From positions 19,077,521-19,141,520 of the forward strand of contig CM056389.1 of assembly GCA_029718625.1 (NCBI GenBank): a stretch of 64,000 nucleotides of DNA, given 5' to 3'. Shown here piece by piece: positions 1 to 64,000 of this stretch. The notes beneath the pieces were generated by a model that had not been told where the DNA came from, did no database searches, and saw only the letters and a program-made list of their open reading frames with translations. Each line of letters starts with the position of its first letter. Position 1 is the first letter of the stretch. Position numbers and translations under genes: made by a program. The DNA is from Synaphobranchus kaupii. Taxonomy: Eukaryota; Chordata; Actinopteri; Anguilliformes; Synaphobranchidae.

Positions 1-2
1 TG

Positions 3-338
3 GATGCTTCAGAGCTGGGTGTGGGAGCCATTCTGTCCCAGTACTCCCCGCTGGACCGTAAAACGCACCCATGCGCATATTTCTTTCGTGCCTTAACACC
101 TGCGGAGAGAAATTACGATGTAGGGGACCGGGAGCTGTTGGCGGTCAAATTGGCGTTGGAGGAGTGGCGTCATTGGTTGGAGGGAGCCAAGCACCCTTTT
201 ACTGTCTGGACCGACCACAAAAATTTAGAATATGTCTAACAGGCCAAGACGCGCAACTCTCGTCAAGCCCGGTGGGCATTATTCTTCGCCCGGTTTATTA
301 AGCCAGATGCGCTATCGCGCATCTACGACCGCGCCGAT
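3..338 (+). pseudogene. gypsy RT/RNase H C-terminal fragment
   Basis: The frame from base 3 reads [11 protein letters not shown], then [13 protein letters not shown] and [10 protein letters not shown]. These are the family's RNase H motifs, with acidic residues in DAS, REL and TDH. A TAA at 237 interrupts it; the same frame then continues as RWALFFARF and directly KPDALSRIYDRAD. The loop expected between FARF and KPDALS is missing, so a short internal deletion has occurred. RNase H would degrade the RNA strand during reverse transcription. Confidence 0.9.
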
Positions 339-1326
339 ATGGAACCGCACCCGGAGCCCATCGTACCAACCGCCCAGATTGTAGCTCCGGTGATGTGGGA
401 GATTGAGGCGCTCATTCAAAAGGCGTTACGCTCAGACCCGGGCCCAAGTAGGGGTCCGTCCCATTGTCTGTTCATTCTGCCCGTATCAGATCGCGGGTTC
501 TCCAGTGGGGTCACTCTTCACAGCTGACGTCCACCGGACTAGGGATTTTTTGTTGCGGCGGTTTTGGTGGCCTAATATGGAGAGCGACGTGCGAGAATTT
601 GTCGCCACCTGTGCCCGCAGCAAAGGATCTCAGCTCCCACCCTCTGGCCTCTTGCGCCCCTTACCCGTTCTCAGCCGTCCTTGGAGCCATGTCGCCCTCG
701 ACTTTGTTACCAGGTTGCCTGCATCCCAGGGCAACACGGTGATCCTGGTTGTGGTCGACAGGTTTACCAAGGCGGCACACTTCATCGCCCTACCCAAGCT
801 GCCATCAGCACCAGAGACCGCCCAGCTGATGGTGGACAATGTTTTTAGGGCGCACGGCCTTCCTCTGTACGTGGTGTCCGACCGCGGTCGTCAGTTCACC
901 GCTGGGTTCTGGCGCTCTTTTTGCACCCTACTAGGGGCGTCGGTCAGTCTGTCTTCCGCTTTCCACCCGGAGACTAATGGTGAGACGGAGCGCAGTAATC
1001 AGACCCTGGAGTGCACCCTCCGGTGCTTAGCCACCTCCAAACCTACATCTTGGAGTCGTCATCTCGCCTGGGCAGAGTACGCCCACAACACGCTGCGCAA
1101 CGCCTCCACAGGTCTCTCTCCCTTTGAAGCTCAGCTGGGGTATCAGCCTCCCTTGTTTCCTGAGTTGGAGAGCGATGTGGAGGTACCATCGGCAGGGTCT
1201 TTTGTTCGGAGGTGTCGAGCAGTCTGGAGGCATGTGCACACTTCTCTCCTTCGCGCTTCGGCTAAACAGAAGGCCGCAGCCGACAAGCGTCGTCGTCCAA
1301 CTCCCTCTTATCGGGTTTGTCAATGA
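339..1326 (+). pseudogene. gypsy integrase core, frameshifted
   Basis: The linker starts in one frame (339-527), but the integrase core is read in another (403-1326), with a third frame contributing near 464-540; at least two frameshifts lie at about 440-520. The DDE residues are visible: D in ALDFVTRLP, D in VVSDRGRQF and E in HPETNGETER. The zinc-binding region reads FVATCARSKGS and seems to have lost part of its CxxC, judging from the family pattern. The frame ends at a TGA (1324) in the same frame as the following chromodomain; a CGA-to-TGA change, typical of CpG decay, would explain it (inference). Confidence 0.92.
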
Positions 1327-1752
1327 GTGTGGCTAGCCACACGGGACCTGCCTCTGCGAGTGGAATCCCACAAACTCGCACCGCAATTCGTGAGTCCCTT
1401 TATGATAACCGGCAAGATTAACCCTGTCACTGTGCGCCTTCAGCTGCCACGCTCTATGCGCATCCACCCTACCTTCCACATCTCCCGGTTGAAACCGGTG
1501 CTGGTTAGTGCTTTCGCCCCGGCCGACAACCCACTACCTGCTCCGCGGTTCTTGGAGGGGGGTCCGGTATATACCGTTCTGCGTATTTTGGCCGAGAGGC
1601 GTGTGGGCAGAGGATTCCAGTTTTTAGTAGACTGGGAGGGTTATGGCTCTGAGGAGCGTTGCTGGGTTCCCTCCAGGAACATCTTGGACCCTACTCTTAT
1701 TAGGGACTTCCGCAGAAACAGGGCTGAGGAATCACCTGGGGTCGTCCCTTAG
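1327..1752 (+). pseudogene. gypsy integrase C-terminus with chromodomain
   Basis: It continues the integrase frame after the [16 protein letters not shown] and [12 protein letters not shown] are the usual post-core GPF/Y-region motifs; [18 protein letters not shown] with [10 protein letters not shown] is a canonical chromodomain (aromatic cage W and Y, then W in CWVP). In chromoviruses this domain is thought to direct integration to marked chromatin. It ends at a TAG (1750) just before the polypurine-like stretch and the LTR. Confidence 0.9.
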
Positions 1753-1756
1753 AAGG

Positions 1757-2475
1757 GGTCCTTCTGGTAGCCTCTGGTTGTTTCTGCGGTCGTTATTTCT
1801 GTGGGCAAAGTCGGGTCAAGCTATCTGATTTTTTCCGCCTCTGTTTCAGTGTTTGAATCTCAATTATCCCTTACACCTGTTTTGGATTTCCTGCCGGTTA
1901 TAAATAGCCCAGGACTTCCACATTTCCGAAGCTTCGATATTGTCTTTGTTATTTGACATTGAAGTCGGTAAGGTATAGGATTGCGGTCTCTACGTTTCTG
2001 GTTGTTACAAATAAGAAACGTAGGTAGTCCGGTTAGAGTTAGGGTAAAAGATTTATTTAGTCTTTTTTTAGTCTCTTTTTCTCTCGTTATCCTTTATACT
2101 CCTCTACCTGTTACCTTTTGTTCAGCTCTTTCACTCCTAGAGCTGAAAAGGTAACAGGTTCTATTTCTATTTTCGTTTTTTTCGCCCTCGTTACACTGGC
2201 TTTCTTTTGTTTTTCTCTGACCTCCAGTTATACGCTTCTTGTGTGAGAATGTGAGGTTCTTTTGTTGTTTTATTACTCGCAATCGCCGAGTTTGCCCTCT
2301 TTTGGGGTTGTTTTTGTGTTGGCTTACGCCGGGAGGTTTTGATTCCCATTGTTTTTGTTTCTTATCCCCTTCTACTGCGGAGCTGTCCGCTTAGTGGTGT
2401 ATTTCTCACGATATACACTTTTAGAGCCCTTGGTTGTGGCGCTTGGTTCTCCGAACCTTACACTCCCCCCTTACA
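1757..2475 (+). repeat. 3' LTR of the gypsy element (LTR copy 1)
   Basis: The boundaries come from alignment by eye to the minus-strand LTRs at 37072 and 59623. Shared landmarks are GCCTCTGGTTGTTTCTGC near the start, a TATA-like TTATAAATAG at about 1899, GAAGTCGGTAAGGTATAGGA near 1964, and CTTACA at the end. The start is uncertain by about 10 bases. A long hairpin lies at 2106-2159. Confidence 0.8.
2106..2159 (+). other. conserved hairpin inside the gypsy LTR
   Basis: ACCTGTTACCTTTT on the left pairs with AAAAGGTAACAGGT on the right, with an inner TCAGCTCT/AGAGCTGA stem and a short loop. The same arrangement recurs in LTR copy 3 (59904-59956) and, weaker, in copy 2 (37357-37408), so the fold is probably a conserved LTR RNA structure. 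Confidence 0.75.
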
Positions 2476-3151
2476 ATTGCTTGTACCAGAAAACAAGATA
2501 TCAAGAGTCTTTTGATATTGTTGGGTCACAGACATCAGGAAGCCATGGCATGCAAAGGATATGCGACCTATTTTTTGATGCCCGAAAATGGGGGGTACTA
2601 TGTACAAAAGGTTATATAATTTCTAAACGGTACATCCGATATGGATGAAAATACACTTCACCCTCATTGTCATTATATTATCATTATATCCTTTCAAACT
2701 CAGTGCTAGAGTACAGAACCAAAATAACAAAAAAATGTGTCACTGTCCAATGCATTATGGTGCTCACTGTAAAATGCTTTGGTAAAAGCTGCCTTGCTTT
2801 CGCAACAGTCACTTCAAGTTCTCCATTCATTGCCTTACATACAGATGCAAACAAAGCAGAGTGATCCCGGCTGGTGATGAGGTCCGAGTGGTGTTATACT
2901 GTATATCAGCACTCATGGAATGCGTCTCGGCCAATCACAACGCACAGTCAGAACTAACAGCTGTATAATATTTAATATTCCTTCCCATTTCCAAAATGTT
3001 AGCTGGTTGGCATTGTAAGTCAATGAATGATGTAGCATGCTAATTATTAGCATGTTTCTTGTGTACCAATAACAAAGCAGAGCTAGAGCTGTCCCAGCTA
3101 CAGAAATTTATCGCAGTCAGATATAAAATACGGAGTATTGACGTTCAGCTT
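2476..3151. other. unassigned unique sequence
   Basis: No gene or repeat family was recognised. At 2497-2520 lies a small palindrome (ATATCAAGAGTCTTTTGATAT) whose reverse complement also occurs at 46374-46394. Confidence 0.5.
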
Positions 3152-3156
3152 GATGG

Positions 3157-5083
3157 TGTAATGGGGCGTGACGTGTGAGGAAGGAGGAGCCAAACGCAGC
3201 AAGGGGATTCAATAAGCCCTTAGGCCACTAAGGCGGGAAACCCGCAGATAAGGGAGGAGACAATACAAGGAACACAAACACCACTACAGACGCTACTAAT
3301 GGCTAACTGTCAAACGCCAAATAGAGCGTAAGGACAGGGATCAAAACAGCCAGAAATAATAAGCGCCCTGTCTCGGTAACGAGAAAAAATAAGAACGGGC
3401 GAGTAGCGTAAAGACAAACATAAAACACAAACAAACACTGCAAAATAATACGATAATAAGAGGAGGCGAAAGGAACAGATATAACGTTCCGTGGTTAGAT
3501 TTATAGGCTCGCAGTCAAACGCAAAAATGTCTACAACATCGCCCGGTCTCCCTAAGAGACGAATTGCACCGAAGGGCGAGCAGAACTACCGTTCTGAACC
3601 GAATCGCCCAAATCTCCATACACGGAGAAAGAGCACAAAAGACGAAGGGACAGCTGCACCGAAACTATCGGCTAACTGACTTACACAAGCACAAACACAA
3701 GCCCTACCTCTCAATAAGGGAAAATGTAACGAGGCGAACAGGAATAGAGATTTAACGTTCCATGGCGATATTAATAGGCTCGCAGTCCAATGAAAAAAAC
3801 AGAGGATAAACACCCGATCTCCCAGGAGAGAGAAACATTTTACAGGTGAGCCAACGGAGCACCGTCGTCCCATAACTTTACTATCCATAGACTAACGCAA
3901 GCTTAAAATGGAACAACCGCCCTAGCCTCTCAGAAAATAAATATGTAACGAGGCGAAAGAGCAGAGATTTAAGGTTCCATGGCGATATAAAAAGGCTCGC
4001 AGTCCAATGCAGAAAACCAAGAGGGTAAACACCCGATCTCCCATAAGAGAGAAACATTTTACAGGTGAGCCGACGGAGCACCGTCGTCCCATAACTTTAC
4101 TATCCACAGACTAACGCAAGCTTAAAGAGGAACAACCGCCCTAGCCTCTCAGTAAATAAAAGAATGTAACGAGGCGAAATGGAACAGAGAGCTAACGTTC
4201 CGAGGCTATTAAAAACACGCAGTCAAAAACAAACACGTCCACAACATCGCCCAAGCTCCACATAAGGAGACAACACACCCGGAGAACGAAACAGAACAAC
4301 AGTTCACAACAAAATCGTCTCGCAGGCAAAAAGGCGAACAGGACAGCTGCAACAAAAGACTTACGCAAAATAGCACGACAGCCTCAATATAAAATAAAAA
4401 CCCTGACTCACAACAAAGGGGAACGTAGTCCACGAGAAGGAGACAACAGGGAATAAACGTACCGAAGCTACTTACTGGCTTACCGAAAACCGGAAGTGAG
4501 TAGAAGCTAAAACGCCAGGTCTCTCAGTACGAATACCAATCAAAAGGCGAACAAATGGACCAGAGAAACTACTACTCTATACCTCTACGAGCTAATAAAC
4601 TAAGTAGAAGCGAAAACCCGATCTCCCTATGGGAAGACATGTGCCGAAGGGCGAGCAGAACTACAGTTCTGAACAGAATCGCCCAAAACTCCATACACGG
4701 AGGAAAAGCACTAAAAGGGCAAAATAGAGCAGAGATTTACGGTCCCAAAACTTCTACGAGATAATTAACCACCTAAGCCAGCAAGAAATAAGCCCTGCCT
4801 CTACAAAGAGACGCTAAAAATGGGCGAGTAGCCAAAATGGTACGAGCACTCACAGCCAACAATACACCACAATACAAAACAATTAACAATCAATGTAGAA
4901 GCCCCGCATGAAGGGAACGGTAGGCTTATATACATATCTCAGGTGGCTAAGACAGGTGTAACCGCTTAACAGAAACTCACCCAACTCAGCAGGGAGGAGC
5001 AAGCATCCACCAAAAGGGCAGCGCCCCCGCGTGGCCACCGAGGAAAACGACCGCATAGGACCACAGGGTCCAAAACCATGACA
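3157..5083 (-). mobile_element. large solo LTR (1927 bp) with GATGG target duplication
   Basis: On the plus strand the element runs from TGTAATGG to CCATGACA, so in minus-strand orientation it starts TGTCATGG and ends CCATTACA. A perfect 5-base duplication, GATGG, flanks it at 3152-3156 and 5084-5088. A TATA-like TATGTATATAAG (minus strand, about 4930) fits an LTR promoter. Inside are sub-repeats: about 3760-3895 resembles 3960-4110, and 3540-3640 resembles 4610-4710. No internal coding region was seen, so it looks like a recombined solo LTR. The CCATTACA end is shared with the gypsy LTR at 59623; relationship beyond that is not shown. Confidence 0.85.
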
Positions 5084-5424
5084 GATGGTGCTCATTTTAA
5101 TTTCTTGTTCTTTGCAGCATTTGACCGAACCAAACTAATCACTTAAAACATAGTTTTTTTGTTATAGCCTTTATGCGTGGCATATCACTTTAAGTGACAA
5201 AAAGCTTATTTTACAGTTATCCTGATGAAAATTCAGTTTTTACCTCCAATTGGTACAGTATGTTTAAAAATGCTGATTTGGATGGTGATGGGTGGAACAC
5301 CTTAAAGGTGGTAAATTGTAATTTCTCTTGGTTTTGGTTCATAATGACCTAACAGCAAACATACTCGCTGCCTCCTGTTAGAAACAGCTATATCAGCCTG
5401 CTTTTCCTACTCTTCTCTCTCCAG

Positions 5425-5531
5425 GGCACTGTTGGCTGATACAATGGTAAATGGGAATGCTGAGACCTTGCTCAAACAGGCCATGATCATGGCCAACCCC
5501 ATATCCTCCAGGAGACTCAGAAGTGATGCAG
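5425..5531 (+). other. candidate orphan internal exon
   Basis: A pyrimidine tract ending CTCTCTCCAG precedes about 107 bases, followed by the donor-like GCAG/GTACACTG. One open frame reads through it (LADTMVNGNAETLL, then MANPISSRRLRSD). I do not recognise the protein. It may be a real exon of a gene extending outside the window or a chance open stretch; no linked exon with matching phase was found. Confidence 0.3.
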
Positions 5532-5635
5532 GTACACTGTTCATACATTAGTTTATCCAAACACCAGACTGACTGCATCGGACCTGAATGAACTAGATAA
5601 AAATGTAGAAATGCAAAGTTTACAAGCTATTGAAT

Positions 5636-6522
5636 TATTAGTGGGCAAGCTGTAAGAGCACAATCACTTTGTTCTTAGTCTAACTTTATTAGTGGGCTAG
5701 CTGTAAGAGCACAATCACTTTGTTCTTAGTCTAACTTTATTAGTGGGCTAGCTGTAAGAGCACACTCACTTTGTTCTTAGTCTAACTTTATTAGTGGGCT
5801 AGCTGTAAGAGCACACTCACTTTGTTCTTAGTCTAACTTTATTAGTGGGCTAGCTGTAAGAGCACAATCACTTTGTTCTTAGTATAACTTTATTAGTGGG
5901 CTAGCTGTAAGAGCACAATCACTTTGTTCTTAGTCTAACTTTATTAGTGGGCTAGCTGTAAGAGCACAATCACTTTGTTCTTAGTCTAACTTTATTAGTG
6001 GGCTAGCTGTAAGAGCACAATCACTTTGTTCTTAGTCTAACTTTATTAGTGGGCTAGCTGAAAGAGCACAATCACTTTGTTCTTAGTATAACTTTATTAG
6101 TGGGCTAGCTGAAAGAGCACAATCACTTTGTTCTTAGTCTAACTTTATTAGTGGGCTAGCTGTAAGAGCACAATCACTTTGTTCTTAGTCTAACTTTATT
6201 AGTGGGCTAGCTGTAAGAGCACAATCACTTTGTTCTTAGTCTAACTTTATTAGTGGGCTAGCTGAAAGAGCACAATCACTTTGTTCTTAGTATAACTTTA
6301 TTAGTGGGCTAGCTGAAAGAGCACAATCACTTTGTTCTTAGTCTAACTTTATTAGTGGGCTAGCTGTAAGAGCACAATCACTTTGTTCTTAGTATAACTT
6401 TATTAGTGGGCTAGCTGAAAGAGCACAATCACTTTGTTCTTAGTCTAACTTTATTAGTGGGCTAGCTGAAAGAGCACAATCACTTTGTTCTTAGTATAAC
6501 TTTATTAGTGGGCTAGCTGTAA
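5636..6522. repeat. 51-bp minisatellite, about 17 copies
   Basis: The unit begins AGTGGGCTAGCTGTAAGAGC and ends TAACTTTATT, with exact 51-base spacing (for example 5640 and 5691). Variants alternate at a few positions: GTAA/GAAA, CAAT/CACT and GTCT/GTAT. No reading frame is maintained. Confidence 0.95.
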
Positions 6523-8082
6523 GCTGTAAAATTATTATTCCTGTCACATTTGTCATAGATCATGGAACCAAAATCAATAGATATGTCTTCTTTGGGACTA
6601 GAAATAATTCCATAGAACCCATTTAGAATTTTTTGAAAAACCTTTAAAAGATATCTCTTCCTAAATCATTTGACATATGAACATGGAACTTTGACCAAAT
6701 TAGAATGGCAGGTCCTAAAAAGTTACTGTAAAGAAAGTTGATACTCAAAACAAGACTAGGCAAGCCTAGCTCAGCTCGGACACCTGTATGCAGCCAGTGG
6801 GGAACATTTGACAAGGCACGGCGGATATTGTTCTGGAACATGCAGGTTGGCCTACATACCGGGACGACGGAGTGTATCTGATTCTCAAAGGTGTGTGTGT
6901 CACAGTATGTGAGTGGGAGCGAGCGAGGAGGGGAGGCGGACGTAATTTAGTTACAATGATGAGCACTATTAGAACGTTACCACTTCGTTCTAATAACGTT
7001 ACAGGTCTAATGTATTTTATATATGGTGATTAAAAACCAATCATCAACCAATAAAACATCCAGTACATTAGGACAGATTCATTTATCGAATAGCTTTTTT
7101 CACTTTAACATCTCTGTGGTAGGATAAGGCAGAGGTGACAAGATAAAATAGCAATCACGCGGCTGTTTAGTAAAAGCGTGTGCTCCCATTGAAACATGTG
7201 TGTGGGGTGTGTGGGATGTGTGTAAAAGCGTGTGCTCCCATTGAAGCATGTGTGTGGGATGTATGTGTTTTGGAGACGTAGAGCAAATTTTCATGAAGTA
7301 GCCCACATTATTCCCTCTAGTCTACAACCAAGCAATAGTGTGACATAATTTGAATTGCACACACACACGCATGGTACAAGCGTTAAGACAAAATATTACA
7401 GGTCTAAGTATAGGGTATGCGATTTATATATTGTGATAAAAATGGACATCGCATTTTTTTTTAGATACAACATTAGTTTAGTTCATAAAATATTAAGTTA
7501 TTAATCGTTTTGTTAGCCTATATGGAGAGTTGAAGTTGTTTTAATGACCTGTTTGACATTTTCTGTACACAGAGAATGCACAGATTGATAGCATTCTCAC
7601 AAGTTTCTTTACTTGTTGAAAAACAATATCTGATAACAATATCTGATAACAATATCCTCTTATCTACTCGGAGATTGTCTCCACTCCTCTCCAGAATAGA
7701 ATGTTTACTGAATGGCAACGTCCAGACAGAACAAATCAATTCCAACAGTAGCATATGACACCCGCAGATAGCCGACATACATTGTGTTATGTGGGTGGTT
7801 TAGGTCTGATCAGTTGTTTGTAATGAACGATTATTTTGCAGCCGCCTTTTTACCGTAATTACTTAATGTAGGCATAGTGACCCCTGCTTTTAACAACAAG
7901 GAGTTATACAGCAAACTTTTTACTCTAATTACTGGAAATTTTGCCATGGCGATTTCAACATCGGGGGGGGGATCAGGCAGGCAGCCAGTCAGTTACACAC
8001 AATGAAATGTTGAGGCCCGCACACACCAGGCAAAAATATGGCTGCAGTAAGCCAATAAAAATAGATGTGTGTGCGGGCCTGT
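6523..8082. other. unassigned intergenic sequence
   Basis: AT-rich sequence with no supported gene. It holds a two-copy GT-rich repeat (about 7170-7265, sharing AAAGCGTGTGCTCCCATTGAA) and a G9 run near 7965. Confidence 0.5.
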
Positions 8083-9122
8083 GTGAAGCTCACACAGCTG
8101 CTTCAGCTAGCCCACACAGCTTCTTCAGCTAGCCCACACAGCTTCCTTCAGCTAGCCCACACAGCTTCTTCAGCTAGCCCACACAGCTTCTTCAGCTAGC
8201 CCACACAGCTTCTTCAGCTAGCACACACAGCTTCCTTCAGCTAACCCACACAGCTTCTTCAGCTATCCCACACAGCTTCTTCAGCTAGCACACACATCTG
8301 CTTCAGCTAGCCCACACAGCTTCCTTCAGCTAGCCCACACAGCTTCTTCAGCTAGCCCACACAGCTTCTTCAGCTAGCCCACACAGCTTCCTTCAGCTAG
8401 CCCACACTGCTTCCTTCAGCTAGCCCACACAGCTTCCTTCAGCTCGCTCACACAGCTTCCTTCACCTAGCCCACACAGCTTCTTCAGCAAGCCCACACAG
8501 CTTCTTCAGCTAGCACACACATCTGCTTCAGCTAGCCCACACAGCTTCTTCAGCAAACCCACACAGCTTCTTCAGCTAGCCCACACATCTTCCTTCAGCT
8601 AGCCCACACAGCTGCTTCAGCTAGCCCACACAGCTTCTTCAGCTAGCCCACACAGCTGCTTCAGCTAGCCCAGACAGCTTTTTCAGCTAGCCCACACAGC
8701 TTCCTCAGCTAGCCCACACAGCTTCTTCAGCAACCCCCACAGCTTCTTCAGCTAGCCCACACAGCTGCTTCAGCTAACCCACACAGCTTCCTTCTGCTAG
8801 CCCACACAGCTGCTTCAGCTAGCCCACACAGCTTCTTCAGCTAGCACACACATCTGCTTCAGCTAGCCCACACAGCTTCTTCAGCAAACCCACACAGCTT
8901 CTTCAGCTAGCCCACACAGCTGCTTCAGCTAACCCACACAGCTTCCTTCTGCTAGCCCACACAGCTGCTTCAGCTAGCCCACACAGCTTCTTCAGCTAGC
9001 CCACACAGCTGCTTCAGCTAACCCACACAGCTTCCTTCTGCTAGCCCACACAGCTGCTTCAGCTAGCCCACACAGCTTCTTCAGCTAGCCCACACAGCTG
9101 CTTCAGCTAGCCCACACAGCTT
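8083..9122. repeat. 22/23-bp minisatellite, about 47 copies
   Basis: The unit is AGCTAGCCCACACAGCTTCTTC, with a 23-base variant containing CTTCCTTC and a CTGCTTC variant. The last ~370 bases show a higher-order pattern, because the TTCCTTCTGCTAGC variant recurs at regular intervals. Confidence 0.95.
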
Positions 9123-9230
9123 ACTTCTGTCATACTGTACATAGGAATACCTTATACTTCAGTCTTCCAGTTTAATTAAATTCCAAGAAGTATTGCTTTT
9201 GTTGTGAAAAGTTTTGTTCATATTTTTACT

Positions 9231-9497
9231 CTAGATATAGAACGTATTTCAAAAGCAGCGGGACAGGTAAAAAGCCTGACACCAGCCGGAACAAACTGGT
9301 ACTACAAGTCCGGTTACAATCAGATAATCAGGGAGTACCAGAAGAAGGGCATCATTGAGCCGAATGCTGTGTTTAGGCTGAAGACATGGGTGAAAGAAGA
9401 TCAGCACCTGAGCAAAAATACACCTGAGTACCGACAGATACTTCAGCGCATGAGACCTGAATCAAAATTCGAATCGAATCGAAGATTCCAAGTCTGA
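9231..9497 (+). other. unassigned exon-like open frame
   Basis: After a pyrimidine-rich stretch ending TTTACTCTAG, an open frame reads ERISKAAGQVKS, then GTNWYYKSGYNQIIREYQKK, then RLKTWVKEDQHL. The composition is protein-like (charged, amphipathic), unlike the simple-sequence frames around it. I do not recognise the family. It could be an exon of an unseen gene or part of an unknown transposon; no clear donor was found. Confidence 0.35.
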
Positions 9498-9577
9498 GGC
9501 AAGTCCCAAGTCAGGGCCTGAAGATAAAAAGAAAAATTAGGATTGAACAGGAATGTAACAAACAGGTGTTTTTTTTT

Positions 9578-9793
9578 CCCCATCCCAACTTTTTTGGAAC
9601 GTGATGCAGGCATCAAATTCGGAATTAGCGTATATTTACAAAAATCAATGAAGTTGATAAAGTAAAACATTAAATATCTTTTCTTTGTACTGTTTTCAAT
9701 TAAATATATGTAATAGATAATTTAGAAATCACTGCTTTCTGCTTTTATGTGCATTTTATATACTGTCCCAACTTTTTTGGAATTGGGGTTGAT
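9578..9793 (-). mobile_element. MITE with CCCAACTTTTTTGGAA ends (copy 1)
   Basis: The short element is bounded by inverted TCCCAACTTTTTTGGAA-type ends. A second copy in opposite orientation lies at 46061-46275. It has no coding capacity. This repeat is common in fish genomes; I do not assign the superfamily. Confidence 0.75.
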
Positions 9794-11240
9794 ACATGGG
9801 TCAATGACATGATGTGATTTTTTTGTGTCCGAATTCATTACTTTCCTAAAAACAATAATTTAAAAAAAACATGTTATATATCAAATTGCGCTACAATATC
9901 TCCTTTATGAGAAACCCTTCTCATTATATTGAAATTCAATTTATTTTTCGAGTTTTGGTGTTCTAAAGTCCCAAAATGTCAGGTGGTGCGACCGTCCGAA
10001 CATACATGCAGAGAACAAAACTGCAATAAAAAGGATAATTTTCTCAATAAAATTCCTAATCAAATAGTTTGGCATGATTTTTTGTTAGATTGCTTATAAA
10101 TGACGGAAAGTAGTTTAACAGTCCTATTTCAAAACTATTCTATTACTTAAAAACCTTTTGTCCGAGAAATCGACTTCTCCAAATGTCAGGGGGGGTGACC
10201 GACATAAAAACATAATTTTATGTACTGTGCCTGTAAGAAAACGATGCAACAGGGTGTGACATCACACAGAAGACCCCACAGGACCCCTGTCATGCAGTAA
10301 CAAGAGAAAGATGTATATATTTAAGAAAATGTATTTAATATTTTCAAACACATAAATTAACATCACTTGTTTCAATTGGTTTAACTGTAATTCTAGTCGC
10401 GCCACATATTGGTAACATATTGGTCGCACCACCTGACTTTCCAAACTCAATTCAAATCTAACAGGAATTAACTTGGACACCTATATACATTTTTGTCCTT
10501 GAACTCAAGTTTATACATATATTTTTTCAATCAAATACACATTTTCTGAATAAAAACTCATTTTCATAGTTTTCCAGGGGTCATACCACCTGACATGGTA
10601 AGTTGAACCAACCTCACCATTACTCAAAAACGTCAAATTATGTAATATTTTTGGGAGAGTTATTAACCTATGATATTAAGTTGTTTAAAGGTGAAAAACT
10701 CCTACTCTTCATTTTTTAAGCATTGATAAAATGTTATCTTATTGACATTACCACAGTTGCTGGCCTGAATTAAATGTAATTGTATGATTAAGTTCCAGTA
10801 TAAAATGCTCAGGTTTCAAATAAAAGCCAAATGAAACCAGAGTAAAATGCATTTACATATCCTTCTTTTTATTTAGTGAATTTCAATTGTTATTGAGCAC
10901 AATATCAGGTGGCGCAACTGGTCATGATCAGGTGGTGCGACCAGCAAATTTATATTTAAATGTATCCATTCCCATTGCAGTCTGCAAAATTAAATCAGAA
11001 ATATAACTGAAAATCTTTAAATAATGTATACAAATCATTTTTACTGTTAGAATTTTTGTTTTCTTTCTCTCTATGGAAAATAAGGTGTTTGAAAACAAAA
11101 AGAAGAGGCCGTTTCTATAAATGGAATAAAACTGCCATAAATAAAGAAATTAAAGTGGAATTTACCATGTGATGTGTATTTTACACACTACAATGATTCA
11201 TATTTGCAGATTTTCAGTAGTGGTTTTCATTTTGAAAACC
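9794..11240. other. AT-rich region with repeated CAGGTGGTGCGACC-like word
   Basis: No gene is supported. Six matches to one word occur: 9980-9993 and 10929-10942 (exact), 10187-10200 and 10906-10919 (imperfect), and in reverse orientation 10422-10435 and 10579-10592. Each contains or nearly contains the E-box CAGGTG. Confidence 0.6.
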
Positions 11241-11254
11241 TTATTTGTCATTGA

Positions 11255-11850
11255 CCCACATGCATGCATCTGCCAGTACCCTCAAACCACCTGATGCATC
11301 ATAGTGCACTCAGGTTCATTACTGGTGTTCATTTCAGAACACATCACTGCATATTATATGAGAATGTCAGCTTGACCTCTCTTAGTGCCAGAAGGGAATA
11401 CCACTGCCTTATGTTCATTTATAAAGCAGCGTTAAATAAGTTGCCATTTTATATCTGTTCCCTTTTAGAGTTTAGATCTAGTGCGCAGTATACTCATTCT
11501 CAAGAATATTTCACTCTCTGTAAACCACGTATGAATACTGAAACTGGAAAGGCTGCTTTTGCCTTCTATGCACCTTTTAAATGGAATCAGTTACAGGTCA
11601 CCCTCAAATTGGACAGACTGACGAGCATTGAGGGTTTCAGGTTTATTTTGAATGATTTTTTTCAGGAACCTTGTACTTGCTTTTCATAATGTATTTGTTA
11701 TTTTTTGTTATTTTCATATTGTTCACAGTACTTTTGTAATATTTTAATCTATTGTTGTGTTTTTCGTTGTATTCTCAGGGCGCCATTGTAAAAGAGAACT
11801 TGATCTCAATTGGCCTATCCCTGGTTAAATAAAGGTCAAAGCAAAAAGAA
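11255..11850 (+). mobile_element. 5'-truncated LINE, 3' end
   Basis: The open frame 11264-11689 reads HHSALRFITG, FRTHHCILYE and LMFIYKAALNKLP, matching the C-terminal tail encoded by the LINE at 30846-31355 (YHSALRFITG, FHTHHCILYQ). The 3' UTR ends GGTTAAATAAAGGTCAAAG, typical of fish non-LTR elements. The RT domain itself is absent, so the copy is dead on arrival. Confidence 0.85.
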
Positions 11851-12439
11851 AAAGAAGTGTACTGTAACATAAACGTAAAGTGATAATCTAATGTAATAAG
11901 AAAACTTTGAACACACCAGAAGCATGCAAATATAATGCAATCTCCACTTGTGAAGGAATCTTGTGTTAATTAAAATTATGCTACTGATGCCTGACTAACT
12001 TTCCTGTATCATCCATTGATTTGGTCAATTATGCATTTTGCAGCGCTAATTAACTGGCCAATTAAACTCACGTAGTGCCAACATAAGAGTGCAAGCTATC
12101 ACTATTACTGTGTGTATTCAAAAAATATATAAATAAATAAAAACTATGTATATTGCTCAAATGGTTAGAATTCAAAACAAATAGTTGGAGTGATTTGATG
12201 ATTTTGAGTGGGAAGATAACTGCTTTGTTCCTGATATAAAAGCACATCTTAAATTCATATTTGTACACATTCATTTTGGTACTTAACAGTACACATGTAC
12301 ATAATACTTAACATTCAGTATAAAAATGAAACCTGCTTGTGATAGTTTGCATATTCTATTTTTCTACATTGTGATTAGCTAGAACAAATACTAGAACACA
12401 TTTTTGCATTAAAATGTTACTGCAGTTTGCAGTCGTCAT
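11851..12439. other. unassigned AT-rich sequence
   Basis: No coding region, repeat unit or RNA gene was recognised. Confidence 0.5.
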
Positions 12440-12745
12440 ACACTAGTCCTTACATTACAGTTTTTCCTCAACTGTTTAGAAATTTAAAAACCTAATTTCT
12501 CAAAATGATAAACACAAAACCCACACGGTCAACTCTTTCTGCAAAACCTCATATATCTCTTGTCAAAATCAAGCACTGTTTTCAAAACCATACACACTCA
12601 TCCCAAAATGACATTTTTCCTTCAAATAATAAACACTAATCAACAAATGAATACAAATTATAAATGCCAATGACACACTAGGCGCTAGATGTAAATACTG
12701 TTCAATCACTGCAGAACGAACAAATACACACAAAGAAGTAATAAT
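12440..12745. mobile_element. possible terminal remnant of a DNA transposon
   Basis: The A-rich text with repeated CAAAA/AAACAC words resembles the sequence outside the IS630-like transposase at 35-37 kb. No transposase frame and no paired terminal repeat were found, so this is tentative. Confidence 0.3.
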
Positions 12746-13741
12746 TTCCGGTGTAAGGTTACTCGCTCCAACCAGATTAGCCTAGGCTGCCAACTAGCGG
12801 ACAGGGCGAAAATAAGCCGGTAAATGAGCGTATGGTATGTAAGCAAAGAGCTTGCGTATGTCCTGAATCTGCGTTATTTTCCTTGCGTAGAGTTTGTACC
12901 AGGCTTTTTGCTTCACCCTGCGTTGCTGCTCACTCTGTTTCTATTTGAGACGCGACGCTCCAGACCTCCTTGTGCAAGTCCCACCTTCGCCAATGGACTG
13001 GGGGAAAAAGACCCGCCCCCGATAACGATTAACGATTGGTTCTTTTTGTATCCATTGCGTGATTACTGAACGTGTCTCGTGTCGGTATACAACGCAACCC
13101 AGACTGATGCAGACGCTCGCTGGGGACCCTCCGGTTTGGGGAGGGTGTTACGGAAGTCCGCGGTGAGTTGATTACAGTTGGCTTGTCCGTGAGGTGGATG
13201 GCCTTTCTTATCCCGGTTGGAATTTCTTCCTGGTTGGCCCAGTCCGACATCATCTGGTTATCGCCTGATTTGCATCTTTGTCTGTGGCTCGGAAGCTAAC
13301 CACCCATTGGAGGTGTTAGCTCAATTCACGTTCTATGGTTAGATGCCGGTAGGCAAGCTAACCCGTTGCTGTGGCGTGGTGCTTGCTTCTCTCTCCTCAG
13401 CCTGCAGAGCTTTCTGCAGCGGTGTTGCTGGTAGAATGGAGAAGGCAAAAAGGAGATCCACCTTTGTAGCTGTGTAGCTAGCAAAAGGGGAAGACAAAAT
13501 AGAGTAGCAGCTGTGTTGCTGACACAAAGCAAAAATGGAGAAGAAAAATGGGAGACTGGAATTCTTCAGTCTTGTCTGTATGAGTTTTATGAACCTTAGT
13601 GTCTCGTGTTTCCAAGCGACATGATTGGATCACTAACTACAGCTGTCAAGCTCGGACCGTGTTGTAAACTTCACTTGTGTTGCCTGTGGAATTAATGGAA
13701 ACGTAGTCTGTTGTCCCTACACACTATTACCATTATATTAC
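12746..13741. other. unassigned sequence
   Basis: GC content is higher than in neighbouring regions, but there are no recognisable exons. Short frames at 12824-13069 and 13029-13532 have no family resemblance I can name. Confidence 0.45.
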
Positions 13742-13745
13742 GTAG

Positions 13746-13889
13746 TGTTACAACCCCAATTGGTCTAGGGGTACCTGGGGTGTGTAACGTTTAATTTGTG
13801 ACCGGGTGATATTAAATGTAGTGCAATTGTGCTAAAATAATAAAGTACTATAAAATCAGACTGCCAAGTGAAAGGCTTTTTACTGGTGA

Positions 13890-13933
<44 letters not shown>

Positions 13934-14551
13934 CAATATTTACAGAACACACAAGACAAAGTACAAGACACACAACTGAGGTCAGGGGACCTGAGTGTTG
14001 CCAACGAAAATAACTCAATAAAACAAAACAATGCTAGCTGAAACCAAAAAGAGAAACGCTGTCTAAATGAGGTACCTATATTCACAACTAAGACAAAACC
14101 TAACTCTCTACTCTAGCTAACCAAACAGAAATACAGTGGGTGGCAATCACTCCTAAACTAGTGTCTCTAAACAGTACTAAAAACTAAGTGTGCAAGTATA
14201 CAGAGGCCTCTCTCTTACCCTGTCCCAAGTCCTCATCGTGGCCACACAAAACACAAGACCAAACAGTTCAAATAACCAAAAGGATAGCAAACAAGTCGTA
14301 AGGGGTAAGCGGGAAGAAACATACAATAAAAATGGCAGACAGCAAAAACAGGAAGTCATGGGTTTAAATAAAGAGGGGTAGCTGTTGATTGGAGGAGCCA
14401 GAATGGTGTGGAGCTCTGATTGGTGGAGGTGGGACATAGAGGTATGGGTGTGATGACGATAGACAGCAGAAATGGACCAATGGTGATGGATTCCTGCAGA
14501 AAATGACAGAGAAGACCGAGAGAGAGACAGGCACACACGTGGAACGTGACA
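13746..14551 (-). mobile_element. solo LTR (806 bp) with GTAG target duplication
   Basis: The plus-strand ends are TGTTACAACC and GAACGTGACA, that is TG...CA in both orientations. GTAG occurs immediately outside both ends (13742-13745 and 14552-14555). On the minus strand a TTTATTTAAACCC box (about 14370) could be the promoter. A (TA)n tract (13891-13931) lies inside. No internal genes, so a solo LTR is the simplest reading. Confidence 0.7.
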
Positions 14552-14818
14552 GTAGTATCTACTGTTTTCTTTCTGGCTAAGATTCCTGGGAAATATGCAT
14601 TGTCCAATTAAGCTTGTTCGCCAACGTTACTTCCTGCTTCTCGTCAGGAAGCAGAAACAAGCTAGGCTACCACGAAGTGAATCAACATGCATTATAGCCT
14701 ACATTCATTGCACTACAGAAAACGAAACTAAACCTAGCTGTCCGGTACCAAAACATTTCCCGCAGGTAACGTTCTACACTACCGGAAAAAAACTCTGCTG
14801 TGCAGAAACTCACTAGCT
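14552..14818 (+). repeat. dispersed repeat, arm 1 of a 12-kb-spaced inverted pair
   Basis: The sequence from GTAGTATCTACTGTTTTCTT to CTGTGCAGAAACTCACTAGC is present in reverse complement at about 26797-27066 with only scattered differences. It is non-coding. Confidence 0.85.
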
Positions 14819-14985
14819 TGTAGCCCACACATGGAAGGTTGGAGTTATGCATCCGGAAATCCAGTGTTGAATAGCCTAACTGCTGTGCTTATGAACTCAC
14901 TAGCTCGCTCGCTAGCTCGTAGCCCACACATGGAAGGTTGGAGTTACGCATCCGGCAATCCAGTGTTGAATAGCCTCATGTTAAA
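14815..14985 (+). repeat. two-copy tandem duplication
   Basis: The block TAGCCCACACATGGAAGGTT to CAGTGTTGAATAGCCT occurs twice about 103 bases apart, with two substitutions noticed (TTATGC/TTACGC and GGAAAT/GGCAAT). Confidence 0.9.
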
Positions 14986-15410
14986 TGTATTTCATAGAAT
15001 ACTAATAGCCCTATTTTAAAACTGTATTTCCATATTTTACTGATGCAAACTATTTAGGCTGTACTAGCTATTTAGGCTGTATGTCTTTCAGCTAGAATGT
15101 GTTTGCGTCTGGCCCATTGTGCATGTATGTCTCCATGTAGACTTGGTTCATTAATTTACATGCTTCTTCATGATCCATAGCTCAGGTGGTGCTGTTCATT
15201 GTATTTCATTACACATTAAATACTGCTCATCTACAAACTCTTTTAATATAATTGTGTGCTGTCTGTAATAGGATAACTGTTCTCATTCTTGTCAATAGAG
15301 GGCGTTATGGTTAAGCGAATGTCTGCATACATTTCTTTGGAATGCATGTCTCTCTCCGTGTTTATCTTCATGCATTATTCATCATTAGTTAGCTATAAAA
15401 AATAAGTGAT
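14986..15410. other. unassigned sequence
   Basis: Nothing recognisable beyond AT-rich unique sequence. Confidence 0.5.
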
Positions 15411-15871
15411 ATCAGATCAAAAACGTCTACAACGTAAAAAAAGCCAAGTTACTCACGCATGGCCTACATAGCACTGTCCATAAGTTCTTAATTCCAACTT
15501 GCAAAAACTAGGCCTGCCTTTAAAAGTCTTGATATCAAAATGTGGCCAAGTTACAACTAACAATATTGCCTATCGTAGCTCACACTAAATAAACTAGCTC
15601 TATTCCAAATCAATGCTATCCAAACTTTCTTAAATTATTTAATGCAACTTGGCCCTGTGTTTCTTCATCTTACCATCTCAAGAGAATGTGGTCAATGAAA
15701 CTGTATGTGCCACATCAAACTGCAAAATGAAAGTAATTTATAGTGGAAATACTCTGATTCAGATGTGTTACACTTAGAAATTAAACAGAAAAATTACTAC
15801 ACTATAGGGCATGTTTGAACAATTGTCTGCATCCACTGCTTTGGGTCTATGAAAAGCACAGAATGAATACA

Positions 15872-15955
<84 letters not shown>

Positions 15956-16572
15956 GTATTTATTGATTTATTTATTTGGATTTCTATCAAAACTTGTGTG
16001 GTCCTACAGAGCATAGATATCCTTGTGTTCACAAAATTCTGTTTGAAAATATCATCATCATTTTTATCTGCATTTATTTATTCATCACCCCTTTCTCTAT
16101 TGTACATGATGTTTCTTCATATAAATGTCTGTTTGTGAATTGTAAAGAATGCTGTAGCAGCAGTTAACATTTTAAAACCTATACATTTTCTAAAGTAAAC
16201 TTGCCAACAAAGTACAACCATATCCTTTCTGGAGTGTAATTATTCATCAATTGTTAAAAACATTCATTGAAATCATATGTTGTTCCATGAGGCACAATCT
16301 CTTCACATGCAAAGCTGAAGAAACACCGGGCCAAGTTGCATTAAATAATTTAGGAAAGTTTGGATAGCATTGCTTTGGAATAGAGCTAGTTTATTTAGTG
16401 TGAGCTACGATAGGCAATATTGTTAGTTGTAACTTGGCCACATTTTGATATCAAGACTTTTAAAGGCAGGCCTAGTTTTTGCCAGTTGGAATTAAGAACT
16501 TATGGACAGCGCTATGTAGGCTATGCGTGAGTAACTTGGCTTTTTTTACGTCGTAGACATTTTTGATCTGAT
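15411..16572. mobile_element. fold-back element with ~258-bp inverted arms
   Basis: The left arm (about 15411-15668) and right arm (about 16315-16572) are inverted copies: outer ends ATCAGATCAAAAA and TTTTTGATCTGAT, inner words ACTAGGCCTGCC and GGCAGGCCTAGT. A 645-base spacer holds a long (TTA)n tract at 15874-15955. There is no transposase, so this is a MITE-like non-autonomous element. A shrunken relative lies at 53577-53850. Confidence 0.85.
15874..15955 (+). repeat. (TTA)n microsatellite in unit A
   Basis: About 27 TTA units; the matching tracts in units B (18140-18179) and C (20259-20289) are progressively shorter. Confidence 0.97.
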
Positions 16573-17317
16573 TCACTTGTACTTTGTGCTTATAATCTAT
16601 ATTGTATGCTCATTTATCTAGTTCCTGCTTATCACAAATCTGATAATTGCAGAACAGGCGAACACACTCTCACACACACCTAATGCATCCTGTTTGTGTA
16701 AAGCATATGTATATTTATGCATTTTGCCTTTACAATAATATTTGTTTTCAAATAGTTTCAAAGTCAAAAAATGCAAGATTACATTGTTACATATTGTTAA
16801 ACACCCCTACCTATCGTGCAAACTTACATGCATTTTTTGCTAGGTAAGCAAAAGGTACAAATTTCATCCAGCATTTGTGCACATAAGACAATTCAGAACA
16901 GAGCCTTCCATGAGTTAATGAGTAATCTCAACATTTTTGAAGCATGCATCCCAGAAAGCATGCGTTTCCCAGAAACACCCCTTATATGATGTGAAAATTA
17001 AAGTAAACTTTCAAAGTGAAAATTAAAGTAAAGTGCCCCCTATTTAATCCCCAGACACGTTGCCTAACAGCCAGTTCTGCTGAGAATAAGACAACAGATC
17101 AGACGACCCTTTGGCTCTGGATTTCAGGCTCTGAATTTCTGATACTTGTAGGTTAGTGAAAAATGTTATTTTTTAAAGAGGCATTGTGATTAAACTGAAG
17201 ATGCATGCTCTCACACTCACCTGTGCTTTGTGCTTATAATCTATGTTGTATGCTCATTTACTGTATCTATCCTGATTATTGCACATCTTGTAATTACAGA
17301 AACACAGTCGAACACGT

Positions 17318-17480
<163 letters not shown>

Positions 17481-17822
17481 TAAAAGAGCGTAGCCTACAA
17501 GTGGGTGGCTATCGTAGCCCTAATGATATTTTTGCCTGTTATAAGTAGGCAATTTTTACTGTCTCAAAACCTGATAAAACTTGAATCGGTCTTCAGATGA
17601 GCTTAACATGATCTTTCCTGCCTGTGACGATATTGGACCAACATTCCATTTCTTGACATGTTGCAAAAATGTTTGTGGTGTGATCATATTTATATACTTT
17701 ATATGTCACTTTAAATAGTATGACTGGCATTTTCAAGTGATATAAAAAACAATATGATTACTTGAAAGCAATATCATCAATTATGGAAAGACATTCACTA
17801 ACTAAATTTAAAAAAATGTACA

Positions 17823-18137
17823 ATAACAATATTGCCTATCGTAGCTCACACTAAATAAACTAGCTCTATTCCAAATCAATGCTATCCAAACTTTCCTAAA
17901 TTATTTAATGAAACTTGGCCCTGTGTTTCTTAATCTTACCATCTCAAGAGAATGTGGTCAATGAAACTGTATGTGCCACATCAAACTGCAAAATGAAAAT
18001 AATTTATAGTGGAAATACTCTGATTCAGATGTGTTACACTTAGAAATTAAACAGAAAAATTACTACACTATAGGGCATGTTTGAACAATTGTCTGCATCC
18101 ACTGCTTTGGGTCTATGAAAAGCACAGAATGAATATA

Positions 18138-18179
<42 letters not shown>

Positions 18180-19520
18180 GTATTTATTGATTTATTTATT
18201 TGGATTTCTATCAAAACTTGTGTGGTCCTACAGAGAATAGATATCCTTGTGTTCACGAAATTCTTTTTGAAAATATCATCATCATTTTTATCTGCATTTA
18301 TTTATTCATCACCCCTTTCTCTATTGTACATGATGTTTCTTCATATAAATGTCTGTTTGTGAATTGTAAAGAATGCTGTAGCAGCAGTTAACATTTTAAA
18401 ACCTATACATTTTCTAAAGTAAACTTGCCAACAAAGTACAACCATATCCTTTCTGGAGTGTAATTATTCATCAATTGTTAAAAACATTCATTGAAATCAT
18501 ATGTTGTTCCATGAGGCACAATCTCTTCACATGCAAAGCTGAAGAAACACCGGGCCAAGTTGCATTAAATAATTTAGGAAAGTTTGGATAGCATTGCTTT
18601 GGAATAGAGCTAGTTTATTTAGTGTGAGCTACGATAGGCAATATTGTTAGTTGTAACTTGGCCACATTTTGATATCAAGACTTTTAAAGGCAGGCCTAGT
18701 TTTTGCAAGTTGGAATTAAGAACTTATGGACAGCGCTATGTAGGCTATGCGTGAGTAACTTGGCTTTTTTTACGTCGTAGACATTTTTGATCTGATTCAC
18801 TTGTACTTTGTGCTTATAATCTATATTGTATGTTCATTTATCTAGTTCCTGCTTATCACAAATCTGATAATTGCAGAACAGGCGAACACACACTCTCACA
18901 CACACCTAATGCATCCTGTTTGTGTAAAGCATATGTATATTTATGCATTTTGCCTTTACAATAATATTTGTTTTCAAATAGTTTCAAAGTCAAAAAATGC
19001 AAGATTACATTGTTACATATTGTTAAACACCCCTACCTATCGTGCAAACTTACATGCATTTTTTGCTAGGTAAGCAAAAGGTACAAATTTCATCCAGCAT
19101 TTGTGCACATACGACAATTCAGAACAGAGCCTTCCATGAGTTAATGAGTAATCTCAACATTTTTGAAGTATGCTTCCCAGAAAGCATGCGTTTCCCAGAA
19201 ACACCCCTTATATTATGTGAAAATGAAAGTAAAGTGCCCCCTATTTAATCCCCAGACACGTTGCCTAACAGCCAGTTCTGCTGAGAATAAGACAACAGAT
19301 CAGACGACCCTTTGGCTCTGGATTTCAGGCTCTGAATTTCTGATACTTGCAGGTTAGTGAAAAATGTTATTTTTTAAAGAGGCATTGTGATTAAACTGAA
19401 GATGCATGCTCTCACACTCACCTGTGCTTTGTGCTTATAATCTATGTTGTATGCTCATTTACTGTATCTATCCTGATTATTGCACATCTTGTAATTACAG
19501 AAACACAGTCGAACACGTAT

Positions 19521-19596
<76 letters not shown>

Positions 19597-19941
19597 AAAT
19601 AAAAGAGCGTAGCCTACAAGTGGGTGGCTATCGTAGCCCTAATGATATTTTTGCCTGTTATAAGTAGGCAATTTTTACTGTGTGAAAACTTGATAAAACT
19701 TGAATCGGCCTTCAGATGAGCTTAACATGATCTTTCCTGCCTGTGACGATATTGGACCAACATTCCATTTCTTGACATGTTGCAAAAATGTTTGTGGTGT
19801 GATCATATTTATATACTTTATATGTCACTTTAAATAGTATGACTGGCATTTTCAAGTGATATAAAAAACAATATGATTACTTGAAAGCAATATCATCAAT
19901 TATGGAAAGACATTCACTAACTAAATTTAAAAAAATGTACA
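17823..19941. repeat. tandem duplication unit B (~2.12 kb)
   Basis: Near-identical to unit C. The outer part of the fold-back left arm (15411-15556) is missing here, so the junction joins the unit's right flank to the middle of the left arm. Confidence 0.95.
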
Positions 19942-20256
19942 ATAACAATATTGCCTATCGTAGCTCACACTAAATAAACTAGCTCTATTCCAAATCAATG
20001 CTATCCAAACTTTCCTAAATTATTTAATGAAACTTGGCCCTGTGTTTCTTAATCTTACCATCTCAAGAGAATGTGGTCAATGAAACTGTATGTGCCACAT
20101 CAAACTGCAAAATGAAAATAATTTATAGTGGAAATACTCTGATTCAGATGTGTTACACTTAGAAATTAAACAGAAAAATTACTACACTATAGGGCATGTT
20201 TGAACAATTGTCTGCATCCACTGCTTTGGGTCTATGAAAAGCACAGAATGAATATA

Positions 20257-20289
<33 letters not shown>

Positions 20290-21630
20290 GTATTTATTGA
20301 TTTATTTATTTGGATTTCTATCAAAACTTGTGTGGTCCTACAGAGAATAGATATCCTTGTGTTCACGAAATTCTTTTTGAAAATATCATCATCATTTTTA
20401 TCTGCATTTATTTATTCATCACCCCTTTCTCTATTGTACATGATGTTTCTTCATATAAATGTCTGTTTGTGAATTGTAAAGAATGCTGTAGCAGCAGTTA
20501 ACATTTTAAAACCTATACATTTTCTAAAGTAAACTTGCCAACAAAGTACAACCATATCCTTTCTGGAGTGTAATTATTCATCAATTGTTAAAAACATTCA
20601 TTGAAATCATATGTTGTTCCATGAGGCACAATCTCTTCACATGCAAAGCTGAAGAAACACCGGGCCAAGTTGCATTAAATAATTTAGGAAAGTTTGGATA
20701 GCATTGCTTTGGAATAGAGCTAGTTTATTTAGTGTGAGCTACGATAGGCAATATTGTTAGTTGTAACTTGGCCACATTTTGATATCAAGACTTTTAAAGG
20801 CAGGCCTAGTTTTTGCAAGTTGGAATTAAGAACTTATGGACAGCGCTATGTAGGCTATGCGTGAGTAACTTGGCTTTTTTTACGTCGTAGACATTTTTGA
20901 TCTGATTCACTTGTACTTTGTGCTTATAATCTATATTGTATGTTCATTTATCTAGTTCCTGCTTATCACAAATCTGATAATTGCAGAACAGGCGAACACA
21001 CACTCTCACACACACCTAATGCATCCTGTTTGTGTAAAGCATATGTATATTTATGCATTTTGCCTTTACAATAATATTTGTTTTCAAATAGTTTCAAAGT
21101 CAAAAAATGCAAGATTACATTGTTACATATTGTTAAACACCCCTACCTATCGTGCAAACTTACATGCATTTTTTGCTAGGTAAGCAAAAGGTACAAATTT
21201 CATCCAGCATTTGTGCACATACGACAATTCAGAACAGAGCCTTCCATGAGTTAATGAGTAATCTCAACATTTTTGAAGTATGCTTCCCAGAAAGCATGCG
21301 TTTCCCAGAAACACCCCTTATATTATGTGAAAATGAAAGTAAAGTGCCCCCTATTTAATCCCCAGACACGTTGCCTAACAGCCAGTTCTGCTGAGAATAA
21401 GACAACAGATCAGACGACCCTTTGGCTCTGGATTTCAGGCTCTGAATTTCTGATACTTGCAGGTTAGTGAAAAATGTTATTTTTTAAAGAGGCATTGTGA
21501 TTAAACTGAAGATGCATGCTCTCACACTCACCTGTGCTTTGTGCTTATAATCTATGTTGTATGCTCATTTACTGTATCTATCCTGATTATTGCACATCTT
21601 GTAATTACAGAAACACAGTCGAACACGTAT

Positions 21631-21698
<68 letters not shown>

Positions 21699-22036
21699 AA
21701 ATAAAAGAGCGTAGCCTACAAGTGGGTGGCTATCGTAGCCCTAATGATATTTTTGCCTGTTATAAGTAGGCAATTTTTACTGTGTGAAAACTTGATAAAA
21801 CTTGAATCGGCCTTCAGATGAGCTTAACATGATCTTTCCTGCCTGTGACGATATTGGACCAACATTCCATTTCTTGACATGTTGCAAAAATGTTTGTGGT
21901 GTGATCATATTTATATACTTTATATGTCACTTTAAATAGTATGACTGGCGTTTTCAAGTGATATAAAAAACAATATGATTACTTGAAAGCAATATCATCA
22001 ATTATGGAAAGACATTCACTAACTAAATTTTAAAAA
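19942..22036. repeat. tandem duplication unit C (~2.10 kb)
   Basis: In the stretches I compared with B, one substitution was noticed (near 21949, GGCGTT for GGCATT) besides microsatellite length. The unit ends near AAATTTTAAAAAATGT, after which single-copy sequence follows. Confidence 0.95.
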
Positions 22037-22215
22037 ATGTTCTAAATGGTTATTTTTATGAGAAACCTACATTTATACCCATTTTATGCTCAAGAAGGAA
22101 ACCTACAGTGAGTTTGATATATATCAGAAAATATGATATCAGAATTAATTTATCTACTGCTCAAAAGTTATAAGCACTTCAGTGATTGGTGAGATGAGGC
22201 TAGAAACACTTTAGA

Positions 22216-22645
22216 CTGTTAGCTTAATTGAAAATGCAAAAATGTTTGTGATGTGATCATATTATACCATATTTGGTATGTGTTTTTAAAGTTAAAGCGA
22301 TGGTTAAGTGCCCTATAGTTTATCCCCTGGCTAACTGCCGAACAGTCAGGTCTGCTGAGATGTGGAAAACAGAACACAGGAACCTTTGGCTCTGATTATG
22401 AATTGTTTCACCCACATTCACTTTTACTTTGTGCTTATAATCTATATTGTATGCTCATTTATCTAGTTCCTGCTGATCACAAATCTGATAATTGCTGAAC
22501 AGGCGAACACACACTCTCACACACATCTAATGCATCCTGTTTGTGTAAAGCATATGTATATTTATGCATTTTGCCTTTACAATAATATTTGTTTTCAAAT
22601 AGTTTCAAAGTAAAAAAATGCAAGATTAGGTAGTTCAGCTAGGCC
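22216..22645. repeat. diverged partial copy of the duplication unit
   Basis: Segments such as AAAAATGTTTGTGATGTGATC and TTTGTGCTTATAATCTATATTG, ending at AAAATGCAAGATTA, match pieces of units A-C with more substitutions and large gaps. It is an older remnant outside the recent array. Confidence 0.75.
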
Positions 22646-22925
22646 TGTGTAAAAAAATAAAAAAGGTCCTGTAATAGTAGGCTACTACCTTGTATCCAAG
22701 TTTATATCAATACGGAGGGATTATGTGTGTTAAAATGTATTATAGCTACATAGTTGCGTATAATCAGTTTTAAATAAATAAATAAACATCTTTGAAACAC
22801 ATTTTAAACCGCTATTAGCCTAAGTATTATCATTGCTAAATTATATCTACTATCCTGTACAACTCAACAACCCCTGATTACAATGCAGAGTTTAGTTTAT
22901 TCGTTTTTGAGGGTTCACACATGTC
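22646..22925. other. unassigned sequence
   Basis: AT-rich; nothing recognised. Confidence 0.5.
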
Positions 22926-22929
22926 CATA

Positions 22930-23400
22930 TTCAACATTTGCCTGTAGACTGTGGAATAAAATTCAGGTATAAAATAATCATCCAGAATGTGTCTAAATAT
23001 TATTGGTATAAACAGTAATGACATAATCCTGGTAGGCATTGCGCAGGGTGTAAGGGCAGGGAGATTGAGGGAGTGCCCCTCATCTTCCACCCAGGTATCC
23101 TTACACATAAATGTATAAAAGGGAATGATGAGGCCTAAAAACAATATATGACCATTATATTTGATTATGCACAATGTATTGTATATATGTATATGTATGA
23201 TTGCATCTATGTGCATATATATATATATACATATATATATTATATATATGTATCACTACAGACCACTGTATGTCCAGAGTAAGGGCCCTGTTCTGACTTC
23301 ATGTAAGCATGATATTCTGTGCCGGGCATCGCCTTGACCGGCTTATGACACGCTTACATAAAGATGACATTCTGTATAGGGGGGTTTTGGCTAGTCGCAA
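22930..23400 (+). mobile_element. LINE 5'-region fragment (copy 1)
   Basis: This stretch is closely similar to 62225-62625, including CATCCAGAATGTGTCTAAAT, GCGCAGGGTGTAAGGGCAGG and GTGCCGGGCATCGCCTTGAC. At the second site it leads into an endonuclease frame, so this is likely the 5' UTR of that LINE. Here the coding part is missing. Confidence 0.75.
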
Positions 23401-24045
23401 AACAAGTCTAAACCAGAACCAACACACACACACCAATATACTCACACATAGGCCTCTCACCATCAAAGACACACGGGCAGACCTACACACACCGGAATCA
23501 GGGGCCCAGCCACATTTTAATTGATGTTGGAAGGAAAGACTCTCTCAACCTTCCGGAAAGATCAGCCTAGCTTATCAAGCTGAAGTGTCAAATAGATATA
23601 CATTCACGCAGTTGTGTTCATTAAAATTACAAAAACAGCCTTCAGTTTCCTAGCCTGGGCCCATCCAAATCTAGATTATGTCAAAATGAGATATAGTCAC
23701 AAGTATGCACTCATCTTCAAACAAAGGACCATTCAGATGCATTTATAGGTATTTTTCTGCTTTAAAAGAGGGACATGAACACGCACATAGGAAAAATGAA
23801 CACACACACTTCTTTAAGTCAAATGCTTCTGGCTGCAGGCCTCCCGAAAGGCCAGGAGGCCCGGCTTGGGGTTTTTGTCTGTTCAAGGATGAGAGGAAAA
23901 AGTTTAAAATGAGTGTATGTGAACATTCAAGGATTATATTAGAGAAAATGTTGGCTTATATTTCTTAACACATTCACACGTACATGGTGGTCTGTGGAAA
24001 TAAAACTTATAGTCTCAAGTTTATCAGATTGAGGGGAGCAGTAAG
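23401..24045. other. unassigned sequence
   Basis: Short open frames occur (23705-23968), but none resembles a known protein. Confidence 0.45.
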
Positions 24046-24046
24046 T

Positions 24047-24223
24047 ATTAATTTACATTACATTACATTACATTCATTTAGCAGACGCTTTTATCCAAAG
24101 CGACGTACAGTAAGTGCATACAGAGACATCATCAAGATCACTACAGAACAGACAAAGCACATCCTTCCCATAATGTAGCAGCTATCCCTAGCAATGAACG
24201 TCGACTGTAGTTCACAGTAAGCT
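24047..24223 (-). mobile_element. L2-type LINE 3' tail fragment
   Basis: In minus orientation it reads CTTACTGTACGTCGCTTTGG, then AAAGCGTCTGCTAAATGAATG, ending in (ATGTA)n, the same tail as the L2 copy at 38835. Only about 175 bases remain. Confidence 0.85.
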
Positions 24224-25125
24224 TTTTATATCTGTGAGGGCAACAGAGCTATTCAGTGTGTCCTCACAGTAGTTGACTGCCTGATGTTCTTTTCACAAAC
24301 TGATCACTGATTGCCACCATAGGCTGTATGTAAATACAGTAACTACAACACAACACAAGTACTATATATCATATTTTGTGAACATTGTTAGATGAATATT
24401 AACAGGTAAAAGTTTGCATAACAAGTAAATTATATCAAAGGGTCTCAAAATTGGTAGATGAAAAGTAACCGCAATATGATCTGGTCCACAGTTGGTCTCT
24501 TCAATTTCACTTTACTGTTCACATATGCAGTAGAAACATTTCCCTAAACTAACCTTAAGGAACTCATTAAGTGCTTTCTGGCAGTGAAGGAGAAAAACTA
24601 GTGTTTTGTACGACCATAGAGGAAATAATTGTGTCAAGTGACCAGTGCTTTCTAGATTTGTGTAAAAGTATTGAAATGACATTGATTAAAGGGGAAATGT
24701 GGTGAGCTGTACTGTAAAACTGTGTTGCTAGTAAAGGAATTCTGTAAGAATTATCTGTTGTGCAATTACACTACACATTCCAGAGAGATTTGTTCGTTCT
24801 ATAACTTGAAACTCAGCTATTGTTAATGCTTACTATTATTGTGTTTCATATTTTGCATGTTAAATGTAACTACAATCAATAGTCTCTGTATTACATGTGT
24901 CATATGCATTTAGTTCATTTTGGGTTTCTGAGTGTATTAATTTCTGATACTTTATTGTACTTTTATTGTTTTAACTTAGTAGATAATTTATAATGATCAC
25001 TTATTAGACTAGAATGGTCACACCATGGCCAGGCCATTTCCTGTATATTTAAATCATAGCATTTCATCAAACTACAGTAAAAATAAATGCCATATGTAAT
25101 GCTTAATTAAAATGTTGTACCATGA
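24224..25125. other. unassigned sequence
   Basis: Unique AT-rich sequence with no supported gene. A weak interferon-element-like word (TTTCACTTT, about 24505) is not called. Confidence 0.5.
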
Positions 25126-25126
25126 A

Positions 25127-25465
25127 AAAGAAAAAGGGCATGGGGACCCCTGGTGTAGGATTTCAGAGGATGGGACCTGCCCCTGGGAAGAGGCAAAGTA
25201 ACGCCCCAAGTACGTAGAGATAAGGACAGGATAAAAGGCCTGGTAATTCAAAATGGGGAGGGGGGGGGCTTTTTGCGATTGCTGAGATTGAATATGTGTT
25301 GGTCTGCGCAGACCAGCCCGGGGGTTTTTTGTATGTCATTATTGAATCATATGCAATAAACCTGATTGCATCAGACTCTGAAGATCATGGTTGTTTTTCT
25401 TGAAGAAACAATCAACTGTGTGGGAGAAACTCCCCAGTCCATCTGGCCCGGACTGGGGTCGTATA
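25127..25465 (+). repeat. possible LTR fragment
   Basis: A GGATAAAAGGCC box (about 25230) is followed 120 bases later by a GCAATAAACC poly-A signal (about 25353) and then a structured inverted pair CCCCAGTCC/GGACTGGGG. The spacing resembles promoter, R and polyadenylation in an LTR. No matching second copy or target duplication was found, so this is tentative. Confidence 0.35.
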
Positions 25466-26090
25466 TTTTCTTCGACAAGACTTTATTGGAATTAAATGTT
25501 GACATGGCTAAAATTGGATCAACGGTCTTGTTTCACGTGTCCAAGACATTTTCCATAGCCTATGCATCATGTCTCTATCTAAGTTGTCTTTGTAGCCTAT
25601 ACTAAAACCTTTTAATAGCCAAATTACAACTCATGACCGAAAAGTGTTCTGTTGGGTAGCCTAGGCTACTGGTCAATAAAGCAATTGTTCTACAAAGCTT
25701 TCTGCAATAGTGCTTTCACATCACATAGCGAGTTCTATTCATCCGAAGTTCTCCGAAAATTTTTTTAAGTAGCTATGCTTACACAATATAGGCTACGTAT
25801 AATAGCTCAATCCTGTTTAAATTGAATAAAACATCTTTTTACATTCCATTCGATACTAAGCAGTAATATTGACGCTAGGGCCTAAGTATGAGCAACCTTG
25901 TGCAAAATACCGAAAGGTTTGTTTCATGAAGCTGCCCACTGAAAAAACCTTATAGGGTATATAGACGGTTACACTGCTTTTTCTATAGGCTACACATACA
26001 ACTGTTTCGAATTTCCTTTATAAAAGTTGTTTATTAAATTGGTATATTAACTAAATTCAGTGCAGATTTCAGTGCCATAAAACAGCGACA
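25466..26090. other. unassigned sequence
   Basis: No coding sequence recognised; it lies upstream of the ISRE/TATA pair. Confidence 0.5.
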
Positions 26091-26097
26091 GAGGAAG

Positions 26098-26139
26098 AGT
26101 TTCGCTTTCAGTTTTAAACACGGTCATAGCCTATAAAAG
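26098..26139 (+). promoter_or_regulatory. ISRE followed by TATA box
   Basis: AGTTTCGCTTTC (26098-26109) is an exact reverse-complement match to the interferon-stimulated response element GAAANNGAAACT, the binding site for ISGF3 and IRF factors. TATAAAAG follows at 26132-26139, 22 bases later. This layout is typical of fish interferon-stimulated promoters. Expected transcription would start near 26162, exactly where a Tc1 end begins (TA at 26163-26164). No coding exon was found just downstream. Confidence 0.6.
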
Positions 26140-26163
26140 CACGAGATCACACAGAGAGCTCAT

Positions 26164-26430
26164 ACAGTGCATCCGGAAAGTATTCACAGCGCTTCACTTT
26201 TTCCACATTTTTTTCTGTTACAGCCTTATTCCAAAATTGATTAAATTCATTTTTTCCCTCGAAATTCTACACACAACACCCCATAATGACAATGTGAAAA
26301 AAGTTTTTTTGAGATTTTTGCAGATTTATTAAAAATAAAAAAATAAAATTTCTCATTTACATAAGTATTCATACCCTTTGCTTTAACATATTTTTAAAGT
26401 ATCATATTTCATATTTGGTCGCATATCCTT
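26164..26430 (+). mobile_element. Tc1-like transposon terminal repeat fragment
   Basis: It begins TA then CAGTGCATCCGGAAAGTATT, the well-known end of fish Tc1-like elements, and continues with CAGCCTTATTCCAAAATTGA and CCCCATAATGACAATGTG. No transposase follows; the copy is truncated. Confidence 0.9.
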
Positions 26431-26794
26431 TACATGCTGTTACTTCCTGAAGTCTGTGACCATCAACATCAAAAAACTGTCGATATCTTATTTTCAGGTA
26501 CTGTTACAAGCGATACTATAACCTCTCTGCATTTGAATGGATCTCTATGGAAATTGGGGGGTGAGACTAGATTCAGCTGTAAATTACACTGGTACAGTAT
26601 GGAACACATGGCTGGCTATATGGCTGTTAGTTATCAAGGGTCTGAGCTATCAAACGAGCCCCAAACCATCACTCTGTTGCCAGATATGGAGTAGATGTGG
26701 ATGGATCACTGCAAGGGTTATTTCTCTGGACTCATTTTCCTATAGAACTCTATGGGGGAAAAAGTCAGGAGAAACAACCCTTACGAGCTAGCAA
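26431..26794. other. unassigned sequence
   Basis: A 86-codon open frame (26434-26694) has no resemblance I can name and is judged a chance frame. Confidence 0.4.
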
Positions 26795-26796
26795 GC

Positions 26797-27066
26797 GAGC
26801 TAGTGAGTTTCTGCACAGCAGAGTTTTTTTTTCGGTAGTGTAGAACGTTACCTGCGGTAAATGTTTTGGTACCGGACAACTAGGTTTAGTTTTGTTTTCT
26901 GTAGTGCAATGAATTTAGGCTATAATGCATGTTGATTCGCTTCGTGGTAGCCTAGCTTGTTTCTGCTTCCTGACAAGAAGCAGGAAGTAACGTTGGCGAA
27001 CAAGCTTAATTGGACAATGCATATTTCCCAGGAATCTTAGCCAGAAAGAAAATAGTAGATACTACT
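26797..27066 (-). repeat. dispersed repeat, arm 2 of the inverted pair
   Basis: Reverse complement of 14552-14818. It ends in AGTAGATACTACT, the counterpart of the start of arm 1. Confidence 0.85.
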
Positions 27067-27464
27067 AAGAAAGTACATACCAGAGATTATTCTTCTTATT
27101 ATTATTATTATTATTAATATTATAATAAAAAGTGTTTGCAGTAAGCTACATTATCAGCAGAGTAGCGTAGACTAGAACCACATTCGGAGGCTATCTATTT
27201 ATTTATAAGTGACTAACCATGAATCAGATATGTTTGGGGAATTGGCAGTTTATAATCCGATCACTTAAAGGTTTGCAGCTTAAAAGAGGCTATCCTCAAT
27301 TCTTAATGTAGGCTATTATCGTAAATTCTTAATTTTCCTAGTAGTTAATTTTATGGTGACCTTGTGTTATGTGTGAAAAGGATAAAGTGAACAGAGCTGA
27401 AGTGAAGAAATTAATGAATAAACAAAAGCGAGCGTCAGGTTTGGGGAGGGTGTGATATAATACA

Positions 27465-27870
27465 AGTGAAACATTGAACAGTTAATATTGTAAACCTCTT
27501 TTGCCTTTGCAATAAAAATACGTTAATGTGTCAATGTGAAAATAATAACAGTCTAAGAAATGAAAAGTACTTAACAGTTGCGCATTGTTTTTGTGGAAAA
27601 TACACATGCCCTACTGGGCTCGAACCCACTATCCACTGTGTGAGAAACTGCAGTTTTAACCACTAAGCCACAGTAGCTTCTTGGAAAGCTTGAAGCCATT
27701 AGCTACATTAACATTAAAAAACATTAGTATGAAGTGTTTTTATTGGACGATAAGCTTGATGAGCAGCTATATGGACCATACCCTCAAATAATAATTCAAA
27801 TAATATGGGGCATGCCCCACCAAGCCGTAACTTGGCAGATGGCATACCTGCCATCCCAATGTATTTTATT
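27465..27870 (-). repeat. tRNA-like dispersed repeat, copy 1
   Basis: On the minus strand a tRNA-like segment (27608-27684) has an A box TGGCTTAGTGG and a B box GGGTTCGAGCCC. Surrounding words CAGTTAATATTGTAAA with TTTGCAATAAAAAT on one side, and GGCAGATGGCATACCTGCCA on the other, recur at 31680-32200 in the large modular element, so all belong to one repeat family. Confidence 0.7.
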
Positions 27871-28149
27871 GAATGTGTTTCAATAGGTATTTGTATTTCA
27901 CATTAGGCAAAATTTTCGGGTATGCCTATAATTCATGCATGAAACAAAAGAAAAGCAATTATCAACATATTGATGCAATTATAGAGACTTTTATCCTATA
28001 ATATGGACATAAATGACTGTGTGCGTCTATATAAATAAAAAAGTGCGTAGGCTATTAATTGACATGACAGCTGGATTGAATTACATGCAAAAATTACATC
28101 CGGCTGGCATTTTAAGTATTTATTTTAAGTACGCCGCCGTCAGTGCAAA

Positions 28150-28440
28150 GTAAAGGATTCAACGATAGTTTGACTTAAAAAATGATGGTATAAACACTCA
28201 AAATAACCCCGATAGACTGTCGTCGTATTTTATTTGCTTTGGGTGCACTGTGGAGTGTTTAAGTGCGTTTGGTAGTGGATGCTAGCAGTTACCTTAGAGT
28301 TGCGCTAGCATTAGCAATGTGTGTATGTCCAAAAGAAGGGACAGCATGGAATTATCTGAAAATGGTTTCCATCAATCAACTACATCATGGGTAAGTCGTA
28401 ATTGAGATATTATGTCCAAAATTCCAAACTATCCCTTTAA
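28150..28440. mobile_element. possible MITE
   Basis: It is bounded by GATAGTTTGACTTAAA near 28160 and by CCAAACTATCCCTTTAA at 28425-28440, which are rough inverted repeats of the AAGGGATAGTTTGG type common in fish MITEs. The pairing is imperfect. Confidence 0.4.
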
Positions 28441-28797
28441 GTTATGTATCTTTGTCTGTTGATGTAAATGGGAAGTGTAATACATTAGAACCATCTCTTG
28501 ACTCTAATTTAAGAACTGGGTTAGGAATACTGCCACGTTTTAACAAACCAGAGAACTTTGTTCAAGCTCGAAATATTTAAATTTTATCTGCCCCTCGTCT
28601 CTCTAAAGGCTATTTTAACAAACCTCAGTGTCAAGGCATTTGCAATGATAATTTGATTAATGTTAGAATCAATCATTTTGCTAATTTAACTGCCAATAAT
28701 GGGGAATTGTCCTCGTTGGATACACACAATGACTTTAAAGCTCATAATGGAATTGGTCTCTTCCATCTCAATGTAAGAAGTCTTATATCAAAGATGG
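28441..28797 (+). pseudogene. LINE 5' region up to the start of the endonuclease
   Basis: The end of this segment encodes HNGIGLFHLNVRSLISK, the start of an APE-type endonuclease (N in HLNVRSL is a conserved active-site residue). The rest of the endonuclease is missing: LTR-like DNA follows at once, and coding resumes only in the RT domain at about 29937. Confidence 0.7.
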
Positions 28798-29936
28798 TGT
28801 GATGCTCTCATTCCCGTCCTTTTGTGTCCCGTGTTTTACCTGTTTCGTCTCGTATCGTGTTGTTTGTATTCCTGTTTGTTTCCCTCGTGCTGCAGGCTGG
28901 GCGTGGTTTTCCCTTTCGTGTCACTCTGTTCCATTGCTCTGTGTCCGCCTATCCCTTTCCTTCTCTCCGCATGCATTCTGCACACTCCCTGCTCCGTTAA
29001 TCACTCACGCATACATTCGCACGCTGCACTTAATTGATATTGACATTGTATTAATACCCTGGTCCTGTCTCGTTTGATACTTTGTATCTAGTCCTGTCTT
29101 GCCTGCTTAAAAGCTCTCGTTTGAATCTGCGTTAACTCGCTATTTTCCAGTCTTGCCCAGCTTTAATTAGCTCTCGCCAGGAATGGCGTTAACACGCTGT
29201 TCATTCTGTCCTGCCTCACTGTTAATAATAATAATAATAATAATACATTTTATTTGCGGGCGCCTTTCATGACACCCAAGGACACCTTACAGGGCATAAA
29301 ACAAAACAGTCAAGTTAAAAACAGTGGACTTAAAACAAACAGCAAAGTTAAAACAAAACAAACAACAAGAAGTATACTGGAGTGATACAGAGGGTGCAGT
29401 TAGAGTGAGTATGCTAGTTTGAACAGGTGGGTTTTGAGTTGGGTTTTGAATGTTGTTATGGAGTCAGACTGACGGATGTGTGTTGGCAGGGAGTTCCAAA
29501 GCCTGGGAGCCGAGCAGCTGAAAGCTCGAGCACCCATGGTGCTGAGGCGTGAGCTGGGGATGCTTAGGAGTCCAACAGAGGAGGAGCGGAGGGTACGGGA
29601 AGGGGTGTACTCCTGGAGGAGGTCAGTGATGTAGATGGGGGCTAGATTGTGGAGAGCTTTGAAGGTGAGCAGAAGATTTTTGTACTGAATCCGGTAGTGC
29701 ACAGGAAGCCAGTGTAGTTGAATGAGCACGGGGGTGATGTGATCGGATGAGTTGGTGCGGGTGATAATCCGAGCAGCAGAGTTCTGAATTATTTGGAGTC
29801 TGTTGACTCCAAATAATTGTTAGCCTACTAACTCCTGTTTGCTTCCCTGGCCTCTCCCGCTGATCCCCTGCTGATCCATATCTGGTTTTGTCTTGTCTGT
29901 CTCTCTCCCTATGCTTCAGGAGTTTTTGTCGGGGCA
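28798..29936 (+). mobile_element. LTR-like insert in the LINE, itself carrying a LINE fragment
   Basis: The text from TGTGATGCTCTCATTCCCG has the CT-rich style of fish gypsy LTRs and breaks the LINE frame. It is interrupted at 29223-29817 by a minus-strand LINE 3' end. Matching target duplications could not be confirmed, so the exact limits are uncertain. Confidence 0.5.
29223..29817 (-). pseudogene. 5'-truncated LINE 3' end, minus strand
   Basis: The frame 29729-29400 reads LHWLPVHYRIQYKNLLLTFKA, then GARAFSCSAPRLWNSLP and FKTQLKTHLFKLAY, the typical C-terminal region of fish L2-like LINEs. The tail GCGCCCGCAAATAAAATG ends in (TTA)n. TGTTA occurs at both outer edges (29220s and 29818), consistent with a target duplication. 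Confidence 0.85.
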
Positions 29937-31355
29937 ATAAATTATTGGAACTATTGGGAATTCCAAGGATTTGGAAAGCAGCTCATGTTCTTCCGCTCTA
30001 TAAGGGTGGTGATCCGTATGATCCAAATAACTATCGTCCTATTTCCAAGCTCTCCTGTTTAGCCAAAATTTTAGAATCATTAGTCAATGCTCAACTATGT
30101 GACTTCCTGAGCAAAAATCATGTTTTAAGTGAGTACCAATCAGGTTTCAGAGCTGGTCATAGCACGGTCACGGCTGCCTCTCTAGTGCTAAATGATATAA
30201 TTTCAGCTCTTGACGATAAACTCCACTGTGCAGCCATTTTTATCGATCTTTCTAAGGCCTTTGATACAGTGGACCACTCCCTACTACTTGACAGACTTGC
30301 CACCATTGGGCTAAGTCAGAATGCCTGTAATTGGTTCAAAGACTACTTAGCAGACAGAACCCAATGTATTCACATAGATGGGGTTAAATCCCAATTCTTA
30401 GAGGTCACTAAAGGAGTCCCCCAAGGATCGATCCTGGGGCCTGTCCTCTTTACAATTTATATCAATAGCATTGGCTCCGCTCTCCGAAGTAGCAAAATAC
30501 ACATGTATGCAGATGACACAGCCATATACTCATGTGCTTCGTCAATGGGCAAAGCCATATCAGACCTTCAGGCCGACTTCAATGCTATTCAAAACTCACT
30601 TACAAGTCTGGAATTAGTATTAAATGAAAGCAAGACAAAGTTTATGTTTTTTTCAAACAGTCGTGAGCCTCTTTCTACTAACCTTGGCATCTGCTCTCTT
30701 AGTGGCTCAAAAATTGAGCGTGTGCCTGCTTATAAATACCTTGGTATATGGATAGATGAAAATCTATCATTCAAAACTCATGTTGACTTCCTGATAAAAA
30801 AAACTCAGACCCAAAATTGGATTTTTATATAGGAATAAATCATGTTTGTCTTACGAGAGAAGGAAGCAGATAGTTCAGGCCACATTGCTACCAGTTCTTG
30901 ATTATGGTGATACTTTATTCATGCATGCTTCTGCCAGTGCTTTAAAACCTCTTGATTCTATTTATCACAGTGCCCTCCGTTTTATCACAGGTGATAAATT
31001 CCACACACATCACTGTATTCTTTATCAAAGAGTGGGTTGGTCATCCCTCACTACAAGGAGAGAGCAGCACTCCCTTCTGTTTATCTATAAAGCTATCCTA
31101 CAGAAGCTACCTCCTTATCTTACATCATTACTTACCTTTAAAACTTCCAATTATCCCATCAGATCACAAAATTGCATAGTTTTAAATACACCTCAGGTAA
31201 CCACTGAATTTGGTAAAACATCTTTTAGATACTTTGCCCCTTGGTCCTGGAACAGGCATCAAGACATCCTTAAACTTGAATTTCTCATTCCTATGGGTAT
31301 CTTTAAGTCCCTAATCTTGGACCTAGGCATATTTGTTGATGTATGTAATTGTTAA
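29937..31355 (+). pseudogene. LINE reverse transcriptase with one frameshift
   Basis: The first part (open from 29888 to 30832) has IWKAAHVLPLYKGG, NNYRPIS, SGFRAGHST, FIDLSKAFDTVDH, GVPQGSILGP and the catalytic MYADDTAIY. The second part (30846-31355) continues as VLDYGDTLF and YHSALRFITG in another frame. The shift maps to an A8 run near 30797, so a single-base slip probably caused it. The region between endonuclease start and RT is gone, so the copy is inactive. RT would copy the element's RNA at a nicked target. Confidence 0.92.
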
Positions 31356-31472
31356 ATGTCCTTGTTTTGTATTTCATTATATATGTTTTAATGTAATGCA
31401 GGGCACATCTGCGAATGAGCCCTTGGTCTCAGTGTGTCTCCCTGTTGAAATAAAGGAAATAAATAAAAATAT
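31356..31472 (+). mobile_element. 3' tail of the LINE
   Basis: The tail reads GAGCCCTTGGTCTCAGTGTG, then CCCTGTTGAAATAAAGG and (AAAT)n, comparable to the tail of the truncated copy at 11.8 kb. Confidence 0.8.
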
Positions 31473-31805
31473 AGCTGCAAGCAGCGATTTCCGGGGACCG
31501 TGCGGCATTAGCGGCGTTTGTCAAACGCAGAAACCGCAAAACGGTAGACAACTCTAGACGGGGTTGACCCAAAATACAAATATTTGTTTCTAATCAGGGC
31601 TTTTGCCATTGCTGATGGTATTTTAACCCGATCCGGTAAGGGCTTGCGTATTAAGTCTTTTAAGTTCAAGTGAAACAGTGAACAGTTAATACTGTTAAAT
31701 TTCTTAACTTTTGCAATAAAAAGGTGTTTCTTAATGTGAAAACAACATTAAAAGAAGCATAGCATTTGCACAATAGTTTTGCCAAACATTAACCTAGCCA
31801 TTGGT

Positions 31806-31876
31806 ACCAAGCCGGAATTGAACCGCTGACCACATACATGGAAAGCCAATACTGTATCCGCTAGGCCAAAGCAGGT
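31806..31876 (-). repeat. tRNA-like segment with A and B boxes
   Basis: On the minus strand the A box is TGGCCTAGCGG and the B box GCGGTTCAATTCCG. The cloverleaf is degenerate and the segment is embedded in a repeat, so it is a tRNA-derived repeat rather than a tRNA gene. Confidence 0.6.
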
Positions 31877-32044
31877 TAACAGAAATGAGGAGGCCAAATA
31901 AGACTTGTGTGTTGCGGTTTCAGATTGTTTTGGCTTACTGACTTCATAATTCAAACAGATAACAGGTAATATTGTGAAATGTCCTAGCGTTTGCAATAAA
32001 AATAACATTCTTACAATGTCGTGCACATTGTGTGCCTCAAAAAA

Positions 32045-32128
32045 AACTCGGGAACAGGTGGGGATCGAACCACCAACCTACTACACGGCAGTCAAATGCC
32101 TTAACCACTAAGCTACAGGAACTTTCAC
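32045..32128 (-). repeat. tRNA-like segment with A and B boxes
   Basis: Minus strand: A box TAGCTTAGTGG, B box GGTTCGATCCCC. It has the same relation to the CAATAAAAAT word as the copies at 27.6 and 31.8 kb. Confidence 0.65.
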
Positions 32129-34497
32129 AGTTGGTATAGTAGATAGACAGCCTGTTAAGCAGAGATAGTGTACTTGGCGGATGGCATACCTGCCATCCCA
32201 ACATTTGTATTTCTTTAGTGCCACCACGCAGATTGATTGGGTTAAAACTGCAGGGCTCAAGTCTTGATCTAATTCTCAACCCACCAAGTTTCAGAACTTT
32301 ATATCAAACGGTTTTAGAAGTCCTAGCATTTGTGCGATAAGCCACGCCCAATGCAAAATCCATTGGCTTCTCATTCGGCCAATTTTTGACATACACCTTA
32401 GTAAAGTAATGCATGTATGTATGGATACTGGTTGAGTCCAGTGAACAGGTTTGGTGCAAATTGGTCTAATTCTGTAGGAGGAATAGCATTTTAAGTGTTT
32501 TACAAAAATTGCTAATTAACGGAAAATCGAAGATGGCAGACTTCATGGTTTCTTGAGGCAAATTTGTTGGGCAAGAGTAGCGGGATGTATCCACCAAATT
32601 TTGTGACTGTAGATAAAATGGGGCGTCGGCAGTGGGCGTGTCAATGATTTTTAGTGAATTTTAAAATATTTTCTTATATTTGGATCTCTATATCGCCACC
32701 ACGTGGCTCGATTGGGTTGAAACTGTAGAGGTCAGGTCCAGATCTTACTCTTAAAAGACCTTCCAAGTTTCATAACTTTCTGTCAAATGGTTTTGGAATT
32801 ATTAGCATTTTTGTGATAAGCCACGCCCACTGGATATTTATTGGCTCGTCATTCGGCCATCTTTTAAAATATCAAAATTCTGTATATAAGTTTTATGACG
32901 CATGGTGTAAGGAGTGTGTTTACCAGGTTTCATGTAAATTGGTCAAATTTTATAGGAGGAGTAGTATTTTAAGTGTTTTACAAGTAATGCTAATTAGCTG
33001 AAAATCCAATAGGGCTAACTTGATGGTTCCTAGAGGAAAATTTGTTCAGTATGAGCAGCCGGACCTCTGTCCCACATTTTGTGACTCTAGATAAAACGGG
33101 GCGTATTCAGTGGGCGTGTCAATGATTTTTAGTGAATTTTTAAATATTTTCTTATATTTGGATCGATATAGCACCACCACGTGGCTCGATTGGGTTGAAA
33201 CTGTAGGGGTCAATTCCTCATGTTACTCTTAATAGATGTACCAGGTTTCATAACTTTCTGTAAAATGATTTTGGTATTATCAGCATTTTTGTGAAGTCAC
33301 GCCCATTGAAAATTAATTGGCTCGTCATTCGGCCATCTTTTAAAATATCAAAATGCTACTCCTCCTACAAAATTTGGCTAATTTACATGTACCTCGTTTC
33401 ATGTAAATTAGCCAAATTTTGTAGGAGGAGTAGCATTTTAAGTGTTATACAAAAAATGCTAATTAGCGGAAAATCCAATATGGCTGACTTCATGGATCCT
33501 TGAGGCAAATTTGTTCAACATGAGCAGAGAGACCTGTACACCACATTTTGTGACTCTAGGTCAAACGGGGCGTCGCCAGTGGGCGTGTCAATGTCACAAT
33601 ATTTACACGTGCACTACAGCGCCACCAACTGGCCTATCGCCACGACATTCGGTGTGAGCTTGTATGATGACAACTTCTAACTACATGCCAAGTTTCATGC
33701 TAATCAGCCAAGAGGTTAAGGAAAAACTCAAAGAAGTAATAAATGAGTACATTTAAGCCAAAATGTCGGCAAATTCAAGATGGCGCCCACCAAATTAGTA
33801 AAGTTCTATGATCCAAATCCGGCTCTTTGTCAATGTAGCAAGTTACACATCTCTGCAAAGGAACTGTGATTTTTAGTGAATTTTTTAATATTTTTTAATA
33901 TTTGGAACTCTATAGCGCCACCACATGGATAGATTGGGATAAAACTGTACATGTCTAGTCCTAATGGCACTCTTAACAGACCCACCAAGTTTCATAGCTT
34001 TCTGTTAAATCGTTTTGGAAGTATTAGCATTTTTGTGATAAGCCACGCCCAGTGAAATTTCATTGGCTCGTCATTCGGCCATCTTTGAAAATATCGAAAT
34101 TCTGAATATGAATCTGTGCATACCAAGTTTCATATCAATTGGTCAAATTTTGTAGGAGGAGTAGCATTTTAAGCGTTTTACAAAAAATGCTAATTAGCAA
34201 AAAATCCAATATGGCGGACTTTATGGGTCCTTGAGGCAAATTTGTTCAGAATGAGCAAATGGACATGCGTGTCAATGTCAAAAATTTGTCACGTGCACTA
34301 CAGCGCCACCAGGTGTTCAATCTGCGTCATAATATAGAGGATTCAAGAGTTTGGGAGTCCCAACAAGGGTGCCAAGTCTGGTGATTCTAGGACAAACCAG
34401 CTCATGGGAATTTTAGGTGAAAGGGGAGAAAAAAAAAAAAAAGAAAAAGAAAAAGAAAAAAAAAAAGAATCTGAACTTCGCTGCACGGTCCCCTAAT

Positions 34498-34904
34498 GAA
34501 GTCAGCTGAGTACCTGAATGTACTGAATGACCAGGTTTATCCCATCAATGGGCATATTCCAGGATGACAATGCCAAGATTCATCGGGCTCAAATTGTGAA
34601 AGAGTGGTTCAGGGAGCATGAGGAATCATTTTCACACATGAATTGGCCACCAGAGTCCTGACCTTAACCCCATTGAAAGTCTTTGGGATGTGCTGGAGAA
34701 GACTTCACGGAGTGGTTCGACTCTCCCGTCGTCAATACAAGATCTCTGCCAAAAATGAATGCAAGTCTGCACGGAAATAAATGTTGTGACGTTGCATAAG
34801 GTTGTCGAAACAATGCCACGACGAATGCGCGCCATAATCAAAGCTAAAGGCGGTCCAACAAAATATTACAGTGTGCGACTTTTTTTTTGGCCGGGCAGTG
34901 TATC
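34498..34904 (+). pseudogene. Tc1-like transposase 3' fragment and right end
   Basis: The fragment encodes [10 protein letters not shown], then in another frame [20 protein letters not shown], and in yet another [17 protein letters not shown]; the D and E are the last two residues of the DD34E triad. MPRRMRAIIKAKGGPTKYY is the typical C-terminus. At least two frameshifts are present. GGCCGGGCAGTGTA at the end is the Tc1 terminus and target TA. Confidence 0.9.
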
Positions 34905-35214
34905 TTATTAGTAGGTTTATGCCTTTTGCATTTTCAGTGTTACACTGTAGCCGGTTGTAAAAGATTGTTACAGTAATGTATATCTACTCAAATATATATA
35001 AATAAACACACACAAATGCAATACAGTAACAAAAACATTTTTATTTTTTTCCAAAATGCAGTATTTTGGAACACTTGTGTTTTGTATGTAACACTTTGCA
35101 TACCCAACAGTAGAAAACCAGGAAAAACATTCTGTAAGATAAAGGGTTTTCTGTAAAAAAAATTAAAAAATGAAAGTGGCTAATTTTTTCAAACCTCTAA
35201 ACACAAAAACAAAA
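34905..35214. other. AT-rich flank of the IS630-like element
   Basis: A-rich sequence, probably part of the 3' side of the next element; no clear terminal repeat was defined. Confidence 0.4.
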
Positions 35215-35667
35215 GCAAAATGTAAGAAATAGAAATTAGGCTGCATCCTCCTATTGGCCACAGAACCTCATCTACATCACAAGCGATGCTCTCCCTGGCT
35301 AAACAGCGGGGAAAGAATCTTCTGGCGTGACGAATCCAGCCGCCGAAAGCCCCCACAACTTCACCACATGCATCCTCCATTGCCTGGAGAAGAGGCATGC
35401 GTACGAGGGGATGGCGGTCATACACCTTCCATCGCCATGCCGAAAAAAACTCCTCAATTGGGTGTGTTCGATGAACCAGTTGCGGACCAGAGCAGCCCGT
35501 TGGAAACTCACGTTGTCCCAGATGACAACATACCTGGGCTGCTCTGGTCCACCCCTCTGCTCGGCTGGAATGAGGATGCCATGTAGTGTGTCCAGGAATG
35601 GGATGAGACGGGCCAAGGTTGGCATGGTGATGGAGGACGCCTTGCTGGCTAACGGCTGCGTACATGG

Positions 35668-35780
35668 TGATAATAATAATAATAATAATAATACCTTGCA
35701 TTTATATAGCGCCTTTCACGACACTCAAAGCGCTTACAGTGACGAGGGGGAAACTCACCTCTACCACCACCAATGTGTAG
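35668..35780 (-). mobile_element. LINE/SINE 3'-tail insertion in the transposase
   Basis: On the minus strand: GGTGGTAGAGGTGAGTTTCC, then AAAGGCGCTATATAAATGCA, ending in (TTA)n. It separates NVPGQRG from the downstream AVSQQGVLHHH of the transposase. The same tail lies in an intron of the main gene at 44362-44465. Confidence 0.8.
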
Positions 35781-35999
35781 CACCCACGCTGTCCAGGGAC
35801 ATTCACAATGGCACGGTGGCCAATCATGTTCCGTCCCCATCCCCTTCTTTTGGCTAGGTTAAAGCCAGCCTCATCAATAAAAATACAAATGTGCTGAATT
35901 GCAGCAGCATCCAGCTCCAAGACTCTCTGAAACAGATAACAAGACAATATGAGAAATATACCTAGAGCAGTCAATATGGTGAAGCACAATACACTGGAT

Positions 36000-36112
36000 T
36001 ACAGTACTGTGTCTAATACAGTGCTGATATGACACAGTATATACTGTAAGTGTCTATACAGTGCTGATATGACACAGTATATACTGTAATGCGTCTATAC
36101 AGTGCTGATATG
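36000..36112. repeat. short tandem repeat inside the transposase intron
   Basis: The block TACAGTGCTGATATGACACAG plus TATATACTGTAA occurs two and a half times with a period near 42 bases. Confidence 0.85.
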
Positions 36113-36843
36113 ATAGTAAATTCACAGTATAGTACTCACTTGCACATATTCATAGCGCTGTACTTTAACCCTCTCTGAGTTTTGCTCAAATGGCACCCTG
36201 TAGACCGGTTTCATCCGGATTTGGTTACGCTGTAGTACACGGTCCAATGAAGCCCACCTGGTGAATGCTATTGAATATTGTGTTGTCTGCAATTATGTGG
36301 TTCTGGATTTCTCATAGTCAAATGGTATTGTTTGCCACCACCATTTTCACAATAGCGGTCTCCTGTTCTGGTGTGAACAGCCGGTGTCTTCCACCATGGC
36401 TTGGTCATCTCTCAATTCTGCAGAAGATCCAAAAATATTATATGATTGGTTACAGTAAGATAAAATTTAAAAAAAATTTCAATATGAAACGACATTACTG
36501 TAACATTGGCCAACAATCACTGAGTAACATAGGCCTACTGATATGTCGGACTGCAGTGTACTACAGTATACATACATAAAGAGCAGTAGCATAGTGTAGA
36601 CAGTAGATAACTTACCAGTTCTCATTTCTGAATGTACGGATGATAGATGCAACTGTGTAGCGGCTCAGGTTGGGCTGAACTCTGCCCAGCCTCCATCATA
36701 CTCAATCCATGGTTGAGCACATGGTCAACCAATGTGGCCCTGATCTCATCTGAGACAACTGTCCTTCCTCGTCCTTCTCCTCCTCTTCCTCCTCTTACTC
36801 TCACTTCTTGACCTCTAGCTCTTGCTTCACCATTGACGTCCAT

Positions 36844-37071
36844 TTCCCACCAAAACAGGAGAGCTCATCTGTGGCCTCTTTATAGTGCTAAAGCTCTGAT
36901 TTCTAAGTGAACAATTAAGCAACTAGTGTTTACACCTGTGAGGAGTGGGTGTTGCCAATTGGTAAATAAAGCTTGCCATTTTGATTGCCGTTGCTTTCCT
37001 AAGGAACACAAGAGATTTTAATTTTGAATGTTGTGCCTAATGTAGAAAACTGTGTGTAGTGTTTTGCAAAA
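36844..37071 (-). mobile_element. 5' flank of the IS630-like element, cut by an LTR
   Basis: The sequence upstream of the transposase start ends GTGTAGTGTTTTGCAAAA, which resembles the transposon's CAAAA-rich end; the LTR copy 2 starts immediately after it. Confidence 0.5.
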
Positions 37072-37700
37072 TGTGATGGGGCGAGGTAAGGTTCAGAGAA
37101 CCAAACACAACAGATAGGGAATTTTAAAGCGTACCTAGAGAGATACGCCACAAAGCGGCTAAACCGCAAAGGGAAAAGGAGAACTAAGGAATGGGAGTCA
37201 AAACAAATCTACCTCAAAAGGAGGCGAACTCGATGAAGCGAGTAAAACGAACAAAAGGTACCTCATGCTCTAAGACAAAGAGCGTAGTAGAGAGGTAGAG
37301 AAAAAATGAAAGAATAACCCCTAGTTACATGGGTGTAAACTTAAACAGAAAGACAGTCTGTTACCTAAGCTCTGTAGCCAAAGAGCTCAAAACAAAAAAG
37401 GCAACAGAACGAGAGAAAGAAGAACAAAGAAAAGAGATAGGAGCTTAAAAGAAAATAACCAATCCTATCCTAACTTCTTTCTAACCGGACTTGCTGCGTT
37501 TCTTATTTGTACAATCAGAAAGGCAGTGACCGTGTTCCTATACCTTACCGACTTCGACGTCAATTAGCAACGACAATATCGAAGTGCAGGAAAGCGGAAA
37601 TCCTACGCTATTTATAACCAACAGGAAACCGAACACAGGTGTGGAAAATAATGACTGGGCGAGATCCAAACACTGGATCGGAAGCGGAATTCCAGATTAT
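37072..37700 (-). mobile_element. gypsy LTR copy 2, truncated solo LTR
   Basis: Similar to the LTRs at 1757 and 59623. The plus-strand left end is TGTGATGGGGCGAGG; shared words include CTAACCGGACTTGCTGCGTT and TATACCTTACCGACTTCGAC. The other terminus (expected CTATGTCA) is missing, so the copy is truncated near 37700 and no target duplication can be shown. Confidence 0.8.
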
Positions 37701-38204
37701 TTTTCTTTGAGTGCAAGAAAATCACCAGGGATCTAAAATTAATTATAAAATCTATTAATATTTCAATGTCTGAAGAATACAGTTCAAGTCAATTAAATTT
37801 TATCTATATAGCGTTTTTTTTGTTTTTCAGAGAAACCGTAGTAAAATTGGGCAGAAACTTGGGCTGAAGAGCTTAATGTCACATTAAGGTGATAATAAAC
37901 TGAGCCAAAGGAACATTCCCCATCACTTTTTAGGAATTTAGGACAGGGATAATTGTCCCCAGTTCTAAACTTTGATAAACTGAAACTTGAGCAAATACAC
38001 ATGCTGCTGATTGGGATATGGCTGGTGTAAAAGAGGTTCACAAAAATCCCAGGTGCAAAAAAAAAAAAAGTTTCTCAGTGGGATTTTAAAAGTATTTTTA
38101 CCACTGCCATGTTGAATTCTCTTCTCTGATTGGCTGGAGGGTGTGCATTCATTTTCGATAAAAGCACACCTATAAAGTATGTATTTGGAATGGTAGTGTG
38201 GTGT
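37701..38204. other. unassigned sequence
   Basis: Contains an A12 run and a TCTGATTGGCTGGAGG word, but no recognised gene. Confidence 0.45.
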
Positions 38205-38396
38205 TGCTGATTTTCCCACAGCTTACTGTGAACTACAGTCGACGCTCATTGCTAGGGATAGCTGCTACATTATGTGAAGGATGTGCTTTGCCCTGTCTGT
38301 TCTGTAGTGATCTTGATAATGTCTCTGTACGCACTTACTGTACGTCGCTTTGGATAAAAGCGTCTGCTAAATAAATGTAATGTAATAAAGTAGTTC
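38205..38396 (+). mobile_element. L2-type LINE 3' tail fragment
   Basis: Reads CACAGCTTACTGTGAACTAC, then CTTACTGTACGTCGCTTTGG, AAAGCGTCTGCTAAATAAATG and TGTAATGTAATAAAG. It is the same tail as the L2 copy next to it, in the opposite orientation. Confidence 0.9.
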
Positions 38397-38727
38397 CAAC
38401 TTCTTCTACTGGGACTTTTGCCATTTATTGAGGCCGTGACAGAAACTTTTGGTTTCACTGACCATAATCAAATAGTTTCACTTAGAACATTGAATTGAAC
38501 ATGTAACATTACAATTGTTTTCTGGGTTAGTGCTATTGGCTTGTGCAAGCTACATCATACGGCCTCATATAATTGTGATCAATATAGGATAACAACACAC
38601 TAGCCCTTACTTCTTGTAAGTTTGATCACTACTAAACAGTCAACAACCTACGTTTTCTGTGAGAAATGTATTGTCTGCTCTAACGCTCCATTTTTCCCTC
38701 CCTACTATAATAACTACAGCCAGACAT
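38397..38727. other. unassigned sequence
   Basis: No gene or repeat recognised. Confidence 0.5.
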
Positions 38728-41240
38728 ACAGTGGGCTCCAGAATTACTGCCACCCCTGACTGAAAATGGCATAAAAATGCTATTAAAAATAATAATAATA
38801 ATAGTGAAAAACCAACATGTGAGAAATACTGCACTTTATTACATTACATTCATTTAGCAGACGCTTTTATCGAAAGCGACGTACAGTAAGTGCATACAGA
38901 GACATCATCAAGATCACTACAGAACAGACAAGACAAAGCACATCCTTCCCATAATGTAGCAGCTATCCCTAGTAATGAACGTTGACTGTAGTTCACAGTA
39001 AGCTGTGGGTAAATCAGCAATACTACACTTCTATTCTAAATACTATTATAAACTATAATAAACAGACAGGAAAACACAGCGAACTAGTAAACACAGGGAA
39101 CTGATATTCCTAGGTCAGGATATCAGTCAAGGTGGAGTCTGAAGAGGTGTGTCTTCAGGCCTCGACGGAATGCAGGCAGGGTTGGAGTAGAGCGTAGGGG
39201 AATGGGAAGTTCATTCCACCACTGAGGAGCTAAGGTGGAAAAACTCCGCAGTCGGGACGAGTGAGAGCCTTTGACACGGAGGGGGGGAAGTGCCAGTCGC
39301 CCTGCTGTAGAAGAGCGAAGTGGTCGAGCAGGAACATAGTTCTGGATTAAGTCCTGCAGGTAGGCGGGGCCTGTCCTATTGGCTGCAGTGTAGGCCAGGG
39401 TCAGAACTTTGAACCTGATCCTGGCTGCAACAGTGACCTCAGCAGGGGGGTTACATGGGAAAATTTCGGGAGGTTGAACACAAGCCGGGCAGCTGCATTC
39501 TGGATCAGTTGAAGAGGCAGAATGGTGCAGGCTGGTAGGCTTGCGAGCAGGGAGTTGCAGTAGTCCAGGCGTGAGGTGACCATGGTCTGGACAAGAAGCT
39601 GGGTGGAGTAGGTGGTCAGGTACGGTCAAATCCTCTTGATGTTGTACAGGAGGAACCTGCAGGACCGAGCCGTCGCCCTGATGTGCTCTTTGAAGTCCAG
39701 CCGGTCGTCCAGGACCACCCCCAGGTTCCTTGCAGAGCGGGAGGCAGCCACCACGGTCCCGTCAACGGTGATGGAGAGGTCATGTAGTGGGGAGGTCTTG
39801 TATGGCATGAAGAGGAGCTCTGTCTTGTCAAGGTTGAGCTTCAGGTGATGGGTAGCCATCCACTCAGAGATGTCAGTCAGACAAGCAGATATCCTCTCCT
39901 TAACCTGTGGGGTAGAGGGAGGGAAAGAGAGGAAGAGTTGAGTATCATCAGCATAGCTATGGTATGAGAAGCCATGTGAATGAATTACTGAGCCAAGAGA
40001 CTTAGTATACATAGAGAACAGCAGAGGACCCAGTACAGATCCCTGCGGGACACCTGTAGACAGGGGATGGGGAGCAGAGACGGAACCCTTCCAGGAGACT
40101 TGGTAGGATCTATCAGTGAGATACGATACAAACCAAGAGAGGGCAGTTCCAGAAATGCCCATCTCAGCGAGTGTGGAGATCAGGAGTTTGTGGTTGACTG
40201 TGTCGAATGCCGCAGACAGGTCAAGGAGAATCAGAACAGAGGAGAGAGAGGAGGCTCTAGCAGTGGCGAGTGCCTCCGTCACAGCCAGGAGAGCAGTTTC
40301 AGTGGAATGGCCGGTTCTGAAGCCGGACTGATGCGGGTCAAGCAGGTTGTTCTGGTGGAGAAAAACAGACAGTTGGTTAAGGACAGCACGTTCAATTGTT
40401 TTGGACAGGAAGGGCAAGAGAGATACAGGACGGTAGTTCCTGACATCAGTGGAATCCAAGCTAGGTTTTTTAAGGAGTGGGGTTACACGGACAATGTTTA
40501 TTAATGTTTCAATGGAACCAACCAAAATCAATTATGAATTTAATTCAAAATAAATTTCCTACAAATCAAAGTTTCACGATTAATGGCACCCCTAATGATT
40601 ATTGTAATTAAAATATAGCAAATTTAAAACAGGCATGAAATTCCACTTATTTAAGTTTCGCAAGTCTTAAGGAACTATTGTGTCATTACATCACTTCCTG
40701 TTTCACTAGGATATACAAATGAGGTAATTGCATGCGTGTGATATCCCTTTGTCACAGAGCACCATGAAGAAAACAAAAGAACTGGCAGTTCAGAAGTGAC
40801 AAATGGTCATAGACCTTAAATAAATCTGGTAATGGCTACAAGAAGATCCGCAAAAGACTGAAAATACCACGGAGCACTGTCAGGGAAATTATTCAAAAAT
40901 TCAAAAAATATGGAAGAGTTGTAAACCTGATAGAGAACGCAAGAGCATTTTTGCCCCCATGATAGGCAGGAGGATGGTGAGAGAAGCAAGAGAATACCCA
41001 CAAATCACTGAGAGAGAATATTTCAGGCCTCTTGGGGTCACCAGGTTTCAAACAGCACCATCAGACGGCACCGCCACAACCACAGGCTCTTTGGAAGGGT
41101 TGCGAGATTAAAGCATTTTCTGACCCCAAGACACAGAAGCAAGTGCTTGAAGTTTGCCATTCTTCATTTAAATTATGACTGGACGAAGGTGCTGTGGTCA
41201 GAAGAGACCAATATTGAATATTGTCGCATATTTATTACAG
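38728..41240 (+). mobile_element. Tc1-like transposon interrupted by an L2 LINE
   Basis: The left end TACAGTGGGCTCCAGAATTA at 38728 is a Tc1 terminus. It is split by the L2 insertion and resumes near 40505. From 40765 to 41220 a decayed transposase amino-terminal half is visible: the HTH region around KKTKELAV, SGNGYKKIRKRL and HNHRLFGRVARLKH, with frameshifts. The DDE catalytic half is absent, so the element is 3'-truncated as well. Confidence 0.8.
38835..40502 (-). pseudogene. L2 LINE reverse transcriptase, 5'-truncated, inserted in Tc1
   Basis: On the minus strand: RVTPLLKKPSLDSTDVRNYRP, SGFRTGHSTETALL, LLDLSAAFDTVNH, GVPQGSVLGPLLF and the catalytic YHSYADDTQLF, then NLGVVLDDRL. The frame stops at a TGA after NIKRI (about 39626), continues in other frames as TSRLDYCNSLLASLP and RIRFKVLTLAYTAANRTGPAY to HLFRLHLD (39123). 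The missing HWLP stretch marks a small deletion. The 3' UTR ends in the CGTCTGCTAAATGAATG tail at 38840. The truncated 5' end is typical of LINE insertion. Confidence 0.93.
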
Positions 41241-42235
41241 CACCATTGACAGTGATTTAACAATTTAACAATGAGGAAAAAGCAGGCTATAGGATAAACC
41301 GCCTGCAAAGCGATCAATCAAGGTAAATAAATTGAATCAACCTAATGTTACTTAACTTGACAGATTCCTGTAATCCTGTCCTCCTGTCTTGCTACTTGTC
41401 TATAAAGTATCCTACTAGTAATGCTAATTAAACTACTGATAGTAGCCTAGCGACTGTGTTGCCCTACTTACTAAGTTATTGATACGTTTCCAGTTTTGAA
41501 TATGAACTGGGAAGAAGGGACAGGTGCTTTAATTGAGCCCGTTATTCTCCTTAAATTCGGGCCTCAGTGTGTTACGGAAAGAGATTAACTGTGTAGGAAA
41601 CTGAGGACAGCCTGGATCTGTCGGGAGGCTGCAAGCTGTCACAGGGGAGCTAGCTAGGCTACTGCTACCTGCGATTATGTTATTATTTCATATTTTAGCT
41701 TTAGTTTGTTCAGATAATGTTTTTCTGAATTTTTGGGCACCACTAGCCTACTAAAATACTTTTTCCTCGTCATTTTGAGAAATAAACCATGTAGGCTACT
41801 CGCTCTCCAACTTGATTCAGCTGGGACCAGAGTATTGGCATTGATGGTAGCTTCATTCAGCTCTACAGTTTTCTTAGGCTTGTTATCTTTTTTTGAGCAC
41901 CGCTCAGATATTTAATCTTCATTTCAGACTAGCTAACTAGGACTAGCCGGTTACCAAAAGCAAGCAACAGCCTTTGCTGCTCTATGGTTTGAACGTTATG
42001 CCCACCCATTGAAAATTGGTCAGCCTCAGAAGGGTAGGTTCTACTTCTGTTAAACCAGACGTGATTCAATGGTGTCGTCATAGACAGGTGGTGGGTGGGG
42101 GATTCGCCTTGTGCTCAATTGGGGCCCCTGCTGCAGTCGTATCTCGCCTTGTTCAGTCAAATAAAAAAATATCCTAATTTCTTTTTTTTTTTAAATCAGA
42201 CTAGGGCAGGGGCCCTCCTGCACCAGGCCCGGCCC
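41241..42235. other. unassigned sequence upstream of the SecA-like gene
   Basis: No exon recognised. A GTTTCCAGTTTTG word at 41489 only weakly resembles an interferon element and is not called. Confidence 0.45.
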
Positions 42236-42312
42236 CCACACAGATTGTGAGGAAGGGCCTACTGCATATAGTACTGTGTCATCAGCATAAAGATGGACAG
42301 GAGTTACCAGCA
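42236..42312 (-). pseudogene. tiny LINE RT remnant
   Basis: The minus strand reads VHLYADDTVLYAVG, the catalytic YADD motif of non-LTR reverse transcriptases. Only about 25 codons survive. Confidence 0.6.
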
Positions 42313-42760
42313 GCTCTGGGGCTCAGGAACCTTGGGGTTCCCTTCGTGACTGGTTGGGGCTGTGAGAACAGCTACTCTGATTTAACACACTGCATTCTGA
42401 CATACAGTATATACTGTAAGTAGTTAATGCAACGGGATGAAAGAATTTATCCCTACTGAAGCAAGGGGAGGGAATACTTTTAGAATCCCACTGAGGAATG
42501 ATTAATCCACAAAGCAATTCATCCTTACTGAAAAACGGCAAGACATAAGAGTAATTATTATCATTGATTTTAAAGTTTTTAAACAGACTATGTCTTGTTA
42601 TGTTTGATCTTTTGTCATTTGTAACATTGTTCAGGGTTCATGCCCAAATGAATGGGAGAGCACAGTGAAAAATTAAAGCTTGCTCATACCGTGTGTTTAC
42701 CCTTATAATATAGTTCTGTCAGTAAGAGAGTGATGAAGTAAAGATTTATTTCTATGTTCT

Positions 42761-42901
42761 ACAGCTTGAACCATGGGGAACTCAGTCACAGTGAAGAATG
42801 AAACCCCATACACTTGGCACTACTCAAATGAGGTCACCCTTGATTTGCTAAGGGCTCTGCTAATTCCCTTTCCCTTCTTTGATCTGTTCCGTCCTGCTTC
42901 A
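42761..42901 (+). CDS. exon 1 of coding part: start and possible myristoylation signal
   Basis: The acceptor TTTCTATGTTCTACAG precedes 12 untranslated bases and an ATG in good context (GAACCATGG), so at least one non-coding exon probably lies upstream. It encodes MGNSVTVKNETPYTWHYSNE and a hydrophobic stretch LLRALLIPFPFFDLF, ending at a GTAAGT donor in phase 0. Gly2 with Thr6 fits the N-myristoylation pattern. Confidence 0.75.
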
Positions 42902-45900
42902 GTAAGTTTCCATGTGATTCACTTACTCATTTTAATAAGTGCAAAAAATACTAAAAATATATTAAAATACAGATATACATTACATTACGATTTCTTTCCC
43001 CTCAGGAATGCGGCACTCTGGCCGCCTGGCAATCTGCAACATATAAAGAGCGCCGATCCAGTATATCACTCCTGAATCTGAAATATGGAGATCAGAGAGA
43101 AATTTCTCTTTCATATCACTATGGCTTCAGCGAAGACACTACATTCACCATAAAAGAAAGCCTGGATCGATCTCTTATTGAGCTGCATTGTAACAAATTC
43201 AGCATAGTTAAGACTTGCCCCAACTACGGTAAGATACTGTCTTTTTAAAAATATTTTTTAAAGATAGTGTCAATTTACTATAATCAGTGCAAAAACTGCA
43301 TATCCAAAGGAAAGGGGAACTAACATCTTACATATAGGAAGCATCCGCTGTAGACAAGGAATTTCAGAGTGAAGTAGGGAGTTATGGATATAGAGTAGGG
43401 GGTCACTGGATACAGAATAGGGGTCACTCCACATCAGGTGCGTCCGCAAAAAAATATGAGGTGCCTAAGGCGCGCCATGCTGAAAAAGAGCGGGAAAACG
43501 CATCAAACACAGAATGAAACAGGTGTGCAGGGGAGAGGGAAGGGGATGAGGTCAAAGGTCAAGGGAGTTTTTCTTTTAACTAAAGTACACATATTTAGGA
43601 AAAGTCATGAAGTGGGGTTATAAATTTTTTGGGTGCATAGTTATTGGAATATTGGACTCCATATGGGTCAGATAACCCACCCTGGCCATTCATGGGTTAA
43701 TGACAAAGTTGTTTTGGGAAAGCAGTGATATTAGGAGCTGCTAGTTTGCTATGCTAAGTACAGTGACAGTCGCCTCGTGATGGTATAAACAGACTCCTCT
43801 AGCACATCTGTCAGTAGTCTTCACAAAATCAAGACAACAGGCTCCAAGTTTCCAAAGTTACAAAACACTTTTGATCTGATGGCCCAATAACTCTGGTTGC
43901 ATATAGGGGAGCATTCACTACCCAATGGGAGGCGGTCCTATATGCAAAAAAAATGTTTATACACGTTTAGAAAATGCATGTAATGTGTTGAAATATATGC
44001 AAGCAAAATATGTCAATACTACAAAACTGCCCACTTTGATGTATTTCTTATTGACTGTAATGTACCAAACCAAAACCATTCATTACTGAGCCTGTCTGCC
44101 TCTGTGTTTTCAGCCAAATTTACATACATTTACGTATATATGCTCATGCCAAATATGCCTGTAAGATGTATGTTTACTTACATTGGGAAGCTATTTATTC
44201 CTTGATATTTTCTTCACAAATGTTTTTCTTATAATGTTAAATGTATGTCCTGTGTGAAAGAATATAATGTGTATTTTTTTGTGTATGGGGTGGCTATCAA
44301 GTGTAAGACACTGGCTACCTTTACATGCAGCCATATAGTCATGTTAATTTGACTATATGAAGCGTTCTCTGGTGGTGGTTGAGGTGAGTTTCCCCCTCAT
44401 CATTGTAAAGCGCTTTGAATGTGAGAAAGGCGGTATATAAATGCCAGGCATTATCATTATTAATATTACTCCCATTCGCTCAGGAGCAGAGCAGGGTGGG
44501 GGGCGGGGGGGTGCTGGGGCTCCATATTTTTGTACTTTTTAACTGCCATTCCCTTTCTCAAAAGCAAAAATTGAGGAAGACCGCGTTCGGCAGCAGCAGC
44601 TCCAACATGAACAAGAGGAACAACAACGTCAGGAGGCACTGAGAAGAGAATTAGAGAAACAACAACGTCAGGAGGCACTGAAAAGACAATTAGAGGAACA
44701 ACAACGTCAGGAGGCACTGAAAAGACAATTAGAGGAACAACAACGTCAGGAGGCACTGAGAAGACAATTAGAGGAACAACAACGTCAGGAGGCACTGAAA
44801 AGACAATTAGAGGAACAACAACGTCAGGAGGCACTGAAAAGACAATTAGAGGAACAACAACGTCAGGAGGCACTGAAAAGACAATTAGAGGAACAACAAC
44901 GTCAGGAGGCACTGAAAAGACAAATAGAGGAACAACAACGTCAGGAGGCACTGAAAAGACAATTAGAGGAACGCCAACGAAATGAAGAGTTGCGCCGACA
45001 AGAGGAACTGCGGCGTTTGATCAGACTGGAGCAGGAGAAGAAGATTGAGGAAGAAATCAACAGAGAAAATGAGATCGCAAGAAGGAAACTGTCAGAAATG
45101 CGATCAAAGATTAATCTGAGTCCAAGTCTAGAGGAGCAAGAGAGGCATCATCAGCAAAGCCATGTGCTGCAGCAAGTGGAAGAGCCTTCAGCTGCTATAG
45201 AGTGGGATGAGGTATGTATGCTCAAGCAGTGGAAGAGCATGCAGCTGCTATAGAGTGGGATGAGGTATGTATGCTCAAGCAGTGGAAGACCATGCAGCTG
45301 CTATAGAGTGGGATGAGATATGTATGCTCAAGCAGTGGAAGACCATGCAGCTGCTATAGAGTGGGATGAGGTATGTATGCTCAAGCAGTGGAAGACCATG
45401 CAGCTGCTATAGAGTGGGATGAGGTATGTATGCTCAAGCAGTGGAAGACCATGCAGCTGCTATAGAGCGGGATGAGGTATGTATGCTCAAGCAGTGGAAG
45501 ACCATGCAGCTGCTATAGAGTGGGATGAGGTATGTATGCTCAAGCAGTGGAAGACCATGCAGCTGCTATAGAGTGGGATGAGGTATGTATGCTCAAGCAG
45601 TGGAAGACCATTCAGCTGCTATAGAGTGGGATGAGGTATGTATGCTCAAGCAGTGGAAGACCATTCAGCTGCTATAGAGTGGGATGAGGTATGTATGCTC
45701 AAGCAGTGGAAGACCATGCAGCTGCTATAGAGTGGGAAGAGGTATGTATGCTATCTTCTGACATATGCAGCTAAAAAAATAATCTAATCTCTTAAATATG
45801 ATAGGCTTAAATATACTTTCAATACCATAGAATATTCTCTTGCAATCCTTGGTAGGTTCCATTAAGTTAGGCTTGAAAGTACTCTTCATATTAGTCAGTT

Positions 45901-48900
45901 TAGCTGCTGATAGTCCATGTAAATAACAAGCAAAAGACCCAGCAGAAGCCATAGATATATTTGTCTCATGTGACCAATTGCTTCATGGGATAATTTCACA
46001 TGTAAAATTTTAGTTTGTATTTTTACAGTTCAAAGTTGTCACATTGCGGATAAAATATATAACCCCAATTCCAAAAAAGGTGGGACAGTATGTAAAATGC
46101 ACATAAAAATAGAAAGCAGCGATTTGTAAATTATCTTTTACATATATTTAATTGAAAACAGTACAAACAAAGATATTTAATGTTCTACCTTATCAACTTT
46201 ATTTATTTTTGTTAATATACACTAATTCCGAATTTGGTGCCTGCAATACATTCCAAAAAGGTTGGGACAGGGGCAAAAAAAAGAGAAAAAAGTCTGGTAA
46301 GTTAAAAAGAAAAAACACCTTTTGGAACATTCCACAGGTAAACAGGTGATTCTATAATGACTGCTAATAAAATGATATCAAAAGACTCTTGATATCTTAT
46401 TTTCAGTGTGATAAATTTAGCCTACACTCAGTTTAAAATAATTTATATGCTTTTTTAAAAGAATAAGTCATATAATGTTAAAAATATAAGCAGACTCAGA
46501 GCCTTCTAGAGTTGCAACAATGAGGGAACGCTCTACCCTTTCATTTAAAAAGCTTCTTGTTCATTTCATAATGACCAAAAATGCAAAATGCTGAAAACAA
46601 AATATTTAGGCTAGTTGAATGAAATTAAAAATACTTTATTGGCAAGATCTGTTTGAATAGAAATAATGCAAAAGTAAACAATGATGATATCTTTCAATTA
46701 ACATTAGTGATGAACCCAGCATCTGAAATATACTACAGGGCCCCTAAACTATTTCTTGTGAGATTCAAATTTATACGCTTTCTATTTCACATGTAATATT
46801 CATTCACAGCACTAATCATTCACAGCATTAACCATTCACAGCACTAATCATTCACAGCACTAATCATTCACAGCACCAACCATTCACAGCACTAACCATT
46901 CACAGCGCTAACCATTCACAGCACTAATCATTCACAGCACTAATCATTCACAGCACTAATATGGGAGTGAGACTCTGCAACCCTCCCACTCTCCTTCAGC
47001 TACAGTATCTCTCAAAGACCTGAAAAATAAACTAACATGTTTTATCTCTTCTAAATGTACTTCCTGGAAATACTCCAGTTTCAAATAATGGCTGATTTTG
47101 GGGACTCATAATAATTACTTGAGGGAAAATTCATTTTTCATTCAAATAAAATTGATTCATTTTTTCAGGGTGACATACATAGTGCTGAAATGCATTATTC
47201 AAAATACTTATCCTGTTGCACAACAAGAGGAATATCAATTTTATTTGCAATTTAAGATGACAATTAACAATTTTAACCTGTAAAGATCTGTCATAACCTC
47301 CTGCCTACAGATTCATTTCAAGCACAGGTCTGGGTTGGCATTTTACTAATTCACTATATTTTATTTCTCTAATTCTAGCGGAGTGAAATAGACCAGAGGT
47401 TCAACGACCTGCTGTTGGAAAACCAGATCACTGAGAAAGATCTGCAAAATGCAACATTAGAAGACAGAATGACAAACCTTCAGACGAAACTGACATTTCA
47501 ATTCTGTCAAGAAGAAGACCTTTCCATTTGGCCTGTGTTTAACCTGGAGGCTGCCCTGCAGTGCACAGAACTGTCACTAACTGAGAGGTTTAGCTTACTC
47601 AAGGCAGTGACACAACTAACACTAGTAGACCACCGAGAAGCAAAGAGTGGGAATGTGCACCAACTCAACTGGGATAAAAAATACAGTTTTTTCCCATTTT
47701 TAATTGAGAAGCTTAGCGGTGTTAATAACACTCTGGCCAGTAAAGTTGTGTTGACATTTCTTGACATTTTTCCAGATGTATCACAGATCAGCAAAAATCA
47801 CCTCGGTCAAATCCTGTTCAGTGGAATCTGGACGACTGTGGAGATGATGCTCTTTCTCAGAGGGGTTAGTAGCATGGACCAGAAGACCACAGAGTCAGTC
47901 CTTCATAAAGTGCAGACCTACAGACTTGGACTCCTCCTCACTCTCTCTGCCCTAAGGGATAAAGATCCATGTGAGACCCTTCAAGGGATTGTAGAGGGAG
48001 AGATTGACAAGGACATAGATTCCATTTTGAGCGAAATGCAAGATGCAAATTACCCAGACAAGTTTGTCTCAGTGATTGAGGAGGTGTTAAGACAAGTAGC
48101 AGAGGATCTTAGTGAATACCCAAAGGCACACCCAAAGAATCTCATGGCTACAAAGAAAGAAACACTTATTAAAGATGTGGAAAAGAATATAAAGTTGTTG
48201 TTGAATTTCACCAGGATAGACATTCCTGTCCTCAAGAATCTCCTTATTGGTATTTCCATGGCTGTTAAAGAATGTTCAACTACTGAGACTCAGGGAGGAG
48301 AGAAAATTGAAGGATATTTACCCAGAATCAGCCAGCTGGCTTCTTTACTAATGCTTCTCCTATCACAGTCAACTGAAGGTAAAGGATGCCTCCTTGAAAT
48401 TGGTACTGGGGAAGGGAAATCATGCATCCTAGCTATGTTTGCAGTGATCCAAGCTATCAGAGGAGCCAAAGTTGATATTGTGACAAGTTCTCCGGTGCTT
48501 GCGAGACGTGACCAAGCGGAATGGAGAAAACTCTTTGAAAAGTTTGGCATCACATCCTCTGTTGTGCCACCACCACTGAAAAAGGAGAGTGCTTCTGAAA
48601 GTCACGAAAAAAGAGTGCAGGACGCTTACCTTAATCAAATTGTGTATGGAACAGTTAGTGACTTTGCAGCAGACGCATTGAGACAGGAATTTGAAAGAAA
48701 AGTCACTCGTGGGGAGAGGGAATTTGACTTGGTGATAATAGATGAGGTAGATTACATGACCTTGGACAGTGGCGTTCAGGTGACATTTCTTTCTCATGAG
48801 GCCAGTGGCATGAGGCATGTTGAGCAACTCCTTGCCAGCATTTGGTCCATGCTGTCCCCTTGTCGACCCATTGAAATGGAGGAAACTGGAGAGCCGGAAT

Positions 48901-51900
48901 GGATAACTGGAATACAGTTTTTCCACAAGGCTGCAAAAATGGCTGTGATGGGTTCAGAAACATCAGAACACTTCTCAGAATTTGACATTTTGCTCCCGGG
49001 GATACAGTTAGGATTTTACACACAGGATGACATTGATCACTTGATGCAGAATGTGACCGAGGTACAAAAGGAGGATAAAGAAAATGCTTTTCAAGATGAA
49101 AATTGGAAAGCCATTGAAACATTCATGACAAACATTGGAGTGGAAGAGCAGCATGATCTATTGTGTATTTTTGAGGCTGCTTGGGAACAAGCCGTTTCTA
49201 TTCATTGTTATAGAGCTACACACAATAAAGCAGCACTATTGAATGACAAGAAAATGGACAGAGACATGAACATCAAAATGCTCCTTTTGGAGAATGGTCA
49301 GGCAAGTGAAATAATGTCTGAAAAATCACTCATCGAAGCATCTGTTCAACAGTTAAAGTCTAAAATCAAATATTCTGATGAGTGCAAGCCAAACCCAGAA
49401 GACACTGAACGTTATATTGTTGTCCCCTCGTTCCTTAAGCAGTACTTGGAGAATCGATTGCCAGTGTTTGTGGGTAATGCCTTGAAGGCCATTGCAATGA
49501 CACAGGGCAGAGAGTACATTATTGATGTGTCATTATCTGCTGCTATGCAAAGCACTGAGAGTGAGTCTGACAGGCATCTCTACCATGCCATTATCCCAGT
49601 GGACTACCAGGCCAGTGGAGTTCTGGAGAAGGGCAAACGCTGGGGTGATGGCCTACAGCAGTTTCTGGAGATGAAGCACCAGTTAGCAATATCATCTCTC
49701 TCCAGTGTGACAAATTACATGTCAAATATGCAGCTCTTCAAAAGATACCTTAATGGAAGTGGAATCTTTGGTGTATCTGGAACATTGGGTGGGGATCCAG
49801 ACAAAGATTTCTTGAAAAGGCATTACAAAACAGACAGTTATGTGATACCAGCTCATCGCCGTAACAAGGTGGTTGAACTCCCTACCCAGCAGATTAGTGG
49901 TGCTTACTCTGATTGGCTAGAGGCAGTCTGCAAAACTACGCAGGCAGCTGCTAACAGGGGGCAAGTTGTCTTGGTGGTCTGTGAAGATGTGAACACAGCA
50001 AATGAGCTTCAGAAGGAAGTGAAATCTCTGTGTCGACCAATCACCATGTACACAATCAGTGAAAGGGATAATATTGAAGAAACTACATTTGCTAAGGGAA
50101 ACATCATTATTGCCACTAACTTGGGAGGACGTGGCACAGACATAAAGGTGGATAACGAGGTGAATCAGTGTGGCGGACTCTTTGTCCTCCTCTCATATTT
50201 TCCCGGAAACCGCCGAGTGGAGAAACAAGTGTTTGGACGTACAGCTAGGAAAGGAAACCCTGGTATGGTCCAGATGATACTCCACCTTGACCATCTGGCA
50301 CCAGCGTACCAAGGACAACCGGTGGAGGTCACGAGGCAGCTAAGAGAAGACTATGAAATCCATCGCATCTCTGATATGGAATCTAATGAGTTGCTGGAAA
50401 TTGAAATAAAGGAAAAATTGTTCTCCACATTTTGCAAATTTCTTAAGGAATTTGACACAAAGTATACAGAGCAAGAGAGAGATAACATGTTAAGCATGAA
50501 AGCAAAAAATGTGGAAGATACTATCAGACATCAAGGTAATAAACTTGATTACAAGCCAGCACTCAATGCTCTCAAAGAATCCTGGGCCTTTTGGTTGACA
50601 CTTCATGAGCATAATATTGAACAGCACAAGAATTTCTCAGACTTGGAAGCTGACTTGTTAGGACAGTTGACGAGAACTTGCAACATGATTTCACAGGGTC
50701 AAAGCCATAATTTCTATGATTATCTCAAACAAGCTGTGGTCAGAACTAACCTGCATTGTCGTACTAAAACAAAGTGTGACTATGGAGCAAAAGACTGCTG
50801 GCAGAAAGTTGTAGAATGCGATCCATTCTACAGAGCTGTGCCACTCTACAACCAAGCCTATATCACGATAAACCTTGCAAAGAAAGGCTATAAAGCAGAG
50901 GCTATTGAATTACTGAAGCAGTCAAAGGGGTCTCTGGATGTGTACATTTCAGAGACATCAAATACTGCAGTTGCTGGTCAGATGGCAATGAGAGGAAACT
51001 TTAAGCCACATTATGATGGTACTTGCCATTTTCAGAACCAGATGCAATCTCGGATGGACATTTTCAAAGCATGGGGAGAGTGCATAGACAATGCTCTGAA
51101 GAAACTTCAAGAACTAGAGAAAAGTAACTCTGATGCCATCACTGAGGAATCCTCAGTTTATTCGCTCTCAGATGAGAAGGACTTTGTCACCACCAATGAG
51201 CTCATGGCCATGTATGAGGTTGGCCTTGGAATTGTGTTTGAGATAAAACAAAAACCAAAATTTAATGTGGATGCTTTGATTTGTTTTCTACTTGGTGTGG
51301 CCCAGGTTCTAGCTGGTGTTCTTATTTGTGCATTCTCGTTTGGCTCTGCCTCTCAGTTTGGTCTTGCATTGATCGCTGAGGGTGTGTCTGACATGATCAT
51401 TGGCATTGTGGGTATGAAAACTGGTGTTTTTAGTTGGGCGTCCTGGGCCATCGCCAAAGCCATCAGCATTGGAATATCATTGGTCAGTGCTGGATTTGGA
51501 AAGGCCTCAAAAGGCTTACTAAATGGAACAAATACCCTGGCCTCTGTTGCTAAAAGGTTCATCCAATCAATGTCCATCAAAGGTGCTGCCATGGCAGCAT
51601 TCTCTTCAGTGTCTAGAAACACAGTGAGGATGGGAACAGATGTTGTGGTCAAACAGACTTTAAAACATGCTGTGAAATATGCTGGGCAGGAAATTATTAA
51701 GCAGACAGCAATGGATGGATTGGGCTACATAATTGATGCAGGAGTTCATCATGCACTGAAGGAGCTTATAGATTCAACTTTAAGCAAATCCTTCAAAGAT
51801 GAAATAAAAGGAAATGGTGACTTGAATGACGCACTTACAGACCTTATATGCTCTGGTGTTCCAAAGTCGGCTCTGCTGAAAGAACATACGGACTTCAAGA

Positions 51901-54900
51901 TTGACAAATCTTGTAAGAGAGATATTAAAGGAGTGGTGAAATCAATGGAAGAAGGTGTTATTCCTCATCTCATGACAGACTGCACCACTATACCTGAGGT
52001 TATTGGCAGGCTCTCTGAGGTGAGTACAAAAGCCTCAGAGCTCATGGACAAAGCAAGAGTACCTGGCAAAGTCCAAGCAGCCATCAGTGCAAGTTGTGTT
52101 GTACTAAAATACAGCACAGTGTTAATGCAAATCTTGGAATCTATCCCAACAAAGGAAGTTATCAATGACAAATTTGTCCCCAAGTTCAAACAAGAGTTTG
52201 ATAAGCAGCTGGTTGAGAGCTATGACCATGATGGAAGACATAATCTCCCTGATGTGAAACGCTTGAAGGATGAACTTTTGGAATCAATCTCAAAAACTGT
52301 GTACCAGGCATTCAGTGAGGCATGTGCCACAAATACAACAATGTTTATGAAACAGATTTTTCGGAAGAAGATTAGTAAGGCAACAGAGGCCATTGGGAAA
52401 GCCTCAAGCAATATATTTGGCAGAAACAAAACCCAAGAGTTTTTCCAGGAGCAGCAGCAGAGATATAATATGAAATCCAAAGCAAAGATTGCAACAGGGA
52501 ATTTGTTTGAAGCCGAAAAACAAGATCTTCACAATTATATAAGTAAGATGTCTGACACTAAACGGCAAGCTTCTGAACTGGACCTCTATGTCCTCACTAA
52601 GAGTGACCTCCTTCAGGGCAAAGGTATTAAGGTAAAAATGTTCAATAAAGATGGCCAACCAATCTATGAGAATACCTACCCTGGCAGTGACCACTCGGCA
52701 GGATGCATCACTCTCAAACTGACCAGACAGCCAGAGAATGCCGAAAAGTATGTACTTCTGAGCTCCTAATTTTCTATTGTCACACTTTATTAACCTGAAG
52801 TTAACATTAACATTCTGAAGTTAATTGCTATTTTAGCTGAACTTTTAATAACAGCTTGATCAAGTGTTCAAAATTCCAAAAATGAATGTTTTGTATTTTT
52901 GATTTGCTCTTTTAGTAAGAGGAGCCTTTTCACAATACTTAAAGACAAAGTCCAAGGCGTGCAAAGACCCCATGTTGGCCATTACACCATTATCCACCCA
53001 GATGGCTCTGAGAGTCCAGTGATATCAGATGGTCAGAACTGCCTGTACCATGCTGTAGTCCAGGCAACAAGTACTGGTCAAGAACAAGACATTCAACATA
53101 GAGCAGCTGTTCTGCGCAGTGAAGTACAAAGAGAGGTAAGCCATTGTTTTCTTTGCCTGCGATAATAAAAGCACTGTAAAACCTACCTAGAATGTCGAAA
53201 GACTAAAACAAAAAAACTACAGTGCCCTCCAAAGTATGCTAAAGGGAGAGTGACATTAGTCTTTTGCTGTACACTTAAGACATTTAGATTTGCGATCAAA
53301 AGATTAATATGAGACAAAAGAACAAACAATAAGCTTTTATTTCATGATATTTACATGCATATGTTTCATATGAAACACCATTTTACAGAAACAGATGTTG
53401 TGATGTGTTGAGTACCCCCATTTTCAGCTGTGCAAAATTCAGTTAACAGATGACTGACAGGTGTTACCTGTTGCTCAGGTGTTTCCTTTGGCTTGGATTG
53501 TTCACATATAAAAGAGCAGTGAGTGTCTAGACTTCTCATCTGTGGAGACTGCATTTGGAGTCAGAAGACTCACACTAATTCAACTAGCTCTATTCCAAAG
53601 CAATGCTACCCAGTATTTCCTAAATTGTTTAATGTAACTTGGCCCTGTGTTTTTTCATCGTACCAGAATGTGGTCATTCAAACTTTATGTGCTACGATAG
53701 GCAATATTGTTAGTTGTTACTTGGCCTCATTTTGATATCAATACTTTAACTGGCAGGCCTAGTTTTTGCTGGTAATTACTTACTTGAAATTAAATTATTA
53801 TTCATTACTTACTGTTATGTAGGCTATTTGTGAGTAACTTAGCATTTTTTTATGTTGAAAAGGTTTTTTTGTTCAGATATTATATACTCTAAGGGTGGGC
53901 CACTGAGAATAATCCAAAGCGTACCAACTCATCTGTGAAATACAGAGGAGGTAGTGTTACGGCTTGGGCATGTAACTCATCTGTGAAATACAGAGGAGGT
54001 AGTGTTACGGCTTGGGCATGTAATTCATCTGTGAAATACAGAGGAGGTAGTGTTACGGCTTGGGCATGTAACTCATCTGTGAAATACAGAGGAGGTAGTG
54101 TTACGGCTTGGGCATGTAACTCATCTGTGAAATACAGAGGAGGTAGTGTTACGGCTTGGGCATGTAACTCATCTGTGAAATACAGAGGAGGTAGTGTTAT
54201 GGCTTGGGCATGCAACTAATCTGTGAAATACAGAGGAGGTAGTGTTACGGCTTGGGCATGTAACTCATCTGTGAAATACAGAGGAGGTAGTGTTACGGCT
54301 TGGGCATGTAACTCATCTGTGAAATACAGAGGAGGTAGTGTTACGGCTTGGGCATGTAACTCATCTGTGAAATACAGAGGAGGTAGTGTTACGGCTTGGG
54401 CATGTAACTCATCTGTGAAATACAGAGGAGGTAGTGTTACGGCTTGGGCATGTAACTCATCTGTGAAATACAGAGGAGGTAGTGTTATGGCTTGGGCATG
54501 TAACTAATCTGTGAAATACAGAGGAGGTAGTGTTACGGCTTGGGCATGTAACTCATCTGTGAAATACAGAGGAGGTAGTGTTACGGCTTGGGCATGTAAC
54601 TCATCTGTGAAATACAGAGGAGGTAGTGTTACGGCTTGGGCATGTAACTCATCTGTGAAATACAGAGGAGGTAGTGTTACGGCTTGGGCATGTAACTCAT
54701 CTGTGAAATAGAGAGGAGGTAGTGTTACGGCTTGGGCATGTATGGCTGCTTCTCAAACAGGCTCATTCATCTTTATTGATGATGTTACGGAGGATGGCAG
54801 CAGGATGAATTTGGAAGCGTACAGATCTACAAAGCGCTTCATCCTGCAGCAAGACAATGAACCCAAACACAGTGCTGACACAACCAAAGCATTCCATCCC

Positions 54901-57054
54901 ATCCATACAGTATCTAACCCGCTTATTCCTGGTTAGAGGGTCACGAGGGGCTGGAGCCTATCCCAGCATGCATTTGGCAAGATCCAGGAATACACACTGG
55001 ACAGGTAGCCAATCCATCTCAGGGCACACAAACACCATTCACTCACACTCATACCTATGGGCAATTTAGAGTCAATTAGCCTAACCTGCATGTCTTTGGA
55101 CTGTGGGAGGAAACCCACGTGGACACAGGGAGAACATGCAAACTCCACACAGAAAGGCCCTCGGCCAGGATTCAAACTCAGTAATTTCAGGCTGTGAGGT
55201 AACAGTGCTAGCCACTGAACCACCATGCCACCCACCTAAGCATTCATCAATGAGAAAAAGTGGAAAGTTTTTGGACTGGCCAAGTCAGTCCCCTGATGGA
55301 AATCCAATCGATGATCTACTGAAAGCAGCTGAACTGAAGGCCAGGAAAAGCATCTTCAAAGAAGATACCAAACATTTGGTGATGTCATTGGGTCATAGAC
55401 CTGATGCATGCAAGTACTGCATTCATGGGCTATGCAACCAAGTATTAGACTTGCTTTTAAGTTAATCTGTTATTTTAAATTTTCCATAGCTGAAAATGGG
55501 GCACCAACACAAAAACAACAATTTCTGTAACATAATAAAAACATACGCATGTACATAAACATAAAGGTAGATTGTATCATGTTCATCTTCTGATCTCAAA
55601 TCTAATTCCAAAGTATAACAAAATCCCAGAGAATCGTAAACAAAACAGCAGGAAAATTAAATTAAATTAAAAAAAATAAAAAAGGAAAGAGCAGACCTGT
55701 ATGTTTAAACGGGAGTATACACATTGTGATGCTCCCATGGGTGCAGTGCCTCTTACGCAGAATGGCTCTTCAACATCAAAAAATCTGTGTGTTTTCCAGG
55801 ACTTAAAATCTCAAAAATAAAAATCTCTTTCCACTAGGGGGTGCTATTTCTGCATTCTCCACTGTGATTCAGGGCTGGCGGATGGCCAGTTTATCACATG
55901 GAGAACAGACAGAAACAACAAAAAAAGATAATTGGCTTCCCACCTTTTAATTGGGCTATATATTGAAAGTGAACAAAATTTTTAAAACAACAAAAAAGGC
56001 CAATCTGGCATCCAAACTCCAGAAACCCAAGCAGGCAAAAAAAGGTACAAAAGAAATCACAGAAAGTCACAAAAGAAAGCAGCCAAACCATGCAGCGACC
56101 TCCAGAATATTCCACAACATTCCACCTTAGGCCTGATTACCAGGCCTTTTATTAAGCCCACCAATGAGGTAATGGGCAGCAGCTGAATTCATTACAATCA
56201 ACTACACCTGCTCTATACCTGTGAGTACGGCCAGTGCTGCCCCCTGGTGGACAGCACCCCAACTCCCTTCCTGGCACCACAACATTCATATACTGTAGAA
56301 TGCTGGGGTATGGACTACAAGCCTCCATGTGACCTGTGGACTACAAGCCACCATGTGACCTGTGGACTACAAGCCACCATGTGACCTGTGGACTACAAGC
56401 CTCCATGTGACCTGTGGACTACAAGCCACCATGTGACCTGTGGGGGCTATATAGGGATAGGGGATTAGGAAAGACCAATCACAGGGGTCGCATACAGTTG
56501 CCTGGGAAAAGCACTGAAAAACAATATGGATAAATACCACAAATATACAAACAAGAATAAGTGCACAAAATTGGCAAAAAATATTGACTATACACACATT
56601 CTGTATGTACAAGTGTACATATGTGCAATGGCACTGTGAGTACAAATTAAGTCGTACAATATCTTACATTTTCACTTATTAAAACATAAAATACATTAAA
56701 ATAAAACTCATATATTTGTCAGAGATGATACCTTTGGATCTTCTCTCATTTATTTCCCCACTTTCTGTTTTCCGTAACAGGTTAGCCAGAACCTTTCAGC
56801 ATATGGTGGGTTAGCAAGACTCCAGAAGCACTATGACGAATGGCAGAAAACTCCTGGAAAATATGCTGTTATAGGAGGAACAAGACCGAAAACTCACCTC
56901 ATCAATGATGAGGAGTATAAGCATTCAATCTCACCAATGAAAAAGAAAGAGATATCTCCTGGAACAACAGAATATGACATCGCTGCGACGTACCACCTTG
57001 GATATGTTGGAACATATGAAGAGTTAAGTAGTTTTTCATCTTGGTATAGATCAG
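42761..57054 (+). CDS. SecA-like DEAD ATPase fused to coiled coil and OTU-like domain, spliced gene
   Basis: Six coding exons: 42773-42901, 43006-43228, 44565-45211, 47379-52747, 52916-53135 and 56781-57054. Every intron has GT...AG ends, and phases match at all five junctions (0, 1, 0, 2, 0), which supports one transcript. The protein of about 2,290 residues has an MGNSVT start, a novel N-domain, a coiled coil (about 118-330), a SecA-type helicase core (about 640-1310), a hydrophobic Gly-rich segment (about 1615-1700) and an OTU-like Cys box near residue 2164. SecA moves preproteins through SecY in bacteria and plastids; an animal nuclear homologue has no known SecYEG partner, so its role is unknown. 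Coiled coil and myristoylation motif suggest a cytoplasmic, possibly membrane-attached, oligomer (inference). The 3' end is missing. Remote origin by gene transfer is plausible but unproven. Confidence 0.85.
43006..43228 (+). CDS. exon 2: novel N-terminal domain
   Basis: The acceptor TTTCTTTCCCCTCAG and donor CTACG/GTAAGA bound an open frame of 74 codons plus one base. It reads CGTLAAWQSATYKERRSS, then ISLSYHYGFSEDTTFTIKES and LIELHCNKFSIVKTCPNY. Alternating hydrophobics suggest a small beta-rich fold. I recognise no family. Confidence 0.75.
44362..44465 (+). mobile_element. LINE/SINE 3' tail in intron 2
   Basis: Reads GGTGGTGGTTGAGGTGAGTT, then AAAGGCGGTATATAAATGCC and ends near ATTATCATTATT. 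Same family as 35668-35780. Confidence 0.8.
44565..45211 (+). CDS. exon 3: coiled coil of 13-residue repeats
   Basis: After the acceptor CCCTTTCTCAAAAG the frame gives KIEEDRVRQQQLQHEQ, nine copies of a 13-residue repeat (QRQEALKRQLEEQ), then ELRRLIRLEQEKKIEEEI and SAAIEWDE at the donor GATGAG/GTATGT. Highly charged, rich in Glu, Gln and Arg, without prolines in the repeat: a long helical coiled coil. The repeats are 39-bp DNA repeats, so length may vary between individuals. The donor is the first of an 11-unit series; only it keeps the frame, because a TAG follows at 45251. Confidence 0.85.
44613..44970 (+). repeat. 39-bp coding minisatellite, nine copies
   Basis: The unit CAACAACGTCAGGAGGCACT plus GAAAAGACAATTAGAGGAA is repeated nine times with very few differences (AGAAGA for AAAAGA, CAAATA for CAATTA). 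39 is a multiple of three, so copy-number change keeps the frame. Confidence 0.96.
45186..45750 (+). repeat. 53-bp minisatellite duplicating an exon end and splice donor
   Basis: Eleven GATGAG/GTATGT-type junctions are spaced exactly 53 bases apart from 45212 to 45742; the third (45318) has AT instead of GT. Each unit holds the last ~25 coding bases of exon 3 (CAGCTGCTATAGAGTGGGA) and the first intron bases. 53 is not a multiple of three. Confidence 0.95.
46061..46275 (+). mobile_element. MITE with CCAATTCCAAAAAAGG ends (copy 2), in intron 3
   Basis: Matches 9578-9793 in reverse complement across its length. Beyond it lies TGATATCAAAAGACTCTTGA (46374 on), the reverse complement of a word near 2500. 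Confidence 0.75.
46797..46960 (+). repeat. 16-bp minisatellite in intron 3
   Basis: About ten copies of CATTCACAGCACTAAT or ...TAAC. Confidence 0.93.
47379..52747 (+). CDS. exon 4: SecA-like helicase core and hydrophobic segment
   Basis: A 5.37-kb uninterrupted exon starts RSEIDQRFNDLLLEN after acceptor TTTCTCTAATTCTAG. SecA motifs in order: Walker A GTGEGKS (Lys at 48417), VTSSPVLARRDQAEW, IVYGTVSDFAADALRQEF, Walker B DLVIIDEVDY (48726-48755), GKRWGDGLQQFLEMKH, GIFGVSGTLGG, NIIIATNLGGRGTDIK, and RRVEKQVFGRTARKGNPG with the arginine finger region. Bacterial SecA has the same order; the stretch between Walker B and GKRW replaces its preprotein-binding domain and is diverged. Downstream come a helical region, a Cys-containing CHFQNQ stretch, hydrophobic GVAQVLAGVLICAFSFG and LIAEGVSDMIIGIVGM (51280-51500), and a long helical tail. 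The in-frame TAA at 52767 is avoided by the GTATGT donor at 52748. Confidence 0.9.
52916..53135 (+). CDS. exon 5: OTU-like cysteine box
   Basis: Acceptor TTTGCTCTTTTAG, donor GAGAG/GTAAGC. It reads RSLFTILKDKVQGVQRPHVG, YTIIHPDGSESPVISDGQNC, LYHAVVQATSTGQEQDIQHR. DGQNCLYHAV resembles the catalytic Cys box of OTU deubiquitinases (DGxCLFRAV type) with an extra residue; the Cys codon is at 53040. Asp before it could be the OTU catalytic Asp. Whether it is an active protease cannot be told; the matching His was not identified. Confidence 0.75.
53577..53850. mobile_element. short relative of the 15.4-kb fold-back element
   Basis: AACTAGCTCTATTCCAAAGC on the left and GGCAGGCCTAGTTTTTGC on the right match parts of the two arms at 15590 and 16470, joined with most of the spacer deleted. 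Confidence 0.8.
53931..54740 (+). repeat. 48-bp minisatellite built from a transposase motif, ~17 copies
   Basis: The unit AACTCATCTGTGAAATACAG plus AGGAGGTAGTGTTACGGCTT and GGGCATGT encodes NSSVKYRGGSVTAWAC. A higher-order period of six units (288 bases) is visible: every sixth unit has GTTATGG and is followed by AACTAATCTG, at about 54200 and 54490. Confidence 0.95.
54895..55237 (-). mobile_element. tRNA-like repeat insertion with AAGCATTC duplication
   Basis: A dispersed fish repeat (AGGGGCTGGAGCCTATCCCA, CATGTCTTTGGACTGTGGGA, GAGAACATGCAAACTCCACA). On the minus strand the outer part TGGTTCAGTGGCTAGCACTG is tRNA-like. AAGCATTC flanks it at 54887-54894 and 55238-55245, so it inserted into the transposase sequence. 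Confidence 0.85.
55621..56320. other. intron 5 sequence with two CTCF-like motifs
   Basis: CCACTAGGGGGTGCTA (55831-55846) and, on the minus strand, CCACCAGGGGGCAGCAC (56235-56252) fit the core CTCF motif CCASYAGRKGGCRS, the first with one mismatch. No exon was recognised. Confidence 0.5.
56322..56442 (+). repeat. 26-bp minisatellite, about five copies
   Basis: Unit GGACTACAAGCCACCATGTG plus ACCTGT, with CC(A/T)CC variants. Confidence 0.93.
56781..57054 (+). CDS. exon 6: continuation of the OTU-like region
   Basis: Acceptor TTTCTGTTTTCCGTAACAG in phase 0. It reads VSQNLSAYGGLARLQKHYDE, KYAVIGGTRPKTHLINDEEY, TEYDIAATYHLGYVGTYEEL. A donor-like ATCAG/GTGACA lies at 57054; without it the frame runs into the 41-bp minisatellite and stops at 57149. 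No later exon with matching phase was found, so the true C-terminus is unknown. Confidence 0.7.
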
Positions 57055-57079
57055 GTGACAGAAACATGTTAGTGATGAA

Positions 57080-57988
57080 GAGTCAGTGTGCATACAGTAT
57101 ATCTATAGATGCACAGGTCATCATTAGTGTGCATACCGTATATCTATAGATGCACAGGTCATCATTAGTGTGCATACAGTATATATATAGATGCACAGGT
57201 CATCATTAGTGTGCATACCGTATATCTATAGATGCACAGGTCATCATTAGTGTGCATACCGTATATCTATAGATGCACAGGTGATCATTAGTGTGCATAC
57301 AGTATATCTATAGATGCACAGGTCATCATTAGTGTGCACACAGTATATCTATAGATGCACAGGTCATCATTAGTGTGCATACAGTATATCTATAGATGCA
57401 CAGGTCATCATTAGTGTGCATACAGTATATCTATAGATGCACAGGTCATCATTAGTGTGCATACAGTATATCTATAGATGCACAGGTCATCATTAGTGTG
57501 CATACAGTATATCTATAGATGCACAGGTCATCATTAGTGTGCATACAGTATATCTATAGATGCACAGGTCATCATTAGTGTGCATACAGTATATCTACAG
57601 ATGCACAGGTCATCATTAGTGTGCATACAGTATATCAATAGATGCACAGGTCATCATTAGTGTGCATACAGTATATCTATAGATGCACAGGTCATCATTA
57701 GTGTGCATACAGTATATCTACAGATGCACAGGTCATCATTAGTGCGCATACAGTATATCTATAGATGCACAGGTCATCATTAGTGTGCATACTGTATATC
57801 TATAGATGCACAGGTCATCATTAGTGTGCATACAGTATATCTATAGATGCACAGGTCATCATTAGTGTGCATACAGTATATCTATAGATGCACAGGTCAT
57901 CATTAGTGTGCATACAGTATATCTATAGATGCACAGGTCATCATTAGTGTGCATACAGTATATCTATAGATGCACAGGTCATCATTAC
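57080..57988 (+). repeat. 41-bp minisatellite, about 22 copies, abutting exon 6
   Basis: Unit TGTGCATACAGTATATCTAT plus AGATGCACAGGTCATCATTAG. Variants are single bases (ACAG/ACCG, CTAT/CTAC). The first unit is entered by the open frame of exon 6. Confidence 0.96.
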
Positions 57989-58129
57989 TACAGCACAGTC
58001 ATCCATTCATTCATACATTTATCATTCATTCATGAGCATTGAAGTAGATTAAATTTGAGCTCCTAAGAGAGAAATGTAAGAAATTGGGGGAGAGATGCAT
58101 CCTCCTTTTTTTTTTGCCACTTGTTATGC

Positions 58130-58620
58130 AAGTTTATTTACTCTGAGAAATGGATGCTATTTATATATGTGGAGATTTAAATGCCGAATTGGAGGATTAA
58201 ATTATTTAATTCCCGATATTGACAACATTCCACCACAAATTGCTCTGGGCGATTATGTTATTAAACACGGCAAGACTTTACTTGAATTTTTAAGAGACTC
58301 TAAAATGTGTGTAGAATATGCCCACTGAGTGGTAACTTTACATCAGTGTCTCCAAAAGAAAAGGCAACTGTGGCCTATCTAGTGGCCCCTTTTAATTGTT
58401 TAGAAAATGGTTTTGAGCTTCAAGTTCTACTGGCAAGTGAAACGGCGGAAAATGCTGTATGTTTTGACCTAGTAGGAGACAGATGTCGATTGCCTGACCA
58501 TTCTTTGTTACTAATGAGGTTTTACATTGACCTTGGAATGTTACAACATGTTAGGCCCACTTTAAACAGGCAGCCTGCTGAAGGATGTGGGAGAAGAGAT
58601 GTATCTGATGTACCTAAGCT
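58130..58620 (+). pseudogene. LINE endonuclease fragment
   Basis: Frames 58095-58328 and 58307-58624 give CRIGGLNYLIPDIDNIPPQ, KHGKTLLEFLRDSKMCV, then FTSVSPKEKATVAYLVAPFN and FDLVGDRCRLPDHSLLLMRF. SVSPKEKATVAYLV and LPDHSLLL match the SxxG/D-Y and SDH regions of APE endonucleases of fish retroelements. A frameshift near 58325 breaks it. Confidence 0.7.
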
Positions 58621-58877
58621 CTGATATGGGTCACCTAGCAATGCTGAAATTCCACTTCCTGCCTGTTTTATGAAGATTTAAGGAAAACACTTTTTGATAA
58701 ATTACAGAGGCACACATATTTAGGAATACTAGAAGACTAGGTGATATAATTAAATATATTTTTGAAAACAATTTATTTGTGATATCAAATTACCTTTACA
58801 CGTCCTGGAATAGGAGGAAACGAACAAATTGACTAGTATGACTCTCAGAAAGATTATTTCTTTCTCTCCCTCTCTTT

Positions 58878-58995
<118 letters not shown>

Positions 58996-59059
58996 TATAT
59001 CCCATAAGGGATGGGTAGTGTTGGGACAGCCAGACACGCAAATAAAATTATTCATTCAT

Positions 59060-59622
59060 TCATTGCTCATGTCAGAGAAAGACATCAATTGAGTCAAAAG
59101 GAAGCAAAATAAAGTAGCTTAATTTGTGAAATCAATTATTTACTCATAATTTATTATTCAGGTAGATATTTTGTTCCTTGGTAATAAGGAACCATGCAAA
59201 AAGCATCTTGAGGATTAACACTCACATACTTGCATTGCTCCTAAATATCGTAATTTATTCGATGTCATGAAGCAACATTCTCATGACTTGAGGGCTCTTC
59301 ATCAAGCAGATAAAATGTGCATTCAAGTGGTGTCAGAATTATCAGATAAATGAATTCCTTACCGGGATGTATCACTAAAACGGGGGGGAAAGTTGTGCCC
59401 ATAAAGGTTACACCACACAAATTGAGGAGGATTGTCCAGATACTTCAGTCTCTTTCTGAAGAGGAAGCTAGCTGTGGTTCAGATACTGTAAATAATTAGC
59501 TGTGTTCAAGCAAATCAAGTTAAAATATTTTGTTTAACCTTATTTTTGTCAAAAGATAGTTATTCCTAATACATTGGCATATCTAAATTTCTAACTAAAG
59601 TATATTTATGCAAGTATGTTTC
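59060..59622. other. unassigned sequence
   Basis: No supported gene. A short open stretch reads GGKVVPIKVTPHKLRRIVQI (about 59380-59440) but is bounded by stops and was not identified. Confidence 0.4.
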
Positions 59623-60304
59623 TGTAATGGGTGATCGATAAGGAATCTAAAAGCGTAACTAGAGAGATACGCCATAAAAGCTGAGATTACCGCACCAGGA
59701 AAGGAATAAACAAATGAATGGGAGAAAAAACTTCCCAGCACAAACCAAATGAAAACAACCTCCAAAAAGAGGCAAAACTCGAAAATAGCAAGTATAAACA
59801 ACGAAAGAACCTCATGCTCTAAATCAGAGAGCGAGGACAAGAGGTTGGGAAAAACAAAATAAAAGCCAGAGCAAACGGGTGAAGGAATGAAACAGAAATT
59901 CAAACCTGTTACCTAAGCTCTTGTAGCAAAAGAGCTGAACCCAAAAGGTAACAGGTCGAGAGACTAAAGGACAAAGAGAAAGATTGGACAGAAAAGATAA
60001 AACCAATCCTATCCTAACTCTAACCGGACTTGCTGCGTTTCTTATTTGAAACAACCAGAAATGCAGTGACCAAATTCCTATACCTTACCGACTTCGATGT
60101 CAAATAGCAAAGACAATATCGAAGTGCCAGAAGGCGGAAGCCCTGAGCTATATATAGCCGACAGGAAACCGAAAACAGGTGAGGGGAATAATGACCGGGC
60201 GAGATCCACTGGGACGGAGGCGGAAAAAATCCGATAGAGCGTCCCGACGACATCAAATCGAATAACGACTGCAGAAACAACAGAGGCTGCCAATAACTAT
60301 GTCA
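59623..60304 (-). mobile_element. solo gypsy LTR copy 3 (682 bp) with GTTTC duplication
   Basis: Plus-strand ends TGTAATGG and CTATGTCA, so minus-strand TGACATAG...CCATTACA. GTTTC flanks both sides perfectly (59618-59622 and 60305-60309). It shares TCGAAGTCGGTAAGGTATAG (minus) and the GGTAACAGGT hairpin with the 3' LTR at 1757. Confidence 0.92.
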
Positions 60305-60396
60305 GTTTCCGTATATAATATGCTTTTTGTGAAATAAACTGCATTTGAAAAAAAGAAACACACAGATAAATGTGTTCACGTTGTGGTAAATCAACA

Positions 60397-60681
60397 TCAT
60401 GTTTGTTGACATTTCTTAAAACCCATGGTTTTGTCTGAAACAATGGGCCCTATCTTGATGATCTTAGCACATGGGTAGGTGACAAAAGCCAGGGAGGGGT
60501 CAAACTTGACACCGAGGTTTGTGACAGAGGTAGAGGCAGAGATGGTTTGGCCGGCAATGGTGAGGTGGGCTATGGGAGAGTGCTGGACCTGGTGAGGGGT
60601 ACCAACCAGAAGGGCCTCGGATTTGCTGCTATTGAGTTGGAGGAAGTTTTGCTTCATCCACGCCCTTATCTTTGGAGCCAT
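60397..60681 (-). pseudogene. LINE RT C-terminal fragment
   Basis: Minus strand: IRAWMKQNFLQLNSSKSEAL, LVGTPHQVQ, TIAGQTISASTSVTNLGVKF. This is the region after the YADD motif in fish L2/Rex-like RTs. Both ends are truncated. Confidence 0.85.
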
Positions 60682-62220
60682 GTGTAACCAATCAGAGTGT
60701 CATCTTCCATTCCCAGCAAACATTTATATGGTCATCACTACTCTGAAGAATATGAATTAGGCTCTTTGAGAGAAGATTTGAATCTTAAGCGATCTGCCCA
60801 GTGGTGATTATAGTGGTGAGTGTTTGTAGCACAGTAGACATATACAGGGCTGTAGCAGTTCCAGAGGCTCTGTGCTGATACACCTTGATGGAGTGTTAGG
60901 GCCGATCAATTTTATTTCCTGTCTTTTGAGGCTTTTGGCGAATGGGAAGATTTCACTTAAAACATGGTTTTGTGATTCATTTTCTTAGTTTTTACACCGG
61001 GAGGTTTAATTAATATTTGCCATTATTATACATGTAAACTTCACTGGAAATTACCTTATAAAATTCAACACATCATCCCAAAGCTAGTATTTCATTGCAT
61101 AGTAATGTATCAATTTACATGGGGTCAATTTACTAAAGGTTTGCGTGTACAACTTACCACCCGCAAAAAAAAAATTGGTCCCAGGAGAGTAATTCGGTGT
61201 GAAGAAATTTTAGAATTTAAAAGAACTGTCCAAAATACTGGCGGCAATACCTCCGGTGACCACTGGAGTTTGCAAGCTACATGGAGAAATTCAATCCCTT
61301 GTCCCCTTGTCTGAAATGTTTCTATAAATATTTCAGAATTAACTAAACTTCTTTTCTACCAAAGAAATTTTAAAGTAAAAAAACATTGGTGAATACGAGA
61401 ATGTTCATAACAATGTTTTAAAGAAAGTCTTAAGAACAAATGGTTGTAGAATGGTTGCTGAATGAGGCCCAATGTTCATAACATTTGAGGTAATGGAAAA
61501 TCTAGTGAGGTTGACAGTTACACTGAAGGCCACAACGGGACATGCGAGGGCTTCAGCCTAAACAGCTGCTGTTTTCGAAGCGCTAATTCACTTTCACAGA
61601 CAAAATGTAGCCTAGGCCGAATGGAATTCCCCACATTAGCTAACATTAGTTAATAAAAAATGTAACATGCGACAAAACTCAATGACTTCAGCATTAGCTA
61701 CTTATTTTATTCACAAGTAAATTCAAACATCACTCATACGTTAAGTGAACTTGCCCAAAACATAATGGTAAAACTCACGATAAACAAAATCTTAGGTAAC
61801 TTAGCATAACGATAGGCTATGCTTTCCAGAAGCAGGTCCATACTACCATACCACAACTTGGTAATAATAGGGATACAGGGTAGATTAACAGTATTTGCGA
61901 AACAATTAATTTAACGTATTTACTTTCACATTAATTACATTAGCTAACCGTAGCAATAGAAGCATTTGTAATGTTATTATTCATAGATGTAGCTAGCTAA
62001 CGTTAGCTCTATTCATAAGAATAAAACATGCAGAAGTTTAGCCTACCAAGCAATTATGCCAAAGATTTCCAGCATATTGCTGTAAGTTAATGTTATATAG
62101 GCTACATTTCCATCTAGGTAGCTAGCTCATAATACGCATCTGAAACAGTAATAGCAATGTTCTCGAGTCAAACACCTTGTATTTAGTTAGTTAGCTAGTA
62201 TTTAGCTAGTGTGGAAGAAA
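60682..62220. other. unassigned sequence
   Basis: No gene recognised. A 69-codon open frame at 61105-61314 has no known resemblance. CTAACGTTAGCT-type palindromic words near 61998 were noted. Confidence 0.45.
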
Positions 62221-62224
62221 ATTC

Positions 62225-64000
62225 TGGTATGAAAACTAATCATCCAGAATGTGTCTAAATATTATTGGTATAAACAGTAATGACATAATCCGGGTAGGCA
62301 TTGCGCAGGGTGTAAGGGCAGGGAGATTGAGGGAGTGCCCCTCATCTTCCACCCAGGTATTCCTACAGGTAAATGCATAAATGCATAGGAATGATGAGGC
62401 CTAAAAACAATATATGACCATTCTATTTTATTATACACAATGTATTGTATATGTGTATATAGGTATATGATATATATATATATCACTACAGACCGCTGTA
62501 TGGCCAGAGTAAAGGCCCTGTTTTGACTTGATGCATGATATTCTGTGCCGGGCATCGCCTTGACCAGCTTATGACACGCTTACATAAAGATGATATTCTG
62601 TATAGGGGGGTTTGAGCCAGTTCATAAAACAAGTCTAATGTTCAAATGTCTCAAAACCAGAACCAGCGCACACACCTATATACTTTGCAGCACGCTGTTC
62701 AAAACTATCCACGGGACTGACTATTTACATCCCACACTCCCTCACCGGAAATCAGTCCTCTTCCGTTCATGTTACCTCAGCCTACTGTCCCCCCTGCTAG
62801 CGACATTCTTAGAACCGAGGGTTCCAGCCCTGTCAATACATTGAAAAATAGAAAAAAGAGAAATAAACAAAACTGGAAGACCCCCAAAACAGTGAGTCAT
62901 CTAAAAAATGCTAAAGGACTAAAAATACGTCATCTTAATGTCTGTAGCTTAGTATCTAAACTTGATCAAATCAAAATGCTGCTGACACAAAGTAGCATAG
63001 ATATTTTTGCTGTCTCGGAAACTTGGCTTACACCAACAATTCCGGACTCCTTTCTTTATATTGAGAATTACATTATTATATTGAGAATTTATTTTGTAAA
63101 GACCGGGTTGGGAAACGTGTAGGAGGAGTAGCAATATATCTAACAGACACGGCATCCTAAACGTTACAAATCACTTTTTATTTAACGTCTCAGCATGCTA
63201 CAGATATTTTAGTTTCATATAAACCTCCTAACACGTCACCAATAGATTATGTATCATCTCTAACAACTATTCTTGAGTCGGTAAAAACTAAAGAATACAT
63301 ACTACTTGGTGATTTCAACTTAAATTGGAATGATACTATTGCTACACCGCTCAAACCTGTAGCAACCAAATTCGGAGCCAACGCGAGTGTGTAGTACGTG
63401 TGAAACAATTCTTGACCTGATTTTTTCCAATGAACCGACAAAATATAACATAAATGGGGTTATTAAAACAACAATATCGGACCATTTTCTTACCTTTGCT
63501 ATTAGAAAAAAAATTATAGAACACAAGGGACACAAATTGAATGTTATAAAAATGATACCAGGCTCCAAAAAACAGACGTACCAAAACGAGATTAATAACA
63601 TTAACTGGGAAGAGGAGAATAAGATGAACAACCCAGAGCAAATACTCTGAAAATGCATGAAAAAATTAAGAAATACACAAAAAAGTAACTAAAAAATACA
63701 CAAAAAAGTTCTAAACTAAAGTCTCGACAATTATCTTTACCTTGGATTACACCAAATATATTACGTCTGCTCAAACAAAAATCTAAAATTATGAAAAACT
63801 ACTACCGTACTAAATTATGAACAGATAAACAAGCTTTTGCGACTATTAGAAATAAATGTACCGTCGAGTTACAGAAAGCAAAAACTAATTATTATCAGAA
63901 ACTCATGAATGAAGCCTCTTTGCACCCCAAAAAGCTGTGGGATGCACTGAACACCATAACTGGAGGAAGGACAAAAAAGAACCAAGGCAAGATAAGCATA
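62225..64000 (+). mobile_element. LINE 5' part running off the window
   Basis: The 5' region (62225-62625) matches 22930-23400. An endonuclease frame follows, then the linker to an RT expected beyond 64000. Confidence 0.85.
62769..63990 (+). pseudogene. LINE APE-type endonuclease, frameshifted
   Basis: GLKIRHLNVCSLVSKLDQIK and IDIFAVSETWLTPTIPDSF carry the conserved N and E; in another frame GGVAIYLTDT, SYKPPNTSPIDYVSSL and EYILLGDFNLNWND carry the D-x-N pair; then TCETILDLIFSNEP and TTISDHFLTF the SDH motif. A duplication (ENYIII...) and frameshifts near 63085 and 63390 break the frame. The linker QLSLPWITPNILRLLKQKSK and ASLHPKKLWDALNTITGG leads toward the RT. The enzyme would nick target DNA for insertion. 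Confidence 0.88.

Follow-up and report, generated by a model that had tools for sequence, protein, structure and literature searches.

SecA is the textbook export motor of bacteria (and of plastids), and conserved, expanding SecA-type motors in animals raise the question of what a SecA clamp threads when SecYEG is lacking; no SecYEG partner is known in animals. The window considered here is the whole 64,000-nucleotide stretch of the Synaphobranchus kaupii genome from which the feature under study was read. By comparison of sequences, that feature is a predicted nuclear gene of a fish, one of a multigene family in animals, having kin over several domains among large SecA-like proteins of intracellular bacteria, and these identity claims are held with high confidence. 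The whole explanation that we prefer, in which the product of such a family, with bacterial effector-type kin, would serve as a tethered unfoldase with ubiquitin handling, is more tentative and falls a little short of probable.

The preliminary description had proposed six spliced exons with GT-AG borders and matching phases. All six are present in the predicted gene (Table 1), with GT-AG borders and compatible phases throughout, and joining them gives an open frame of 2,287 codons with one base left over. As eel proteins align to each of the six exon places (main matches at 53-84% identity), the splice model does not depend on border motifs alone. The five SecA motifs it listed are likewise present, in exon 4, and so is DGQNCLYHAV, in exon 5. 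An alternative donor for exon 6 is possible at an earlier GT, at 57023. Exon 4 is inside a single open frame of 1,796 codons, stop to stop, which together with Pfam-type matches to SecA_DEAD (3.5e-26) and P-loop_SecA (1.5e-11) puts it far above chance. What did not hold is a gene end at 57,054: eel relatives extend about 200 residues past the end of the six-exon model, and homologous 3′ exons occur at and after 19,145,640 on the window's contig (C14 in a 1.503-Gb, 94-contig assembly), which is beyond the 64 kb. The gene, as a predicted transcript, runs on beyond 57,054 and beyond the window. Retroelement-like frames were seen by eye near the gene.

Table 1. Positions, within the window, of the predicted exons, motifs and domains and of neighbouring exons
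Feature	Position	Strand	Remarks
Exon 1	42773-42901	+	ATG at 42773; N-terminus MGNSVTVKN...; Gly2, Thr6; eel alignment
Exon 2	43006-43228	+	N-terminal domain, family unassigned; eel proteins align at 55-60%
Exon 3	44565-45211	+	coiled coil on 39-bp (13-aa) tandem repeat; eel match
39-bp repeat in exon 3	44614-44979	+	9.4 copies
Exon 4	47379-52747	+	giant, 5,369 bp; SecA-like core and following domains
SecA-like core	48141..50702	+	predicted: NBD1 with Walker A and DEVD, PPXD-like insertion, NBD2, beginning of the scaffold helices
GTGEGKS	48402-48422	+	exon 4
VTSSPVLARRD	48480-48512	+	exon 4
DEVD	48741-48752	+	exon 4
TNLGGRGTD	50115-50141	+	exon 4
FGRTARKGNPG	50232-50264	+	exon 4
Helical, TPR-like middle segment	50331..51158	+	fish-profile matches in bacterial/viral SecA-like loci
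Gly-rich hydrophobic domain	51141..51638	+	also in bacterial SecA-like proteins; hydropathy peak 2.6
Region after hydrophobic domain	51576..52745	+	fast change between tandem copies
Exon 5	52916-53135	+	OTU-like segment, permuted order His...Cys
GHYTIIHPDG	52977-53006	+	exon 5, OTU-like His motif
DGQNCLYHAV	53028-53057	+	exon 5, OTU-like Cys box
Exon 6	56781-57054	+	remainder of OTU-like region; donor at 57055
3′ exon of upstream tandem copy	5372..5533	+	57-76% identity to eel/salmon relatives; homologous to eel C-terminus
Last exon of upstream tandem copy	9243..9458	+	61-70% identity to eels

Exon 4 carries a SecA DEAD motor, including Walker A/B and motif VI, and the motor columns are invariant in 38 aligned rows. 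That the core is of SecA type and not an ordinary helicase, as first described, is borne out by the HMM match given above and by the fold match, also to SecA; the predicted fold covers SecA 34-775, and PF01043 is absent from the exon 4 matches at E<=1. Identity to canonical SecA (PF07517/PF21090) is, however, about 22%, and the fish core falls in a separate clade. With the NCBIfam SecA/SecA2 models the relatives P0004 and P0059 (eel and paddlefish) reach 103-152 bits against cut-offs of 725-1493. Unlike canonical SecA, the fish gene also has an N-terminal domain and a coiled coil ahead of the aligned core and, in the window, about 850 residues behind it.

Of 7,964 proteins scored in a search, 491 reached E<=0.001; the 107 named proteins among the best 120 of the 491 are, by reading, all from ray-finned fish, and within the same best 120 the closest to the window protein's core are from freshwater eels and congers (85-87%). 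Searching with the core alone, which was limited to proteins some 385-1,225 residues long, gave 261 matches, and the best 120 of these add a second fish class at some 31-36% identity, the hemichordate Ptychodera, the newt Pleurodeles, the caecilian Microcaecilia and ena proteins. The fish family spans paddlefish and gar to spiny-rayed fish. UniProt/NCBI label several fish members 'Protein translocase subunit SecA(-like)', so the SecA-like annotations in fish genomes that had earlier been vaguely remembered do exist. In the animal's own genome there are at least six class-A copies at 18.9-19.4 Mb, of which four are matched along exon 4 with no stop (the open exon being 1,780-1,812 codons in three, with the fourth inside a longer joined frame), one has a TGA and one is matched over 348 residues only. 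At 2.0-2.9 Mb there are at least 13 class-B genes, nine with single frames of 2,555-2,604 codons.

Among plasmids the best matches are in Ca. Megaera polyxenophila (37.5%, 2e-46), Ca. Bandiella woodruffii (34.3%) and Legionella geestiana (31.3%), in coding sequences of 1,589-2,966 codons, with the Megaera one adjoining a 15.7-kb SecA-like CDS; ordinary SecA appears in that search only at 3e-17 or weaker. A mixed-alignment search found at least 518 relatives among 591 genome stretches, the best 80 being kept, and 19 among 70 stretches in viral contigs. Those best 80 include matches from a Legionellaceae MAG, Rickettsia endosymbionts, Arcanobacter, Parachlamydiales, a Cytophagales MAG, Cardinium and Amoebophilaceae. 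Frames of the bacterial relatives run to 1,023-5,238 codons, save for one fragment of 495, and several end at contig edges. Two short fish-only patterns had zero matches in the genomes or viral contigs. Matches were present in 22 phage records, mostly at 26-30% identity with short pieces to 45%, and the annotated ones are SecA.

Two trees, both from rows without plastid SecA, bear on where the core belongs. The quick one has 82 chosen rows, comprising 25 of 29 SecA-like loci (L009, L019, L023 and L087 being excluded), 21 of 73 ordinary SecA and 36 labelled animal, ena rows included. In it ordinary SecA is split off with support of 100, and the animal rows make up a single clade (99) within the SecA-like bacterial rows, with the long bacterial rows L017 and L018 joining that clade at 87. 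The careful one, of 42 rows (16 SecA-like, 8 ordinary, 18 animal), dropped nine SecA-like rows, mostly long-branched and including L017 and L018; animals group at 99/100, and animals plus SecA-like bacteria at 100/100. Placement within canonical SecA is rejected by both, since each splits it off at 100 among rows lacking the plastid form. The core, as judged from these alignments, thus belongs to a separate SecA-like clade that also holds proteins of intracellular bacteria. Direction and donor of the transfer are not fixed by the trees, because the bacterial rows fall on one side in only 23% of bootstrap trees of the careful analysis; transfer from bacteria to animals is nonetheless favoured, SecA being otherwise bacterial and plastid. 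A protein from a Thiodiazotropha MAG (on a 3.4-kb contig) groups next to fish in the tree and may be host DNA.

The kinship does not stop at the core. Fish-only profiles were searched for in the 769 frames of loci L001-L110. The one for the hydrophobic domain had matches with E<=1e-3 in 15 of the 29 bacterial/viral SecA-like loci, the best being 3.4e-22, with L085/L086 and L002/L016 as pairs of near-copies; at E<=1 it had none in the 73 loci that score like ordinary SecA, a group set by score and not locus by locus. For the middle segment seven of the 29 had a match at E<=1e-3 (best 8.1e-11), and the C-terminal profile had one, at 3.1e-7, in the Megaera giant protein, within an OTU-like part that keeps GHY and the Cys. 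Best E-values in a shuffled control (five per frame) were 0.84, 0.08 and 1.2 for the hydrophobic, middle and C-terminal profiles, respectively. For the N-terminal part of exon 4 the best bacterial match in the 769 frames was not under 0.09, and for the region after the hydrophobic domain there was one, at 9.2e-4, at its very start. Of the earlier idea of a transferred SecA core, then, the bacterial-clade kinship stands, but the unit is not the core alone. As homology extends into the downstream domains, capture of a multidomain, effector-like protein is likely and is what we propose.

The relatives in question, from Ca. Megaera/Bandiella plasmids, Rickettsia, Parachlamydiales and Amoebophilaceae, share the core clade (100/100) and, in many cases, the helical middle and hydrophobic domain; the Megaera protein also has the OTU-like segment, in the same order as in fish. 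TPR matches in an Amoebophilaceae relative are below the Pfam cut-off. The bacterial proteins vary in their extra domains (ankyrin, UCH, WHH nuclease, LysM), and when 11 bacterial/viral SecA-like proteins, whole or in part, were scanned with Pfam, four had a toxin- or ubiquitin-type domain over cut-off and seven had none. The fish gene alone is spliced and has the MG... N-terminal domain and coiled coil.

Exon 5 has the candidate catalytic Cys and His, which are found in 23 of 29 relatives having the region; the third triad residue among those 23 is D/E in 17, T/S in five and G in one. With H-aromatic-x ahead of C, the OTU-like piece appears circularly permuted. The OTU-like Cys box of the preliminary description fares well for these residues and less well for the family: Pfam OTU on relatives gives 14.3, 14.2, 15.7 and 17.3 bits, under the gathering cut-off of 23.3, and it is unlisted at E<=1 for relative P0002 and for the exon 4 read-through, a stretch without exon 5. 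Foldseek returned no match at E<=0.001 for the C-terminal model against PDB and viral libraries; the fold matches to OTU and to the TseN-TsiN entry come solely from a VIA second look at Foldseek's own list. Sister copies have an open exon for a putative terminal DNase-like domain, with likeness to a DNA-cutting toxin. HNH/WHH nuclease identity of the fish C-terminus was discarded, the fish profile having found zero bacterial WHH regions.

According to a 2020 paper (PMC7396840), the permuted OTU order was only observed in EschOTU (PDB 6w9s). The fish OTU-like region has that order in common with EschOTU, though its third triad residue varies in fish relatives. Neither EschOTU nor TseN-TsiN (PDB 9j9w, in PMC12574953) was matched by sequence when the OTU-like and terminal regions were compared with PDB, and the candidate DNase-like exon is broken in the window copy. 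'SecA-like helicase-related domains' are named among Amoebophilus effectors, beside Otu-family peptidases, in PMC3482391, and according to PMC8195603 the SecA-like domains of giant toxins are predicted to serve in secretion; with these two the bacterial SecA-like effectors were already foreshadowed. The bacterial gene in fish treated in PMC4687049 is a kinase, not SecA. No title or abstract opening in the literature searched, most subscription papers being outside its scope, describes an animal SecA, and the animal family appears undescribed within that literature. PADLOC assigned no family to three relatives.

At the N-terminus, Gly2 and Thr6 form a possible N-myristoylation site. An MG start is present in 47 of 68 listed relatives of at least 2,200 aa, and MGxxx[S/T] in 34 of those 47, whose N-terminal hydrophobicity is not strong (highest 15-residue mean 1.09); the window copy has a hydrophobic stretch at residues 21-39 with mean hydropathy of 1.53. 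For the first 119 aa of the eel protein, Pfam gave no family over its cut-off and the PDB nothing significant.

In the preferred explanation the protein would be tethered to a membrane by the N-terminal Gly and/or the hydrophobic domain, the SecA motor clamp would grip unfolded polypeptide and thread it using ATP, and the OTU-like domain would remove or sense ubiquitin on the substrate. The pairing could then act as unfoldase plus deubiquitinase on proteins of, or near, intracellular microbes, with the terminal DNase-like domain, where intact, perhaps a second effector activity. The protein may be a captured microbial weapon, and we infer a ubiquitin-linked defence role. The most far-reaching form is doubtful. 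In it a complete effector of the endosymbiont type was adopted by aquatic vertebrates, and its SecA motor became an unfoldase/translocator of cell-autonomous defence, powered by ATP and coupled to ubiquitin; this would be the first non-plastid SecA motor working in an animal cell, paired with a permuted OTU like EschOTU. If true, a multidomain order shared with a giant intracellular-bacterial protein would mark a rare whole-effector capture by vertebrates, and the permuted OTU order would gain a candidate animal relative beyond EschOTU.

A different reading is that the captured bacterial protein is a duplicating relic under relaxed constraint and with little function. Across the whole of exon 4 in four young class-A copies (six pairs, dS 0.025-0.038) dN/dS is 0.66-1.16, which speaks for this reading, and the copy with TGA, the one matched over 348 residues, the broken downstream exon and the loss of the OTU Cys in all eight second-cluster (class-B) genes read point the same way. 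However, the exon is open over its full length in four of the six copies, the motor columns are invariant, class-B dN/dS (seven of 13 genes, dS to 0.2) is 0.40-0.57, with 0.84 in one near-identical pair, all eight genes read keep Walker A, and the family persists from paddlefish/gar to spiny-rayed fish; we consider a relic unlikely. By codon column, pooled class-A dN/dS is 0.23-1.13 over 0-1400, 3.5 over 1400-1600 and 1.93 over 1600-1800, the last 12 columns being too few to read. Fisher tests of the part after column 1400, in four of the six pairs, gave p of 0.0045, 0.023, 0.18 and 0.38, which suggests, and does not prove, diversifying change there. A defence toxin, with the C-terminal domains as payload and the SecA and hydrophobic parts carrying the protein or its payload through a membrane and into a microbe or vacuole, is similarly improbable. 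A role in housekeeping or germline protein quality, unconnected with infection, as a disaggregase of SecA type that also has TPR-like and ubiquitin-handling domains, would suit the conserved motor and the TPR-like and OTU-like parts, but most housekeeping genes do not expand in tandem and change so fast, and it seems quite unlikely. An ordinary eukaryotic DEAD-box helicase or bacterial contamination can be dismissed as very improbable, given the far stronger SecA matches in sequence and fold, the introns, the retroelement-like frames and the fish origin of all 107 named proteins among the best 120, and bacterial misassembly is refuted, short of a wholly chimeric assembly, by copies in the 1.5-Gb assembly, many in tandem, and in many fish.

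In 11 of the 13 class-B genes a second, weaker SecA_DEAD match lies ahead of the main one, and in the one such gene read for it (L104/L121) that match has lost Walker A.

Within the gene itself, the end of exon 3 is copied by a 53-bp tandem repeat and its GT splice donor is copied along with it, an arrangement that, judged from sequence, may offer many alternative donors. The minisatellites within the introns of the gene are long. Surrounding the gene are four frames whose likeness, judged by eye from open frames, is to LTR-retroelement integrase/chromodomain and LINE-type proteins.

Elsewhere in the same genome, three tandem copies of the family's terminal exon lie downstream of the window, and the class-B gene L121 (C14:2082900-2091500) is a single giant open frame, in which a degenerate NBD1 copy without Walker A precedes an intact SecA core and the OTU-like box is without its Cys.

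Of the bacterial relatives, a single Ca. Megaera plasmid protein combines a SecA-like core, an OTU-like segment and a RickCE-like match, the last under cut-off, and a second SecA-like gene adjoins its 15.7-kb gene. Two IMG/VR contigs filed as viral (L085 and L086) each carry a SecA-like reading frame some 3,555 codons long, whose product has a WHH nuclease domain at its terminus; the L085 product also gives a RickCE-like match under cut-off. Both are close to Rickettsiales rows in the quick tree (82 rows), their placement being without resolution in the careful one (42 rows), and they may represent a plasmid or phage-like element, or be misfiled. A SecA-like fragment from a Ca. Thiodiazotropha MAG (P0137) clusters in the quick tree with unnamed rows adjoining fish, and is probably host contamination.

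Features of the SecA-like gene, its surroundings and relatives
Feature	Location	Strand	Detail
SecA-like gene, Ca. Megaera plasmid	L004 400-16077	-	15.7 kb
53-bp tandem repeat	window 45175-45752		10.9 copies; covers exon 3 end and its GT donor
Intronic minisatellite, SecA-like gene	window 46800-46960		16-bp unit
Intronic minisatellite, SecA-like gene	window 53926-54742		48-bp unit
Intronic minisatellite, SecA-like gene	window 56311-56443		26-bp unit
Intronic minisatellite, SecA-like gene	window 57085-57987		41-bp unit
SecA-like family terminal exon, three copies	L116 282-509, 4754-4981, 8776-9003
Retroelement-like frame	window 394-1752	+	by eye
Retroelement-like frame	window 29864-31355	+	by eye
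Retroelement-like frame	window 39123-40531	-	by eye
Retroelement-like frame	window 62721-63122	+	by eye
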